Source: Methanosarcina sp. MTP4 (GTDB lineage Archaea; Halobacteriota; Methanosarcinia; Methanosarcinales; Methanosarcinaceae). Taken from it: a DNA stretch of 64,000 nucleotides. Positions 1-64,000 of this stretch are shown here, in pieces. The notes under the pieces were generated by a model, which worked only from the letters and a program-made list of their open reading frames with translations, was not told the DNA's origin and searched no databases. Location of the stretch: NCBI RefSeq assembly GCF_000970045.1, contig NZ_CP009505.1:1116001-1180000 (forward strand), in the 5' to 3' direction. Each line of letters starts with the position of its first letter. Position 1 is the first letter of the stretch. The position numbers were made by a program, and so were the translations under genes.

Positions 1-75
1 GGGGCAAGGGTCGCAATCAGCAGGAGAATCGATTCCCGCTGGCGGCTTATCGGGGTAGGTGTTATCAATAGTTGA
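1..75 (+). CDS. Translation initiation factor aIF2 gamma subunit, C-terminal end (partial)
   Basis: The frame is open from base 1 to a TGA at 73-75. It encodes 24 residues containing SRRIDSRWRLIG, which resembles the conserved C-terminus of archaeal aIF2-gamma, the GTPase subunit that brings initiator tRNA to the small ribosomal subunit. The stop overlaps the TTG start of the next gene (TTGA), as expected in a tight operon. In many euryarchaea this gene precedes a PIN-domain gene and rpo7, and that order is seen here. Only the last strand of the protein is visible, so the call rests on this motif plus context. Confidence 0.72.
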   Translation, partial: GARVAISRRIDSRWRLIGVGVINS

Positions 76-437
76 AAGTTATAATCGATACTAATGGGCT
101 GATGATCCCTGTCCAGTTCGGAGTTGATATATTTGAAGAACTGGGGAGGTTGGGGTTTGACGAATTCCTCGTGCCGGAAGCGGTTATATTTGAAATTGAA
201 AAGCTCATAAGGCGGGAAAAAGGATCGGACAGGACGGCTGCAAAGATCGCAAAGTCCATGGCAGGTAGGTGCAAACGGATAGACGCCAGAGGACCTGCAG
301 ACGATGTGATCCTTGAGCTTGCCGGAGAAACTGGAGCCGCTGTCCTGACCAATGATATAGGATTGAAGCGCAGGTTGACTGCAAAAGGGATCACAGTGGT
401 AATCCTGCGCCAGAAAAACAGGTTGGAACTGGCCTGA
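72..437 (+). CDS. PIN-domain protein, Fcf1/VapC-like putative endoribonuclease
   Basis: 121 residues starting with TTG at 72, which overlaps the upstream stop. The N-terminus (VIIDTNGLM) carries the first conserved Asp of PIN nucleases. A central Glu lies in IFEIEKL, and the C-terminal ...VLTNDIGLKRRL... supplies the paired acidic residue and the typical TND signature. This layout fits the archaeal single-domain PIN family annotated as rRNA-processing protein Fcf1-like. No antitoxin gene is adjacent; the neighbours are translation and transcription genes, so RNA maturation is more likely than a toxin role. Actual RNA targets cannot be read from sequence. Confidence 0.85.
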   Translation: MKVIIDTNGLMIPVQFGVDIFEELGRLGFDEFLVPEAVIFEIEKLIRREKGSDRTAAKIAKSMAGRCKRIDARGPADDVILELAGETGAAVLTNDIGLKRRLTAKGITVVILRQKNRLELA

Positions 438-500
438 AAATCCACCTGGGTTTTCGGTGCCTGCGTTTCAAAGATTGTGTTTATTACGGGTGATATACAG

Positions 501-1088
501 ATGTATAAAATGATGAGACTCGTTGATACGGTCCGCATACCTCCCACCCTGCTCGGGGAAGATGTGGCTCCTACCGTAAAAAACGCGTTAAGGGAAAAAC
601 TTGAGGGGCAGGTCGATAAGAAACTTGGCTCCCTTGTCGCAGTATGCAAGATCGACGAGATAGGAGAAGGGCATATCCTTGTCGGAGACGGGGCGGTCTA
701 CTACGACGTGACGTTTGAAGCAATCATGTTTGTCCCCGAACTTCAAGAAATCATTGAAGGAGAAGTTGTGGAAGCTGTCGGTTTCGGGGTCTTCGTAGGT
801 ATCGGGCCCATGGACGGGCTGCTCCACGTCAGCCAGATCACTGATGATTTTATTTCGTATGATGCCAAGAACGCAAGGCTTGTCACCAAAGGCGGAGGCA
901 AGTCCATTTCCGAGGGTGACCATGTAAGGGGCCGGATCGTAGCGGTAAGTATCAACGAAAGAGAACCAAAAGAAAGCAAGATCGGGCTAACCATGCGCCA
1001 GACTGCGCTTGGAAAACTGCAGTGGCTTGAAGAGGCCCGCAGAAAGAAGCAGCAAAATGAAGCTGCACCAGCAGAAAAAGCTGCCTGA
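501..1088 (+). CDS. rpo7: DNA-directed RNA polymerase subunit Rpo7 (RpoE', E1)
   Basis: 195 residues if translation starts at the ATG at 501. That start has a GGGTGAT Shine-Dalgarno sequence about 7 bases upstream. A GTG 24 bases earlier (477) is in frame but adds residues unlike the family. The protein has the Rpo7/Rpb7 layout: an N-terminal tip domain (YKMMRLVDTVRIPP) followed by a C-terminal S1-type OB fold (from about residue 80, with VGFGVFVGIGPMDGLLHVSQ). Rpo7 pairs with Rpo4 to form the polymerase stalk, which binds nascent RNA and aids open-complex formation. The alanine/lysine-rich tail is a minor extension. It sits directly upstream of spt4, the usual archaeal order. Confidence 0.96.
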   Translation: MYKMMRLVDTVRIPPTLLGEDVAPTVKNALREKLEGQVDKKLGSLVAVCKIDEIGEGHILVGDGAVYYDVTFEAIMFVPELQEIIEGEVVEAVGFGVFVGIGPMDGLLHVSQITDDFISYDAKNARLVTKGGGKSISEGDHVRGRIVAVSINEREPKESKIGLTMRQTALGKLQWLEEARRKKQQNEAAPAEKAA

Positions 1089-1131
1089 TTAGGAATAACT
1101 CAGGCAGAATTATAAGAGGATTTGATTTTCC

Positions 1132-1317
1132 ATGGCAGAAAAAGTATGTCGGCACTGCTTGAGGATCCTGGAAGGAAATTCCTGCCCCATCTGTGGGACG
1201 TCGGATCTCGCAGAAGAATGGAGCGGCCTTGTGATTATCCTGGATGCTGAACGCTCGGAAATCGCTAAAAAGCTCGGGGTAGACATCCCGGATAAATTTG
1301 CTTTGAAGGTGCGCTGA
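1132..1317 (+). CDS. spt4: Transcription elongation factor Spt4 (RpoE'')
   Basis: 61 residues, the usual size for archaeal Spt4. A zinc-binding site is formed by C6-x2-C9 and C18-x2-C21, followed by the ...W.G...ILD...SEIAKKLG... core that docks onto the Spt5 NGN domain. Spt4-Spt5 clamps RNA polymerase for processive elongation. The gene lies 43 bases after rpo7 and has GAGG about 12 bases before its ATG. Its TGA at 1315-1317 is separated by one base from the TTG of the next gene, indicating translational coupling. Confidence 0.96.
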   Translation: MAEKVCRHCLRILEGNSCPICGTSDLAEEWSGLVIILDAERSEIAKKLGVDIPDKFALKVR

Positions 1318-1318
1318 G

Positions 1319-1906
1319 TTGAGTGTTCACATCGAACTTCCGAAGGAACTTCGCCCACTCATGAAAAAACCCCTGGGTAAACTTTACAGGGGTTCGGGCA
1401 GGGATACCATCGAAAAGTTTGCCGGGAAGCTTGCAAACCCCACAAAACTTATATCCGTAGGAGATGTTACTACCTTCCACCTGCTCGAAGCCGGGATTTT
1501 TCCGGACCTCTGCATAGTGGATAACCGGACAAAAAGAAAACCTGTCTCGGAAGATGTCTCGTCCAGGAACAAGGACGGGGACTACACCGAAGTCACGGTA
1601 GAAAATCCGGCAGGGCTCATCACCGATGAGTTGATCAACTCCATTTCCGAAGCGTTTGTATCCGGAAAAGCTCTCCGGATCTTTGTCCGGGGAGAAGAAG
1701 ACCTGGCAACCCTTCCTGTGATCCTTATGGCCCCCTTAGGCTCCGTGGTTCTCTACGGTCAGCCCGATGAAGGGGTTGTTTTCGTAGAGGTCACGGAAAG
1801 CAAAAAGGAAGAAATAAGGATCCTGTTTGAGAAGCTCATCAGCCAGGAGCAGGAAAGTGAATTATACAATATACGGAGAATATTGGATGGACATACAGAT
1901 TATTGA
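1319..1906 (+). CDS. GTP-dependent dephospho-CoA kinase (DUF359 family)
   Basis: 195 residues from TTG at 1319, one base after the spt4 stop; no ATG lies near the beginning. The sequence matches the archaeal DUF359 family: an N-terminal [15 protein letters not shown] segment, then a central [15 protein letters not shown] and IVDNRTKR.P, and a late [20 protein letters not shown]. Members phosphorylate dephospho-CoA with GTP, the last step of CoA synthesis in archaea that lack bacterial-type CoaE. The final 20 bases (1887-1906) overlap the start of the S24e gene. Placement of this gene between spt4 and rps24e is a recurrent archaeal arrangement. Confidence 0.9.
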
Positions 1907-2198
1907 AGATAAAAACAACGTGCTTTTAAATAGAAGGGAACTGGATTTCACCGTGAAATATGAAGGTCCTACTCCTTCCAGAAGCGACATCAGAAACAAG
2001 CTCGCAGCAATGCTCAACGCCCCCCTTGAACTTCTGGTCATCCAGAAAGTCGACACTGAATACGGAATGCAGGAATCCAGGGGCTACGCCAAGCTCTATG
2101 CGGAAGAAGCACGCATGAAAGAGATCGAACACGAATACGTCCTGAAGAGGAACCCGGCTCCTGCCTCGGCAGAAGAAGAAGCCGCAACCGAAGAGTGA
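1887..2198 (+). CDS. rps24e: Small ribosomal subunit protein eS24 (S24e)
   Basis: 103 residues from the ATG at 1887 ([19 protein letters not shown]), the canonical S24e start. An in-frame upstream start at 1827 would add non-homologous residues. Conserved family features are [14 protein letters not shown], a [10 protein letters not shown] strand and GYAKLYA. The C-terminus is rich in Glu/Ala, a common archaeal tail. The start codon lies 20 bases inside the preceding kinase gene with GGAGAA just before it, so translation is probably coupled. Confidence 0.95.
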
Positions 2199-2208
2199 GG
2201 TGTGAGCA

Positions 2209-2358
2209 ATGGCAGTCAAAGATTACTACAAGGTAGAAGGCGATTCCGTAACCAGAGTCAAACAGTTCTGTCCCAGGTGCGGACCCGGTGTATTCCTTGC
2301 CGAACACAAGAACCGCCTTGCCTGCGGAAAGTGCGGCTACACCGAATTCAAGAAATAA
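2209..2358 (+). CDS. rps27ae: Small ribosomal subunit protein eS31 (S27ae)
   Basis: 49 residues starting at the ATG at 2209, ten bases after the S24e stop. A GAGGTGTGAG stretch just upstream provides the ribosome binding site. It is the zinc-ribbon domain of the S27a family without the fused ubiquitin seen in eukaryotes. The ligands are C21-x2-C24 and C39-x2-C42, in the typical [13 protein letters not shown] and CGKCGYTE contexts. It is the last gene of the housekeeping operon here. Confidence 0.95.
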
Positions 2359-2746
2359 TTCGTTTCACGAATTCCCATCAAACTTATTTCTCAATCTGAA
2401 CCGCAAAGTTCATGTGGTTCTTCTTTTCTCATTTTTCAGTTGAATTTTCACTCGATTCTCAAAAGTGGATTTTTAGAGCTCAGTGTTTTGTCTGAAAAAT
2501 CGATCTTCGGGATGATTTCTCTTTACCTATATCTTATTCGACAGTCATTTCCATAACTGAAATTTGTTCAGTATTTATTTTCCGAATTTATCTTTTTTAT
2601 ATATTTATCTATTTTAATACCGATTTATTTGTTAGGGATTACACAGCCTAGTCTCCGAGAAAATACTGAATTCCATTCCTACTACTCCTCATTAAACCAA
2701 ATAGAGTTTCCTACGCTGAATTACATTTTCAATTGTGAGGGATTAA
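2359..2746 (+). promoter_or_regulatory. AT-rich spacer with probable promoter of the first TPR gene
   Basis: 388 bases without a gene. The composition turns sharply AT-rich after the ribosomal operon. A TATA-like TTTATATATTTAT at 2596-2608 is the best promoter candidate, implying a leader of about 110 bases. GTGAGG at 2735-2740 is the ribosome binding site for the ATG at 2747. I see no RNA gene and no convincing terminator hairpin for the upstream operon. Confidence 0.4.
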
Positions 2747-5700
2747 ATGCTAAAACTAAGTAAGAATGAGGTAGATTACGAAGAGAAAAAAGTCTTAAAT
2801 AAAGATTCAGATGGGGAACTCGAGGAATTAAATAATTCATTGTCACGTGCAGAAGATATTCTGAAAAAACAGAAAAAGAGGAGGCTACGATGGAGACTGA
2901 AAATTTGCTCAGAAAGGTATCCGAATTTAAAATTAAATGAAAAATTTCAAAGCTTTACAAAAAAAGTGCATGACTTTAGTGATCCTGTCTATATCAAGTT
3001 TGATAAAGAATATTCCATTAAATATTCATTCAAAGAAGTTATAGAAAAACTAAAGGAAATTGAAAAAGATTCGAGTAATTTCGAGCTTAATTACAAAAAG
3101 GGTATTTTGTTTTTAAAAGTCGGAAGATATAAATCTGCCGTAGAAGTTTTTCAAAAAGCCTATGAAATAAATAAAACTTCTGTGGAAGTTTTATATCAAA
3201 AAGGTCGTGCCTATTATAAACTTGAAAACTATGTTGAAGCTATAAAAGTTTTCGATGAAGTTCTGAAACTTGATCCGAGTGATATTAAAGCTAAAAAATA
3301 CAGGTTACGTTCTCTTATAGCTCTCGGTCAATATTGTGAAGTTTTAGATGAAAAAAATCCTGACATGGAATACTTTCAAATTTACAAAGGATTGGCAGAG
3401 GGGGGGCTTGAAAGATACAAAGACTCCCATGGAATTTTCGAGAAAATGCAAAAAGAAATACAAGAAAAGATGAAAAAAAGTAAGGAATCAGAAAAAGAGA
3501 TAAAAAACAGAGAGCAATTAGAAGAAGAGATAAAAAACAGAGAGCAATTAGAAGAAATTGATATAAATATTTCGAATAAAATAGCTCTTGCTCTTCGATG
3601 TTCCGGAAAAAAAGATAAATGTGAGGAAGCAAATGAAGTAATTAAAAAAGCTCTCAAACAGAACATCCAAGACAGCAATACATGGTACACCAAAGGGCTC
3701 ATTCTCTGTTCTCTCAAAGAATACTGGAAAGCAATATCAGCTTTTGACAAAGCCATAGCCATTGAACCGTATAACGCCCCCGCATGGCTAAGCAAAGGAT
3801 TCTCTTATTTTAAACTCAGAAAAAATGACGCAGGGAGCCATGTTTTTGAAAATTTTGTGAAATTTGTAGATGATTGTGAAAATGATTGTAAAAAATTTTA
3901 TAGCTCTGAAGAAACCAACATTATGGAGGATGCAGATCTTTTGGACAGTAAAGGATTTGCTCTCCTCGCTCTCGAAAAATATGAAGAAGCTGCAGAAGTA
4001 TTTGGTAAAGCTCTTGAGCTGAACAAAAATTATGTCATTGCTTCAAATTTCCAGGGGATAGCATTTTTCAGTCTGAGGAACTATGATAAAGCTTTGAAAT
4101 GTTTTGAAAACACTATAAAAATATACGAAAATCTCTATTATATTAAAAGTATAAATTCATTTTGTAGGTATAATCCCATCTGTGCAGTGACTTATTATTA
4201 CAAAGGACTTGTTCTTTATCAGTCAAGAAAATGTGATAAGGCTATAGAAGCATTTAAAAAATCAAAAGAAATTTTCAATTCATTATTATTAAAATACGGT
4301 GAGACTGCCCCCGACATTCTATACCAGATCGGACTCGTTTATTATGAACTAAAAGAATATAAGGAAGCCATAGATGCTTTTGAAAAAGCTTTTGAGATTA
4401 AACCGAGTAATTTGGATGCCCTGAATAACAAAGGACTCGTACAGTACGAACGCAAAATGTATGGAGAAGCCGTCAAGACCTTTGAAAAAGCCATCGAAAA
4501 CGACAAAAAAGATCCAGAGTTCAGGAATAACAAAGCGATTGTACTGGCAAAAATGAAGTGTTGCGATTATTACATGCATGAAGCCCTTAAAGAATGCGAG
4601 CAAGCTGTAAAACTTGATCCCAAAAATAACATTACCTGGATAGACAAAGGCACAGCACTCTATTTTCTTGAAGAATACGATAAAGCCATAGACGCTTTTA
4701 ACAGGGCCATAAAACTAAATAAAAAAAATCCAGAAGCCTGGGTAATGAAGGGGCTTGTACTTTTCAAACTTGAAAGCTCTAAGGAATATGAAGCTGTGTA
4801 CGAATGTTTTGAAAAGGCTCTGATATATAATCCAAAAGATGTTGAAATACTTAACATGAAAGGTATTATGCTTTACAGGCTTAACAGACCCTCCAGAGCC
4901 AGAGAAGCATTTTCGGAAGCACGAGAAATAGATCCAGATGATGTCTTGACACATACAAACCTTGGTTGGATCTTTTTGAATTTTGGAAATATTGAAGACG
5001 CTGATTCCGAAATAGATAAAATACTGGTAAAAAAAGAAAAAGAAGAAAAAGAATCTCAAAACAAAAGAATTCCTCCGAAAAACACTAGAGAATATGATGT
5101 CTATGCCGGCAGAATGGGATGGGCATATTGCCTTAAAGGTCAGATAATGATTGAAAAACGTTCGTATGATACTGCTCTTGAAAATTTTGAAGAAGCGCTA
5201 AAATGGGAAAATACATCGTCTCTGTTCCTTCTCTGGCATGCATATGCAAGATATCTTAAAGCGGAGTTCCGTTATGGAACTAGACCAAAAAAATATCAAG
5301 AAGAACTGGTTTCTATTATTCGTGACCTGGAGAAAATTAAATCCCATGGAACCCCGAAGATAAATGCCTATGCACTCTATTTCCTGGGAGTTTACTACTA
5401 TAAAATTGGCAATTTTCCAAGTGCAAAAGATAAATTTGTAGAATGTTCCTCCTTGAAATCTGGCTCACCCATAAAAGAATCAGCGAAAAAACATCTGGAC
5501 AACCTATGGAACTACCAGCTCAAGCCTCCTTGGTGGGAATGGTGGCTGAAAGATCCTTTGCATCCCTTATCCAAAAAAATAATATTCTCAGTACTTTCAC
5601 TCATTATTTTTGGACTTTTGTTCCCTGAAATGGTGATCGGATATCTTTCATTTCTCTCTTTTCTCTTTGAGAAACTCTTAGTTCATCCTTTAATAGCCAC

Positions 5701-6022
5701 TATATATGGCACATTTTATGACACATTTTATGACATATTTAGCTCAGTCGACTGGGAATATTCATATGGGAGGTATGCTTTAACTGTTGGCTTACTGCTC
5801 TTCATTTTACTATCTCCATCTATATATCGAATAGCAGGAAAAGATGTAGAGATAGAAATTCAGTCGCCTACTCTCTCTTCTATGGAATTTTATCCGGAAA
5901 TGCCTCCTTTCAAAATCGAACATACTCGAACGATAAGAGAGATCAGAAAAAAGCCCTCAATTACCCCTATGAAAATGAAAGTGTGGAGAAAATCTTCTCA
6001 GACTATTGAAGAGTGGATCTAA
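2747..6022 (+). CDS. Giant TPR-repeat protein with C-terminal membrane module (paralogue 1)
   Basis: 1091 residues. After a charged N-terminus (about 1-95), tetratricopeptide repeats run to about residue 900, recognisable by the recurring pattern ...A...F.KAIELNP...AW..KG..... A 10-residue tandem duplication (EIKNREQLEE twice, bases about 3500-3560) interrupts the array. The C-terminus has a Trp-rich WWEWWL motif near 928, a hydrophobic stretch at about 945-985, another at about 1010-1025, and a short basic tail. TPRs mediate protein-protein contacts, and the tail suggests membrane attachment. There is no signal peptide. Codon use is AT-rich with many Lys and Asn, unlike the GC-richer paralogue at 6790. 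Partner and function are unknown. Confidence 0.9.
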   Translation: MLKLSKNEVDYEEKKVLNKDSDGELEELNNSLSRAEDILKKQKKRRLRWRLKICSERYPNLKLNEKFQSFTKKVHDFSDPVYIKFDKEYSIKYSFKEVIEKLKEIEKDSSNFELNYKKGILFLKVGRYKSAVEVFQKAYEINKTSVEVLYQKGRAYYKLENYVEAIKVFDEVLKLDPSDIKAKKYRLRSLIALGQYCEVLDEKNPDMEYFQIYKGLAEGGLERYKDSHGIFEKMQKEIQEKMKKSKESEKEIKNREQLEEEIKNREQLEEIDINISNKIALALRCSGKKDKCEEANEVIKKALKQNIQDSNTWYTKGLILCSLKEYWKAISAFDKAIAIEPYNAPAWLSKGFSYFKLRKNDAGSHVFENFVKFVDDCENDCKKFYSSEETNIMEDADLLDSKGFALLALEKYEEAAEVFGKALELNKNYVIASNFQGIAFFSLRNYDKALKCFENTIKIYENLYYIKSINSFCRYNPICAVTYYYKGLVLYQSRKCDKAIEAFKKSKEIFNSLLLKYGETAPDILYQIGLVYYELKEYKEAIDAFEKAFEIKPSNLDALNNKGLVQYERKMYGEAVKTFEKAIENDKKDPEFRNNKAIVLAKMKCCDYYMHEALKECEQAVKLDPKNNITWIDKGTALYFLEEYDKAIDAFNRAIKLNKKNPEAWVMKGLVLFKLESSKEYEAVYECFEKALIYNPKDVEILNMKGIMLYRLNRPSRAREAFSEAREIDPDDVLTHTNLGWIFLNFGNIEDADSEIDKILVKKEKEEKESQNKRIPPKNTREYDVYAGRMGWAYCLKGQIMIEKRSYDTALENFEEALKWENTSSLFLLWHAYARYLKAEFRYGTRPKKYQEELVSIIRDLEKIKSHGTPKINAYALYFLGVYYYKIGNFPSAKDKFVECSSLKSGSPIKESAKKHLDNLWNYQLKPPWWEWWLKDPLHPLSKKIIFSVLSLIIFGLLFPEMVIGYLSFLSFLFEKLLVHPLIATIYGTFYDTFYDIFSSVDWEYSYGRYALTVGLLLFILLSPSIYRIAGKDVEIEIQSPTLSSMEFYPEMPPFKIEHTRTIREIRKKPSITPMKMKVWRKSSQTIEEWI

Positions 6023-6376
6023 ACCCAATGTAAAAATTTATTACTATGGGAGTGCGGAGGGTCATAAATACCTCGACAGCTTGCTGAGGGGATGGAAAAC
6101 TTCCTCGAGAACCATTGGTGATTCTCCAGTTTTTCACTATTTTGCAGACCCTGATTTCCACAGGTCGTACTCGTATTATCGTGCTCACACTACCAGCCGT
6201 TTAATAATAACGTATGGAAAGAAGTCTGAATATTTGACAGGTTCAACTCGACTTTTCTGATGGCTTAGCTCCAGCAGACGGAAAACCGTTTATTTCTTAA
6301 ATATTATATTTACATCGTACCGGCAAAGACCTGCGGCAAAGAGAAAGCTGACAGGCGAGGAGCGGGGTAAAAAACC
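6023..6376 (+). other. Gene-poor spacer between the first TPR gene and a small ORF
   Basis: 354 bases. An 84-codon open frame across the junction (6006-6260) overlaps the end of the TPR gene, has no visible ribosome binding site and no recognisable features, and is probably spurious. An AT-rich TAAATATTATATTTAC near 6298-6313 could be the TATA region for the small gene at 6377. Nothing else is evident. Confidence 0.35.
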
Positions 6377-6562
6377 ATGCCAGAGAAAAACATGAAGAAA
6401 GTTAGGACAAAAATCATCACGATAAAAGACATGAAAATCGAAAATTTGAGGATAAAGGGACCTGGAGGAAAAAAGCTGATTATAAAGAACCTGACTTTAA
6501 AGGATGTCAGGCTGATCATTAAGCTGCCGGCGGAAAACCAACCTGCCGCCGAAAAACAGTAA
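6377..6562 (+). CDS. Small basic hypothetical protein
   Basis: 61 residues. The middle is a run of alternating hydrophobic and charged residues (TKIITIKDMKIENLRIKG, then KKLIIKNLTLKDVRL) that reads like short stacked beta-strands, followed by a Pro/Ala/Glu tail. A purine-rich GAGGAGCGGGG lies 9-20 bases before the ATG. The regular strand pattern and the low fraction of rare residues favour a real gene, but I recognise no family. It lies alone between the two TPR genes. Confidence 0.5.
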   Translation: MPEKNMKKVRTKIITIKDMKIENLRIKGPGGKKLIIKNLTLKDVRLIIKLPAENQPAAEKQ

Positions 6563-6734
6563 AATGAGAGCCATTCACTCTCTTGAATTACCTGTCATTC
6601 AAATCAGGCTTTGATCAAACGTATCATGAAAACCATTTTTTGTCCCTTTTACTTCTTTTTTGTCTCTTTCATTTCTTTTTCTGCAATTTCCTTAAAGCAA
6701 CTAAGAAACTCTCTTCTGCATCCGTATTTATAAC

Positions 6735-6750
6735 AGGGAGCATATATAAT
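6735..6750 (+). promoter_or_regulatory. Probable TATA/BRE promoter of the second TPR gene
   Basis: GGGAG followed by CATATATAAT gives a purine-rich BRE and TATA box about 40-50 bases before the ATG at 6790. A transcript start near 6770 would leave a short leader that still contains the AGAGG ribosome binding site (6780-6784). Position and sequence both fit an archaeal promoter. Confidence 0.55.
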
Positions 6751-6789
6751 TTGATATAAATTTTTTGAATCACAGATTCCAGAGGCAAA

Positions 6790-9700
6790 ATGTACTCCCT
6801 CTACGCCAGAGCCCTGTACAGTAAAGCCCTTGCTCTTTTTTCCTTTAAGAAATATGCCGAAGCCAGGGAACATTTTGAAAAAGCGCTGGAAGCTCTCGGC
6901 ACGGTGCTTGAAATAAATCCCGAAGACGCTGCAGCCTGGTACTACAGGGGAAATGCCTTGAGCTACCTGGACCGGCCCGAGGAGGCTCTCGAGGCTTTTG
7001 AAAAAGCCCTTTCCCTGGAGCCGGAAAATAGCGGAGCCCTTTATTGCAAAGGGCTTGCCCTTGGCTACCTGAAACGGCCTGAAGAGGCGCTGGAAGCATT
7101 CGGGAGGGTTCTTGAGAAGAATGAAGAGGACGCCGGGGCCTGGCATTATAAAGGGCTTGCTCTTCACCAGCTAGGGAGGTATGAGGAAGCCCTGGAGGCT
7201 TTTTCCCGTTCCTTTGAGATAAGTCCGGGAAACCCGGGAGCTCTGTACTATAAGGGGCTTTCCCTGCAGGCCCTTGGAAAAACCGGGGAAGCGCTTGAGG
7301 CATTCGGGGAAACCCTGAAACTTGAACCCACTCATGCGGGGGCATGGGAAGGGACTGCAAAGGTCTACTTTGACCTCAACGAACCTGAAAAGGCTTTGCA
7401 GGCTTATGAAAAGGCCCTGGAGTTGAAGCCGGATTTTGCCGGAGGCTGGGCAGGGGAGGGGGAAGTCTTTGAGGCACTCGGAAAACCAAAAAAAGCCCTG
7501 GAAGCTTTTGAAAAGGCTCTTGAACTCGATCCGGAAAATTCCGGGATATGGAATGAGAAGGGAAGGATACTCGGGAAACTGGAAAGGTACGAGGAAGCCC
7601 TGGAGGCCTTTGAGACAGTCCTTGAAACGGACACTTCCTTTATCGGAGCCCTGTACAATAAAGGAGCTCTGCTCCTGATCGGCGAAAGCTACGAAAAAGC
7701 CCTTGAAGTTTACGGAAAAGCCCTTGAACTTGAGCCTGAGAGTGCCCGGGGGTGGAAGGGGTTTGGAAGCTCCTTTTTCGGGCTCAGGAAATACAATGAA
7801 GCCCTGGAAGCTTACAAAAAAGCCCTTAATCTTGAACCCGAAGACAGTGGAATCCTTAGTAGACTCGGGGCCGTGTATTATGAACTGGAGGAGTTCGAAA
7901 AAGCCCTGGAGGCTTTCGAACATGCCCTCGAACTGGAACCTGAGAACACATTTGCCTGGAATGGAAAAGGGAACACCCTGTGTGAACGCGGCAAGTACAG
8001 GGAAGCCCTGGAAGCTTACGAGACACTTATGGGGCTCGACCATGGGAGCCTCCCTGCCCGCTACAACCGGGGAGTTGTCCTCATTCGGCTTAAAGGGCGG
8101 AAGAAAGAATACGACGAGGTACTGGAAAAAAGGCTCAAGATAGCGTTTAAAAAATTCCTGGATATCTCGGAAAAGATCCCTGAGGAAAACCTTGACTCCG
8201 AAACCTGGAAATACAGGGGATTTGCTCGGGCAGGGCTTGACCAGTATAGAGGAGCTCTGGAAGCTTTTGAAAAAGCCCTTGAACTCAATTCAGGGGACCC
8301 GTCTTTGGAGCTTTGCAGAGGTCTTGTGCTCATTTATTTGAAACGATATGAAGAAGCCCTGGGAGCCCTCGAAAAAGTCGACGTGGAAGAAGCTGAAGAT
8401 GAGGGAACCAAAGAAGGCGAAGCTGAAAAATGGGGGCTCAAAGAAGGGGAAGTTGAAAATGGAGAACTTAAAGAAGGATATGGGTGGGAAGAGAGAGATG
8501 TTTCCAATAAATCTGGAAAGAAGTTCCTTCGGAAAAAAGCCCTTCAAAAAAAGCCCTTTCAAAAGAAGTCCTTTCAGGAAGTCCTATGGAACGCAAAGGG
8601 CTTTGCCCTCGATGCCCTCGAAAAACCCTGGGAAGCCCTGGAAGCTTTTGAAAGAGCCCGGCAGTTCGGAAGAAACGGGGAGGAAGCCTGTCTTGGAGAA
8701 GGAATCGTTCTAGCCCGGATGGGAGAATGGGAAAAAGCGAGGGATGCTTTTGCAAGGGTCCTTGCCGTTGACCCTGGAAACACCCCGGCTTCGACCCTGA
8801 AAGCATTTGCCCTTATCCGGCTGCAGGAATTCGACAGAGCCGTGGAAACTCTGGAAAAAATTGAAGCAATTGACCCTAACCATGACCTCTTAGCCTGCCT
8901 GCTGGGCTTTGCATCTACAAGAATCGGAAACTACGAGCAAGCTGCACAGGCTTATAGAAAAGCGGTGGAGTTAAACCCGAAAAATTTCCATGCGCGTGAC
9001 GGGCTTGCAGAACTTTACTTCAGGCTTGGAAACAGCGAAGGAGCACTAAAAGAGGTGGAAGCCTCAATATCGGAAGAACATGAAAACGTATTCTCAAGAA
9101 TCCTTAAAGGCAGGATAGAGCTTGAAGAACAGGCTTACGAGGAAGCTATGGAGTCATTCGGTCGGGCTCTTGACCTGGACTCTTCCGACCCGGAAATCCT
9201 GCTCTGGGATGCGTACGCCAGGTACCTGTACGCAGAAGTGACTTTTGACCTGGAAAGCGTAGAGTCAAACGGAGAGGTAAGCAGAGGGACAAGTAGACAG
9301 GTAAGTGGACAATACAGGCAAATGCTCCTTTCGGTAATCCGGAAACTGGAAAAAACAGCCCTTTCCAGGGAATCGAAAGACAGCGAACTCAGGGCATATA
9401 TCCTTTATTTCCTGGGCTTTTACTACTACAAAATCCGCTACCTCAAAAAAGCCGCCGAAAGGCTTGAAGAGTGCCTGGAACTCGAAACTCCCACAGACAT
9501 AAAAGCCCCCGCGTCCGACCTCCGGGATCACATCCGCTCAGGCCCTCTGAAGCCTGCCTGGTGGGAGTGGTGGCTTGTCTCAGGAAAATACTGCAGGCTC
9601 AAGAAAGCAGGGTTCCTGCTCACACTGGTTTTCATAGCCATCCTGCTCATTTCCAACCCTGCAGTCTCAACACTCCCGTTCATATCCTGGCTGGCGGCTG

Positions 9701-9996
9701 CCGTGCAACCCGTCTTTTCCCAGGTCCTTTCTTCAGGCGCATTCTCTGCAGTCTCCTGGGATCAATACGGCAGGGAATATACCCTCATTATCCTGATTTT
9801 ACTCTTTATCCTGCTCTTTCCTGGGATAAGGCTCCGCAAACCGGGTGATGAACCGGAAATTGAAACCCATACCCCTCCCCCCCCGGAGTTCGACGTGCCG
9901 GCTACCCTGCTGGACGAGTTCAGGGAAAGGCTTGAAAAAAGCTTGCTCTCCCCGGAGTTGATGGAAGACCGAATAGGGAAGCTGGAAAAGTTCTGA
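6790..9996 (+). CDS. Giant TPR-repeat protein with C-terminal membrane module (paralogue 2)
   Basis: 1068 residues. From residue 1 the protein is a near-continuous TPR array of about twenty 34-residue units with a strong consensus (EALEAFEKALEL.PE), interrupted at about 525-600 by a Lys/Glu/Gly-rich low-complexity insert. The C-terminus copies paralogue 1: WWEWWL at about 924-929, hydrophobic segments at about 941-960 and 998-1011, and a cytoplasm-like acidic/proline tail. No signal peptide is present. AGAGG precedes the ATG. High similarity between repeats produces long false open frames on the opposite strand. Base composition is much more GC-rich than paralogue 1, so the pair is old or of mixed origin. 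A scaffold role at the membrane is inferred only from the fold. Confidence 0.92.
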   Translation: MYSLYARALYSKALALFSFKKYAEAREHFEKALEALGTVLEINPEDAAAWYYRGNALSYLDRPEEALEAFEKALSLEPENSGALYCKGLALGYLKRPEEALEAFGRVLEKNEEDAGAWHYKGLALHQLGRYEEALEAFSRSFEISPGNPGALYYKGLSLQALGKTGEALEAFGETLKLEPTHAGAWEGTAKVYFDLNEPEKALQAYEKALELKPDFAGGWAGEGEVFEALGKPKKALEAFEKALELDPENSGIWNEKGRILGKLERYEEALEAFETVLETDTSFIGALYNKGALLLIGESYEKALEVYGKALELEPESARGWKGFGSSFFGLRKYNEALEAYKKALNLEPEDSGILSRLGAVYYELEEFEKALEAFEHALELEPENTFAWNGKGNTLCERGKYREALEAYETLMGLDHGSLPARYNRGVVLIRLKGRKKEYDEVLEKRLKIAFKKFLDISEKIPEENLDSETWKYRGFARAGLDQYRGALEAFEKALELNSGDPSLELCRGLVLIYLKRYEEALGALEKVDVEEAEDEGTKEGEAEKWGLKEGEVENGELKEGYGWEERDVSNKSGKKFLRKKALQKKPFQKKSFQEVLWNAKGFALDALEKPWEALEAFERARQFGRNGEEACLGEGIVLARMGEWEKARDAFARVLAVDPGNTPASTLKAFALIRLQEFDRAVETLEKIEAIDPNHDLLACLLGFASTRIGNYEQAAQAYRKAVELNPKNFHARDGLAELYFRLGNSEGALKEVEASISEEHENVFSRILKGRIELEEQAYEEAMESFGRALDLDSSDPEILLWDAYARYLYAEVTFDLESVESNGEVSRGTSRQVSGQYRQMLLSVIRKLEKTALSRESKDSELRAYILYFLGFYYYKIRYLKKAAERLEECLELETPTDIKAPASDLRDHIRSGPLKPAWWEWWLVSGKYCRLKKAGFLLTLVFIAILLISNPAVSTLPFISWLAAAVQPVFSQVLSSGAFSAVSWDQYGREYTLIILILLFILLFPGIRLRKPGDEPEIETHTPPPPEFDVPATLLDEFRERLEKSLLSPELMEDRIGKLEKF

Positions 9997-10141
9997 GTAA
10001 AGGGAAGAAGTTTGGAAGACAAAGGGCAGGAGAAGTTTTGAAGGCAGAGGGAGAAGGAAAGTCAAAGCTTTTTCAAAACAGCCCGGAATATTTTTTCAAA
10101 CATTCAGAAATACTTTATCCCTTTGAGCGATTATCCAGGGA

Positions 10142-10158
10142 GGCAAAGCTATATAAAA
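10142..10158 (+). promoter_or_regulatory. Strong archaeal promoter of the Kae1-Bud32 gene
   Basis: GGCAAAG (BRE-like) runs directly into CTATATAAAA at 10149-10158, close to the archaeal consensus. It lies about 70 bases before the TTG start at 10228. The leader includes AAGGAGAG near 10211-10218 as ribosome binding site. The gene therefore has its own promoter. Confidence 0.65.
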
Positions 10159-10212
10159 CCTGCTCCTTCATTATCGGAAGAAGCAACAGTAAGCAGAGAA
10201 TACCATTTTTAA

Positions 10213-12418
<2,206 letters not shown>

Positions 12419-12521
12419 AAACAAATCATAAAAATAAATAGTACAAAAAGAAAAAAGACTGGAGAAAAAAATCAAATAATTTGAACTTCTCCACACAAAT
12501 AAGATTATTTATAAATCTGAT

Positions 12522-12682
12522 TATAGTCCCGAACGTAAATATTTACACTTATTTTATAAACACAGAAGACACGGAAAGCACGGAAAGACTGTGCCCCTAT
12601 TTCTTTTATTCCGTGTGTTCCATGCTTTCTGTGGTTAAACTTTAAATTGGGATAGGTGAAATAATTAGGGCACTTGACTATA
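12522..12682. repeat. Dispersed ~160-bp MITE-like element with TATAGTC inverted ends, copy 1
   Basis: 161 bases bounded by TATAGTC (12522-12528) and GACTATA (12676-12682), a perfect 7-bp terminal inverted repeat. The interior is an imperfect palindrome made from CACGGAAAGCACGGAA-type units on the left arm and their complements on the right (TTCCGTG...CTTTCTGTGG), around a GTGCCCCTATTT centre. A second copy with the same ends and layout lies at 33569-33726. No open frame is present. The structure is compatible with a non-autonomous mobile element or a REP-like palindrome inserted at a TA target. Confidence 0.75.
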
Positions 12683-12711
12683 TTTACAAACCAGATCATT
12701 CAAAGGGGTGT

Positions 12712-13119
12712 TCAATCCTTAAATCTTTGTCTTTCAAGATCCATCGCAAGGTTGAGTGAGTTCAAGCCCAGTTTAATTGCTGCCAAAATAATCCTGTTGT
12801 TCGGGATGTAGCGGTTCTCCCGCTTTATCGAATTAAGGCAATTGATAGATTGCTCGTCCAGAATGAGGGGGCCATCCAGCAGTTCTTTAGGGCCAAATTT
12901 TTTTCCGGTCTTCAGCTCAATTCTGGCTTTCGCCTTCTCAGTTGCTTTCCTGACCAGTTCTTCCGGTTGGGAACTCACCGGTACGGTGGCTCTTTTTGGT
13001 TCTTTTTTCCCCCCACAGGCTTCTTCAACATGCTCAAGGCAGTATGTCAGGCAGACATTTTTCAAAAACTCCTCTACACCCATGTTGTATTCACCAGCAT
13101 ACGTTTCGATCTGTCGCAA
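12712..13119 (-). CDS. Hypothetical protein, unclear start
   Basis: 135 residues from TTG at 13119. The sequence has a small Cys-containing helical N-terminal region (VEEFLKNVCLTYCLEH), a Lys-rich middle and a C-terminal helical part (ILAAIKLGLNSLNLAMDLE). I recognise no family. The reading frame stays open upstream for 26 more codons to a TAA at 13198-13200 and looks like protein (EDAEENLL, CISFSDEQ), but contains no ATG, GTG or TTG. Either translation begins at the TTG, or an upstream non-standard start is used, or the original start has been mutated. Confidence 0.6.
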   Translation of the reverse strand: MRQIETYAGEYNMGVEEFLKNVCLTYCLEHVEEACGGKKEPKRATVPVSSQPEELVRKATEKAKARIELKTGKKFGPKELLDGPLILDEQSINCLNSIKRENRYIPNNRIILAAIKLGLNSLNLAMDLERQRFKD

Positions 13120-13293
13120 CTGCTCATCCGAAAAAGAGATACAAAGCAGGTTTTCTTCCGCATCTTCTAATGTTATTGCAACCCCTTCCTTTTCACTTTA
13201 TCATTCACTTTATCAGTTACTTTTTGACTTCTATTTGATATTTACTTTTCCGTCAACTAAAATTTTTTATTAAATGCCGAGAATCTCTCAGAT

Positions 13294-13893
13294 ATGAAAT
13301 CCCTTTTTTCGGACACCAGGGCTGCGGATACCATCCCCCTGAAACTGGTAGTATATCTTGGACTCCTTGCAGCAGTCCTGCTTCTCATTGCCCAGGCCTG
13401 GGAAAATGCCTCCCCTGTGCTCGATGAAGCGGAAATCGAAGCCCAGGTCGAAGATGCAGCCCTTTCTCTCCTATCTATCCAGAAAGGACATGCCCGGCCT
13501 CTTGAAGACAGATACGGCCCCGAAGGGGGGATGTGCGTCCTTACTCTCTCCCTCCCGGAACAGGTCCGGTACCTTAGTTTCGGGGCAGACCCGGACCCGG
13601 ACTGCTCCGGGAACCTGAGCGATTCGGAATGGAAGCTCGAAAATAACACCCTTATCTACCAGTACAAAAACGGGGTAAAGCAAAGAGTACTTCTTGGAGG
13701 GGAAACGGTTCACTTCCTGAAAGGTGCATCAGAGGAAGAAGGAAACTGGATCCCTGCTGTGAGCCCGGAAAACAATGAAACATCTCCTGGGCTGAAAGAA
13801 ATAGGAATTGTGATCGAATACCCGGTTTCAGGCGAATTTGTCTTTGAGCTGGTTTCCGAAGACGGTGTCAGGTACACGATGTCCCACTTCTAA
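13294..13893 (+). CDS. Hypothetical membrane-anchored pilin-like protein
   Basis: 199 residues. A short charged N-terminus (MKSLFSDTRAADTIPLK) is followed by one transmembrane helix at about 18-36 (LVVYLGLLAAVLLLIAQAW), and the rest is predicted to be extracytoplasmic. The mature part is acidic, holds two Cys (near 80 and 107) and several short beta-strand patterns, and ends in VRYTMSHF. The layout recalls archaeal type IV pilin-like or FlaF/FlaG-like proteins, but no class III signal-peptide cleavage motif is clear. The ribosome binding site is weak. It converges with the cyclase gene on the other strand. Confidence 0.65.
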   Translation: MKSLFSDTRAADTIPLKLVVYLGLLAAVLLLIAQAWENASPVLDEAEIEAQVEDAALSLLSIQKGHARPLEDRYGPEGGMCVLTLSLPEQVRYLSFGADPDPDCSGNLSDSEWKLENNTLIYQYKNGVKQRVLLGGETVHFLKGASEEEGNWIPAVSPENNETSPGLKEIGIVIEYPVSGEFVFELVSEDGVRYTMSHF

Positions 13894-13991
13894 AAATCCC
13901 AATTATGAATATTCTGATTCCAGCAGCAGGGGAACCTGCAAAGAGCCAGGGATTCCGACATGCGAACAAATACACCCGGGAATCAAATCCC

Positions 13992-14732
13992 CTATTCATA
14001 AAGCAGGACAGCTCTTGCGGGAGCCCCGTCACAACCCACGATTTTCAGGGGCAGGCAGATGAAGAAGTAGTTCCCGGCTTCCACGGGACTCAGGTCCAGG
14101 CACTCCACGATATTTACCCGGTTTGAAAGCAGTATGTGATGAGCAGGAAGGTTTTCGGAAGCAAGGCTGTCCACGGAGAAGTCGTCTATTCCGACAGTGG
14201 TAAACCCGTTATTGACGATCCAGGCTGCGGTACTTTCTTCTAGATAAACTGACTCCTCGAAATCTCCTTTTTCCCCGTTTTTTCTGTTTCCCGAATCCGC
14301 AGCTTGCCGGGCATCGGCATCATTCAGGTCCGACCTGGCCCTGGTTCGGAATCCAGTTTTTTTTGTTTTCAGGAGGAGGACCGTAATTCCCTCAGTACTG
14401 CCGGCATTCCGGAATGCGGATTCAAGGATATCCACTGAAAGAGGCCCGGTTTTTGAAGAAAAGTCCAGAATTACTGCCCTGCCTATCAGACCTTCGAGTT
14501 CCAGGTTGTCAACCGGTTTTCCGTCTTTCAGAATATGGGAAGGGGCATCAACATGGGTGCCGGTATGACTCCCGAAAGAGAGCTTTGAAACTGCGCAACC
14601 GTCTACTTCAAGATTATAGACGCTTTTGATTGAAGGCTCCGGGTCTCCGGGAAAGACCCTGGTAGAATGAGAGATAGGAACCGTGATGTCGATTACTTTT
14701 CCCGGAGCAGGAAAGTTCAGCAGGATGATCAC
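13992..14732 (-). CDS. Cyclase-family metal-dependent hydrolase (kynurenine formamidase-like)
   Basis: 246 residues if GTG at 14732 is the start. The frame stays open further upstream, but that part is repetitive DNA and unlike the family. A GAGGTGATC overlapping this GTG is an almost perfect Shine-Dalgarno sequence, so a CTG a few codons later is also possible. The signature HTGTHVDAPSH (56-66) contains the His/Asp metal ligands. An N-terminal DITVPIS.STRVFPGDPEP and a C-terminal VEAGNYFFICLPLKI.GCDGAPARA also match the family. Characterised members cleave amide bonds, such as N-formylkynurenine; the substrate here is unknown. A hydrophilic insert of about 40 residues (near 130-170) is unusual. 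Confidence 0.88.
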   Translation of the reverse strand: MIILLNFPAPGKVIDITVPISHSTRVFPGDPEPSIKSVYNLEVDGCAVSKLSFGSHTGTHVDAPSHILKDGKPVDNLELEGLIGRAVILDFSSKTGPLSVDILESAFRNAGSTEGITVLLLKTKKTGFRTRARSDLNDADARQAADSGNRKNGEKGDFEESVYLEESTAAWIVNNGFTTVGIDDFSVDSLASENLPAHHILLSNRVNIVECLDLSPVEAGNYFFICLPLKIVGCDGAPARAVLLYE

Positions 14733-14740
14733 CTCATTAA

Positions 14741-14799
14741 TGTAAATTGTTGAAATTATTCCATGTAAATTGTTGAAATTATTCCATGTAAATTGTTGA
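14741..14799. repeat. Tandem 23-bp repeat, about 2.6 copies
   Basis: Units start at 14741, 14764 and 14787, each beginning TGTAAATTGTTGA. The first two are identical over 23 bases. The array lies between the cyclase start and the ferredoxin remnant and includes that remnant's last codons and stop. It may alter the cyclase leader length; no function can be read. Confidence 0.85.
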
Positions 14800-14963
14800 T
14801 TTGTTCGTGCACTCGTCAATGCATATCATGCACTGGGTATATTTATCCTGGTCGATTTTCGCCAGTTCTTTTTCCTCGTATATGGCGCCCGTAGGGCAGA
14901 CGTCCTTACATTTTCCGCACCTTTTACATCCAAAACAACGACGTATCCATTTTTCTCAGGCAT
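14779..14963 (-). pseudogene. Ferredoxin-like 4Fe-4S protein with a frameshift near its start
   Basis: On the minus strand, one frame reads CFGCKRCGKC.DVCPTGAIYEE, then KYTQCMICIDEC and a short tail, to TAA at 14779-14781. C-x2-C-x2-C-x3-CP is a standard 4Fe-4S motif; the second motif (C-x2-C-x3-C) lacks one ligand. This frame has no start codon after an in-frame TGA. The ATG at 14963 (MPEK) is in another frame. Adding one A to the run of five A after GAG would join them as MPEKKWIRRCFG.... So the gene is either recently frameshifted, a sequencing slip in a homopolymer, or decoded by slippage. It is divergent from the radical SAM gene. Confidence 0.68.
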
Positions 14964-15026
14964 CAGCGGATCATTTGGGGGAAGCTGTATAAATTAGTTT
15001 CTTATCTCTGATATTATGGGGGGACT

Positions 15027-15107
15027 GAGATCGGAAACTGAGGTGGGGAAATGAGACCGGAAACTGAGATGGGAAAATGAGACCGAAAACTGAGACCGGA
15101 AACTGAG
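15027..15107. repeat. Six tandem 13-bp units upstream of the radical SAM gene
   Basis: The stretch is built from six 13-bp variants of GAGACCGGAAACT starting at 15027, 15040, 15053, 15066, 15079 and 15092, followed by GAG. Odd units conserve CCGGAAACT and even units are more G-rich. It ends about 30 bases before the TATA box of the radical SAM gene, so it could bind a regulator, but it may equally be slippage-generated DNA. Confidence 0.8.
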
Positions 15108-15138
15108 AATCCTCCAGAAAAGTCCCTTCGAAACAAAA

Positions 15139-15147
15139 CTTATATAC
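15139..15147 (+). promoter_or_regulatory. TATA box of the radical SAM gene, short leader
   Basis: CTTATATAC preceded by A-rich sequence lies 26-34 bases before the ATG at 15173. Standard archaeal spacing puts the transcript start within a few bases of the ATG. The mRNA is therefore probably leaderless or nearly so, consistent with the lack of a good ribosome binding site. Confidence 0.5.
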
Positions 15148-15172
15148 AACAAAAGAATATGCAGGCTCAGGC

Positions 15173-16249
15173 ATGGAAAAGTTCACTGAAGAAGAGACAG
15201 GCTCTTTTTACAATTATCTCCCCGAAGGTTGTCAGCTCTGCCAGCAGGGTGCTAAACTGGTGCTTTTTGTGACGGGCCTCTGTCCGAAAAGCTGTTTTTA
15301 CTGCCCACTCTCGGACGAGAGACGGGGAAAAGACCTGGTCTTTGCAAACGAAAGGCCCGTAATAAACGATGCCGACTTACTTGAAGAAGCAAAGCTCATG
15401 GACGCTCTGGGGGCGGGAATCACCGGAGGAGAACCTCTCCTGAAAATCGATAGGGTCCTGCACTATATCAGCCTTCTTAAATCCAGTTTCGGAAAAGAGC
15501 ACCATATCCATCTCTATACTGCTATGGCCCCTGACCGGGAAACCCTTGAAAAGCTCGCAAAAGCGGGGCTGGACGAGATTCGCTTCCATCCGCCACAGGA
15601 AATCTGGGATAAACTGGAGCAAAGCCCCTACTCCAAAGCCGTGAAAAACGCAAAGGACCTTGAAATCTTAGCAGGAATAGAGATTCCTGCCCTTGAAGGT
15701 GCTGAAAAGGTTGCTGTTTTTGCGGAGAAAGAAGGGATTTTCCTGAACCTGAACGAACTTGAATTTTCCGAAAATAACTCCGAAGCCCTTCTGGGCCGTG
15801 GTTTTGTCCTGGAATCGGACACCTCAAACGCTGTAGCAGGTTCTCTGGAACATGCAAAAGCCGCCCTTTCCGCCTGCAAAAAAGCACATTTCTGCTCTTC
15901 AAGTTATAAAGATGCCGTCCAGCTCCGCAAAAGGCTCCAGAGGATTGCAAAGAACACTGCAAGAGAATTTGATGAGGTTACTGAAGACGGGACTCTCATG
16001 TACGGAGTGATTGAAGGAGAAGACCGTTTGGCCCGGGAAATGGTGGAAAAGCTCCTGCAAGAGCTCGAAGTTCCCAAAGAACTTTTTGAAACAAAAGAAA
16101 ACAGCATTGAGATTGCCTGGTGGGTTCTGGAAGAACTCAATGAAGATATAAAGGAGAAGCTGGAGGCATGTAAAGCCAGAGCCAAGCTTTTTGTTATCGA
16201 AAGGTATCCTTTTGAAGATGGGATGGTTGTGGAATTGGTCCCTCTTTGA
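15173..16249 (+). CDS. Radical SAM protein, archaeal PflA-related (COG2108-like)
   Basis: 358 residues. The 4Fe-4S cluster motif is C37-x3-C41-x2-C44 (GLCPKSCFYCPLS), preceded by an extra C20-x2-C23 pair. GAGITGGEPLL matches the SAM-binding GGEP motif, and the following residues continue as a partial TIM barrel (IHLYTAMAPD, LDEIRFHPP). The C-terminal third is a helical/alpha-beta extension with a CKKAHFC pair near 240. It resembles the widespread archaeal radical SAM group described as related to pyruvate formate-lyase activating enzyme, whose reaction is not established. No substrate protein is adjacent. Confidence 0.9.
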   Translation: MEKFTEEETGSFYNYLPEGCQLCQQGAKLVLFVTGLCPKSCFYCPLSDERRGKDLVFANERPVINDADLLEEAKLMDALGAGITGGEPLLKIDRVLHYISLLKSSFGKEHHIHLYTAMAPDRETLEKLAKAGLDEIRFHPPQEIWDKLEQSPYSKAVKNAKDLEILAGIEIPALEGAEKVAVFAEKEGIFLNLNELEFSENNSEALLGRGFVLESDTSNAVAGSLEHAKAALSACKKAHFCSSSYKDAVQLRKRLQRIAKNTAREFDEVTEDGTLMYGVIEGEDRLAREMVEKLLQELEVPKELFETKENSIEIAWWVLEELNEDIKEKLEACKARAKLFVIERYPFEDGMVVELVPL

Positions 16250-17055
16250 AATGACTCCTTGCGGTCAGGGCAAATTCCCTCAGTTGCTTCAAAAAATTCT
16301 ATAAAACCCTCGGAAATTTTGAGTAAAAACTATAAAAAATTAATGGCTACTTTTAAAATTAAATTTATCTTTTTTTACATAATTTAAGTAATTCCCGATG
16401 AGAAATGGAGTTTATCAAAAAGCGATACCAAGAGATGGAGCATATTTCAACATAAAATCCAAATCTCTTATAATTTATTTATATATTCTCCCGTAAAATA
16501 TAATGATTTTTTTGAAGACGTTATGAAAAGAGGAAAAACTAAAAAATATTTATTTACATCATAAAAAAATAATCGAACATTAGACAATATAGGAAAAAAT
16601 ATATAGTCACAGATTTTTAACTCTTAATGAAGAGACATTCCCGACGTGGAGTTATATTCTAAGGTGGGGCCAAGTATTTGGAAAAGTATGTGAAAAAGGA
16701 AAGAGGCTAAGATCCCACAAAATTTATTAGGATCACAGGTTAGATAGCCCAAAAAATCAAAAACCAATTTTTGGAGTGTGCGGGGAGATAGCTGGAGCTA
16801 GCTAAAAATTGAGAGTCCGGGGGAGATCTCCAAAAAATCCACACTTAAAGGATGTCTGAAAACACATTCAAATTTCGAATTTCAAAAAATACTGGAATCT
16901 GTTTACAGGCAGAACCCCCACGTAAGAAAGCTGACATGTACGAGAAATGAGGATGCTAATAGTGGATTTGTTTTCTATTTGCACACTGTGATAAAAGGAG
17001 TGGAGGGTGTATGCTGAAATGAAAACCGGGAAGAGAAAGAACGGGAGAGGGTTAT
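16250..17055 (+). other. Long leader/spacer upstream of the surface-protein gene
   Basis: 806 bases without a credible gene. The left part is very AT-rich, with TATA-like stretches near 16470-16495 and 16590-16605. The right part (about 16640-16860) is richer in purines and holds inverted repeats such as TAGCTGGAGCTA and GGAGATCTCC. If transcription starts near 16620 the leader would be over 400 bases and structured. I recognise no known riboswitch. GAGAGGG just before the ATG at 17056 is the ribosome binding site. Confidence 0.35.
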
Positions 17056-19722
17056 ATGAAAAGAATAATTTTTGGACTTATTGTGTTACTGGTGATACTG
17101 TTTTCAGCTAATTGCGTTGTCGCAAATAACTGGAACTCAGCCGGTGATAGTGGTAGAAACGACAGGGATCAGGGAGTTGAAGAATCCTCCTTTATGCAAA
17201 TGACATTGCCAGCAGTTCCTGTGTCTTCATCGACATATGCGGACAATATGGCTCTTAATTCCCATTATATTATTCTGGAATCAGTTGAATATCCGATTAT
17301 TCAAATTAACGTTAAACTCGGGGACAAAGAAGGAAAAGAAGCTGTAAGACAATACGAATACACAGCAAGAGTATATAATTCCAGCCAGGAACAGGTTGGA
17401 GAAGACATTGTCCTCAGGCTTAACGGAAATCCTGACCATTCCCTTTCTACCCTGGCACATGGAACGGCATCTCTGCCCTCAGACCTTCCCGAAGGGAACT
17501 ATTACGTCTTCGTATATCAAAATAATACAACCAGCGAGTTCATCCTTCCCTTCATGTGCAAAAATAACGGGAAATTGGAAACATGCTGTAATTCCAGCAG
17601 TATAACTGGTCTTATCAGTGAAGGCATTCTCGTTCAGAACTGCAGCAAATTCTGGTGTTGCGGGTGTGGATGCACTAAACAACAGGTGAAAAACAGCATT
17701 TACATAAAGAACGACGGGACCGGAGAGGAACCCGGAGAGGAAGATAAGCCGACATATGTGTATGATATGGTTATTCCTGCCCGACATAATATCTCGGAAT
17801 CAACTCAGTACCTGATTAACGTAACACTTGGGGACGATAACGGCAGGAATGACACAAAAAAATACACGTACGTAGCAAAAGTGCTTAATTCCAGCCAGAA
17901 ACAGGTCGGAGAAAACATAGATCTCACACTTACCAACCCCTTCGATGATGAAAATACTGATCCAACCTCTTATATAGAGGCACAGGGAATGGCATCTCTC
18001 CCGGTAGATACTCCTGAAGGAAACTACTACTTATTTGTATACCAGAATAATACAATCAACGAGTCTATCCTCCCGTTCTTCTATAACTCTTCTGAGAACT
18101 TGGCCCCGTGCTGTAATGAAATAAGTTGCGTGACTAGTCTAATCCGCGGTGAAGATATTATCTCCGACAACTGTAGCGAATCATGGTGCTGTGGATGCAA
18201 CTGCACGGATAATGATGTGAAAAACAGAATTTATATAGAGAATGAAGGCGCTGAACACGACGGAGACGACGGATCTTATGACGACACCGAAGCTCCGGCA
18301 ATCCTTTCTGTTGCTCTGAACGATTCCACTCCAACCACAGGTGAACCAATTAAAGTAAGCGTAAATGCAGCGGATAATGTAAAGGTAATCAATGTTGAAG
18401 CTTCCGGGACTCCGTTAGAATTTGTCAGTGGGGATCTCTGGGAAGGAAGCATAACTGCTGTTGAAGGTGCCCATTTCTTAAACGTCTCTGCGGTTGATGG
18501 TACCGGCAACAAAGCCTGGGATAATTCAACAAGTTATACTGCCACCACTCCCGATACCGAAGCTCCTAACATTAACACTGTTACCCTGAATAACACCAAT
18601 CCTGTAACAGGAGAATATATACAGATTACCGTAAACGTAACCGATAACATTGGAGTAACTTCAGTTAAAGCTGATAGTAGAGCTCTTACTCGTCAGAATG
18701 ACACCATCTGGGAAGGTAACATAACCTCTGTTGAAGGAACACATTATGTAAACGTCTCTGCGATTGATGATGCAGGGAACGTAGCATGGGACAATTCAAC
18801 AAGCTATACTGCCAAAACTCCGGATACAGAAGCTCCTGAGATCAGTTCTGTTATTCTGGATGACTACACTCCGAACACAGGTGACCTTATCACGGTAAGT
18901 GTGGAGGCAACTGACAATTTTGGTGTAACCGTTGTTGAAGCTTCAGGGGTTCCGTTAGCCTTTGTAAGTGGGAACCTCTGGAAAGGAAACATAACCGTTG
19001 TTGAAGGCATCCATTCAGTAAACGTTTCTGTGGTTGACGCTGTCGGGAATATCGCCTGGGACAATTCAACTAGTTATACCGCTACAACTCCCGATACCGA
19101 AGCCCCTGTTATCATTTCCGTTCTTCTGAGTGATTACACTCCGGATACCGGTGACCTTATTACGGTAAGTGTGGAGGCAACTGATAATTTTGGCGTAACA
19201 GGCGTTAAAGGTTCCAGTACCCCGTTAGCCTTTGTCAGTGGGAACTTCTGGGAAGGAAACATAACCGTTGTTGAAGGCATCCATTCGGTAAACGTTTCTG
19301 TGGTTGATGCTGCCGGGAACATCGCCTGGGACAATTCAACTAGCTATACTGCCACAACTCCTGGCACAGATGTTGGTGCGGACGATGAGGAAGGAAAGGA
19401 GTCCATTGATGATGGAGAAAACAACGTCGATGATGGGGATAAGCCCTCAAAGAGAAGAAGCAGCGCTGACCGTGGAACCCTGCCAATAAGGAAGAAGGAG
19501 ACAACAGAATCCTTCTCACTCCCGCCGGAAACCCGGATTGCTGCATCGAATCCGGGCTTATCTATAAATGCTCTCGCTGACGATGGGCATCAAAAAGAGG
19601 AGATAAAGGACAGTAATGGGTTTGACTGGTTGATTCTATGGTTCTTGGCTGCAATGTTCGGCCTCTTTCTGGCAATTTGTGGGTCCATATTCTCCAGGTA
19701 TTCCAAACTCCAGAAGGAATAA
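17056..19722 (+). CDS. Large secreted surface protein with duplicated Cys-rich domains and Ig-like repeats
   Basis: 888 residues. A signal peptide (1 to about 24, KRIIFGLIVLLVILFSANCVVA) is followed by two copies of a domain of about 165 residues (about 75-232 and 238-398). Each has a beta-rich part (QYEYTARVYNSSQEQVG, EGNYYVFVYQNNT) and a Cys cluster ending WCCGCGCT or WCCGCNCT. Four copies of a repeat of about 90 residues follow (DTEAP.I..V.L......G..I.V.V.A.DN.GV ... W.G.I..VEG.H.VNVSAVD..GN.AWDNSTSYTA), an Ig-like or cadherin-like fold. A Lys/Glu-rich linker and one transmembrane helix (about 860-880) end the protein. Many NxS/T sites suggest N-glycosylation. It is most likely a cell-envelope protein; its ligand is unknown. 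Confidence 0.88.
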   Translation: MKRIIFGLIVLLVILFSANCVVANNWNSAGDSGRNDRDQGVEESSFMQMTLPAVPVSSSTYADNMALNSHYIILESVEYPIIQINVKLGDKEGKEAVRQYEYTARVYNSSQEQVGEDIVLRLNGNPDHSLSTLAHGTASLPSDLPEGNYYVFVYQNNTTSEFILPFMCKNNGKLETCCNSSSITGLISEGILVQNCSKFWCCGCGCTKQQVKNSIYIKNDGTGEEPGEEDKPTYVYDMVIPARHNISESTQYLINVTLGDDNGRNDTKKYTYVAKVLNSSQKQVGENIDLTLTNPFDDENTDPTSYIEAQGMASLPVDTPEGNYYLFVYQNNTINESILPFFYNSSENLAPCCNEISCVTSLIRGEDIISDNCSESWCCGCNCTDNDVKNRIYIENEGAEHDGDDGSYDDTEAPAILSVALNDSTPTTGEPIKVSVNAADNVKVINVEASGTPLEFVSGDLWEGSITAVEGAHFLNVSAVDGTGNKAWDNSTSYTATTPDTEAPNINTVTLNNTNPVTGEYIQITVNVTDNIGVTSVKADSRALTRQNDTIWEGNITSVEGTHYVNVSAIDDAGNVAWDNSTSYTAKTPDTEAPEISSVILDDYTPNTGDLITVSVEATDNFGVTVVEASGVPLAFVSGNLWKGNITVVEGIHSVNVSVVDAVGNIAWDNSTSYTATTPDTEAPVIISVLLSDYTPDTGDLITVSVEATDNFGVTGVKGSSTPLAFVSGNFWEGNITVVEGIHSVNVSVVDAAGNIAWDNSTSYTATTPGTDVGADDEEGKESIDDGENNVDDGDKPSKRRSSADRGTLPIRKKETTESFSLPPETRIAASNPGLSINALADDGHQKEEIKDSNGFDWLILWFLAAMFGLFLAICGSIFSRYSKLQKE

Positions 19723-19740
19723 TTATGTGTAATAGAGGTA

Positions 19741-19763
19741 CTTCCTGCCTGCGTGGCAGGAAG
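19741..19763 (+). terminator. Hairpin terminator after the surface-protein gene
   Basis: CTTCCTGCC, a TGCGT loop and GGCAGGAAG form a perfect 9-bp stem 18 bases after the stop codon, followed by an A-rich stretch. The stem is the most stable inverted repeat nearby, so it probably marks the 3' end of the transcript. Confidence 0.6.
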
Positions 19764-20679
<916 letters not shown>

Positions 20680-20877
20680 ATGACAACTTCTTCGGGATTG
20701 CCAGAATACGGGCTAATGCCGATGATAGGCTTGATCTTTCTCCTTTCTTTCAGGCAAATTTTATCTGTATCGAAAATATGGGAAAAAACCCTGGAAACTT
20801 CAGTAAATGCAGGGATTTATCCGCTGTTGTATTCTTTATTTGCGACTGTTGTCTTTAAAACTTTACAAATTATGTAA
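20680..20877 (+). CDS. Small predicted membrane protein
   Basis: 65 residues from the ATG at 20680. After TTSSGLPEYGLMP it has a hydrophobic helix (MIGLIFLLSF), a short polar segment and a second helix (IYPLLYSLFATVVFKTLQI). The same frame is open upstream for at least 20 protein-like codons (SIVTNAVIPYDTIS) preceded by AGGGGGG but without a standard start codon. The real N-terminus may therefore begin at an ATT or ATA near 20623-20628. The family is not identified with certainty. Confidence 0.5.
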   Translation: MTTSSGLPEYGLMPMIGLIFLLSFRQILSVSKIWEKTLETSVNAGIYPLLYSLFATVVFKTLQIM

Positions 20878-22481
20878 TTATTCTTTAGTGCTTTAGATGA
20901 GTCTTATTTCACGACTCACCTGAAAAACCTATTATCACTTTTTTTATATCAATTTGAAATTAAGCATTTAGTGAAGCGTTTTTAGAGCTTCATTTTTCTT
21001 CTTTAACAGTAGTGACATGTGCGGGAATCTGGAAACCTGGTTGAACAAATTGCTTTTATTGACACCTTTCATCCTCATTGACAAGACAGTTCGGGGATTC
21101 TTGAAAAATCAGTGTGATAAATAAGAAATTCTTAAAACAAAATTCTCAAAGTGTAATAAGGTGTGATGGCAGGGGAAGATGAGTGACTCCTTTACTTAAG
21201 TCATTAGAACAGCAAGTTCAATGATGGAAGCGTCTCCAAAATTCCCCACATAAACTTAATATATATGTTTGCCTCTTTTTTATATAGGTCTGGCTATATA
21301 AGTCTCGTACGTTCTTGTAGCAAGGGTGCAAAATATTCTTAATTTAAACTTTATTTTTATATAATGTTCTCAATAAAAGATTTGTTCAAAGTCTCTTGTC
21401 CCTCTATTTTATAGTGACTTATTACAAGTACCATAAATTTTATCCTCATCACTTGTGCTGTTCAACGCAAACAAAATAAGCCGATTGATATTGATTTTTT
21501 TATAATTGGGTTTGTGTGCCTAAGTCCTCGGGCTGGATTAAAAAAGCACACTCGGTATCCACAATTTGAGAAAATAGGCTTATGGTCATTTGCCCCTTTG
21601 ATTTTTTGGAAAATACGGCAAATTACGTTGTTTTGGGCAGGTGGAATAGTTACCTTTGCTTTTTAATATTTATATTTTTAGGCAACATTTTTCGGGAACA
21701 TTGTTTCCAAAATTATTTATTTTTATGAATAGTATTTTGCATAGGACTTACGCAGTTGAACCAAAAACCAGTGGCATGAGACACCAAACAGTCTAACTAA
21801 TAATGTTCTTGGTAAGGTCTCACGTGCTTGTTTTTTCTTCTCAAGTGTGTGACTTCTATTGCAATTTGCCATATAAATTTGAGAACAAGATAAGTGACCA
21901 GATATATTTTCACTTAAAACTTACGGAATGAATATCAGGATTTATTAGCTGCAAATTTGAAGTTATCCGAACTTATATTTCCAAAAATGAAATTTTTTCA
22001 GTGCTTAATACTGCTATAAGTGAAGTCCCTGGCGTTGGGGTGGGGGACAGGAATTTACCGAAAACGTTTCACAGGGGATTGTGGTGACATTTTCTTTTTA
22101 TGGATGATTGCCACAGGGACAGTTGCACTACTCGCAAAGCAGCATGTAGCCGCATGATCGTTGTAGATTGACCCATGAGAGAGATGATTAGAAGAACTCA
22201 AGCACATGTGCGACAGCCGGTTGCGACCACAGAGTCAGCAAACAGTGTAACTGCCAGTTGGCTTGCAGGCCAGAGCTGGCATCAGGGTTGCACCGCTAAC
22301 AAGGAACCGATGATCAAGACAACGTCTGATGAATTGAAACCTTATAGATGGAACTGTGAGAGCATCAAAAAAGATCGAGAGTGTGAACAGAGATGCCTGG
22401 AAATAAATATTGTGGATAGCATGTGCTGGTTGAAGTCAAATAGCTTCGAAAAGTCACAAAAATTCATGGCGGTGATCTCTA
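20878..22481. other. 1.6-kb region with no convincing gene
   Basis: AT-rich sequence with scattered TATA-like stretches (about 21255-21300) and no recognisable RNA or mobile element. A 106-codon frame at 22175-22495 runs into the next gene, has a biased and unfamiliar composition (MREMIRRTQAHVRQPV) and no clear ribosome binding site; I regard it as doubtful. GGTGATCT at about 22471-22478 is the strong Shine-Dalgarno sequence of the deacetylase gene. The region may hold decayed sequence at the edge of the glycan locus. Confidence 0.35.
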
Positions 22482-24182
22482 ATGCTGACTATTGAAGATT
22501 GCGATTTCACAACCCATAAATTTTGTCAACTCTGTGAGGCAATATCCAGCACCTACCCCACAGTAACGATGAATGAATATCTGAATAACAAGCATCCAGA
22601 GCGTTTCATATTAATGCGCCACGATGTTGACAGGATGCCGGGAAACTCTCTAACGACTGCAAAGATTGAACACGAACTCGGCATAAGAGCAACATACTAT
22701 TTCAGATCATGTAAAAGTGTGTTCAAACCTGATATCATATGCAAGATCAGGGACATGGGCCATGAAATCGGCTATCATTACGAGACCTTGAGTGAGGCAA
22801 ACGGAAATTCCGAAAAGGCTATCGACATTTTCCGGTCCCATCTGGATGATTTCAGACAGATTTGCGAGGTAAAAACGATCTCAATGCACGGAAGACCCCT
22901 GTCAAAATACAATAACCTCAACCTCTGGAATAACCATGATTTCAGGGACTTCGGAATAATCGGGGAAGCCTACCTCTCAGCAGGAGATGATCTCAACTAC
23001 CTCTCCGATACCGGAAGAACATGGAGCTTCGGAAGCAATTTAAGGGATTATATTCCCGGTAAAAATGAACAGGTCTTTGCGAATACAACTGCGGATCTTA
23101 TAGAGTTGATAAAAAATGAAGAATATAATAATTTTTATATATTAACTCATCCGGAGAGATGGTCTTCAAGTATTTCTGGATGGGGCTTATATTATTCAGC
23201 GGATCTTGCAGTTAATATCGGGAAGAAGATTTTGATGAAACGTAATAGTGAGAGCCAGGGTATGAGGAGGATAAGAAATAATAGTTTGTCTATTACAGTC
23301 GACGTTGAAGACTGGTACCATATTCCGTCGGTTTCTGGTTCTGCCTTTTCGGTTTACAAAGATGTAAATGAATTTTTTGAAAAATGGAATGATAGGTATG
23401 ACTACTTGAGTGAACCTACAAAAAGAATACTGGATATTCTGGATGAATTTAACATAACTGCCACATTTTTTGTTGTTGCCGATATCGCAGAACATTACCC
23501 GGGACTCATTGAATTAATTTCTGAAAGAGGGCATGAAATTGCATGTCATGGAGCGCATCATACATGCAGTATCGATCCAAAGACAAAAAAACCTCTGATG
23601 AGTGTTGAAGAATTTGAAACAAGTACCCTGGAGGCAAAGAAAATACTTGAAAGGATCTCCGGACAGGAAGTAATTGGGTACCGGGCACCAAATGCAATGG
23701 TAACAGGATGGATGCTTGACTCACTTGAAAATATCGGATTCAAGTACGATTCATCAGTGTCCGTAAATTCGCTGTATAATAAATCAGATTCTTCTTTGAA
23801 AGGTGTTTCCTCTGTCCCTTATTATCCATCTAAAGGGTGCCTGGAACCTGCCGAAAGCAGGAATTTTATTGAATTCCCCTGGGCCTATTATAATATGGGG
23901 GTTAAGGTCCCCAGTTCGGGAGGACCAATGCTGAGATTCCTTGGTTCTCATTTTATATTCAAAGGGCTGAAGCAGAGTTTGAACAGAGGCCATACGATAT
24001 TTTATTTTCATCCAATTGATATTTCTAATGAGAAATTTCCATCTATTGGAAATGGTAGACCTTTATACTGGATTCTGAAAGGAAAAATAGTTGAAAAAAG
24101 AATTCGGCACGTATTAAAAAAGTTAGACAATGTTAAGAAAGTTCCTTTAAGAGATCTGCTAGGGAATCATCATGGAATTTGA
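22482..24182 (+). CDS. Two-domain polysaccharide deacetylase fusion
   Basis: 566 residues starting at the ATG at 22482, just after GGTGATCT. Residues 1 to about 255 are a deacetylase-like NodB-fold domain (ILMRHDVDR, GHEIGYHYE, SMHGRPLSKY, LTHPERW), closely similar to the separate protein at 26788. Residues about 265-566 form a second NodB domain of the type linked to exopolysaccharide loci (DUF3473): ITVDVEDWYH, ITATFFVVADIAEHYPGLI, GHEIACHGAHH, IGYRAPN, and C-terminal FYFHPIDI. MRRIRNNS near 262 looks like the start of a once separate protein. Both domains keep catalytic Asp and His motifs. The family removes acetyl groups from GlcNAc-type sugars. The 3' end overlaps the next gene by 11 bases. 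Confidence 0.88.
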   Translation: MLTIEDCDFTTHKFCQLCEAISSTYPTVTMNEYLNNKHPERFILMRHDVDRMPGNSLTTAKIEHELGIRATYYFRSCKSVFKPDIICKIRDMGHEIGYHYETLSEANGNSEKAIDIFRSHLDDFRQICEVKTISMHGRPLSKYNNLNLWNNHDFRDFGIIGEAYLSAGDDLNYLSDTGRTWSFGSNLRDYIPGKNEQVFANTTADLIELIKNEEYNNFYILTHPERWSSSISGWGLYYSADLAVNIGKKILMKRNSESQGMRRIRNNSLSITVDVEDWYHIPSVSGSAFSVYKDVNEFFEKWNDRYDYLSEPTKRILDILDEFNITATFFVVADIAEHYPGLIELISERGHEIACHGAHHTCSIDPKTKKPLMSVEEFETSTLEAKKILERISGQEVIGYRAPNAMVTGWMLDSLENIGFKYDSSVSVNSLYNKSDSSLKGVSSVPYYPSKGCLEPAESRNFIEFPWAYYNMGVKVPSSGGPMLRFLGSHFIFKGLKQSLNRGHTIFYFHPIDISNEKFPSIGNGRPLYWILKGKIVEKRIRHVLKKLDNVKKVPLRDLLGNHHGI

Positions 24183-25203
24183 GATAAAGCAATTGAAACC
24201 AAAAGACGAAAAAAGGTGGGGAGACTTTGTCATGGAGAATGATAGGACAACATTTTATCATCAAATCGGGTGGAAAAATGTTGTCCAGAAAACCTATGAC
24301 CATGAACCTTATTATTTGTTTGCTGAAGATGAGGTCGGAAACATAGCTGGTATTTTTCCACTTTTTTATATGAATAATCTGTTTTTTGGAAGACGTCTTG
24401 TATCCGTTCCGTTTTCTCCTTACGGTGGGGTTTGTGCTGTTGACGATTCTGTTGAGAAAGCATTAATTGACGAGGCAATTGATATCGGAGATAATCTGGG
24501 AGTGGATTATTGCGAGTTTCGGAATTTCAAAACTAATATTTATGGAAATATCAGTTGTACCAGAAACTTCTCCACTTTCCTTTTAGATGTTTCGGCAGGG
24601 CATGAGAATGTCTGGAACAAGATGAACAGAAATGTTAGAAATAGAATAAGAAAAGGAATAAAAAGTAATTTGAAATATGAAATGGAGGCAAGTTTGGAGG
24701 GGATCTCTACATTTTATGAGCTATATTCCTGGAGTATGAAACGGCTGGGTACTCCGGTTCATGATCAAGAATTTTTCAGGAACATCATTAAGCAATTTCC
24801 TGGTAATGTTTTTACATCCCGAGCAAGTTTAGATGGCCTTCCAATAGCTTCTTTCTATCTCCTGACATTCAAAGATGTGTTGATCACAGCATGGGGTGCA
24901 GCTCTGTCGGAGTTTTTCCAATATGCTCCTAATGATTTCATGTACTGGAATTGTGTGGAATATGCATCTGAAAATAATCTTTCGTGGGTTGATTTTGGTA
25001 GAAGTTTGGTTAATTCCGGCAATCAGGTATTTAAAACTCGCTGGGGTTGTACTGAATTTCCACTGAATTACTCTTATTACCCCCCGTCTATGATTCTGAG
25101 ACCACCTCATGATGAATATAAAAAATATGCAAAGGTCTGGAGTAGATTGCCCTTATCATTGACAGCAAAAATAGGTCCCAACATCAGGAGAGACATACCC
25201 TGA
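24172..25203 (+). CDS. FemAB-like GNAT-fold acyl/aminoacyl transferase of the glycan locus
   Basis: 343 residues. Two tandem GNAT-like halves are suggested: an N-terminal WGDFVMEN.RTTFYHQIGWKNVV with GNIAGIFPLFY, and a C-terminal half with NRNVRNRIRKG, LPIASFYLL and WVDFGRS...VFKTRWG. This pattern is typical of FemAB-related proteins found beside XrtA/PEP-CTERM-type exopolysaccharide genes. Such proteins transfer acyl or aminoacyl groups to envelope polymers, but none of this branch is well characterised. The start overlaps the deacetylase gene, so the two are probably translated together. No sortase-like gene is in view. Confidence 0.83.
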   Translation: MEFEIKQLKPKDEKRWGDFVMENDRTTFYHQIGWKNVVQKTYDHEPYYLFAEDEVGNIAGIFPLFYMNNLFFGRRLVSVPFSPYGGVCAVDDSVEKALIDEAIDIGDNLGVDYCEFRNFKTNIYGNISCTRNFSTFLLDVSAGHENVWNKMNRNVRNRIRKGIKSNLKYEMEASLEGISTFYELYSWSMKRLGTPVHDQEFFRNIIKQFPGNVFTSRASLDGLPIASFYLLTFKDVLITAWGAALSEFFQYAPNDFMYWNCVEYASENNLSWVDFGRSLVNSGNQVFKTRWGCTEFPLNYSYYPPSMILRPPHDEYKKYAKVWSRLPLSLTAKIGPNIRRDIP

Positions 25204-25265
25204 AACATTATGGAAAATGTTTGTCTTCAGATAATTGAGAGTTGTGAGGGATTTAAAAAAACAAA

Positions 25266-25331
25266 TTTTGGGTAGATTAGTAAGTCATTTTGGGTAGATT
25301 AGTAAGTCATTTTGAGTAGATCAGTAAGTAA
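25266..25331. repeat. Three tandem 22-bp units between FemAB-like and aminotransferase genes
   Basis: Units at 25266, 25288 and 25310. The first two are identical (TTTTGGGTAGATTAGTAAGT plus CA) and the third differs at four positions. The array lies in the leader of the aminotransferase gene. Confidence 0.88.
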
Positions 25332-25371
25332 TCGTAATTGATATTGGACAGGATATGTTAGGAGTTATCTA

Positions 25372-26592
25372 ATGATCCCAATTTCCCAGGCGCCCATTTA
25401 TCCACAAGAAATATTGAAGACTACGTCCGAATATTTTAAGACGTCTGCGAACTCAAGAAATAATTCAACTGCTTACGCAAAGTTTCGAGATGAAATATCC
25501 AATTACCTGAACTGCAAGTACGTGAACCTTACATGTTCCGGTTTTTCCGGCTTGTATACCATAATGAGAGCCTATGATTTAAAAAAAGGTGATGAAGTTA
25601 TTGTTCCTGCCTACACCTGTAAAGATGTTCTACGCCTTGTTACTACAATGGGGCTGAAACTCAAATTAGTTGATATCGAGCCTTACACATATAATATGGA
25701 TCCTGACAGCCTTAATAAAGAAATATCAAGTAAAACCAGGGTTGTCATTGCAACTCACATGTTCGGTTATCCCTGTTCTATAGATAAGATTACGGAAATC
25801 TCCCATGACCACGGAGCCATGGTAATTGAAGATGCCTGCCAGTCAATGGGGGCTGAATATAAAGAAAAGAAAGTCGGTACTTATGGAGATGCAGGGTTAT
25901 TCAGTTTGAATATGGGAAAGCCAATCACTACGATTCATGGTGGCATTGTTTGTACCGATGACAGTGAACTTTCGAATAAGGTCTCTGCAATAAATGATAC
26001 TTTTAAAAAATATGGTTTTATGCATCAAATTAAAACCTTTACATATATGTTTGGATATTCGCTTTGCAATGTTAATGCTTTTTATTCATTAGTGTATAGT
26101 CTAATGGGGAATAAAAATCTGGGGGAGACAAACTCAATCTCATATTCTGAGCTTGGGGATTTGATGTATAAGTATACAGAGTTTCAGGCTAGTCTGGGCG
26201 TAAAGCAACTATCAAAGTTAGATGCTTATAACAATGCCAGGATTAAAAATGCCAGCTACCTGATGGAAAATTTAGATAAGGATGGTTTATTTTTTCCAGA
26301 AGTATCCGAACAGATGAAACCGGCATATTCTCGCTTTCCAATCTACTTTGAAAATATAAGCAGAGAAAATTGCAATAAACTCATAAATTCATTTATAAAT
26401 TCAGGAATAGAAGTAACTCCATATCTGCCAGAATCACTTCCACACCTGTACAATGAAAAATCTTCAGATTTCCCAATAGCTGAACAGATGACAAATAAAA
26501 CCTTAACCGTACCTACTCATCCAAACATGGACAAAAAAGATCTGGATAAGATCGTTGAAATACTAAATCATCGTTTTCATGTGTTACATTAA
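25372..26592 (+). CDS. DegT/DnrJ/EryC1-family PLP-dependent sugar aminotransferase
   Basis: 406 residues. AGGAG lies about 10 bases before the ATG. Family features are EVIVPAYTCKDVLR (first domain), VVIATHMFGYPCSID, then IEDACQSMGAEY with the PLP-ring Asp. SLNMGKPITTIHGGIV follows, in which the Lys is the probable Schiff-base residue. The GEGG seen in many members is replaced by IHGG, so activity on a sugar or on another small molecule is open. Such enzymes transfer an amino group to a keto-sugar nucleotide for surface polysaccharide. The stop codon begins the 22-bp repeat array that follows. Confidence 0.85.
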   Translation: MIPISQAPIYPQEILKTTSEYFKTSANSRNNSTAYAKFRDEISNYLNCKYVNLTCSGFSGLYTIMRAYDLKKGDEVIVPAYTCKDVLRLVTTMGLKLKLVDIEPYTYNMDPDSLNKEISSKTRVVIATHMFGYPCSIDKITEISHDHGAMVIEDACQSMGAEYKEKKVGTYGDAGLFSLNMGKPITTIHGGIVCTDDSELSNKVSAINDTFKKYGFMHQIKTFTYMFGYSLCNVNAFYSLVYSLMGNKNLGETNSISYSELGDLMYKYTEFQASLGVKQLSKLDAYNNARIKNASYLMENLDKDGLFFPEVSEQMKPAYSRFPIYFENISRENCNKLINSFINSGIEVTPYLPESLPHLYNEKSSDFPIAEQMTNKTLTVPTHPNMDKKDLDKIVEILNHRFHVLH

Positions 26593-26674
26593 TCAAGTTA
26601 CTCTGTCACGTTAATCAAGTTACTCTGTCACGTTAATCAAGTTACTCTGTCACGTTAATCAAGTTACTCTGTAG
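26589..26674. repeat. 3.9 tandem 22-bp units starting at the aminotransferase stop codon
   Basis: TTAATCAAGTTACTCTGTCA plus CG is repeated at 26589, 26611 and 26633 without change, then a truncated 20-bp unit at 26655. The first unit includes the TAA stop (26590-26592). A further short motif (AATTGGGGTA or AATCGGGGTA) is repeated at about 26752-26780, immediately before the next gene. Confidence 0.88.
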
Positions 26675-26787
26675 TATTAATTGGGACAACCTATACTATT
26701 TATAGGGAACTGCAGTCATAATTGGGTCTGCCTCTAATGTTAATAGTGTAAATTGGGGTAAATCGGGGTAAATTGGGGTAATCTGTA

Positions 26788-27564
26788 ATGCTAAATATTC
26801 ACAATCTTGATTTTACACTTGATAAATTCTATAAACTATGTTCTACTATCACAGAAAACTATACAACCATCACCGTGGGAGAATACGTGACCTCAGGTAA
26901 TAAGTATCCAGAGCGTTTTGTCCTGATGCGTCATGATGTGGATGGACGGGCCGAGACCGCGTTAGACACCGCACGTATAGAAAAGGAACTTGGGATACAG
27001 GCAACTTACTACTTCAGAACTCGCAATAATGTTTTTGTTCCTGAAATCATACAGGAAATCGAGAGAATGGGGCATGAGGTAGGGTATCATTATGAGGTCT
27101 TGAGCACTGCAAGGGGTGACCATGAAAAAGCCATCAAATTATTTGAAGATGATGTGGATAAATTCAGAAGCATCTGCAACCTAAAAACAATTTGTATGCA
27201 TGGGTCCGTGTTATCAAAATACGATAATCGTGATCTCTGGAAATCCTATGATTTCAGGGACTTTGGACTTATTGGAGAGGCCTATTTATCTGCAGGGAAA
27301 AACCTCAATTATTTTACTGATACGGGAAGAGGGTGGAACTCAAAAAATAACCTGCGAGATTTTATTCCCGGTAAAAATGAGCAGATCTCTGCTAATACGA
27401 CTGATGAGCTTATCAGGTTGATCAAGAGAAATAAAATCAGTAACTTTTATATTTCACTGCATCCGAGTCGATGGACCTCAAATAGCATTTATTGGGGCTT
27501 GTTCTGGTTAGAGGATCTTGTATTTAATTCGGGGAAGAAGGTTTTGCTGGTGGTGAGGAAATGA
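26788..27564 (+). CDS. Polysaccharide deacetylase-like protein (single domain)
   Basis: 258 residues, collinear with the first half of the 566-residue fusion at 22482. Shared motifs are FVLMRHDVDG (metal-binding Asp), IQATYYFRTR, MGHEVGYHYE, CMHGSVLSKYDN, DTGRGWNSKNNLRDFIPGKNEQ and a closing SLHPSRW. The metal-binding His pair normally seen as H-x3-H is represented by HEVGYH, so activity is plausible but the exact triad is unclear. It overlaps the DUF354 gene by ATGA. A role in trimming acetyl groups from a lipid-linked or secreted glycan is inferred from the neighbours. Confidence 0.83.
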   Translation: MLNIHNLDFTLDKFYKLCSTITENYTTITVGEYVTSGNKYPERFVLMRHDVDGRAETALDTARIEKELGIQATYYFRTRNNVFVPEIIQEIERMGHEVGYHYEVLSTARGDHEKAIKLFEDDVDKFRSICNLKTICMHGSVLSKYDNRDLWKSYDFRDFGLIGEAYLSAGKNLNYFTDTGRGWNSKNNLRDFIPGKNEQISANTTDELIRLIKRNKISNFYISLHPSRWTSNSIYWGLFWLEDLVFNSGKKVLLVVRK

Positions 27565-28643
27565 GGATACTTTTCAATATTTGTCATCCGGCTCAAGTTC
27601 ATTTATTTAAGTATGTCATCAGGGGTTTAGAGAATAAAGGACATGAATGCAAGATTACAGCAATTGATAAGGATGTTTCTTTGAATTTGCTGGATGCTTA
27701 TGGTTTTGATTATGAAGTTGTCGGGTCTGCAAGGTCAGGGTTATTTTCTAAAGCGGTTGAACTGATCGAAATTGATAAGCGAGTATATAATATAGCAAAG
27801 TATTTTAAACCGGATATCCTGGTAGGGGGTTCCGGGAATGCCTACAGTGCTCATATTGGAAAATTGATTGGAAAACCTTCTATTATTTTTGAGGATTCCG
27901 AAAAAGGGACAATTGAACATCTTCTGACAAATCCTTTTGCAACTGTTATTTGCACTACATCTTCATTCAAAAAGGAACTCGGGGCAAAACAGATTTCATT
28001 CGATGGCTACAAGGAGTTGGCATACCTCCATCCCAATCGCTTTCATCCAAAACAGGCAGTACTTGATGAGCTGGGTTTTACCGGGGAAGATACTTTCATA
28101 ATTTTAAGATTTGTTGCGTGGGATGCGGATCATGATATCGGCCATCAGGGCATACAAAATAAAATAGAGTTTGTAAAAGAACTTGAAAAATACGGGCGTG
28201 TGTTAATCACTTCTGAAGAAAAACTGGGTTCTGAACTGGAAAAATACAGGGTTTCGGTTTCACCGGAAAAACTTCATGATTTACTATACTATACGCAAAT
28301 GCTGGTGGGCGATAGTCAGACAATGACGACCGAAGCTGCAGTTTTAGGGGTTCCCGCAATACGCTGTAATTCTTTTGTAGGAAACAATGATATGTCGAAT
28401 TTTATAGAGCTTGAGCAAAAGTATAATCTTATTTTCAATTATAGTGACTCTGGAGAAGCGTTAAAAAAAGCAGTTGAGCTTATAAATAAACCAGAGCGTA
28501 AAGAAGAATGGGATAAGAAAAGAGAAAGGTTATTGAAAGAAAAAATAGATGTTACAGCATTCATGACATGGTTCATTGAAAGTTATCCTGATAGTTTTAA
28601 GGAAATGAAAGAAAATCCGGATTTCCAATATAATTTTAGATAA
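27561..28643 (+). CDS. DUF354-family glycosyltransferase-like protein
   Basis: 360 residues starting in an ATGA overlap. It has the GT-B-like layout of DUF354: an N-terminal Rossmann part beginning MRILFNICHPAQVHLFK, a GGSGNAYSAHIGKLIGKP loop, IFEDSEKGTIEHLL, and a C-terminal half with LISEE-like VLITSEE, then LVGDSQTMTTEAAVLGVPAI. The last motif resembles the UDP-sugar pocket of UDP-GlcNAc 2-epimerase and MurG-type enzymes. The family is common in archaeal surface glycan clusters; its reaction is not established. It is followed nine bases later by the epimerase gene. Confidence 0.85.
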   Translation: MRILFNICHPAQVHLFKYVIRGLENKGHECKITAIDKDVSLNLLDAYGFDYEVVGSARSGLFSKAVELIEIDKRVYNIAKYFKPDILVGGSGNAYSAHIGKLIGKPSIIFEDSEKGTIEHLLTNPFATVICTTSSFKKELGAKQISFDGYKELAYLHPNRFHPKQAVLDELGFTGEDTFIILRFVAWDADHDIGHQGIQNKIEFVKELEKYGRVLITSEEKLGSELEKYRVSVSPEKLHDLLYYTQMLVGDSQTMTTEAAVLGVPAIRCNSFVGNNDMSNFIELEQKYNLIFNYSDSGEALKKAVELINKPERKEEWDKKRERLLKEKIDVTAFMTWFIESYPDSFKEMKENPDFQYNFR

Positions 28644-28652
28644 GGTAGTATC

Positions 28653-29717
28653 ATGAAAATCGCCAGCATAGTAGGTGTGAGACCTCAATTCGTAAAGGCA
28701 TCCGTGGTATCAAAAGAGTTGAGAAAAAAACATGATGAAATATTGATTCATACTGGCCAGCACTATGACTATCATATGAATAATGTTTTTTTCAGTGAAC
28801 TAAACATCCCTGAACCGGATTATTTTCTGGGAATCGGTTCGGGTTCACACGGCTTTCAAACAGGTGAAATGCTGAAGAAAATAGAAGAAGTACTTATCAA
28901 AGAAGAACCCGATCTTGTGTTGACTTATGGGGATACAAATTCAACGCTTGCCGGAGCCCTTGCAGCCTCCAAACTTCATGTAAAAACTGCTCATGTAGAA
29001 TCCGGGTTAAGAAGTTTTGACAAATCAATGCCTGAGGAAATAAACAGGATTCTGACAGACCACTGCTCTGACCTTCTTTTCTGCCCGACCAAGAACGCGG
29101 TTAGCAATTTAAAAAACGAAGGAATCACTGATAATGTGCATTTAACAGGGGATGTGATGGCGGATTCCCTGCTTTACAATAAAAAGATTGCAGAAAACAA
29201 ATCAAATATCCTGAATGACCTTGGTTTACAAAGCAAAAGCTATTTCTTAACCACAATTCACAGGGCAAGTAACACAGACAACAAAGAGAATCTTAAAAAT
29301 ATTGTTGATGCTTTTTCCGAATTAAAAGAAACTGTTGTATTCCCGGTACATCCGAGAACTGAAAAATTCTTAAAAGAATATGGGATGTATGATAAGCTGA
29401 AGTCATCTGTTGAACTGGTAAAACCACTCGGCTTTCTTGATTTCATAAAACTGATGAACCATGCAAAAATGATACTTACGGATTCCGGCGGCATTCAAAA
29501 AGAGGCATATATCCTGAAAATTCCATGCATCACATTGAGGGAAAATACCGAATGGGGTGAAACGGTTGAAGATGGGTGGAATGTCCTGGTTGGAGCCAAT
29601 AAAGACAAAATTCTTGAAATGGTAAATGGATTTCATCCTTCATTGAAGACACACGAAGACAGATTCGGAAATGGAAATGCAAGTGAAAAGATTGTTTCTA
29701 TTATCGACACTCAATAA
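28653..29717 (+). CDS. wecB: UDP-N-acetylglucosamine 2-epimerase, non-hydrolysing (WecB-type)
   Basis: 354 residues. Conserved epimerase motifs are SIVGVRPQFVKA at the N-terminus, ILIHTGQHYDYHMN, LVLTYGDTNSTLAGALAA, AHVESGLRSFDKSMPEEINR, TIHRASNT, and the UDP-binding ILTDSGGIQKEAYILK.P...R..TEW.E. The enzyme converts UDP-GlcNAc to UDP-ManNAc, a precursor of ManNAc or ManNAcA residues. AAGGTAG lies 5 bases upstream of the ATG. It is the last gene of the run 26788-29717. Confidence 0.95.
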   Translation: MKIASIVGVRPQFVKASVVSKELRKKHDEILIHTGQHYDYHMNNVFFSELNIPEPDYFLGIGSGSHGFQTGEMLKKIEEVLIKEEPDLVLTYGDTNSTLAGALAASKLHVKTAHVESGLRSFDKSMPEEINRILTDHCSDLLFCPTKNAVSNLKNEGITDNVHLTGDVMADSLLYNKKIAENKSNILNDLGLQSKSYFLTTIHRASNTDNKENLKNIVDAFSELKETVVFPVHPRTEKFLKEYGMYDKLKSSVELVKPLGFLDFIKLMNHAKMILTDSGGIQKEAYILKIPCITLRENTEWGETVEDGWNVLVGANKDKILEMVNGFHPSLKTHEDRFGNGNASEKIVSIIDTQ

Positions 29718-30192
29718 GCGGAGAAGGTTCACGAATATTCTATAGCAACCTACCAGTGCCTGCGCTAAAATTTGAGGTAAAAAGCTCTCCCAGTCACATC
29801 GAAATTTGTTACAAAGTTGTTGGGGGGAAGATAAAGAGTTTGGGGGAAACAATACAACCTGGATAAAAATGTGGACGGGATTTAAAATAGTGATTCTGGG
29901 ATCTAAAAATGAGGATGATGGAATACATCTCTATAAAAAATATTAAAAAAGCTGTTTGACTTACTTTTATCCGGCATGCAATGGATTGATCGTTGCGTTT
30001 CCGTATAGGATGTGGGGTTGATTTATTTCATTTCTATGGGGGGGTTCTTGAGTGAAAAAGAACGATAAGACCAGTCACCTGAGACTATAAAAGCACAGGT
30101 TCGGAACATTTGGTTCACAGATATGCTAAGCATTCACAGAATAGAATTGAAAGCCAGTCAGTTATTAATTCTTACACCTCGACGGTCAAGAT
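29718..30192 (+). promoter_or_regulatory. Spacer with the probable flippase promoter
   Basis: 475 bases with no credible gene. CTATAAAAG at 30085-30093 is a good TATA box about 100 bases before the flippase ATG. The sequence upstream shows only AT-rich stretches and G-runs (GGGGGG near 30040). No terminator hairpin is obvious after the epimerase gene. Confidence 0.4.
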
Positions 30193-31503
30193 ATGTTCAA
30201 CCTAAAATTGAGCAAAATGATGGAAGATGTCCAGTGGTCGTTTATCAGCCTGGCGACAGCCTCCCTATCACATCTGTTGCTTAGAATCGTGCTCGGCAAA
30301 GAACTGGGGCCCTCGGGACTCGGCCTCTACACCCTGGTCTTTACCATCTACATTTTTGGCATGCACTTTGCAGCGTTCGGTATTGGTGTAGCCCTGACCA
30401 AATACCTTGCCGAATATGATGACGACCTGCCCAGGGTAAAGGGATTTGTTTCATCTGGACTTTTAGGGTCCATAGTAAGCGGGTCTATGATGGGGGTACT
30501 AATGTACCTGCTATCAGGAATTATAGCTATCCAGTTTTTTCACAGTCCCGAAATGGTCGACCTTCTGAAGATCACAGCATTCTGTTTTCCGTTCATAGCC
30601 ATGCAGAAAGCCGTCATTGGGGCTTTGAACGGTCTGCGGAAGATGAAATGGTATGCCGTTGTGAACATCGCTCAGAGTGTATCTGTGATGACCGTGTCAA
30701 TAGTTCTGGTGTTACTGCTGGATTTGGGCGTAAGAGGTGCAGTAATAGGTTTTGTAGCCCCGACAATTTTAGTGGGAATATTATCATTGATAATTATCAG
30801 AGAGTATTTTTCTGCCAACTCGGCAGACATGAATGCAGTCCTTAAAGAAGTGTTCCGGTTCGGGTTCTACATCGTCATTGCAAATTCAATCGGGATGATC
30901 AATGTGCAGATCGACAGCCTGATGGTAGGTCATTTCATGAGTGAGATTGATGTAGGGTACTATGCTGTTGCAATAATCTTTGTAGAGGGGTTAAGATTAA
31001 TTCCCGACTCAGTTCAAAGAATAACAACCCCCGCCATAGCAAATTACTATGGGAAACAGAAATATGAAAACATACACGAACTGATGAAAAATAGCATGTT
31101 AAAAGTTTTAGCAATTACCATATTTATTTCTTTTACACTCATAGTGCTGGGCCAATTTTTGATAGAGGTGTTGTTTAAAGAGGAGTTCCTACCAGCATAC
31201 TATCCTCTCTTGATTCTACTAGTTGGTTATTCCGTATATGCTCCAATTCTTTCAATCAGTGGGGCTCTTGCTGGTATCGGAAAAGTGGCTTTGATGTCCA
31301 AATTATCTTTTATATGTGCTGTGATGAACACAATACTGAACATTCTCCTAATACCGAAATACGGGATAACAGGGGCAGCAATTGCCACATCCATTTCTTT
31401 AATCTTCACAGCGTCATTAAAATTATACTTCATAAAGTTATATATCCCAAAACCTTCAGCCATTATATGGACTGAGGGTCCGGAAAAGGATGTTTTACGT
31501 TAA
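30193..31503 (+). CDS. Polysaccharide flippase (Wzx/MATE-like membrane transporter)
   Basis: 436 residues, mostly hydrophobic, with about twelve predicted transmembrane helices. The N-terminus (WSFISLATASLSHLLLRIVLGKELGPSGLGLYTLVFTI read in parts) is the typical start of polysaccharide_synt proteins. Conserved points include LGPSGLGLY, a mid-protein FGFYIVIANSIGMINVQIDSL motif, and GVGYYAVA-like DVGYYAVAI. These proteins move lipid-linked oligosaccharides across the membrane. It closes the glycan synthesis block and converges with the beta-helix gene at 31614. Confidence 0.88.
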   Translation: MFNLKLSKMMEDVQWSFISLATASLSHLLLRIVLGKELGPSGLGLYTLVFTIYIFGMHFAAFGIGVALTKYLAEYDDDLPRVKGFVSSGLLGSIVSGSMMGVLMYLLSGIIAIQFFHSPEMVDLLKITAFCFPFIAMQKAVIGALNGLRKMKWYAVVNIAQSVSVMTVSIVLVLLLDLGVRGAVIGFVAPTILVGILSLIIIREYFSANSADMNAVLKEVFRFGFYIVIANSIGMINVQIDSLMVGHFMSEIDVGYYAVAIIFVEGLRLIPDSVQRITTPAIANYYGKQKYENIHELMKNSMLKVLAITIFISFTLIVLGQFLIEVLFKEEFLPAYYPLLILLVGYSVYAPILSISGALAGIGKVALMSKLSFICAVMNTILNILLIPKYGITGAAIATSISLIFTASLKLYFIKLYIPKPSAIIWTEGPEKDVLR

Positions 31504-31543
31504 AAATACCTCAGTCCCTTTAGTATATTGTGTATACTAAATG

Positions 31544-31604
31544 TTTTATTTCAGTCGAATGCCCCGCCAGCTTGCAGCGGGGTGCGCCAGCGCAACTTTG
31601 ATTT
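31544..31604. repeat. Double-hairpin dispersed element, copy 1
   Basis: The element begins TTTTATTTCA and ends CAACTTTGATTTT. The first stem is CCCCGC (31562-31567) with GCGGGG (31577-31582). The second is TGCGC-CA-GCGCA directly after it. A related copy at 46152-46213 keeps the order and spacing. Both lie just downstream of the 3' end of a minus-strand gene, so a role in transcript end formation is possible. Confidence 0.7.
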
Positions 31605-31613
31605 TGTTTCATT

Positions 31614-33392
31614 TTACCCACTGTTTTCAAAAGAATTGTCTCTGGTTACAGAGTTAGTATTATGGGGTATGATAGAGATTCTGTTTTCTCTGAAGGAATT
31701 TCCTTCGATTAGATGATTGCCCGTATCAAATAATACAACTCCATTGGCACAGCGCACAAAAGTGTTGTTTGTTATAACACTATCACTGTTGGAAAATTCG
31801 ACACCCTTTCGGCAATCATAAAATTCATTGTCATTGACTCTGAAAACTGCAGCTGATGTCGGGTGTGAGTTTACGGCTTCGTCAGCACAATCTCTAAAAA
31901 CATTGTTTGTCACATCAACATTTCTGGTAAAACCATCTGTTGTAACCCCACCTCGGCCTGCAACAACAGCAATGTAGTGTCTGCCCTTTTCCAGAAATGA
32001 ATTGTCTCTTATTACAATATTGTCACAGGCATTTGTTATGGCAATTCCATATCCGGTTCCGTCTTTAAATACCCTTTTAAAGGTACTGCCTTCTACAATA
32101 CAGTCCAAACAATCCCAGAAACTTACCGCACGGTTTCCAAAATCCTCAAATCCGCAATTTGAGATCATGATGTTCGTCACGCCGTAAAAATAGATCGCAG
32201 TTGAACTGGTATCCATGCCGTACCCTATAAAATTAATATTTTCAAAGGAGATATTTTTAAACATTGAGATCTTTCGGACCTGGGCATTCCTGGCTACAGT
32301 ATAGTCATCATACAGTGGGCGGTCAACGGTAATCGTTGAACCTGATATATCGATTATTTCGGCCAGTTCTCCGTTTTTGTAATCATTCCTTTGAAAAGGA
32401 ACTGAGAATTCGTCTGAAATTTTTACATAGTCCCCAACATTTAGGCCCGAAACACTCGACAGCTTAATTTGGGTATCCCCTGAGTTTGCATCACTTGATA
32501 AGGATATGGTTGAAGAAGAATATCCCCCGGTTCCGGTATTAAACGCTGGTGAGCTAATGCAATTAAATACCACTTCATCATTTCCAACGAAGGAGACCTC
32601 GGATTTCAAACGAATTGTACGGTCTATATCATATTCTCCTCTTTCAAAGAGTATGACTCTCCCCTCACTCTCAGCCAGAGCAGCTTCAATTGCGTCCGCA
32701 TCATCGGGGCCGCTATGAATCACAGCACCTTTTTCATTCTCTACAGTGACAACTCCATTTTCTTTGGAGATTTGAACATATGCCGAATCTTCCGGTACAT
32801 TGTAAATTGTCGCGATGTATGGGAACAGCATGCATAAAAAACCTGCAAATAACAGTGGTAACAGGACCTTCATGGCGTCCCTGAATGAAGGGTTCGTGAG
32901 AGGGCTTGCTCCGGCATTAGTATAGGCCACTACTATACCGATGCAGAACACGAAGAACAGAATATGCATAACCAGAAAGGTAAGGATGCTTGTAGGTTTT
33001 TCAAAAAACATCAAATTATAAAATCCATTCGTCATCAATGGAATAAACAGACCTCTACCTGCCTCATCAATTAACCTGAGATCTGCATTCGAATCATCCT
33101 CAGGCCCGTGTCCATCACCGCTAAGAAAGGTGTAGCTTGTAAGGTATCTGAAGGGACTCTTAAATTGCATGCTTTTTAAATCGAAGTTCTCTGCTCCAAA
33201 CTCAAGGGTTTGAGCTACCTGGAAAGTATTCTCGCTGCCGACAATGTTAAAGCCTCCGTTCCCCTCTCCTGCAACGTATACAGGAGACCCCATTGCAGTT
33301 GGTACATGGAAGGTAATATTGGCAGAGATTGCTATCGAAAAAATTAAAATAGCAATGCATCCCTTTCTTTTTGAATCCCCATTAATTCCCAT
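31614..33392 (-). CDS. Membrane-anchored right-handed beta-helix protein, disaggregatase-like without C-terminal repeats
   Basis: 592 residues. The N-terminal 195 residues hold a signal-like helix (about 12-32), an unrecognised extracytoplasmic segment, and two strong transmembrane helices (about 133-155 and 168-190). From about residue 198 the protein aligns with the three neighbouring genes: VQISKENG, RTIRLKSEVSFVGN, then beta-helix rungs (NISFENINF, NCGFEDFG, TGYGIAITNACDNIVI, GRHYIAVVA.RGGVTTDGFTR). It stops at SFENSG, exactly where the others continue with Y.MPELNAVIE, so it lacks the final rungs and the repeats. AAGGGGAT precedes the ATG. It may be a membrane-tethered carbohydrate-active protein or a truncated paralogue. 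Confidence 0.82.
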   Translation of the reverse strand: MGINGDSKRKGCIAILIFSIAISANITFHVPTAMGSPVYVAGEGNGGFNIVGSENTFQVAQTLEFGAENFDLKSMQFKSPFRYLTSYTFLSGDGHGPEDDSNADLRLIDEAGRGLFIPLMTNGFYNLMFFEKPTSILTFLVMHILFFVFCIGIVVAYTNAGASPLTNPSFRDAMKVLLPLLFAGFLCMLFPYIATIYNVPEDSAYVQISKENGVVTVENEKGAVIHSGPDDADAIEAALAESEGRVILFERGEYDIDRTIRLKSEVSFVGNDEVVFNCISSPAFNTGTGGYSSSTISLSSDANSGDTQIKLSSVSGLNVGDYVKISDEFSVPFQRNDYKNGELAEIIDISGSTITVDRPLYDDYTVARNAQVRKISMFKNISFENINFIGYGMDTSSTAIYFYGVTNIMISNCGFEDFGNRAVSFWDCLDCIVEGSTFKRVFKDGTGYGIAITNACDNIVIRDNSFLEKGRHYIAVVAGRGGVTTDGFTRNVDVTNNVFRDCADEAVNSHPTSAAVFRVNDNEFYDCRKGVEFSNSDSVITNNTFVRCANGVVLFDTGNHLIEGNSFRENRISIIPHNTNSVTRDNSFENSG

Positions 33393-33568
33393 AAAATTAT
33401 CCCCTTAACTATTTTTCAAGATCCTTTTAAGACCCCAAAAAGGAATAATAATGATATAGTTTTGAATTTAAAAAAGGTTATCTGTTGGACTGGACAATCT
33501 GTATTTTTTCAATGATGAAATATCCTTTTTCACGGGAGAGGTCTTCGTGGGATAGGCCATAATAAACT

Positions 33569-33726
33569 TATAGTCCCGAACGCAAATATTTACACTTAAA
33601 TTATAACCACGGAAGACACGGAAAGCACGGAAGGATTGTGCCCCTATTTACTTTATTCCGTATTTTCGGGGCTTTCTGTGTTAAACTTTCACTTGAGATT
33701 GGGGGGAATTTGGGTCCTTGACTATA
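33569..33726. repeat. Dispersed ~160-bp MITE-like element with TATAGTC inverted ends, copy 2
   Basis: 158 bases bounded by TATAGTC (33569-33575) and GACTATA (33720-33726). It matches the copy at 12522 over most of its length, including CCCGAACG.AAATATTTACAC near the left end, the GAAGACACGGAAAGCACGGAA arm, the GTGCCCCTATTT centre and the TTGACTATA end. Differences are mostly single substitutions and small gaps in the right arm. Confidence 0.75.
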
Positions 33727-33941
33727 GCAAATAACAGAGTCCTTCCCATAGTATTGGGGTTGTAAAAACATGAAAAATGAATTAATAGAGATCAAAACCA
33801 TACAACTAAAGGGAATTACAAATGTTCCATGCAGAAAAGCCCCTGCTCTGAAAATTTCGGGGCCGGCATCCCACAGGGTGATGAAATCCTGTAAAATCCA
33901 GTCAGAAACAATTAAACTCAAAAAATCCAGTCAGAAAATGG

Positions 33942-34021
33942 TTGAGATTAAAAACAGTTGAGATTAAAAACAGTTGAGATTAAAAACAGTTGAGATTAAA
34001 AACAGTTTGGATTAAAAACAG
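33942..34021. repeat. Five tandem 16-bp units
   Basis: Units of TTGAGATTAAAAACAG start at 33942, 33958, 33974 and 33990; a fifth (TTTGGATTAAAAACAG) follows at 34006. The array lies just beyond the terminator hairpin of the next minus-strand gene. Surrounding sequence resembles the 3' flanks of the other two disaggregatase genes, so the array expanded in this copy only. Confidence 0.88.
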
Positions 34022-34038
34022 TTAAACTCAAAAAATTT

Positions 34039-34071
34039 CCTGCGCAGAAAGGATCCTTCTTTCTGCGCGGG
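34039..34071 (-). terminator. Hairpin plus T-run terminator of the 776-residue beta-helix gene
   Basis: CCTGCGCAGAAAG and CTTTCTGCGCGGG form a 13-bp stem with one imperfect pair. On the minus strand it is followed by AAATTTTTTG. It starts 42 bases after the stop codon. The same hairpin follows both other paralogues. Confidence 0.78.
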
Positions 34072-34112
34072 TGTTTTCGGTAATTCTACCGACCAGATAC
34101 TGAGGAGAAAGA

Positions 34113-36443
34113 TCACTCTTTTTCCGAGATGGTTAGCACAGGCCTCTGGTTTCCGTTTTCATAGTCACTGCTGCAGAAAGCGATGTAGTTTCCGCTTTCT
34201 GTGCGGGCTTTGATAAGGAATCCCGTATTCTCGTACTCACCACTTACGTACTCTTTCACAAGGCCGGTTACATCAAGTTCATGGTAGCTGTTGTCAGGGA
34301 CGTCGCTTCCATTGAGAGTTATCGTTGCGTAGGGAGTGCTGCCCTGGGAGACATTATTCTGGTCGTACCAGTCACCTCCCGGATGAACCCATGGGGTGTC
34401 AAGGTCACTGCTGTTCCAGGTGACGTAATCTGGGTTCCAGGCTTCAGGCCTGTAGATTTCGACAACCGTGTCAGCAGGCCTTTCCATTCCTTCAGGGTAA
34501 TACCAGAAGAGGGAAAGGGTCGCATTCTCGATCAGTTCAGCATCTTCGTAGTCACTCAGGTCGAAAAGGGCAAGGTCTCTGTACCCTCCGACATCATCTC
34601 TGCCTCCAAGGTCGATATAGGGCTCGTTCTTGAAGACGGTGTCAGGAGAACCTTCACGGAGACGGGAATCTTCCACTATCCTGAGAGTTCCCGGGCTTCC
34701 CTCCTCATCCATGATGACATTCGAATAATCATCATTAGAGATTGCTGCAGGGGCATCAATGACATTGCGGTCGATAATAATTTCGTCTTTAATTGGAGTT
34801 GTCCTGGAATTTTCAAGGGAAATTCCTACACTGCTAGCCTTGATCTCATTGACACTTATAGAGTGCGGGCCCGCTGCATCAATAACTCTTATCCCTGAAG
34901 AGGAAGGAGAGTTTATCCTGTTGCCTTCGAGGCTAACATCATCGCATCCGCTAAATTCGAGATCCCCGTTCAGGTTGTTATTATTTAACCTAACATTTTT
35001 AGCATAGCCGAATTCCATTGCCATCGTCAGTGGGTCTTCGCAGGTATTGTTGGAGATTTCAATGTTTTCCACGTAAGAACTGCTTGAGCCTACTGAGGAT
35101 ACAATACGGCCGCTGTAGTTTTCGAAGGTATTATTCTCAATTACTGCATTGAGTTCCGGCATGATATACCCGCCGTTGTCAAACACGTTGTTCCTTATTA
35201 TGTTGCTTGTAGCGTGAGGGATAATGGAAATCTTGTTTCCGTTGAAGTAATTACCCTCAATAACGTGGTTGCCGGTGGATAAGGTAACTAAGGCATTCTT
35301 ACAGCGATAAAACTTATTGTCTTTTACGATGCTGTCAGTTCTGGCTAGTTCTACACCCTTTCTGGAATCGTAGATTTCATTGCCAATTACTCTGAAAATC
35401 GGAGATGAAGTCGGGTGTGAGTTTACAGCTTCGTCATCACAATCTCTGAAAATATTGTCCAGAACATCTACATGCCTGGTAAAGCCGTCAGTTGTGACCC
35501 CTCCCCTGCTGGACACGACAGCAATGTAGTGTCTGCCTTTTTCAAGGAAAGAGTTGTTTTTTATTACGATATTGTCACAGGCATTTGTGATGGCAATTCC
35601 ATATCCTGTTCCGTCTCTGAATATCCTTTTAAAGGTACTGTTTTCTACAGTACAGTCTAAACAATCAAATAAGAGGATCGCACGAGTCCCAAAATCTTCA
35701 ACTGTACAATTTGAGAACGTAACGTTCTTCACACCATATAAATAGACGGCAGTTGAACTGGTATCCATACCAAATCCTGAAAAACCAATGTTTTCAAAGG
35801 AGATGTTCTGGAACATTGAGATTTCTCTGACCTTCGCATTCCTTGATACGGTATAGCTATCGTACAGCGGGCTGGCAACTGTGATCGTTGTGCCGTTGAT
35901 GGCAACAATCTCTACCAGTTCTCCGTTTTTGTAATCTTTCCCTTCATAGGGAACTGTAAAATCGTCCGAGATTTTTACATGGTCTCCAACATCCAAGCCA
36001 GAAACATCGGACAAACTAATCTGTGTAGCCCCTGAGTTGGCATCACTTGCCACAGATGTCGTTGAAGAGGAATAGCCACCGGTACCTGTAGTAAATCCCG
36101 GAGAGCTAATGCAATCAAATACAACTCCTTCATTTCCAACAAAGGAGATGTCGGATTTTAAACTAATTGTACGGTCTATGGAATACTCCCCATTCTGGAA
36201 GAGTATGACGCCACTATCGAGCTCGTTCAGAGCTGCTTCAATTGCAGCTACATCATCAGCACCTTCATAAATCACAGTGCCATTTTCATTAGTTACCGTG
36301 GCAATTCCATTCTCTTTAGAAATTTGAATATTTGCTAAATCATCTGGTGCAGCTACTGCTGCTGAGCTGATCGCAACCAGCATGAGGGAGCAGATTATTG
36401 AGTAAGAAATTAACTTTCGGGTTCCTAGAATCCTTCTTAACAT
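34113..36443 (-). CDS. Secreted disaggregatase-like beta-helix protein with one C-terminal repeat
   Basis: 776 residues from the ATG at 36443, chosen because GGTGAT lies 5 bases before it; an in-frame ATG at 36467 precedes the binding site. A signal peptide (1 to about 32) ends in AAVAA. The next 40 residues (IQISKENG...) lead into a parallel beta-helix to about residue 580, with repeated N-x-F, N-N-x-F rungs. One disaggregatase-type repeat (about 590-776) starts DSRLREGSPDTV and contains YIDLGGRD..GGYRDL..FDLS, EAWNPDYVTWNS, GGDWYD and SYHELDVT.LVKEYVSGEYENTGFLIKA. Related Methanosarcina proteins disperse cell aggregates by attacking the heteropolysaccharide matrix. The enzymatic residues are not established from sequence. 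Confidence 0.88.
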   Translation of the reverse strand: MLRRILGTRKLISYSIICSLMLVAISSAAVAAPDDLANIQISKENGIATVTNENGTVIYEGADDVAAIEAALNELDSGVILFQNGEYSIDRTISLKSDISFVGNEGVVFDCISSPGFTTGTGGYSSSTTSVASDANSGATQISLSDVSGLDVGDHVKISDDFTVPYEGKDYKNGELVEIVAINGTTITVASPLYDSYTVSRNAKVREISMFQNISFENIGFSGFGMDTSSTAVYLYGVKNVTFSNCTVEDFGTRAILLFDCLDCTVENSTFKRIFRDGTGYGIAITNACDNIVIKNNSFLEKGRHYIAVVSSRGGVTTDGFTRHVDVLDNIFRDCDDEAVNSHPTSSPIFRVIGNEIYDSRKGVELARTDSIVKDNKFYRCKNALVTLSTGNHVIEGNYFNGNKISIIPHATSNIIRNNVFDNGGYIMPELNAVIENNTFENYSGRIVSSVGSSSSYVENIEISNNTCEDPLTMAMEFGYAKNVRLNNNNLNGDLEFSGCDDVSLEGNRINSPSSSGIRVIDAAGPHSISVNEIKASSVGISLENSRTTPIKDEIIIDRNVIDAPAAISNDDYSNVIMDEEGSPGTLRIVEDSRLREGSPDTVFKNEPYIDLGGRDDVGGYRDLALFDLSDYEDAELIENATLSLFWYYPEGMERPADTVVEIYRPEAWNPDYVTWNSSDLDTPWVHPGGDWYDQNNVSQGSTPYATITLNGSDVPDNSYHELDVTGLVKEYVSGEYENTGFLIKARTESGNYIAFCSSDYENGNQRPVLTISEKE

Positions 36444-37060
36444 TGTATCACCTTTGGGGTTGGACAATCTAGGGAATTTTGGGTATAAGGTAGATTGAAT
36501 TTTTTGGGGTTATTTTGCTAAGTTTACATAAATTTTAAAAATTTAATATAAACTGCATTTAATATTTTTTCCGCCCCTCTCTCCACTTCTTTTTTGTCGG
36601 GAACATCATTTGCAGAGAGCTTCCGCTCTGAATATTTTCAGTCCTGGAAAATATCAGTCGTACGGAAAGGGTGGGAACGAAGTCGATGCTTCTGTTTTTT
36701 TGTAATGAAAATTTGTCATAAATTATAGGATATTCATGGTTTCTTTTTTAGTTTAATGCCTCCTGTTCGAATGAGTATAGGTGTTCAGCCTTAGCAACTC
36801 ACCAAACAAGATTCTATTTATCTTTTAGTTAAATTTCCTTAGTGAACTCTGGGCATTTATGCGACCCTATTATAAAATATTTTTGGTATTATGTTAATTT
36901 TTTTTATAGTTTTCAAATATATTTCACAGAGATGCCCCTTTTGATATCCGGGAAATGAAGAAGGGGTGGAATGAAATCCATAATGGGAGTAGACATAATG
37001 AACCATAAAAATAGAGGAGAGTAAGCTCGATAAAAGTAGATCCGGATGAACATACAAAGA
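36444..37060 (-). promoter_or_regulatory. Conserved leader/promoter block of the 776-residue gene
   Basis: This region aligns with those before the other two paralogues. Shared landmarks from the gene outward are TCACCTT..GGTTGGAC.ATCTAGG, GGGAACA.CA followed by an AGAG.GC..TCGCT-type inverted repeat, CCTCCT near 36758, and an AT block (36868-36895) containing TATTATAAAATATTTTTGGT. Read on the minus strand the AT block is the best TATA candidate, giving a leader of about 400 bases. A 3' extension near 36940-37050 (GTAGATCCGGATGAA) is also shared. Confidence 0.55.
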
Positions 37061-37495
37061 AACGTATCCCGTAGTTTTTTCGCTGAATAAGGTCCTTTAA
37101 AGGCTTATTTCCTGGATCTGAAATCAAAGAAAGATCAGGTCTCAAAATCCGGATTATGGCCCAAAAGAAGGAGATATATTGAACTGCGATTATGGCCCCG
37201 ATACTTATGTTGCACCAAGTTTTGGAATTGGTTCGAAAGAATTCCTTCCATAGAAGGGGCTCGTAAAAACACGAAACATGAATGGCGAGTGATCAAAACC
37301 ATGAAAAAACGTACCTGAAATTCGTTGAATGGCAGGCTCAAATAAATGAAAGTACACAGTAATTTCAGCTAAATAAGGGAATTACAAGCATCGAATGCAA
37401 AACAGCTCCTTTCCGGGTGTATTTCAGTCCGGGTGTTCGGGAAAATAGTCATGTCCTGGTAAGTCCGGTCAGAATCAAGTAAAATCAAAAAATTT

Positions 37496-37529
37496 CCTGC
37501 GCAGAAAGGATTTTTTCTTTCTGCGCGGG
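37496..37529 (-). terminator. Terminator hairpin of the 971-residue beta-helix gene
   Basis: The CCTGCGCAGAAAG stem with its CTTTCTGCGCGGG partner and downstream T-run is the same as after the neighbouring paralogue; the loop is T-rich. It lies 39 bases beyond the stop codon. Confidence 0.78.
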
Positions 37530-37568
37530 TATTTTAAGCTTTTTTACGAACCCGATACTGAGGAAAAC

Positions 37569-40484
37569 TTATGCTTTTTCCAAGATGGCCAGCACAGGCC
37601 TCTGGTTTTTATCTTCATATTCGCTGCTGCAGAAAGCGATGTAGTTTTCACTTTCCGTGCTGGCTTTGATCAGGAATCCCGTATTTTCGTATTCGCCGCC
37701 CACGTACTCTTTCACAAGTTCGGTTACGTCAAGTTCATGGTAGCTGTTGTCAGGGAAGTCACTTCCATTGATGGTTATCGTTGCGTAGGGAGTGCTGCCC
37801 TGGGAGGCATTATTCCGGTCATACCAGTCTCCTCCGGCATTCACCCAGGGGGTGTTAAGGTCCCTGCTGTTCCAGGTGACGTAGTCGGGGTTCCAGGCTT
37901 CCGGCCTGTAGATTTCGACAACTGTGTCCTCGGGCCTTTCTATTCCGGCCGGGTAGTACCAGAAGAGGGAAAGGGCTGCACTTTCGATACTTTCAGCATC
38001 GTCTAATTCACTTAAGTCGAACATGAAAAGGTCTCTGTACCCGCCGACTCCTTCCCGGCCTCCCAGGTCGAGATAACGGACGTCATTGAAGACCGTATCA
38101 GGGGTGCCTTCACGGAGGCGGCTGTCCTGAAGGTTGTTAAGGACGTGAACTACAGGTTCTGGTTTCAGTTCTACATCGAGTTTCGGGATGGATTCCGTTA
38201 TTCCGCAGTCACTGCTGTAGAAAGCGACGTAGTTTCCGCTTTCCGTGCGGGCTTTCATCAGGAATCCCGTATTCTCGTACTCGCCACCCACATACTCTTT
38301 CACAAGTTCGGTTACGTCAAGTTCATGGTAGCTGTTGTCAGGGAAGTCACTTCCATTGATGGTTATCGTTGCGTAGGGGGTACTGCCCTGGGAGGCATTA
38401 TTCCGGTCATACCAGTCTCCTCCGGCATTCACCCAGGGGGTGTTAAGGTCCCTGCTGTTCCAGGTGACGTAGTCGGGGTTCCAAGCCTCAGGCCTGTAAA
38501 TTTCGACAATTGTGTCCTCGGGTCTTTCTCTTCCATCCGGGCAGTACCAGAAGAGGGAAAGGGTCGCATTTTCGATCAGTTCGGCATCTTCGTATTCGCT
38601 TAAGTCGAACATGACAAGATCCCTGTACCCGCCGACTCCGTCTCTGCCTCCCAGGTCGAGATAACGGACGTCATTGTAAACCGTGTCAGGTGAGGCTTCA
38701 CGGAGGCGGGAATCCTGCACTCCCCAAAGTGGGATCTCAGGAGCGCCTTCTTCTACGATGACACTTGAATAGTCGTCATTAGAATATGCTTTGGGGGCAT
38801 CAATGGCATTGCGTCCGATGAGAATCTCATTTTTGATTAGAGATGTTCCTGTATTTTCAAGGGAAATTCCTACACTATCGGCTTTGATCTCATTATCCGT
38901 TATAGTGTGTTCCCCTCTTGCATTAATAACTCTAATTCCAGAAGATGCGGGGGAATTTATCCTGTTGCCATCGATTTGTACATCATTGCACCTGCTAAAT
39001 TCAAGGTGCCCTCTCAGGTTATTGTTACTTAAGGACACATTTTTGGCATAGCTTAATTTCATTGCCATTGTCAGTGGGTCTTCACATACGTTATTGGTGA
39101 TTTCAATGTTTTGCAGGTTGGAACTGCTTGAGCCGGATGCGTATATGATATACCCTGAATAATTCCTGAAAGTATTACTTTCAATTACGGCATTGAGTTC
39201 CGGCATGATATAGCCGCCGTTGTCAAACACATTGTTCCTTATTATGTTGCTTGTCGCGTGAGGAATAATGGAGATCCTATTCCCGTTGAAGTAATTGTTC
39301 TCAATCACGTGGTTGCCGGTGCTTAATGTAACCAGGGCATTCCCACAGCGATAAAATTTATTGTCTTTTACGATGCTGTCAGTTCTGGCGAGTTCTACAC
39401 CCTTTCTGGAATCGTAGAATTCATTGCCAATAACTCTGAAAATCGGAGATGAAGTCGGGTGTGAGTTTACAGCTTCGTCAGCACAATCTCTGAAAATATT
39501 GTCCAGAACATCTACATGCCGGGTAAAGCCGTCAGTTGTAACTCCTCCCCTGCTGGACACGACAGCAATGTAGTGCCTGCCTTTTTCAAGGAAAGAGTTG
39601 TTTTTTATTACGATATTGTCACAGGCATTTGTTATGGCAATTCCATACCCTGTCCCGTCTTTGAATATCCTTTTAAAGGTGCTGTTTTCTACAGTACAGT
39701 CCAAACAATCAAATAAACTGATCGCACGGGTGCCAAAATCTTCAATTCCACAATTTGAGAACGTAACGTTCTTCGTGGCATAGAAATAGATTGCAGTAGA
39801 ACTGGTGCCCATTCCTTTGCCTACAAAATCAATGTTTTCAAACCTGATGTTTTCAAGCATTGAGATTTCTCGGACCTTGGCATTCCTGGATGTGGTATAG
39901 CTATCGTAGAGGGGGCTGTCAATTGTGACCGTTGAACCGTCGATGGCAACTATTTTTGCCAGCTCGCCGTTTTTATAGCTTCTTCCTTCATAGGAAACTG
40001 TGAAATCGTCTGAAATTTTTATATAGTTCCCAACATTCAAGCCAGAAACACTGGACAACTTAATCTGTGTAGTCCCTGAGTTGGCGTTACTTGCCACCGG
40101 GATTGTTGAAGAGGAATAGCCACCGGTACCGGTAGTAAATCCCGGGGAGCTAATGCAGTCAAATACCACTCCTTCTTCTCCGATGAAGGTTATATCTGAT
40201 TTTAAACGAAGTGTGCGGTCGATATTATATTCGCCTTTCTGGAAGGAGATGACACCGCTATCGATTGCCTTCATAGCCGCTTCAATAGCGTCTGCATCGT
40301 CTGAACCTTTATATACAACAGTACCATCTTCGTTTGTTACCGTAACAGTTCCACTAACTTTGGATACTTGAACATTTGCTAAATCACCTGATGCTGCTAA
40401 TGCTGCTGAGCTTGTAGCAAGCAGCATTAAAAAGCAAATTGAAATCGAAATCAGCTTTCGGGTTCCTGGCTTCAGTTTTAACAT
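37569..40484 (-). CDS. Secreted disaggregatase-like beta-helix protein with two C-terminal repeats
   Basis: 971 residues. AGGTGAT lies 5 bases before the ATG at 40484. A signal peptide (MLKLKPGTRKLISIS, hydrophobic core, then AALAA) is followed by a parallel beta-helix to about 580. Two repeats of about 185 residues follow (about 590-770 and 785-971), each beginning LQDSRLREG or VQDSRLREA and holding RYLDLGGR..VGGYRDL. A linker KLDVELKPEPVV joins them. Its N-terminal 450 residues are almost identical to those of the 1190-residue neighbour. Secretion and the disaggregatase relationship suggest action on the cell matrix. Confidence 0.9.
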   Translation of the reverse strand: MLKLKPGTRKLISISICFLMLLATSSAALAASGDLANVQVSKVSGTVTVTNEDGTVVYKGSDDADAIEAAMKAIDSGVISFQKGEYNIDRTLRLKSDITFIGEEGVVFDCISSPGFTTGTGGYSSSTIPVASNANSGTTQIKLSSVSGLNVGNYIKISDDFTVSYEGRSYKNGELAKIVAIDGSTVTIDSPLYDSYTTSRNAKVREISMLENIRFENIDFVGKGMGTSSTAIYFYATKNVTFSNCGIEDFGTRAISLFDCLDCTVENSTFKRIFKDGTGYGIAITNACDNIVIKNNSFLEKGRHYIAVVSSRGGVTTDGFTRHVDVLDNIFRDCADEAVNSHPTSSPIFRVIGNEFYDSRKGVELARTDSIVKDNKFYRCGNALVTLSTGNHVIENNYFNGNRISIIPHATSNIIRNNVFDNGGYIMPELNAVIESNTFRNYSGYIIYASGSSSSNLQNIEITNNVCEDPLTMAMKLSYAKNVSLSNNNLRGHLEFSRCNDVQIDGNRINSPASSGIRVINARGEHTITDNEIKADSVGISLENTGTSLIKNEILIGRNAIDAPKAYSNDDYSSVIVEEGAPEIPLWGVQDSRLREASPDTVYNDVRYLDLGGRDGVGGYRDLVMFDLSEYEDAELIENATLSLFWYCPDGRERPEDTIVEIYRPEAWNPDYVTWNSRDLNTPWVNAGGDWYDRNNASQGSTPYATITINGSDFPDNSYHELDVTELVKEYVGGEYENTGFLMKARTESGNYVAFYSSDCGITESIPKLDVELKPEPVVHVLNNLQDSRLREGTPDTVFNDVRYLDLGGREGVGGYRDLFMFDLSELDDAESIESAALSLFWYYPAGIERPEDTVVEIYRPEAWNPDYVTWNSRDLNTPWVNAGGDWYDRNNASQGSTPYATITINGSDFPDNSYHELDVTELVKEYVGGEYENTGFLIKASTESENYIAFCSSEYEDKNQRPVLAILEKA

Positions 40485-41075
40485 TTTATCACCTTGGGTT
40501 GGACTATCTAGGGATTTTTGGATCTAAAGTAGACCGATTCTTAGAGGGTATTTTCACAATTTCACGTGAGATTGGAAAACTCCCTGGGAATTGATTGTAA
40601 TATTTTTCCGACTCTCGCTCTACCCTCATTTATGCGGGGAACAGCACATTCAGAGAGCGTTCGCTCCTGGTTCATTTACTCTTCAAAATTGCGAATAACG
40701 CAGAAAGTTCGGAAATGAAGCCGAAGCTTCTGTTTTTGTAGTTAGAATATGTTATGAATTATAGGACAATTATATTCCCTTTTAGTTCAACACCTCCTGT
40801 CTGATGAATCCGGGCCTTTAGCCTGGTCAATTCATCAAATGAAGTTCCAATTAATTTTTAGTTATATTTCCTGAGTCAACTTTGAACATTTACACAAGTT
40901 TATTATAAAATATTTTTGGTATTATGTTAAAATTTTTTATAGATATCCAATATATTTTTGTAAGATTTATATTCTTCCCGGAAAAACGAAGAAAGAGGGC
41001 TAAAATCCAGCATGTAAGTAGGCATAAGGAACCATAGGAAAAAGAGGGAAAGTAAAATTGATAAAAGTAGATCCG
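40485..41075 (-). promoter_or_regulatory. Conserved leader/promoter block of the 971-residue gene
   Basis: The same landmark order as the block before the 776-residue gene is present: the TTGGACTATCTAGG element next to the ribosome binding site, GCGGGGAACAGCAC, the AGAGAGCGTTCGCTC inverted repeat, CACCTCCTGTCTGATGAATC, and TATTATAAAATATTTTTGGT at about 40901-40920. Sequence identity with the block before the 1190-residue gene is clearly lower than between the two coding regions. Confidence 0.55.
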
Positions 41076-41291
41076 GACGAATATAAATAAGAAATTCAGG
41101 CAGAATTTCTTAGCTGGGAAAATTGTAGAAAATTATTCCCTGGATACGGAATCAAAAACTATCGGCAAAGCTCCTTTTCAGGTATATTTCAGTAATGTCA
41201 CCCATGTGGAGTTGTCAGGTCTTAACAAATGCTGCCAAAAACGGTTATACTCAAAAAATGCTGCCAAAAACTATTAAAATTAAAAAAATTT

Positions 41292-41324
41292 CCTGCGCAG
41301 AAAGGATTTTTCCTTCTGCGCGGG
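41292..41324 (-). terminator. Terminator hairpin of the 1190-residue beta-helix gene
   Basis: CCTGCGCAGAAGG-type stem (CCTGCGCAGAAAGG with CCTTCTGCGCGGG) followed on the minus strand by AAATTTTTTT. It lies 39 bases after the stop. A short duplication of ATGCTGCCAAAAAC just beyond it (41229-41275) is private to this copy. Confidence 0.78.
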
Positions 41325-41363
41325 TATTTTAAGCTTTTTTACGAACCCGATACTGAGGAAAAC

Positions 41364-44300
41364 TTATGCTTTTTCCGATACAGTCATCACAGGTTTCTGG
41401 TTTTCGTCTTCATAGTCGCTGCTGCAGAAGGCGATGTAGTTTCCGCTTTCTGTGCGGGCTTTGACCAGGAATCCCGTATTTTCGTATTCGCCGCTTACGT
41501 ACGCTTTCACAAGTTCGGTTACATCAAACTCATGGTAGCTGTTGTCTGGGAAGTCACTTCCCTTAATGGTTATTGTTGCGTACGGGGTGCTGCCCTGAGA
41601 GACATCATTCAGATCATACCAGTCTCCGCCGGCATTCACCCAGGGGGTGTTAAGGTCCCTGCTGTTCCAGGTGGCGTAGTCGGGGTTCCAGGCTTCCGGC
41701 CTGTAGATTTCGACAATTGTGTCTTCGGGCCTTTCTATTCCGGCCGGGTAGTACCAGAAAAGGGAGATGGCCGCACTTTCGATACTTTCAGCATCGTCTA
41801 ATTCACTTAAGTCGAACAGGACTAGGTCTCTGTACCCGCCGACTCCGTCCCTGCCTCCAAGGTCAAGATAACGGACGTCATTGTATACTCTGTCAGGAGA
41901 GCCCTCACGAAGCCGGCTGTCCTGAAGGTTGTTAAGGACGTGAACTACAGGTTCTGGTTTCAGTTCTACATCGAGTTTCGGGATGGATTCCGTTATTCCG
42001 CAGTCACTGCTGTAGAAAGCCATGTAGTTTCCGCTTTCCGTGCGGGCTTTTATCAGGAATCCCGTATTCTCGTACTCGCCGCTCACGTACTCTTTCACAA
42101 GTTCGGTTACGTCAAGTTCATGGTAGCTGTTGTCAGGAACATCACTGCCCTTGATGGTAATCGTTGCGTAGGGGATACTGCCCTGGGAGGCATTATTCTG
42201 GTCATACCAGTCTCCGCCGGCATTCGCCCAGGGAGTGTTAAGGTCCCTGCTGTTCCAGGTGACATAGTCGGGGTTCCAGGCTTCAGGCCTGTATATTTCG
42301 ACAACTGTGTCCTCGGGCCTTTCTATTGCTTCAGGGTAGTACCAGAAGAGGGAAAGGGTAGCATTCTCGATACTTTCAGCATTGTCCAATTCACTTAAGT
42401 TGAACAGGACCAGGTCTCTGTACCCGCCGACTCCGTCTCTGCCTCCAAGGTCGATATAACGAACGTCATTGTATACCGTGTCAGGAGAGCCTTCACGGAG
42501 GCGGTTGTCCTGAAGGTTGCTCAGGACGAGAGCTTCATCAGGTGTATCTCCAGACTCAGGTGTATCTCCAGACTCGGGTTTCAGTTCTACATCGAGTTTC
42601 GGGGTGGATTCCGTTATTCCGCAGTCACTGCTGTAGAAAGCGACGTAGTTTCCGCTTTCCGTGCGGGCTTTTATCAGGAATCCCGTATTCTCGTACTCGC
42701 CGCTCACGTACTCTTTCACAAGTTCGGTTACGTCAAGTTCATGGTAGCTGTTGTCAGGAACATCACTGCCCTTGATGGTAATCGTTGCGTAGGGGATACT
42801 GCCCTGGGAGGCATTATTCCGGTCATACCAGTCTCCGCCGGCATTCGCCCAGGGAGTGTTAAGGTCCCTGCTGTTCCAGGTCACGTAGTAGGGGTTCCAG
42901 GCTTCAGGCCTGTAAATTTCGACAATTGTGTCCTCGGACCTTTCCGCTCCTTCGGGGTAGTACCAGAAAAGGGAAAGGGTCGCATTTTCGATCAGCTCGG
43001 CATCTTCGTATTCGCTTAAGTCGAAAATGACAAGGTCTCTGTATGCGCCGACTTCGTCTCTGCCTCCAAGGTCGAGATAACTAACGTCATTGTATACCGT
43101 GTCAGGAGAGCCTTCACGAAGGCGGGAATCCTGTACTCCTACCAGAGTTGTCGGAGTGTCCGAAGCCCCTGGTGTAGAATCTCCGATTTCAGGAGTTCCT
43201 CCTTCTACGATGACATTTGAATAGTCGTCATTAGAATATGCTTTAGGGGCATCGACGGCGTTACGCGCGATGAGAATCTTTTCATTAATCAATGATGTGC
43301 CGGTGTTTTCAAGGGAAATTCCTACACTGTCAGCTTTAAACTCATTATCTGTTATTGTGTAGGGACCCTTTGCATCAATAACCCTGACCCCAGAAGAGGC
43401 AGGAGAGTTTATCCTGTTGCCGTCGATTTCTACATTGTCACAGGCTCTAAATTCAGGATACCCTCTCAGGTCATTGTTATACAATTTAACATTTTTAGCA
43501 TAGCTTAATTTCATTGCCAGTGTAAGGGGGTCTTCACACAGGTTGTTTGAAATTTCAATGTTTTGCAGGTAGGAACTGCTTGAGCCGGATGCGTATATGA
43601 TATACCCTGAATAATTCCTGAAAGTATTACTTTCAATTACGGCATTGAGTTCCGGCATGATATAGCCGCCGTTGTCAAACACATTGTTCCTTATTATGTT
43701 GCTTGTCGCGTGAGGAATAATGGAGATCCTATTCCCGTTGAAGTAATTGTTCTCAATCACGTGGTTGCCGGTGCTTAATGTAACCAGGGCATTCCCACAG
43801 CGATAAAATTTATTGTCTTTTACGATGCTGTCAGTTCTGGCGAGTTCTACACCCTTTCTGGAATCGTAGAATTCATTGCCAATAACTCTGAAAATCGGAG
43901 ATGAAGTCGGGTGTGAGTTTACAGCTTCGTCGGCGCAATCTCTGAAAATATTGTCCAGAACATCTACATGCCGGGTAAAGCCGTCAGTTGTGACTCCTCC
44001 CCTGCTGGACACGACAGCAATGTAGTGCCTGCCTTTTTCAAGGAAAGAGTTGTTTTTTATTACGATATTGTCACAGGCATTTGTTATGGCAATTCCATAC
44101 CCTGTCCCGTCTTTGAATATCCTTTTAAAGGTGCTGTTTTCTACAGTACAGTCTAAACAATCAAATAAACTGATCGCACGGGTGCCAAAATCTTCAATTC
44201 CACAATTTGAGAACGTAACGTTCTTCGTTGCATAGAAATAGATTGCAGTAGAACTGGTGTCCATTCCTTTCCCTACAAAATCAATGTTTTCAAACCTGAT

Positions 44301-44936
44301 GTTTTCAAGCATTGAGATTTCTCGGACCTTGGCATTCCTGGATGTGGTATAGCTATCGTAGAGGGGGCTGTCAATTGTGACCGTTGAACCGTCGATGGCA
44401 ACTATCTTTGCCAGTTCGCCGTTTTTGTAAGCGTTCCCTTCATAGGAAACTGTGAAATCGTCTGAAATTTTTATATAGTTCCCAACATTCAAGCCAGAAA
44501 CACTGGACAACTTAATCTGTGTAGTCCCTGAGTTGGCATTACTTGCCACTGGTATTGTTAAAGAAGAATAGCCACCGGTACCGGTAGTAAATCCCGGGGA
44601 GCTAATGCAGTCAAATACTACTCCTTCTTCTCCGATGAAGGTTATATCTGATTTTAAACGAAGTGTACGGTCGATATTATATTCGCCTTTCTGGAAGGAG
44701 ATGACACCGCTATCGATTGCCTTCATAGCCGCTTCAATAGCGTCTGCATCGTCTGAACCTTTATATACAACAGTACCATCTTCGTTTGTTACCGTAACAG
44801 TTCCACTAACTTTGGATACTTGAACATTTGCTAAATCACCTGATGCTGCTAATGCTGCTGAGCTTGTAGCAAGCAGCATTAAAAAGCAAATTGAAATCGA
44901 AATCAGCTTTCGGGTTCCTAGCTTCAGTTTTAGCAT
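41364..44936 (-). CDS. Secreted disaggregatase-like beta-helix protein with three C-terminal repeats
   Basis: 1190 residues from the ATG at 44936 with AGGTGAT upstream. Signal peptide, then parallel beta-helix to about 585. Three repeats follow at about 605-790, 815-985 and 1000-1190, each with the DxRLREGSPD opening and the NTGFLxKARTESGNY closing. The first linker carries a duplicated SGDTPESGDTP. The protein is an expanded version of the 971-residue neighbour. The repeats are likely carbohydrate-binding or cell-wall-binding modules, by analogy with the disaggregatase-related repeat family. The function of each repeat is not proven. Confidence 0.9.
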   Translation of the reverse strand: MLKLKLGTRKLISISICFLMLLATSSAALAASGDLANVQVSKVSGTVTVTNEDGTVVYKGSDDADAIEAAMKAIDSGVISFQKGEYNIDRTLRLKSDITFIGEEGVVFDCISSPGFTTGTGGYSSLTIPVASNANSGTTQIKLSSVSGLNVGNYIKISDDFTVSYEGNAYKNGELAKIVAIDGSTVTIDSPLYDSYTTSRNAKVREISMLENIRFENIDFVGKGMDTSSTAIYFYATKNVTFSNCGIEDFGTRAISLFDCLDCTVENSTFKRIFKDGTGYGIAITNACDNIVIKNNSFLEKGRHYIAVVSSRGGVTTDGFTRHVDVLDNIFRDCADEAVNSHPTSSPIFRVIGNEFYDSRKGVELARTDSIVKDNKFYRCGNALVTLSTGNHVIENNYFNGNRISIIPHATSNIIRNNVFDNGGYIMPELNAVIESNTFRNYSGYIIYASGSSSSYLQNIEISNNLCEDPLTLAMKLSYAKNVKLYNNDLRGYPEFRACDNVEIDGNRINSPASSGVRVIDAKGPYTITDNEFKADSVGISLENTGTSLINEKILIARNAVDAPKAYSNDDYSNVIVEGGTPEIGDSTPGASDTPTTLVGVQDSRLREGSPDTVYNDVSYLDLGGRDEVGAYRDLVIFDLSEYEDAELIENATLSLFWYYPEGAERSEDTIVEIYRPEAWNPYYVTWNSRDLNTPWANAGGDWYDRNNASQGSIPYATITIKGSDVPDNSYHELDVTELVKEYVSGEYENTGFLIKARTESGNYVAFYSSDCGITESTPKLDVELKPESGDTPESGDTPDEALVLSNLQDNRLREGSPDTVYNDVRYIDLGGRDGVGGYRDLVLFNLSELDNAESIENATLSLFWYYPEAIERPEDTVVEIYRPEAWNPDYVTWNSRDLNTPWANAGGDWYDQNNASQGSIPYATITIKGSDVPDNSYHELDVTELVKEYVSGEYENTGFLIKARTESGNYMAFYSSDCGITESIPKLDVELKPEPVVHVLNNLQDSRLREGSPDRVYNDVRYLDLGGRDGVGGYRDLVLFDLSELDDAESIESAAISLFWYYPAGIERPEDTIVEIYRPEAWNPDYATWNSRDLNTPWVNAGGDWYDLNDVSQGSTPYATITIKGSDFPDNSYHEFDVTELVKAYVSGEYENTGFLVKARTESGNYIAFCSSDYEDENQKPVMTVSEKA

Positions 44937-45480
44937 TTTATCACCTTGGGTTGGACTATCTAGGAATTTTTTAATCTAAAGTCTTCTGATCCTCAGGGAG
45001 TGTTTTCCATAATATTCCCATGAGTTCTGAAAATTCCCTATGAATTGATTGTAATATTTTTCCGACTCTTTCCCTGTCCTCTATTATGCGGGGAACAGCA
45101 CTTTTAGAGGGCATTCGCTCTTAGTACATTCACTCTTCAAAAATGCGAATCACGCAGAAAGATCAGAAATGAAGCTGAAGCTTCTGTTTTTTGTAATTAA
45201 AATCTGTTATGAATTAAATGAAAGTTATATTCAATTTTAGTTTAAAACCTCCTTTTTGACGAATTCAGGCTTTAAGCCAGGCCAACTCTTTGAATAAATT
45301 TTTATCAATCCTTTTGTTAAATTTCCTGAGTTGACTTTGATCGTTTATGTCATCCTATTATAAAATATTTCTGGTATTATTTTAAATTTTTTTATGTATT
45401 TAGGAAGTATTTTTGAAAGTAAACATATTTGTTATTATTTTAAATTTTTTATGAACTTGGGGAGTATTTTAGAAATTCTG
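44937..45480 (-). promoter_or_regulatory. Conserved leader/promoter block of the 1190-residue gene
   Basis: Keeps the landmarks of the other two blocks (TTGGACTATCTAGG, GCGGGGAACAGCAC, AGAGGGCATTCGCTC, AAACCTCCTTTTTGACG) and an AT block at about 45353-45380 (TATTATAAAATATTTCTGG). A partial tandem copy of the outer part (TTATTATTTTAAATTTTTTA, then GGAGTATTTT) occurs at about 45370-45425 and 45430-45475, specific to this gene. Confidence 0.5.
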
Positions 45481-45933
45481 GAAGCCAGAATAAATTAAAT
45501 TCCCGCACTTAAAATGTCCGATACCTGTATTTGGGAATAAAAAATATTTCATAAATGTGAATCACGGAACCAGGATTTACAGGCCTTCTGAGGTTGAAGG
45601 TTTTGAGGGAAAGCAGGTCTCTGCCCCGTCTTCAATAGCTGCCCTGACAACTGAAACTCGCAGTGAACTCAAGTAATAACCTGAATTACATGTGTAAATT
45701 ATCCGGAGAGTACGTTTTTTTCACAAATTTGAAGCCGTCTTCTATTATGGATCTTAAAGGTCTGATGTCTTTCCATACGCTGTCCGGTTCTTTAAATTTT
45801 GCACTAACTTTCTCGTGGACCCTCAGATTTTAAGTTTGTAGATGAATGCAGCCGATACCCTCTTCAGATATGTTTTGCTATTAAAAAGTAGAACTTATCC
45901 TGGTGTCGCGTCAATCGCCAGGCATTGAATTGC

Positions 45934-46013
45934 TATGAACAAGTATGAACGATTATGAATGATTATGAACGGTTACGAATGATTGTGGTTGAGTATGAAC
46001 GACTATGAATAAT
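45934..46013. repeat. Eight tandem 10-bp units
   Basis: Variants of TATGAACGAT start every 10 bases from 45934 to 46004; the sixth unit is the most diverged. The array is in the spacer between the beta-helix and kinase clusters. The rest of 45480-46150 shows no gene; an ACAGGCA-TATG-TGCCTGT hairpin sits at 46123-46140. Confidence 0.8.
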
Positions 46014-46151
46014 TGCGATCTATTTTATTCGGCGGTATTCGGTTGGCAAGACACCAGGGGATTGTCGGGTTTAAAGTGTGTTCCTGGATTTAAAGGATGT
46101 TCTGCTCTCAAAAGTAGATTTCACAGGCATATGTGCCTGTTTTCATCCTTA

Positions 46152-46213
46152 CTTTTATTTCATCTGAATACTCCGTACCTTGCAGCGGAGTGTGCCAGAA
46201 CAACTTTTATTTT
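46152..46213. repeat. Double-hairpin dispersed element, copy 2
   Basis: Same order as the copy at 31544: TTTTATTTCA, first stem CTCCG (46171-46175) with CGGAG (46186-46190), TTGCAG loop part, then a weaker second stem and CAACTTTTATTTT. Relative to copy 1, one pair of the first stem changed from C-G to T-A on both sides, supporting a folded RNA or DNA form. It lies 58 bases beyond the response-regulator stop. Confidence 0.7.
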
Positions 46214-46270
46214 CCTGCCGCATTAATTCTTTTTCACTTAATCCCTGATTATTCCATTCAACGTTTTGTC

Positions 46271-46696
46271 TTAAACGCTTTCTTTTTCTTCTTTTTCACC
46301 TTCCCCTTCTTCTCCCTTTTCCGCACGGTGTTTATGGAGAGCCATCTCTATATTGCTGTGCAGGTCTTCTTCCTTGAAAGGCTTTGAGATATAGCCTGCA
46401 GGTTCGGTCATTTTGGCCCTTTCCAGGGTTTCGCTGTCCGTGTAGGCGGTAAGGTAGATTACGGGTATCCCAAAGCGGGCTTTGATCTCCCTTGCTGCTT
46501 CGATCCCGTCCATTTCTCCTTTTAACATGATGTCCATCAAAACCAGGTCAGCACCTGTAAGCTCCGCCTTCCGGATTGCTTCCTCCCCTGAAGCTGCGGT
46601 GCTTGGGACGGTATACCCAAGATTCTTTAACTTGTTTCTGATATTCAGGGCTACTATGTTCTGGTCTTCAACAACCAGAATCTTTGCTTTTCCCAT
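46271..46696 (-). CDS. Single-domain response regulator (receiver only), copy 1
   Basis: 141 residues from the ATG at 46696, which has GGGGGTAA 7 bases before it; an in-frame ATG at 46720 is less well placed. The receiver fold has an acidic ED pair in [12 protein letters not shown], the phospho-acceptor Asp in VLMDIM, the switch Thr in LTAYTD and the Lys in ISKPF. There is no output domain, so it should act through protein contact or as a phosphate relay. The tail is Glu/Lys-rich. It is about 88% identical to the regulator at 52717. It lies 60 bases behind the 811-residue kinase gene and is probably co-transcribed with it. Confidence 0.93.
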
Positions 46697-46756
46697 TTTG
46701 TTACCCCCGTTTTCTTCCATTGCTGTTAGCTTTGAATCGGTTAATTGCCATTTTGG

Positions 46757-49192
46757 TCACCCGGTCTCTCTGAACCGGATTATGAAATTAGTCCCTTCGT
46801 TTCTCTCTAGTTCGATGTTTCCTTCGAGCTGTTCCACCAGGGTGTTTACCAGCTGCAACCCCAGGGAGGCGGTATTCCTGAAATCAATGTTTTCAGGGAA
46901 TCCTGACCCGTTATCCGAAACGATCAATGAGAACTGAGTACTGTAATTACTATTACCATTTTTATTAATTTTTCTGTTCCTACTTATAACTTTATTTTTA
47001 TTGTGGTCTGTCTGGAAAAGCTTGATCAGGATTTCTCCTCCTTTACCTTCCGGGAAGGCATGTTTCAGGGAGTTGGATACAAGTTCGTTGATGATGATCC
47101 CTAGCGGGATTGCAGTATCCATCCCGAAGTGCACTTCTTCGATATCCAGCTTCAAGCTGATTTCATCGCTTCTGACCCTGTAGGACTGGAGGAGGTCGGC
47201 TGTCAGTTTTTTGAGGTAGGCTGCAAAGTCCAGGGTCTCCATATCCCTTGATTTGTAGAGTTCTTCGTGGATAAGGGACATTGATCTGACGCGGTTCTGG
47301 CTCTCCCTGAAGGCTTCGGCAATGGCTTCATCCGTAAATTTTTCTGCCTGGAGGCTCAGGAGGGATGAGATCACCTGCAGGTTATTCTTGATCCGGTGGT
47401 GTATCTCTTTTTTCCTGGTTTCTTCGGCTTTTGCCAGGGCTTCCTCGGCGGCTTTGCGTTCGGTAATGTCGTAGATCGAGCCCTGCACAAACACGGGTTT
47501 TCCGGATTCGTCGGGAATATTCTGGAGAATTTCGTGGACCCAGCATCTGCTCCCATCCTTTTTCCTTATCCTGTATTCCCTTTCGGAGGTAGCCCCGGGA
47601 ACAGTTCTCAACTTTTCTGCGTCTTCAAAAATCATCGGCAGGTCTTCAGGATCTATAATCCGGTCCCATCTCAACCCACCCGGAACGAATTCCTCTTCCC
47701 TGTATCCTGTTATTTCTTCAAGGGACCCGTGCATGAAAAGAGCATTGAAATCCATATTTCCCTGGAACACGATGCCCCTGAAATTCTTCAAAAACGACCG
47801 GTAGCGCTCTTCGCTCTTCTCGAGCTTTTCCATTGCAAGCCTTCTTTCGGTGGTATCTTTCATCACCCCTACTACCCTGCATATGCATCCGCTCTCATCT
47901 CTCAGGTAGGTCCCGCTGTCTTCCGCGTAGAAGTAAGTCCCGTCTTTCCTGCGGAACCTGTACTCTTCGTGCAATTTCTCCCCTGTCCGCAGGGAACGTT
48001 TATGGGCTGAAAACACGTTTTTGCGGTCTTCGGGGTGGATATGCTCAACCCAGCCGTCAAAGTCCACCTGCTGAAACTCCCTGAGGTCGTAGCCGGTAAG
48101 TTTCCTGATAGCTCCCGCCCAGTCTATTTCCCCGCTGCTGAGGTCACAGTCGTAGACCAGCTGCCCTGTCTGCTCTGTTGCTGTCCTGTACCTTTCTTCG
48201 CTTTTTTGCAGAACTTTCTGGGCCTGTTTCCGCTCGGATATCTCTTTTTTTAGCCGCCTGTTTATTTTTGTAAGTTCCCCGGTCCGTTTTTCCACCATCT
48301 CTTCCAGGTGTTCCCGCTGCCTCCTCACCTCGTCTTCCGCGTGTATGCGCTCGATCACTTCTGCGATGATGAGGGTCGCAGAACTGAGAAAATAGATGTC
48401 CTCCCGGGTAAACTTCCGTTTCTTTGTGCTGTGTACTCCCATTACTCCAAAGGGCCTGTTTATGTCCCCTATGATTATGCTCATCCCGCTTACCACGTCG
48501 TGTTCTTTAAGGAGTTCGGGAGCCCTGAACCTCTTTTCCTTTCCCACATCTTCCACGATCACGGGTTTGTTCGTAAGGAGCGTGTACCCTGCCTGGGAGT
48601 CTTTCTTCCCTTCTACGATGGTCTTTCCCACAATTCCCGGCTTCCACCCGGTCCCCGCTTTGAGCAGGAAGTTTCCTTCGGGGAGTAGTTCCAGGATCTT
48701 GCAGTATTCGACTTCAAGGGTCCTGGCAATCAACTTTGTGCTGTCTCTCATAAAAACCTGAAGTTTCTTGCAGGCAAGGGCCATTTTTCCAAGTTTGTTC
48801 AGGGCAAGGTGCTGCTTCTCCCGCAGCAGGAGCTGTTCTTCGTTCCGCTTCTGGCTGCTGATGTCAAACCCGTAGAGGTTTACGTAGCCCTCTTCAGGCA
48901 GCGGATTGAGCGTGAATAGGTATGTATGGTCTCCCACTTTTACTTCCAGTTTTTCCGGATTTCTCCTGAGAACGGCTTTCCTAACCATTTCCCTAATTGA
49001 GTGAGGAAGCTCCTCCCCGGTAGACACCTTCCAGTGCTCCAGAAGGGGAGCGCTTGCGGCATTGGAGTAAAGGACCTCTCCCTTATTTCCCACCCTGAGT
49101 ACCGGGTTGGGATTTTTTGAGGGGAAATGTTCCATCCACTTCTCTTCCTCCTCCAGAACCCTCGGTTTTTCAGCATTCTTTATGCTTCCCAC
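46757..49192 (-). CDS. Soluble sensor histidine kinase (PAS-GAF-PAS-PAS-HisKA_2)
   Basis: 811 residues from GTG at 49192. Domains in order: an N-terminal PAS-like module starting FPSKNPNPVLRV (about 20-115), a GAF domain (about 130-285), a coiled coil, PAS (about 340-455, RYRTATEQTGQLVYD), PAS (about 465-580, NFRGIVFQG), a HisKA_2 dimerisation domain with EIHHRIKNNLQ near 597, and an ATPase domain with NELVSNSLKHAF, DNGSGFPE and SLGLQLV. There are no transmembrane helices, so it senses cytoplasmic signals. Redox or ligand binding by PAS/GAF is possible, but no cofactor residues can be assigned. The receiver gene downstream is its likely partner. Confidence 0.93.
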   Translation of the reverse strand: MGSIKNAEKPRVLEEEEKWMEHFPSKNPNPVLRVGNKGEVLYSNAASAPLLEHWKVSTGEELPHSIREMVRKAVLRRNPEKLEVKVGDHTYLFTLNPLPEEGYVNLYGFDISSQKRNEEQLLLREKQHLALNKLGKMALACKKLQVFMRDSTKLIARTLEVEYCKILELLPEGNFLLKAGTGWKPGIVGKTIVEGKKDSQAGYTLLTNKPVIVEDVGKEKRFRAPELLKEHDVVSGMSIIIGDINRPFGVMGVHSTKKRKFTREDIYFLSSATLIIAEVIERIHAEDEVRRQREHLEEMVEKRTGELTKINRRLKKEISERKQAQKVLQKSEERYRTATEQTGQLVYDCDLSSGEIDWAGAIRKLTGYDLREFQQVDFDGWVEHIHPEDRKNVFSAHKRSLRTGEKLHEEYRFRRKDGTYFYAEDSGTYLRDESGCICRVVGVMKDTTERRLAMEKLEKSEERYRSFLKNFRGIVFQGNMDFNALFMHGSLEEITGYREEEFVPGGLRWDRIIDPEDLPMIFEDAEKLRTVPGATSEREYRIRKKDGSRCWVHEILQNIPDESGKPVFVQGSIYDITERKAAEEALAKAEETRKKEIHHRIKNNLQVISSLLSLQAEKFTDEAIAEAFRESQNRVRSMSLIHEELYKSRDMETLDFAAYLKKLTADLLQSYRVRSDEISLKLDIEEVHFGMDTAIPLGIIINELVSNSLKHAFPEGKGGEILIKLFQTDHNKNKVISRNRKINKNGNSNYSTQFSLIVSDNGSGFPENIDFRNTASLGLQLVNTLVEQLEGNIELERNEGTNFIIRFRETG

Positions 49193-49343
49193 ATCCCCTT
49201 GTCACGAATTTATACTTGTATCTTTATATTCTCCTAAAATATGTAATCATTTTTAGAATATTTAAAATAAGTAGCTTACGGGCATAGAGCCTGTTTGAGT
49301 CCGGTTATTGCCCCCACATTACCCGACTGATAGGCTGCTAATT

Positions 49344-52300
49344 TCAGTTATCCGTAAAATAGATCCTGAATTCCGTCCCGGTGCCGTTATCGAGCTCTAT
49401 GTTGCCCTCTATCTGTTCAACAAGGAGATTGACGAGCTGGAGCCCCAGGGAATCCGTATCTCTGAAATCGATTTCTTCGGGGATGCCAGGGCCGTTGTCG
49501 GCGACAATGAGTGTAAAAGGAAGTTCTTTTTCTGCCTGAAAGTCCTGTTCTTCCCCGCAGCCGGAGCCAGTCCCGTAATCCTCCGGATTCCCTGCAAAAT
49601 TTTCCTTTCCGCAGAGGTTTATGCGAATCTTCCCTTTCTTTCCGGTCAGAAAGGCATGTTTCAGGGCGTTGGAAACCAGTTCATTGACAATGATTCCGAG
49701 GGGGATTGCGGTGTCCATCCCCAGGTAAATTTTCTCAAGGTCAAGCTCCAGGCTGATGTCATCTTTTCCGACCCTGTATGAACTTAGAAGATCTGCGGTC
49801 AGTTTCCTGAGATAGGCTGCAAAATCAAGGGTATCGATTTTGTCTCCTTTGTAGAGTTCCTCGTGGATAATCGCCATGGATATTACGCGGTTCTGGCTTT
49901 CCCGGAAAGCTTCGAGCACTTGCGCATCCCCGAATTTTTCGGACTGGAGGCTGAGGAGGGAAGAGATTACCTGGAGGTTGTTCTTGATCCGATGGTGTAT
50001 CTCTTTTTTCCGGACCTTTTCGGCTTTTTCCAGAGCTTCTTCTGCTTCCTTTCTTTCGGTGATATCGTGGATAGAGCCCTGGAAATGTATTGATTTATCC
50101 GGGCCTTCGGGGACGTTCTGGATAACTTCCCGGACCCAGCGAAGTTCCCCGCCCTTTCTCCTTATCCGGTACTCAAGTTCGGTAAAAAGCTCCGGGTCTT
50201 CCTTCAGTTTCTTCCTTTTTTCAAGGATAAGCGGCAGTTCTTCCTCTTTGACAAGCCGGGTCCATCCTATGCTTCCGGAAAGGAAGTCCTCTTTACTGTA
50301 GCCTGTGATTTCTTCTGCAGCTCCGTGCACGAATACCGGTGTGAAGTCACTGTCAAGCTGGAATCCAAGCCCCCTGAAGTTCTGCATGAAGGAGTGGAAA
50401 CTTTCTTCGCTTTTATGCAGCTTTTCCACTGCCATTTTTCTCTCGGTTATGTCTTTTTTTGCTCCCAGCATTCTACGGATGCGGCCTTCTTCGTCTTTCA
50501 ACAAAATTCCGCTTTCCTCCATGTAGATATATCCGCCTTCCTTTTTCCTGAACCTGTATACTTCATGGAACTTCTCTCCTGTCTTAAGGGATTTTTCAAA
50601 TGCCGACCTTACACGTCCCCGGTCTTCAGGATGTATTTTTTCGCACCAGCGGTTCATGTCAAATTTCTGAAGTTCGATGATATGGGCGGTGTCTTCCGTA
50701 ACGGCCCCTGCCCAGTCAACGGAGCCGGTTTTGAAGTCATAATCAAAAACAATTTGCCCTGTCTGCTCCGCAGCGAGCCGGTAGCGCTCTTCTCTTCTCT
50801 CCAGGGTTTCCCGGGCTTGCCTGTTTTCGGTAGCATCGAACATCACCCCGACAATCCCCCCGGGTTCTCCGTCTTTCTCGATGTAAGGGGCTTTGTTTAT
50901 GAGAAAATCCCTGAACCCTTTGGTTGCACATTTCAATTGTGCTTCGTAGCGTTGGGTCTTTCTCTCCCTCATAAGGGTTCGGTCGTATTTTTCATGAAGA
51001 AGGATAAGGTCTTCAGGCAGTTCTTTTATGAACTTATGCAGGGAATACCCGATTATCTGCTCTTTCGGAATCCCGGCGATTTCCCTTATAAACTCTTCAT
51101 TGCAGAGCCGGTACTTGTTTTCCCTGTCCTTGTAAAAAACAGGGGTGGGAATGGCATCGAGAAGTTTTTCCAGGAAATACAGGTTGTCCCTTAGCTTCTT
51201 TTCGGCCTGCTTGAGTTCGCTTATGTCCTGCATCATACAGAGAAGCCCGTAGACCTCGCCGTTTCCGCTCCCAAAGGTTGACTTGTTGATAAGGAAATTT
51301 CGCTTTACGCCGTCGGCACATAGTAATTCATCTTCAAAAACCCGGCTTCCCCCGTCCCGGAGAAGTTCAAGGTCTTTCCTGTGGATTTCCAGGACCTGTT
51401 CAAACAGCTTTTCTTTGCTTTGCTCCGGGGCTTTAAGGATACGCTCAGGTAAAAGTTTTTGGGCAACTTCCGGAGGTGTAGATCCCAGTAACTCTTCTTT
51501 TGGAAGGCCTGCGATTCGTGTAGAAAAGTTCTCATTGCAGTCCCTGTAAGCTCCTTCTCTGTTTTTGTAATAGATGGGGTTTGGCATTGTGCCGAGCAGT
51601 TTTTCCAGCAGTTCCATATTGCTCCGGAGGGTCTGTTCAACCTGCTCGCGCCGGACAATTTCCATGACAAGGGTTTTATTCGTTTTGGTGAGTTCCCTGG
51701 TCCTTTCTTCTACCTGCTTTTCCAGCAGTTTCTGGTGCAGCCGAAGTTTTTCTTCGGCTTTCCTGCGTTCAGTTGTCTCTGCAATCAGAAATGCGACCGA
51801 ACTAAGGAAATATTGGTCCTCTTCCGAAAATTCCCTTCTTTTCGTTGAGAAGGCTTCGATCACCCCGAAAGGTCTTTTCGCCTCCCCTATAATAACGCTA
51901 ATCCCGCTTACCAGGCCCTGGTCCGCAACAGAAGCGGTTTTTTTGAAGCGGGTCTCCTCTTTCATGTCTTTTACGGAAACAGGTCTCCTTGAAAGCAGCG
52001 TGTATCCTGCCAGGGAGTCCTTTCCTCTTCCGACAATTAGCTCTCCTGCGAGTTCTCTCCTTGGTCCGAATCCCGCTCGAAACAGGAAATTTCCGTCCGG
52101 GAGCAGCTCAAGGATTTTACAGGATTCGATTTCCAGAGTACTGGCTACAAGTCCTGTGCTTTCATCCATCAGGGCCTGGAGGCTTGTGCAGGTAAGGGTC
52201 ATTTTTCCGAACTTTTCGAGCACCAGATGCTGTTTTTCCCGGATATGCAGCTTTTTTTCAATTTCTTTCCGGCTGCTTATGTCGTACCCGTAGACATTCA

Positions 52301-52553
52301 CGCAGGCTTCTTCGGGAAAGGGATTCAGTGTGACAAGATATGTCCTGGTTTCGGTTTCCAGTTCCAGCTCTTCACATTTTCTCAGGCTCAGGGCTCTCAG
52401 GACAGCATTTTCAATAAGTTCGGGGGCTTTTTCTCCTTCCCTGATCCCCCAGCTTTTAAGTAAAGGACCTGCAGCCCTGTTTGCATAGAGGACCTTTCCG
52501 TTCGTTCCTATCCTGAGTACCGGATTAGGGTTTTTCGAGGGAAAATGTTCCAT
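49344..52553 (-). CDS. Soluble sensor histidine kinase (PAS-GAF-4xPAS-HisKA_2)
   Basis: 1069 residues. GGAGG lies 7 bases before the ATG at 52553. Domains: N-terminal FPSKNPNPVLRI module, GAF (about 110-270), coiled coil, two PAS of the IPTPVFYKD type (about 315-430 and 440-560), one TGQIVFDYD-type PAS (about 570-685), one NFRGLGFQL-type PAS (about 695-810), HisKA_2 (EIHHRIKNNLQ near 845) and ATPase (NELVSNALKHAF, DNGPGIPE, SLGLQLV). No membrane segment. It lies behind the regulator at 52717 and ahead of the 811-residue kinase. Confidence 0.93.
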   Translation of the reverse strand: MEHFPSKNPNPVLRIGTNGKVLYANRAAGPLLKSWGIREGEKAPELIENAVLRALSLRKCEELELETETRTYLVTLNPFPEEACVNVYGYDISSRKEIEKKLHIREKQHLVLEKFGKMTLTCTSLQALMDESTGLVASTLEIESCKILELLPDGNFLFRAGFGPRRELAGELIVGRGKDSLAGYTLLSRRPVSVKDMKEETRFKKTASVADQGLVSGISVIIGEAKRPFGVIEAFSTKRREFSEEDQYFLSSVAFLIAETTERRKAEEKLRLHQKLLEKQVEERTRELTKTNKTLVMEIVRREQVEQTLRSNMELLEKLLGTMPNPIYYKNREGAYRDCNENFSTRIAGLPKEELLGSTPPEVAQKLLPERILKAPEQSKEKLFEQVLEIHRKDLELLRDGGSRVFEDELLCADGVKRNFLINKSTFGSGNGEVYGLLCMMQDISELKQAEKKLRDNLYFLEKLLDAIPTPVFYKDRENKYRLCNEEFIREIAGIPKEQIIGYSLHKFIKELPEDLILLHEKYDRTLMRERKTQRYEAQLKCATKGFRDFLINKAPYIEKDGEPGGIVGVMFDATENRQARETLERREERYRLAAEQTGQIVFDYDFKTGSVDWAGAVTEDTAHIIELQKFDMNRWCEKIHPEDRGRVRSAFEKSLKTGEKFHEVYRFRKKEGGYIYMEESGILLKDEEGRIRRMLGAKKDITERKMAVEKLHKSEESFHSFMQNFRGLGFQLDSDFTPVFVHGAAEEITGYSKEDFLSGSIGWTRLVKEEELPLILEKRKKLKEDPELFTELEYRIRRKGGELRWVREVIQNVPEGPDKSIHFQGSIHDITERKEAEEALEKAEKVRKKEIHHRIKNNLQVISSLLSLQSEKFGDAQVLEAFRESQNRVISMAIIHEELYKGDKIDTLDFAAYLRKLTADLLSSYRVGKDDISLELDLEKIYLGMDTAIPLGIIVNELVSNALKHAFLTGKKGKIRINLCGKENFAGNPEDYGTGSGCGEEQDFQAEKELPFTLIVADNGPGIPEEIDFRDTDSLGLQLVNLLVEQIEGNIELDNGTGTEFRIYFTDN

Positions 52554-52716
52554 CCATTTTCCTCCTTTTTTCTTTCATTTCCCTGGTTTTCGGGGCTGAC
52601 AACAAAATGACTCCCAGGTTTCTTTTTTCCCGTTTTTGTCCTCTAAGAAGTTTTTACTTCGTTAAGTCAAGTTCAAATAAGCTTCAAAACAGCTTTAAAA
52701 TATAGGGCAGGGGATT

Positions 52717-53121
52717 TTATTCCGTCTCTTTTTCTCCCCTTTCAAGCCTGTGTTTGTGCAGCGCCATTTCAATGTTGCTGTGAAGGTCTTCTTCCTTGAA
52801 AGGTTTCGAGATATACCCTGCAGGTTCGGTCATTTTTGCCCTGCCCAGGGTTTCTTCGTCCGTGTAAGCGGTCAGGTACAGGATGGGAATCCCGAACCGG
52901 GACTTGATTTCCTGAGCCGCTGATATCCCGTCCATATCCCCTTTTAGCATTATGTCCATCAAAACAAGATCAGCATCTGTCAGTTCCGCTTTCCTGATCG
53001 CTTCTTCTCCGGTAGCCGCGGTAGCCGGAACCGTGTAGCCTAAATTCTTAAGCTTGTTCCTGATATTCAGAGCCACGATGTTCTGGTCTTCGACAACCAG
53101 AATTTTTGCCTTTTTCATCAT
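52717..53121 (-). CDS. Single-domain response regulator (receiver only), copy 2
   Basis: 134 residues. The body is about 88% identical to the copy at 46271, with the same VLMDIM acceptor Asp, LTAYTD Thr and ISKPF Lys. The start has two adjacent Met codons; GAAGGGGAAAT lies just before. The gene follows the 2088-residue kinase by 33 bases, so it is the natural partner of that kinase. The high identity implies a recent duplication of a kinase-regulator unit. Confidence 0.93.
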   Translation of the reverse strand: MMKKAKILVVEDQNIVALNIRNKLKNLGYTVPATAATGEEAIRKAELTDADLVLMDIMLKGDMDGISAAQEIKSRFGIPILYLTAYTDEETLGRAKMTEPAGYISKPFKEEDLHSNIEMALHKHRLERGEKETE

Positions 53122-53154
53122 ATTTCCCCTTCTTATTCATACTCTGGTCCCGGA

Positions 53155-56100
53155 TCATTTTCCACTTTCCAGGAACTTTATCCTGAAAACCGTTTCTCCG
53201 TTTCTTTCAAGTTCGATCGTACCCTCCAGCTGTTCTACAAGGGTATTTACGAGCTGCAAACCCAAAGAATCGGTATTTGTGAAGTCAACGTTTTCCGGAA
53301 AACCCAACCCGTTATCCGAAATAATCAGTGTGAACTGACTATTTTTGTTAATAGTGCTCCTTGCATCAATATTATTTGTGATGTTACTTATACTTTTATT
53401 TCCTGAACTTTCTTTCCTGAAAAGTTTGACGTGGATTTCTCCTTTCCTTCCGGCAGGAAAAGCATGTTTCAGGGCATTGGAGACAAGTTCGTTGACAATG
53501 ATCCCTAATGGGATTGCCGTGTCCATTCCCAGAAATATCTCCTCTACCTCCAGCTTCAGCTTTACGTCCCCTTTCCTGACCATATACGAGCGAAGAAGGT
53601 CTGAAGTCAGTTTCCTGAGATAGGCTGCAAAATCAAGGGTTTCGGTATCTCCTGCCCTGTACAGCTCTTCATGGATAATGGCCATGGACGCCACGCGGTT
53701 CTGGCTTTCCCTGAACGCCTCTACCACTTTTTCTTCTCTGAACTGGTCGGACTGCAGTTCAAGGAGGCTGGATATTACCTGGAGGTTGTTCTTGATCCGG
53801 TGGTGGATTTCTTTCTTGCGGATTTCCTCTGTCCTGGCCAGGGCTTCTTCTGCTTCCTTTCTTTCAGTGATGTCATAGATTGAGCCCTGCACGAAGAGTG
53901 GTTTTCCGGAAGAATCGGAGATGTTCTGGATGAGCTCACAGATCCAGCGCAGTTTTCCATTCTTGTGCCTTATCCTGTATTCTCGTTCTATGAGGGTATT
54001 CGGAATAGTTCTCAGTTTCGCTGCATCTTCGTAGATCAGGTGACGGTCTTCGGGAACTGTTAAGCGGGGCCAGGGGATAGTTCCGGAAAGAAGTTCTTCT
54101 TCCGTGTACCCGGTGATTTCTTCCAGAGCCCCGTGCATGAAAACCGGACTGAAGTGCATATCGCCCTGGAAAGCAATCCCCTTAAAGTTTCGCATAAATG
54201 AACGGTACTTCTCTTCACTTTCCCGTACTTTTTCAAGGGAATGCTTGATTTGTGTAATGTCTTTATTTGTCCCGAGCATTCTGCATATACGTCCGGTTTC
54301 ATCCTTAAGGAACACTCCCCTGTTTTCCACACAAAGGTAGCCCCCGTCCTTCTTTTTGAGCCTGTATTCTTCACAGTATTTTTCGCCCTTCTCCACGCAC
54401 TTTTTATATGAATTGATTACTCTTTTGCGGTCCTCCGGGTGAATGAGCTCTTTCCAGTCCTTCAGACTGCTTAATTTTTTGAACTCTTCTTCGCCGCAAT
54501 CCACGAGCTCTTCGATTGCTCCTTTCCAGCTTATCTTGTCGTCCAAAATATCATAATCGTATACCAGCTGCCCGGTCTGCTCGGCAACAATCCGGAAACG
54601 CTCCTCGCTTTTCCGCATTTCTTCAGTTCCCAGTTTTCTTTCAGTGATGTCTTTTATCACTCCAATCATCCGGTATACTCTGCCCTCTTTGTCTTTCAAG
54701 TAAGTCCCGCAGTCTTCCACATAAATATAGTCCCCGGACTTCTTTTTGAACCTGTATTCCTGAGAATAGCTCTCCCCTGTCTTGTAAACTTCTCTAAAAT
54801 ACTTGATTGCTTTTTTATAGTCCTCAGGGTGGATATGCTCTTTCCAGAGTTCACCGGTCGTAAGCTTATGGATTTCCTCATGTGTGTAACCGCTAATGTC
54901 CTCAATAGCCCCTGCCCATCTTATCTGTTCCGAACCAATGTGGTAATCGTATAACAGCTGGCCTGTCTTCTCTGCTGCTATGCGGAACCTTTCTTCGCTT
55001 TCCTGGAGTTTTTCAGCGGCAAGTTTTATTGGCGTGATGTCTTTAATCACTCCTATAGCCTTGCGGATCCTGCCTTCTTCGTCCCGAAGATAAACTCCGC
55101 TGTCTTCGACATGGAAATAGCTCCCGTCCTTTCTACAGAACCTGTATTCAACCCTGAAGTGGCTGCTTTTTTCCCGGAATTTCCTGAGTTTTGTTAGGGT
55201 TTCTTCCCTATCTTCGGGGTGTACATGCTTTGCCCATATCCTGTTGCTGAATTTCTGGAATTCCTCTCGGCTGTAACCGGTAATTTCGGTGATTGCTCCT
55301 TCCCAGGAAAGGACGTTATTTACGTGATCATGTTCAAAAACAATCTGACCTGTCTGCTCGGTAGCGACCCTGAAGCGTTCCTCGCTTTCCACAAGTTTCT
55401 TCTGGGAAAGCTTTCTTTCCGTGATGTCCTTTATTACCCCGACAGCTTTGAAGATGCATCTTTTTTCATCTATTAAGTAGACACCCTCATCTTCCGCAAA
55501 GAAATAGCTCCCGTCTTTCCTTCTGAACCTGTACTCTTCATGGAACTCTCCCCCTATCTCCCGGGCTTTCTCATGGGATGCCTTTACCTTTTCGAAGTCT
55601 TCAGGATGGATTAGCTCCAGCCACCCTTCTTCGGTATGTTTCTGGAATTCTTCCACGCTGTATCCGGTAAGTTTCGTGATAGCTCCCGACCAGTTAATCG
55701 AACCTTCCATGTAACTATCGTGATAGAGGAGCAGCCCTGTTCTCTCCGAAATAAGCCGGTACCGCTCTTCACTTTGTTCCAGCTCTTCCCTGGCAAGTTT
55801 CTGTTCCGTGATATCTTTCGTTAACCCGAGGATTCTATACATCTGTCCTCTTTCATTCTCAAGAATGACCCCGTTGTTTTCTACGTAAAAATAGCTTCCG
55901 TCTTTCCTTCTGAACCTGAATTCCTGTTTGAACCTTCCCCCCCTCTTTAAATACCCCTCTACATTTTTGAGCACGGACTCGCGGTCTTCGGGATGGATGT
56001 GTTCTGCCCAGACTTCGGGGGTGAATTTCTGAAATTCCTCAAAACCATATCCTGTAAGCTCCTTAATGGCTCCTGCCCATTCAATGTTTCCGGTTTCTAG

Positions 56101-59100
56101 GTCAAGGTCGCATACAATCTGCCCTGTCTGTTCAGTTGCCAGCCTGTACCTTTCTTCGTTATTCTCAAGTTTTTCCCTGGCAAGCTTCCTTCTAGTAATG
56201 TCTTTCATCACCCCGAGTGCCTTGAAGGGTTTTCCCTCCTCATCGAGCATCCCGATCCCGCAGGATTCCACGTAGAAATAGTCCCCGTCTTTTCTCCTGA
56301 ACCTGTACTCCTCAACGAACCTTTCCCCCTTCTCGAGGGCTTCAGTGATCCTTTCGACGGCTTGTTTCCTGTCTTCGGGGTGGACGTGTTCTTCCCATTT
56401 TTCAGTGTCGAATTTCCGGAATTCTTCCGGAGAATAGCCTGTAAGTTCCTGGATAGCTCCCACCCAGTCGATAACTTCATTTTTAAGGTCATGCTCAAAT
56501 ACAATCTGCCCTGTTTGTTCGGCTGCGATCCGATACTTTTTTTCGCTTTTCTCAAGTTTTTCCCTTGCAAGCCTTCTTTCCGTAATGTCTTTTATTGTGC
56601 CGAGCAGCCGGTATACCCGGCCTTTCTCGTCCTTCTGGAAAACGCCGTTGTTTTCCACATAGACGTAGTTTCCATCCTTCCTTTGTATCCGGTAGTCCTG
56701 ATGGTATTCTTTTCCTTCTTTCAGGGCCTGTTCGTAGTGCCCGTCTGCCCGCTTAATATCTTCAGGATGGATAAGGGATTTCCAGAGCTCAGTGGAAGAA
56801 ATGCAGGGGTCTTCTGCGCGGTACCCACTTATCTTTTCTATGGCCCCTGTCCAGGAAAGCCTGTCATTCTCAACATCATAGTCATAGACTCCCTGTCCGG
56901 TCTGCTCTGCAATGATACGGAACTTTTTTTCACTTTCTTCTATTTTTTGCGTCGAAAGTTTTCTTTCCGTTATATCTTTTATTACGCCGGGAGTCCTGTA
57001 GACTTTCCCGTTTTCGTCTTTTAAATAGAAGCCGCTGTCCTCTGCGTAGAAATAGCTCCCATCTTTTCTCCTTAACCTGTACTCTTCATGGAAGTCTTCC
57101 CCGGTTTCCAGGCATTTTTTGTAGGCTTCAACAGCCCTTTCGCGGTCTTCCGGATGTAGATGTTCGGCCCATGCCTCGGGAGTGAAGTCCTGGAACTCTT
57201 CGTAACCGTACCCTGTAAGTTCTTCAATAGCCCCTGCCCAGGAACTCTGCCCGGTCTTCAAATCATAATCATAAACAAGATGCCCGGTTCTTTCTGCGAC
57301 TTCCCGGAATTTTTCCTCGCTTTTTCGGAATATTTCTTCCGCTTCCTTACGCTGGGTTATGTCCAGCATCACACCGACAACCCCGCTCACATTTCCGGAA
57401 CTGTCTTTGTATGCGGCTTTGTGTAAAAGGAAGTCTCTTTTTAAGCCGTCTGCACAGACCACCTTTATCTCATAATACTGGCTCCCCCCTTGCCTGAGAA
57501 ACTCCTTGTCATGCAGCTGGTAGATTTCCGCAAGTTCTTTAGGGACCCTTTTCCGAAAATCGGTAAAAGATCCTCCTATGACTTTTTCCTTCGGGAGCCC
57601 CATAATCTGGCTGGCAAAGGTCTCGTTGCAGTTCAGGTAAATCCCGTTTTTGTCTCTCTGGAAAACAGGGCTTGGAATGTCGTCAAGCAGGGTTTCCAGA
57701 AAACTCACGGTGTCCTGGAGGGCTTCTTCCGCGCTCTTGCGCTGGGTTATGTCCAGCATCACCCCTACTATTCCGGCAATTTCCCCTTCCTCGTTCCTGA
57801 ATGCAGCCCGGTTGACGATGAAGTCCCTTGTTTTTCCGTCCGCGCAGCCGAATTTGAGGTCATTTTCCTGTTTTTTCCCGGTCCTGGCCAGTTCGAGAGC
57901 CACTCTATGGCAGTATTCCTTGAGCTCTTCCGTGACGGGTACTTGAAGGGCTGGAAGGGTTTTTCCTATGATTTTTTCCCTGGGAAGCCCGAAAAGCCGG
58001 TTTGCAAAGACCTCGTTGCAGCCTATATATACGCCGTTTCGGTCTTTGTAGAAAACAGGATTGGGAATGGTATTGATCAGGGTTTCGAGAAATTGCAGGT
58101 TGTTCCGGAGAGTTCTTTCAATTTGCTTGATCCTTGTGATGTCCTGCATCACACTGACCATGCCTGCAACTTCTCCCTTTTCATTGTGGTATGCAGTCCT
58201 GCTTGTCAGGAAATCTCTTTTCCTCCCGTCCGCACAAAAAGCTTCGTATTCTTCAAGCTGTGACTCTCCGGTTTTGATAAGTTCGAGTCCTTCCCTGTGG
58301 TACTGATCGGAGTTTTCAATTAGTTTCCGGATTTCCTCGGTGGAAAACTTGGGGGAGAAATCGTTAACAAACCTGTCAGCCAGTTCCGGGAGGGTATATC
58401 CGAGGATCTCTTCTTTAGGAAGGCCTGTAATCATTTTGCTAAACGTTTCGTTGCAGCCCAGGTAAGCTCCTTTGCTGTCTTTGTAAAAAACAGGGTTGGG
58501 TATGGTATTGAGGAGCGTTTCGAGGAATTTTACGTTGTTTCGGATTTTTTTCTCGTTTCTCCTGAGTTCGCTTACGTCCAGCATTACGGCGACCATGGTG
58601 GCTGTTCTTCCATTTTCATCCTTAAAAACGGCCCTGTTTACAAGGAAATTCCTTACGGTCCCGTCAGCACACGGAAATTCGGTTTCGTAGCTGTCTTTGC
58701 CCCCCCTCTCGAGCAGTTCAAGGTCCTGCCTGTGGATAGCATCCGCAATTTCGGGACTGAGCTTCGGAAATACTTCCTTAATCGTTTTTCCCAGGATCTC
58801 TTCTTTCGGGAGCCCTGTAATTTCCCTGGAAAAAAGCTCATTGCATTCCCTGTACTTTCCTTCCATGTCCTTGGCAAGGACCGGGGCAGGAATCGTATTC
58901 ATCAGGGTTTCCAGAAAAAAAGGACAGTCCTGTGGGGTCTGTTCAGTCTGTTTTTTCCCGGCAATTTCCCCATAGGGCTCCACTTTTGCCTCCGAGGGTT
59001 CGAGATTCATTTTCCTCGCCCTTGCCTCGAGCTCCTCATACTTTTTTTTCAGTTCTTCTTCAGCCTGCCTGAAAGGACTTATGTCAAACCCCTGGAGATA

Positions 59101-59421
59101 TACGCAGTTATCCTCCGGCAGGGGACAGAATGTGACGGAATAGGTCTTTTTTTCCGTATTAATTTCAAGTTTTTCAGGGTTTTTTTGAGAAAGTATTCCC
59201 TTTATCTTATTGACCATCGCCCGGGGAAGCTTTTCTCCTTCTCCGGCACCCCAGTATTCCGTCAGAGGACCTGCAGCTTTGTTCGCGTAGAGGATTGTCC
59301 CCTCTCCATCTACCCTTAGGACAGGATTCGGATTATTTGAAGGAAACTGGTCCATCGTTCTTTTCCCCTCTTCTTTTCCACGATGCCGGTTACCGGCTTC
59401 GAAGTCTCTGGAATCCCCCAT
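53155..59421 (-). CDS. Giant soluble sensor histidine kinase with about 14 PAS domains
   Basis: 2088 residues. An N-terminal FPSNNPNPVLRV module and a coiled coil are followed by four PAS of the FLETL..TIPNPVFYKD type (about 165-690). Then come eight consecutive PAS of the EERFRIAAEQTGQIVYDYD type, each ending VIKDITERKL (about 695-1720), one NFKGIAFQG-type PAS (about 1730-1850), HisKA_2 (EIHHRIKNNLQ near 1878) and an ATPase domain (NELVSNALKHAF, DNGLGFPE, SLGLQLV). No transmembrane segments. The eight-fold array suggests internal duplication. Such size is extreme even for archaeal kinases. PAS arrays can relay signals along a rod or bind several ligands; the ligands are unknown. Confidence 0.93.
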   Translation of the reverse strand: MGDSRDFEAGNRHRGKEEGKRTMDQFPSNNPNPVLRVDGEGTILYANKAAGPLTEYWGAGEGEKLPRAMVNKIKGILSQKNPEKLEINTEKKTYSVTFCPLPEDNCVYLQGFDISPFRQAEEELKKKYEELEARARKMNLEPSEAKVEPYGEIAGKKQTEQTPQDCPFFLETLMNTIPAPVLAKDMEGKYRECNELFSREITGLPKEEILGKTIKEVFPKLSPEIADAIHRQDLELLERGGKDSYETEFPCADGTVRNFLVNRAVFKDENGRTATMVAVMLDVSELRRNEKKIRNNVKFLETLLNTIPNPVFYKDSKGAYLGCNETFSKMITGLPKEEILGYTLPELADRFVNDFSPKFSTEEIRKLIENSDQYHREGLELIKTGESQLEEYEAFCADGRKRDFLTSRTAYHNEKGEVAGMVSVMQDITRIKQIERTLRNNLQFLETLINTIPNPVFYKDRNGVYIGCNEVFANRLFGLPREKIIGKTLPALQVPVTEELKEYCHRVALELARTGKKQENDLKFGCADGKTRDFIVNRAAFRNEEGEIAGIVGVMLDITQRKSAEEALQDTVSFLETLLDDIPSPVFQRDKNGIYLNCNETFASQIMGLPKEKVIGGSFTDFRKRVPKELAEIYQLHDKEFLRQGGSQYYEIKVVCADGLKRDFLLHKAAYKDSSGNVSGVVGVMLDITQRKEAEEIFRKSEEKFREVAERTGHLVYDYDLKTGQSSWAGAIEELTGYGYEEFQDFTPEAWAEHLHPEDRERAVEAYKKCLETGEDFHEEYRLRRKDGSYFYAEDSGFYLKDENGKVYRTPGVIKDITERKLSTQKIEESEKKFRIIAEQTGQGVYDYDVENDRLSWTGAIEKISGYRAEDPCISSTELWKSLIHPEDIKRADGHYEQALKEGKEYHQDYRIQRKDGNYVYVENNGVFQKDEKGRVYRLLGTIKDITERRLAREKLEKSEKKYRIAAEQTGQIVFEHDLKNEVIDWVGAIQELTGYSPEEFRKFDTEKWEEHVHPEDRKQAVERITEALEKGERFVEEYRFRRKDGDYFYVESCGIGMLDEEGKPFKALGVMKDITRRKLAREKLENNEERYRLATEQTGQIVCDLDLETGNIEWAGAIKELTGYGFEEFQKFTPEVWAEHIHPEDRESVLKNVEGYLKRGGRFKQEFRFRRKDGSYFYVENNGVILENERGQMYRILGLTKDITEQKLAREELEQSEERYRLISERTGLLLYHDSYMEGSINWSGAITKLTGYSVEEFQKHTEEGWLELIHPEDFEKVKASHEKAREIGGEFHEEYRFRRKDGSYFFAEDEGVYLIDEKRCIFKAVGVIKDITERKLSQKKLVESEERFRVATEQTGQIVFEHDHVNNVLSWEGAITEITGYSREEFQKFSNRIWAKHVHPEDREETLTKLRKFREKSSHFRVEYRFCRKDGSYFHVEDSGVYLRDEEGRIRKAIGVIKDITPIKLAAEKLQESEERFRIAAEKTGQLLYDYHIGSEQIRWAGAIEDISGYTHEEIHKLTTGELWKEHIHPEDYKKAIKYFREVYKTGESYSQEYRFKKKSGDYIYVEDCGTYLKDKEGRVYRMIGVIKDITERKLGTEEMRKSEERFRIVAEQTGQLVYDYDILDDKISWKGAIEELVDCGEEEFKKLSSLKDWKELIHPEDRKRVINSYKKCVEKGEKYCEEYRLKKKDGGYLCVENRGVFLKDETGRICRMLGTNKDITQIKHSLEKVRESEEKYRSFMRNFKGIAFQGDMHFSPVFMHGALEEITGYTEEELLSGTIPWPRLTVPEDRHLIYEDAAKLRTIPNTLIEREYRIRHKNGKLRWICELIQNISDSSGKPLFVQGSIYDITERKEAEEALARTEEIRKKEIHHRIKNNLQVISSLLELQSDQFREEKVVEAFRESQNRVASMAIIHEELYRAGDTETLDFAAYLRKLTSDLLRSYMVRKGDVKLKLEVEEIFLGMDTAIPLGIIVNELVSNALKHAFPAGRKGEIHVKLFRKESSGNKSISNITNNIDARSTINKNSQFTLIISDNGLGFPENVDFTNTDSLGLQLVNTLVEQLEGTIELERNGETVFRIKFLESGK

Positions 59422-59870
59422 TTTCTCTCACTTATCTGAGTTTGTCCCTTTATGCTTTTGAAAATGAGTATTTATGGAGCCTCTTAATTTTTGAGCTTCT
59501 TAAGTTTTGCTATTTAAAACGTCGATTCAAAAAGTCAGTTAGGCTGTGAACTCCTCTTTTATGAAATCGGTCAGATTTATGGAATGGCTCAGATTTACAA
59601 ATTTGTAATTGTTTGTTAATTCATCATCTAAAATGATGTACATTTGCCCGTTTGCCCGATACGTCTCAATCATTTAAAAAGTCTGTGATATGTGCCCGGT
59701 TTTTAGAAAGTTTTTTTCTTCTCTTCATAACTTTTTTCTAATCTTCAAAACCGATTCTTTCTTTTCAGTTTCTCTCTGATCTTATTCAAAATAGAGTTGC
59801 TGGACTCAGTTTCCTTATACAGGGGTCGGTCCCCCTGTACCGTAGGCTGTTATTCCGGGATTTTTCCTCT
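59422..59870 (-). other. Intergenic region between the 753- and 2088-residue kinase genes, with terminator hairpin
   Basis: 449 bases with no gene. A TACAGGGG / CCCCTGTA hairpin at 59818-59839 lies 32 bases after the stop of the 753-residue kinase and is a probable terminator. AT-rich stretches near 59590-59650 may hold the promoter of the 2088-residue kinase gene, but no single TATA box stands out. Confidence 0.45.
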
Positions 59871-62132
59871 TCATTTTTCAGGTTCCCTGAACCTGATCGA
59901 AAATTCCGTGCCTCTTCCTTTTTTAAGCTCGATCGTACCCCCTATCTGGTCTACAAGGGTGTTCACAAGCTGGAGGCCTAGTGAATCGGTGTTCCTGAAA
60001 TCAATTTCTTCAGGGAATCCTTCCCCGCTATCTGAAACTATCAGGCTGAGCCCGTTTTGTCCTTTATTTTCAGCGTTGTCCCCGTTTCCATTGTCGCTGT
60101 TTTTCGAGTTTTTCCGGCCATTTTCATAGTTTTCTGTCCTCAGGAAACTTATCCGGATTTCTCCCGGTTTTTCCGGGGTAAAGGCATGTTTCAGGGAGTT
60201 TGAGACCAGTTCGTTGATGATAATACCCAGGGGGACGGCGGTGTCTATCCCGATGAATATTTCCTCTACTTCAAGTTCAAGCCTGATATTGTCGCTTTTC
60301 AGGGTGTAGGAGTTCAGGAGGTCTGCGGTCAGTTTCCGGAGGTATGCTGAAAAGTCAAGGGTCAGCATGTCCTTGTCTTTGCTTCCGTAGAGTTCCTCGT
60401 GAATAATAGCCATTGACGCAACACGGTTCTGGCTTTCTCTGAAAGCTTCGAGGACTTCTTCGTCATCAAATTTCTCTGCTTGAAGTTCAAGAAGGCTGGA
60501 AATCACCTGGAGGTTGTTCTTTATACGGTGGTGGATTTCCCTCTTCCGGATTTTTCCGGTCTTTTCAAGGGCTTCTTCTGCTGCTTTTCTTTCCGTGATG
60601 TCTTTGATTACGCCCAGCATCCTGTAGATTCGGCCGCTTCTGTCCTTCAGGAAAATTCCTCTGTCTTCTGCGTAAAAATAGCTCCCGTCTTTCCTCATGA
60701 AGCGGTATTCTTCATGGTACGGAGTGTCGGTTTCGAAGCTGTCATAATGCGCCTTTACAGCCCTTTTTCGGTCTTCCGGGTGGATATGGGAAGCCCAGCC
60801 TTCTATGTTGAATTTCTGGAACTCTTCAAAGCTGTATCCCGTAAGTTTTTCAATTGCCCCTGCCCAATCGTCCCGGTCTGCCTGGATGTCATAATCGTAT
60901 ATTATCTGCCCTGTCTGTTCTGCAGCCAGCTGGTACCTCTCTTCACTTTTTTGCAAAATCTCTTCGCCTTTTTTGCGCTCGGTGATGTCCTGCATTATGC
61001 CGACAATCCCGGCCCTTTTGCCTGCAGTATCGAAGTAGAGGGCTTTTGTAATGAGGAAGTCCCGAATTTCTCCTTTTTTCGCACACCTGACTTTTGCTTC
61101 ATAGTACTGGCTTTCGTTTTCTCTGAGCAGTTTCAGGTCGTATTTTTCATATAAATCAGCAAATTCCCGGGGGACTTTATCCTCAAACTCGCGCATGGAG
61201 TGCCCGACGATGTTCTCTTTTGGAAGGCCAAGAATCCTGCTGGCAAACAGTTCGTTGCAGCCGAGGTAAATCCCCCTCATGTCCTTGTAAAACACGGGAA
61301 TCGGAATCGCGTCAAGGAGGGTTTCCTGGAACTGCAGGTTGTCCCGGAGGGCTTTTTCAACCTTTTTAAGTTCGCTTATATCCAGCAGTACCCCTACCAG
61401 AATGGCAAAGTTTTCCGTTTCATCCCTGTAAACGGCTCTGCTGACGTGGATCTCTCTTTCCTCCCCGTTCAGGTAGGGGATTACGGTTTCGTAAACTTGT
61501 TTGCCTCCTTTCCTCAGGAGTTCCATGTCCAGCTGCTGGTACTCCCTGGCAGTAGCAGGAGATATTATTGTTTCCAGTTCGGTCAGTTTGAAGCCCTTGA
61601 TCTTTTCTTCCGGCAGCCCGATGATCTGGTCTGCAAAGAGCCTGTTGCAGCCCATGTACTTCCCTTCCCTGTCTTTGTAATATACGGGTGCGGGAATGGT
61701 GTCCACCATGGTTTCCATAATCTGGAGGTTGTTCCAGAGGGCTTTTTCCAGCCGGAGGTGCTTTTTTTTCGTTTCTTTTTCCCTCTGCACCCGGGAACTG
61801 ATGTCAAAACTGTAGATGTTTATGGCTTCCTCCCCTGGCTCATAATAGAAGGTCAGCAGGTACACCCTTCCCCCAACTTTCAACTCAAGTTCTTCATCTT
61901 TTTCTCTGCCGCTCACCTTTCTCACAAGACTTTTCAGGGTTTTCGGGAGTTTTCCTCCCACTTCCACATCCCAGCTTTTCAGCAGGGGTGTAGCTGCTCT
62001 GTTTGCGTAGAGGACTGTCCCGTCAGTTTTCACCCTGATTACAGGGTTCGGGTTTTTTGCGGGAAATTGTTCTATCCACTTTCCTTCATCGCCGTTCTCT
62101 TTCGTCTTTTCAGCGTTTTTTATGCTGGACAC
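59871..62132 (-). CDS. Soluble sensor histidine kinase (PAS x4, HisKA_2)
   Basis: 753 residues from GTG at 62132; the N-terminus (SSIKNAEK) parallels that of the 811-residue kinase (GSIKNAEK), which also starts with GTG. Domains: FPAKNPNPVIRV module (about 22-115), two PAS of the IPAPVYYKD/IPIPVFYKD type (about 135-260 and 265-385), one TGQIIYDYD PAS (about 400-515), HisKA_2 (EIHHRIKNNLQ near 540) and ATPase (NELVSNSLKHAF, DSGEGFPE, SLGLQLV). No GAF and no membrane segment. A regulator gene is not adjacent, so it may share the nearby receivers. Confidence 0.93.
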   Translation of the reverse strand: MSSIKNAEKTKENGDEGKWIEQFPAKNPNPVIRVKTDGTVLYANRAATPLLKSWDVEVGGKLPKTLKSLVRKVSGREKDEELELKVGGRVYLLTFYYEPGEEAINIYSFDISSRVQREKETKKKHLRLEKALWNNLQIMETMVDTIPAPVYYKDREGKYMGCNRLFADQIIGLPEEKIKGFKLTELETIISPATAREYQQLDMELLRKGGKQVYETVIPYLNGEEREIHVSRAVYRDETENFAILVGVLLDISELKKVEKALRDNLQFQETLLDAIPIPVFYKDMRGIYLGCNELFASRILGLPKENIVGHSMREFEDKVPREFADLYEKYDLKLLRENESQYYEAKVRCAKKGEIRDFLITKALYFDTAGKRAGIVGIMQDITERKKGEEILQKSEERYQLAAEQTGQIIYDYDIQADRDDWAGAIEKLTGYSFEEFQKFNIEGWASHIHPEDRKRAVKAHYDSFETDTPYHEEYRFMRKDGSYFYAEDRGIFLKDRSGRIYRMLGVIKDITERKAAEEALEKTGKIRKREIHHRIKNNLQVISSLLELQAEKFDDEEVLEAFRESQNRVASMAIIHEELYGSKDKDMLTLDFSAYLRKLTADLLNSYTLKSDNIRLELEVEEIFIGIDTAVPLGIIINELVSNSLKHAFTPEKPGEIRISFLRTENYENGRKNSKNSDNGNGDNAENKGQNGLSLIVSDSGEGFPEEIDFRNTDSLGLQLVNTLVDQIGGTIELKKGRGTEFSIRFREPEK

Positions 62133-62963
62133 GTCCCGGGATTTGTTTTGATTCCTTCGGTTTTATTTGGGTTCAAGGTAGAATCAGTATTTGAAATAAT
62201 ATTCGAATTTTCACTTTTTTAAGGTCTATTTGAATTAAAGCATTTTAATTTTGTGCTTTGAGTTTGTAACTTTATGTTCTATGTCTACCCTATGTACAGG
62301 ACTATATATTAATATGAAATATCTGAGCTTATGCCAAAATTTACTAAAATGCTTTAAAACGGTAAAAAAAGCTTAAGAATACTTATTTATCCAAAAAATT
62401 ACATATAATGCTTTTAAATTAGTACTCCTCAAAATGCCGATTAAAAATTTTAATCATAAATACTTAATTTATGTTATATATAAATTTTAAATTGATATTT
62501 AATATGATTTTTTATCATAGAATGTATAAAAATATACTTTTTTACTATGTTTGAAACTCCTATTTGCCCCTATTTTACTTATTAAACGATTAATACAACA
62601 TCTAATTGCTATTATACCTTTATTTAGACATATAATTACTTTAAAAATGTTTAAAACAAATTTTTTCGGCAAATAATTTTTATTAGCCAATATTATTGGA
62701 AACTAAGGAATTCTGTGAAAAATGGCATAAGCTCATCTCAACTCAAAATACTTTAACTCAAAATATCCTGAATATCTGCTAGAGTACAAACTAAAAGAAG
62801 ACTCTTCACCATTTCCTGTAGTAAGACAAGTTTCAATCCAAGAATGCATCTGTTTTTGTGAGGTTACCCAAACAAAAAAGCGAGGAGCCAAAGATTGTAT
62901 AAATTGTAAAAAACGGTACTTAATGCAAATCTGGTATTCTTTGGGAAAAATGAGAGTTGATTA
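62133..62963. other. AT-rich intergenic region without a convincing gene
   Basis: 831 bases of very AT-rich sequence. A 63-codon frame on the minus strand (62499-62690) has no ribosome binding site and looks like translated AT-rich DNA. Several TATA-like stretches near 62300-62500 could serve the 753-residue kinase gene. No RNA structure was recognised. Confidence 0.4.
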
Positions 62964-63035
62964 TGGACTCGGCGGGATTTGAACCCGCGGCCTTTACGTT
63001 GCGAACGTAACGATCTTCCCCTGATCTACGAGCCC
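62964..63035 (-). tRNA. tRNA-Ala (anticodon CGC)
   Basis: 72 bases fold into a complete cloverleaf: acceptor GGGCTCG with CGAGTCC (one G-T pair), D arm GATC/GATC, anticodon stem TTACG/CGTAA with loop TTCGCAA, variable AGGCC, T arm GCGGG/CCCGC with TTCAAAT. The discriminator is A; no 3' CCA tail is added beyond it. The anticodon CGC reads GCG alanine codons. An AT-rich TATA region (about 63070-63084) lies 35-50 bases upstream on the minus strand. Confidence 0.95.
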
Positions 63036-63122
63036 TTTTCCGGAAAAAATGGGAAATGGGAACTGAAAAATTAAATATGTAAAGGACGGTTTTCCCGGGG
63101 AATATCCGGTTTTTCCGCACCT

Positions 63123-63392
63123 TTAGAGACGGCCGAGTTCCAGGATCTGGACGTTCTCTGCGCCGGGGACCTTTGAGAAAGCTTCTTCCACGGCTTCGGT
63201 TCCGCCTTCCTGGTCTCCGACAATTATGGTGATGATCAGGGCCTTTAATCCGAAGGCAACGGGTTCCTCTATGATTTCCCCGTATACTTCGACGCCTTCC
63301 GGAACTGCGGCTCTGAGCTTCTCTTTCAGCTCGTTAAGGTCGGTTTCAATGGTTTCCGGCATGACCTTCATTTTTGCTGCTACTTCGCCCAT
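63123..63392 (-). CDS. Translation elongation factor aEF-1 beta
   Basis: 89 residues, the normal length. GAGAGG lies 7 bases before the ATG. The protein has the EF1B fold: VAAKMKVMPE at the start, IEEPVAFGLKALIITIIVGD in the middle, and a C-terminal VQILELGRL. It is the guanine-nucleotide exchange factor that recycles aEF-1alpha after aminoacyl-tRNA delivery. The zinc-ribbon gene upstream is probably in the same transcript, as in other euryarchaea. Confidence 0.96.
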   Translation of the reverse strand: MGEVAAKMKVMPETIETDLNELKEKLRAAVPEGVEVYGEIIEEPVAFGLKALIITIIVGDQEGGTEAVEEAFSKVPGAENVQILELGRL

Positions 63393-63509
63393 ATTATTCC
63401 TCTCAATTATATTAATCTGATCCGATTGATCTGTCTATTGTGTATATTTGCTTTTTCCATTTTCATGGGTGTATCCGAGGTTTTTGCCTTTTCGGGCTTT
63501 TTCCTCGAA

Positions 63510-63680
63510 TCAGGGTCCCTGGAATCCGCATTTCGGACAGGTGTAAACGTTGCCCTGTTGCCTGCAGCTGACACATCTTCCGACTTCGGCTCCGCACTTG
63601 GGGCAGGGGAACTTTACGTTGCCCTTTTCTTCCAGGCGGATACCACATGAGGTACAGTATTCAACTTTGTTTGGTGACAT
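63510..63680 (-). CDS. Small zinc-ribbon protein upstream of aEF-1beta
   Basis: 56 residues from the ATG at 63680; GGAG lies 7 bases before it, inside an in-frame upstream ATG (63692) that is therefore less likely. Four C-x2-C pairs (CTSC, CPKC, CVSC, CPKC) form two zinc ribbons, the last in CPKCGFQGP. The family is conserved in archaea next to the aEF-1beta gene; its role in translation or RNA binding is not established. A gap of 117 bases separates the two genes. Confidence 0.85.
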
Positions 63681-63871
63681 TTTATTCTCCATATCGATTT
63701 ATTAATATAGTGAGCTTGTAACGAATTTCCAGTGAAAGAGCACCAGCCTCATGCACCATGTCCTGCTTTTCCGGCACCTGTGATAGGCCTGTGCATCCTG
63801 TGAGTTGAACAGAAACAATGCTTTCTGGATACGGCTTGCTTCTTTTCCACTACTCATATACAATATCCGAT

Positions 63872-64000
63872 TTAAATATTCCCCTTTACCCACGTTCCCA
63901 GCACAGGCCTCCCGTACACCGCCAGAAGCACCCTTTCCGGATATTTCCCGTTTACAATCATGCAATCCATTCTGTTTTTCAGGAGGAATTCCGGAAGTGC
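63872..64000 (-). CDS. C-terminal end of an unidentified protein (partial)
   Basis: A frame open from the window edge to TAA at 63872-63874 encodes 42 residues with protein-like composition (LPEFLLKNRMDC, YPERVLLAVYGRPVLG). I do not recognise the family. A different frame (63702-63965) is also open but contains many Cys/Arg/Ser without pattern and is less convincing. Between this stop and the zinc-ribbon gene (63693-63871) I see only a probable promoter near TCACTATATTAATAAAT. Confidence 0.5.
   Translation of the reverse strand, partial: ALPEFLLKNRMDCMIVNGKYPERVLLAVYGRPVLGTWVKGNI

Follow-up and report, generated by a model that had tools for sequence, protein, structure and literature searches.

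To our knowledge, tailspike-type polysaccharide depolymerases have been described chiefly in phages, with a few from polysaccharide loci of bacteria, and among the papers listed by a literature search none dealt, by title, with archaeal tailspike-type lyases. WceF of Pantoea stewartii is a tailspike-like enzyme encoded in a bacterial polysaccharide cluster; as described in PMC7949094, it is a full-length, trimeric hydrolase. In Vibrio cholerae, the biofilm polysaccharide lyase RbmB is presumed to act on the cell's own matrix (PMC11637428). Methanochondroitin forms the capsule of some Methanosarcina, and a 2025 review describes its biosynthesis genes as not identified (PMC12369344).

We analyzed a stretch of 64,000 nucleotides (hereafter the window) from the single 4.21-Mb contig of an archaeon deposited as Methanosarcina sp. 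MTP4. A gene on its minus strand (31614..33392, read from 33392 to 31614; 592-aa open frame) is a real, conserved, genus-level fusion of three parts, taken from pieces of three surface-sugar genes, and is referred to here as the chimera. Homology of the parts together with hydropathy supports the original prediction of a domain fusion that yielded a putatively membrane-tethered relative of a secreted enzyme. Alongside its anatomy, the relatives of each part, its conservation in four genomes, its selection pattern and the different core type in one relative, all of which were observed, we consider it an even prospect that the gene encodes a membrane-anchored polysaccharide-cleaving protein, of lyase type by homology, which would work extracellularly on polysaccharide of the cell's own surface; its topology, chemistry, substrate, role and order of fusion events are what we infer.

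Like the phage proteins LKA1 gp49 (4ru4) and AP22 gp54 (4y9v), the chimera has a beta-helix by profile, a putative insertion region at the same place and a candidate equivalent of Arg459. Unlike them, it lies in an archaeal polysaccharide locus, lacks particle-binding and C-terminal jellyroll domains, and carries a membrane helix pair. With WceF, compared through the fold list (6tgf), it shares being a cell's own tailspike-like protein encoded among polysaccharide genes (PMC7949094), whereas the chimera is a truncated, apparently membrane-anchored archaeal fusion. The disaggregatase-type proteins of Methanosarcina (PF08480, PF06848) appear to be the source group of residues 1 to about 122, and the neighbors of the chimera carry Disaggr_repeat; the chimera itself differs in matching neither PF08480 Disaggr_assoc nor PF06848 Disaggr_repeat at E 1, whereas P0002, a neighbor, has one PF06848 match (6.8e-84).

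Gene neighborhood and sources of the three parts

Upstream of the chimera and on the same strand lie three long secreted relatives with a common beta-helix: P0002 (34113..36467; 784 aa, one Disaggr_repeat; a TTG start is listed, and the ATG at 36443 is also possible), P0003 (37569..40484; 971 aa) and P0004 (41364..44936; 1190 aa), the last two having two and three DNRLRE domains, respectively, by domain search. Past the point where the chimera ends, these neighbors continue for about 150 more beta-helix residues, followed by one, two or three Disaggr_repeat/DNRLRE domains. The three tandem lyases (34113-44936) thus step from one to three DNRLRE domains, and the beta-helices of P0003 and P0004 are 99% identical. 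Between the chimera and P0002, at 33941-34034, lies a tandem array of the 16-base unit GTTGAGATTAAAAACA (5.2 copies, 97% matches). Beside the lyases, a run on the minus strand (46271-62132) encodes four large PAS-type sensor-kinase-like proteins (753-2088 aa) and two small response-regulator-like genes, names read from the letters and not from a family search.

The genes facing the chimera are surface-polysaccharide genes, the nearest being a flippase on the plus strand (30193..31503; PF01943, E 1.2e-26). A DUF354 gene of the same locus (27561..28643, plus strand) was recognized by family search. Farther along, a 566-aa frame at 22482-24182 apparently consists of two deacetylase-type halves, the first of which resembles a separate gene at 26788-27564.

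Within the chimera, residues 1 to about 122 (33027..33392) comprise a signal-peptide-like segment and the first coils, and match the N-termini of Disaggr_assoc beta-helix proteins. Residues 130-199 (32796..33005) form a helix pair that resembles, by sequence matches and hydropathy, the start of the YdjM (PF04307) membrane protein, and residues 203-592 with the stop codon (31614..32786) form a beta-helix of the tailspike-lyase type; all three parts are read on the minus strand. Hydropathy assigned membrane-spanning hydrophobic segments to all four orthologues, and three segments precede the join: residues 12-30 (33303..33359, minus strand), which are signal-peptide-like, 136-154, and 176-194 (173-191 in the relative G001). 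The two transmembrane helices first described in this region are to be corrected to these three hydrophobic segments.

That residues 1-195 have no counterpart in the three neighboring proteins and then join their beta-helix was borne out. The join, which had been placed at an abrupt start at VQISKENG, is real and lies just after the signal-peptide-like segment of P0002; the similarity begins a few residues earlier (PEDSA, against PDDLA in P0002). No Pfam or NCBIfam model matched residues 1-195 at E 1, and the outer segment of this region had been called unknown; a homologue search found two kinds of relatives for the region outside the window, Disaggr_assoc N-termini and the YdjM helix pair. 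In the 111 genomes of the family, residues 1 to about 122 resemble the N-termini of many beta-helix proteins from genus g13, which we infer to be Methanosarcina; the control genome, M. acetivorans, has matches to the same families. The best matches, in G080 (E 8.7e-19) and G095 (E 1.9e-18), extend to the first residue (MSISGNSK and MGISWDSK against MGINGDSK in the chimera), and PF08480 is present in both proteins.

Residues 130-199 resemble the first helix pair of a membrane protein of 194 aa that scores above the PF04307 cut-off. A match of this type is found in the chimera's own genome (G000:C1:920066, E 1.9e-7), and the best among the matches listed reaches 2.3e-11. The similarity is confined to the first helix pair, the remainder of YdjM being absent from the chimera, and PF04307 matched neither the chimera nor residues 1-201 at E 1. 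The suggestion of a partial copy captured by another membrane gene therefore holds for the YdjM helix pair; the start of the gene would trace to a third source, namely a beta-helix protein of the disaggregatase-associated kind. Both N-terminal parts together were absent outside the genus among the matches listed in the 111 genomes. The same genome contains a second polysaccharide-type locus (L048, G000:C1:912000-928000), whose flippase is a paralogue (73% identity) and which also has YdjM, two acyltransferase-like genes and one dehydrogenase-like gene, some of these names being taken from the letters alone.

Gene order adds to this picture. The G080 locus runs flippase (+), a gene of 663 aa (+), the Disaggr_assoc protein whose N-terminus matches that of the chimera (-), a disaggregatase-type protein (-) and YdjM (+), against flippase (+), chimera (-) and lyase (-) in the window. 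The chimera thus sits where G080 has its Disaggr_assoc gene, and in this sister genus that locus contains the sources of both N-terminal parts. The matching protein of G095, like that of G080, also lies just downstream of a disaggregatase-type protein, as does the chimera in the window. Counted from the matches listed, PF08480 occurs in all 30 of the g13 genomes listed (G074-G103) and, over the whole family set, in 49 of 111, compared with none of the four genomes of the chimera's genus, while PF06848 occurs in all four of these and in 46 of 111 overall. With this distribution, residues 1-122 look like the leftover of a PF08480-type family that is gone from the genus.

Conservation and selection within the genus

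The layout, the joins and the end of the chimera are identical in the four genomes of the genus examined, three of which are metagenome assemblies. The first 201 residues matched those of the other three genomes at E 1.9e-88, 5.8e-83 and 1.1e-82. A recent fusion, in the sense of an event in one genome, is therefore unsupported. The original prediction had pointed to orthologues with the same layout in distant genera as the sign of an old family; among the matches listed in the 111 family genomes, none with this layout lay outside the genus, and when GTDB r220 contigs were scanned with the N-terminal alignment, three loci came back, all of them the relatives G001-G003. The co-location of the chimera with other lyases is not constant, because the contig that carries it in G003 has no other lyase match. 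The only long lyase found in G003 (L083:603-2981) is split by an in-frame TGA into frames of 467 and 319 aa.

Substitution rates were estimated with our own Nei-Gojobori script and Jukes-Cantor correction; dN and dS values that approach or exceed 1 are approximate. Purifying selection acts on the beta-helix (omega 0.17, 0.12-0.24; from the three genomes that share a core type), and residues 1-199 are looser yet kept open (omega 0.52, 0.37-0.71; four genomes), with residues 36-125 evolving fast (0.59, 0.39-0.92; four genomes). Six long lyases share 151 invariant columns; any one chimera retains 134-136 of them, and 121 are retained in every chimera.

These values bear on whether the gene is a functionless, decaying remnant of a fusion. 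The chimera is shorter than its neighbors, and the raised N-terminal omega, with an upper bound of 0.92 in residues 36-125, would fit decay. The frame is nevertheless open in all four genomes, none of 4,000 neutral simulations (star approximation, without indels) kept residues 1-199 stop-free across the four lineages, and the low omega of the beta-helix also argues against decay, which we regard as highly improbable and disfavor.

The beta-helix core and its variant in a relative

By profile search, the beta-helix belongs with the tailspike-type polysaccharide lyases: residues 226-573 match the tailspike family phrog_7458 (E 3.4e-27), the chimera alone matches 4ru4 (E 6.7e-8) and 4y9v (E 2.4e-6), and an alignment of the lyases used as a sequence profile matches LKA1 gp49 at E 1.2e-11 and AP22 gp54 at E 7e-11. 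A putative insertion domain at residues 295-374 (32271..32510, minus strand) gives a borderline match to PF24149 (K1-lyase_Rider; 27.1 bits against a cut-off of 27.0) and is modeled with low confidence. It is at or over the cut-off in two of the four chimeras (27.1 bits also in L080), just below it in one (26.4 in L081) and unmatched at E 0.1 in one (L079).

R471 and H472 (31977..31982, minus strand) are invariant in 11/11 rows of alignment A2. R471 aligns with Arg459 of LKA1 gp49, taking LKA1 chain numbering as residue minus 167, and His494, Asp497 and His499 of LKA1 lie beyond the aligned stretch. The stretch E505-H510 (31863..31880, minus strand), in which E505, N508 and H510 are invariant in all 11 rows, is a candidate catalytic site, proposed from conservation and spacing. 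R471, H472, E505 and H510 are retained in all four chimeras.

The structure of the truncated beta-helix was predicted, as had been proposed. AlphaFold models were built from 11 and 7 sequences, and that of the chimera, of the beta-helix class, has low overall confidence (mean pLDDT 57), residues 380-590 being the part that is chiefly well modeled. VIA-align returned many beta-helix proteins at Z 20-23, which speaks to fold and not to function or kinship; this applies to RbmB (9ozl, Z 22.2), whose likeness lies in fold class and in a presumed role on the cell's own matrix. In Foldseek, the long neighbor's model has 4y9v and 4ru4 as its top two matches, while these rank 24 and 40 for the chimera's model behind the adhesin PfbA (best, E 1.3e-6) and epimerases.

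The match to PfbA fits a second reading, in which the beta-helix has ceased to be an enzyme and, held at the membrane, binds sugar or acts as an adhesin to retain capsule or matrix on the cell. The chimera also lacks the C-terminal turns and CBM-like domains, and WceF, itself a tailspike-like bacterial enzyme, shows lectin-like agglutination with its polysaccharide (PMC7949094). Set against this are the strong purifying selection and the retention of the four site residues in every chimera, with the qualification that conservation fits binding and cleavage alike. We regard this reading as rather unlikely, and continue with a cleaving protein as the preferred one.

Relatives of the beta-helix with at least 49% identity over most of its length occur in 5 of the 111 genomes, namely the four of the genus and G018 (genus g6). 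Any match at all is found in 22 of the 111, the remainder being at 24-31% identity or over about 70 residues. G018 has a 1154-aa long form and a 420-aa short form; the latter has a signal-peptide-like start, ends nearly where the chimera ends and lies directly beside a related flippase (62% identity). Neither PF08480 nor PF06848 was matched in G018. This plainly secreted short lyase (L082:6305-9067) beside a related flippase may represent an older layout of the locus. A clade of short lyases uniting the four chimeras with the 420-aa form was rejected (AU p 1.2e-10). We also rejected a viral source for the beta-helix, as no virus with a close copy was found: none of 28 matched stretches among the viral contigs encodes a relative by two peptide patterns, and tblastn against 50,697 phage records returned just two records, from one phage at 24% identity. 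Queries with P0004 and one Disaggr_assoc protein found no solved disaggregatase structure by sequence.

The phylogenetic tree of the beta-helix included 21 rows; for g13, 13 matches led to eight gathered proteins, of which six were used (G081 and G084 were dropped). The beta-helix of the G001 chimera groups with the two long lyases of the same genome (support 96/99), apart from the other three chimeras, and a single clade of the four chimera beta-helices was rejected (AU p 2.5e-97). Its N-terminal module is 71% identical to that of the window's chimera. Between these two, dS is 0.14-0.40 by segment in the N-terminal part and 1.5 in the beta-helix, and differences per base rise from 0.18 to 0.35 in residues 232-592 (lnL gain 32), the step being modest because the N-terminal part evolves fast too. 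Chimera-to-long dS within each genome is 0.85-1.08, compared with a mean of 0.34 among chimera N-terminal modules, so that a different beta-helix was probably installed in at least one chimera while its N-terminus stayed. For chimera and long lyases of a single genome, we rejected recent gene conversion: in the window, G001 and G002 no near-identical stretch was seen, and 20-residue windows gave 0.08-0.47 differences per base.

The long lyases show a sharper pattern. Compared with its G001 counterpart, P0002 shows 0.38 differences per base within residues 120-442 and 0.06 elsewhere (gain 196), and P0004 shows 0.39 within residues 111-419 and 0.10 elsewhere (gain 175), so the flanks of G001's two long lyases are nearly identical to those in the window. 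In the comparison with G002, the top segments are weak and fall at other places (0.14 vs 0.08 and 0.06; gains 11 and 28). All three lyase-type genes found in G001 have the other core type, P0003 having no counterpart there. Of the four polysaccharide genes compared between G001 and the window, the DUF354 gene is of another type (dS 2.8), while the deacetylase, DegT and FemAB genes have dS of 0.14-0.22. Beside the G001 chimera lies a UDP-sugar-dehydrogenase-like gene, named from its letters and not by family search, where the window has the flippase.

The last residue of the chimera corresponds to residue 433 of P0002 and residue 424 of P0004, 9 and 5 residues from the core edges at 442 and 419. 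Given this proximity, its end looks like a module boundary. Describing the end as cut off is apt relative to the long neighbors; the end is conserved in all four orthologues, close to the edge of the exchanged core, and together with the 420-aa form of G018 ending nearly there, this argues against a fresh truncation.

Tentatively, and as a minority possibility, we suggest that in this genus the sugar-coat type and the core of every lyase of a cell switch together: a cassette (about residues 120-442 of P0002) would be exchanged or converted among secreted lyases with near-identical flanks, and the tethered fusion would carry such a core, ending at the cassette edge, anchored as an editor of nascent capsule next to the polysaccharide genes. 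The exchange could alternatively be an assembly artefact; lyase core and sugar-coat genes would then not really be linked, and the fusion itself would be unaffected. It was seen in G001 alone, a metagenome-assembled genome whose two long lyases (L039:1436-8505) have the same nucleotide sequence across residues 201-440 and diverge by about 0.2 past that stretch, a type of repeat prone to mis-joining by assemblers; this identity itself may reflect either recent gene conversion or an assembly effect. On the other hand, open frames run across the exchanged part in all three G001 lyase genes, the DUF354 gene, which is not repeated, likewise differs in type, and the core of the G001 chimera is on average about 0.25 per base from the two long cores, which argues against a collapsed copy. 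We consider an artefact distinctly unlikely.

Proposed role and evolutionary route

Under the preferred reading of a tethered cleaving protein, the route would have begun before the split of the genus's four species. Next to a flippase and disaggregatases, a Disaggr_assoc beta-helix gene would have lost its body and gained in its place a YdjM helix pair and, behind it, the start of the mature chain and the core of a tailspike-type lyase. Led by the N-terminal segment, the chain would enter the membrane, the helix pair would run out-in-out and the beta-helix would lie outside. The charge pattern is weakly compatible with this arrangement (net +1 to +2 in loop 155-175, net -7 in segment 31-135). 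Without the last beta-helix turns and the Disaggr_repeat domains, the protein would be kept near its substrate by the anchor.

The association of core type with sugar genes suggests that the substrate is the cell's own polysaccharide, as with WceF. The chemistry may be that of either a lyase or a hydrolase: LKA1 gp49 is a lyase, and KP34gp57 uses two glutamates (PMC10653864). A single-chain cleft is plausible by analogy with phage depolymerases, in which a beta-barrel insertion accompanies intra-chain clefts and C-terminally trimmed forms stay active as monomers, according to PMC10653864; residues 389-584 of LKA1 gp49 are described as active by themselves (PMC5701251). The likely job at the membrane would be trimming, releasing or quality-controlling chains, while the three secreted neighbors may loosen the matrix farther out; this editing or release role is the least supported step.

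An archaeal lineage thus appears to carry a tailspike-type core both on disaggregatase-type secreted proteins and, separately, on an anchor built from neighboring genes. If lyase core and sugar-coat gene do change together, two questions would become testable: which genes determine the type of polysaccharide in these methanogens, and which part of a lyase determines its specificity.
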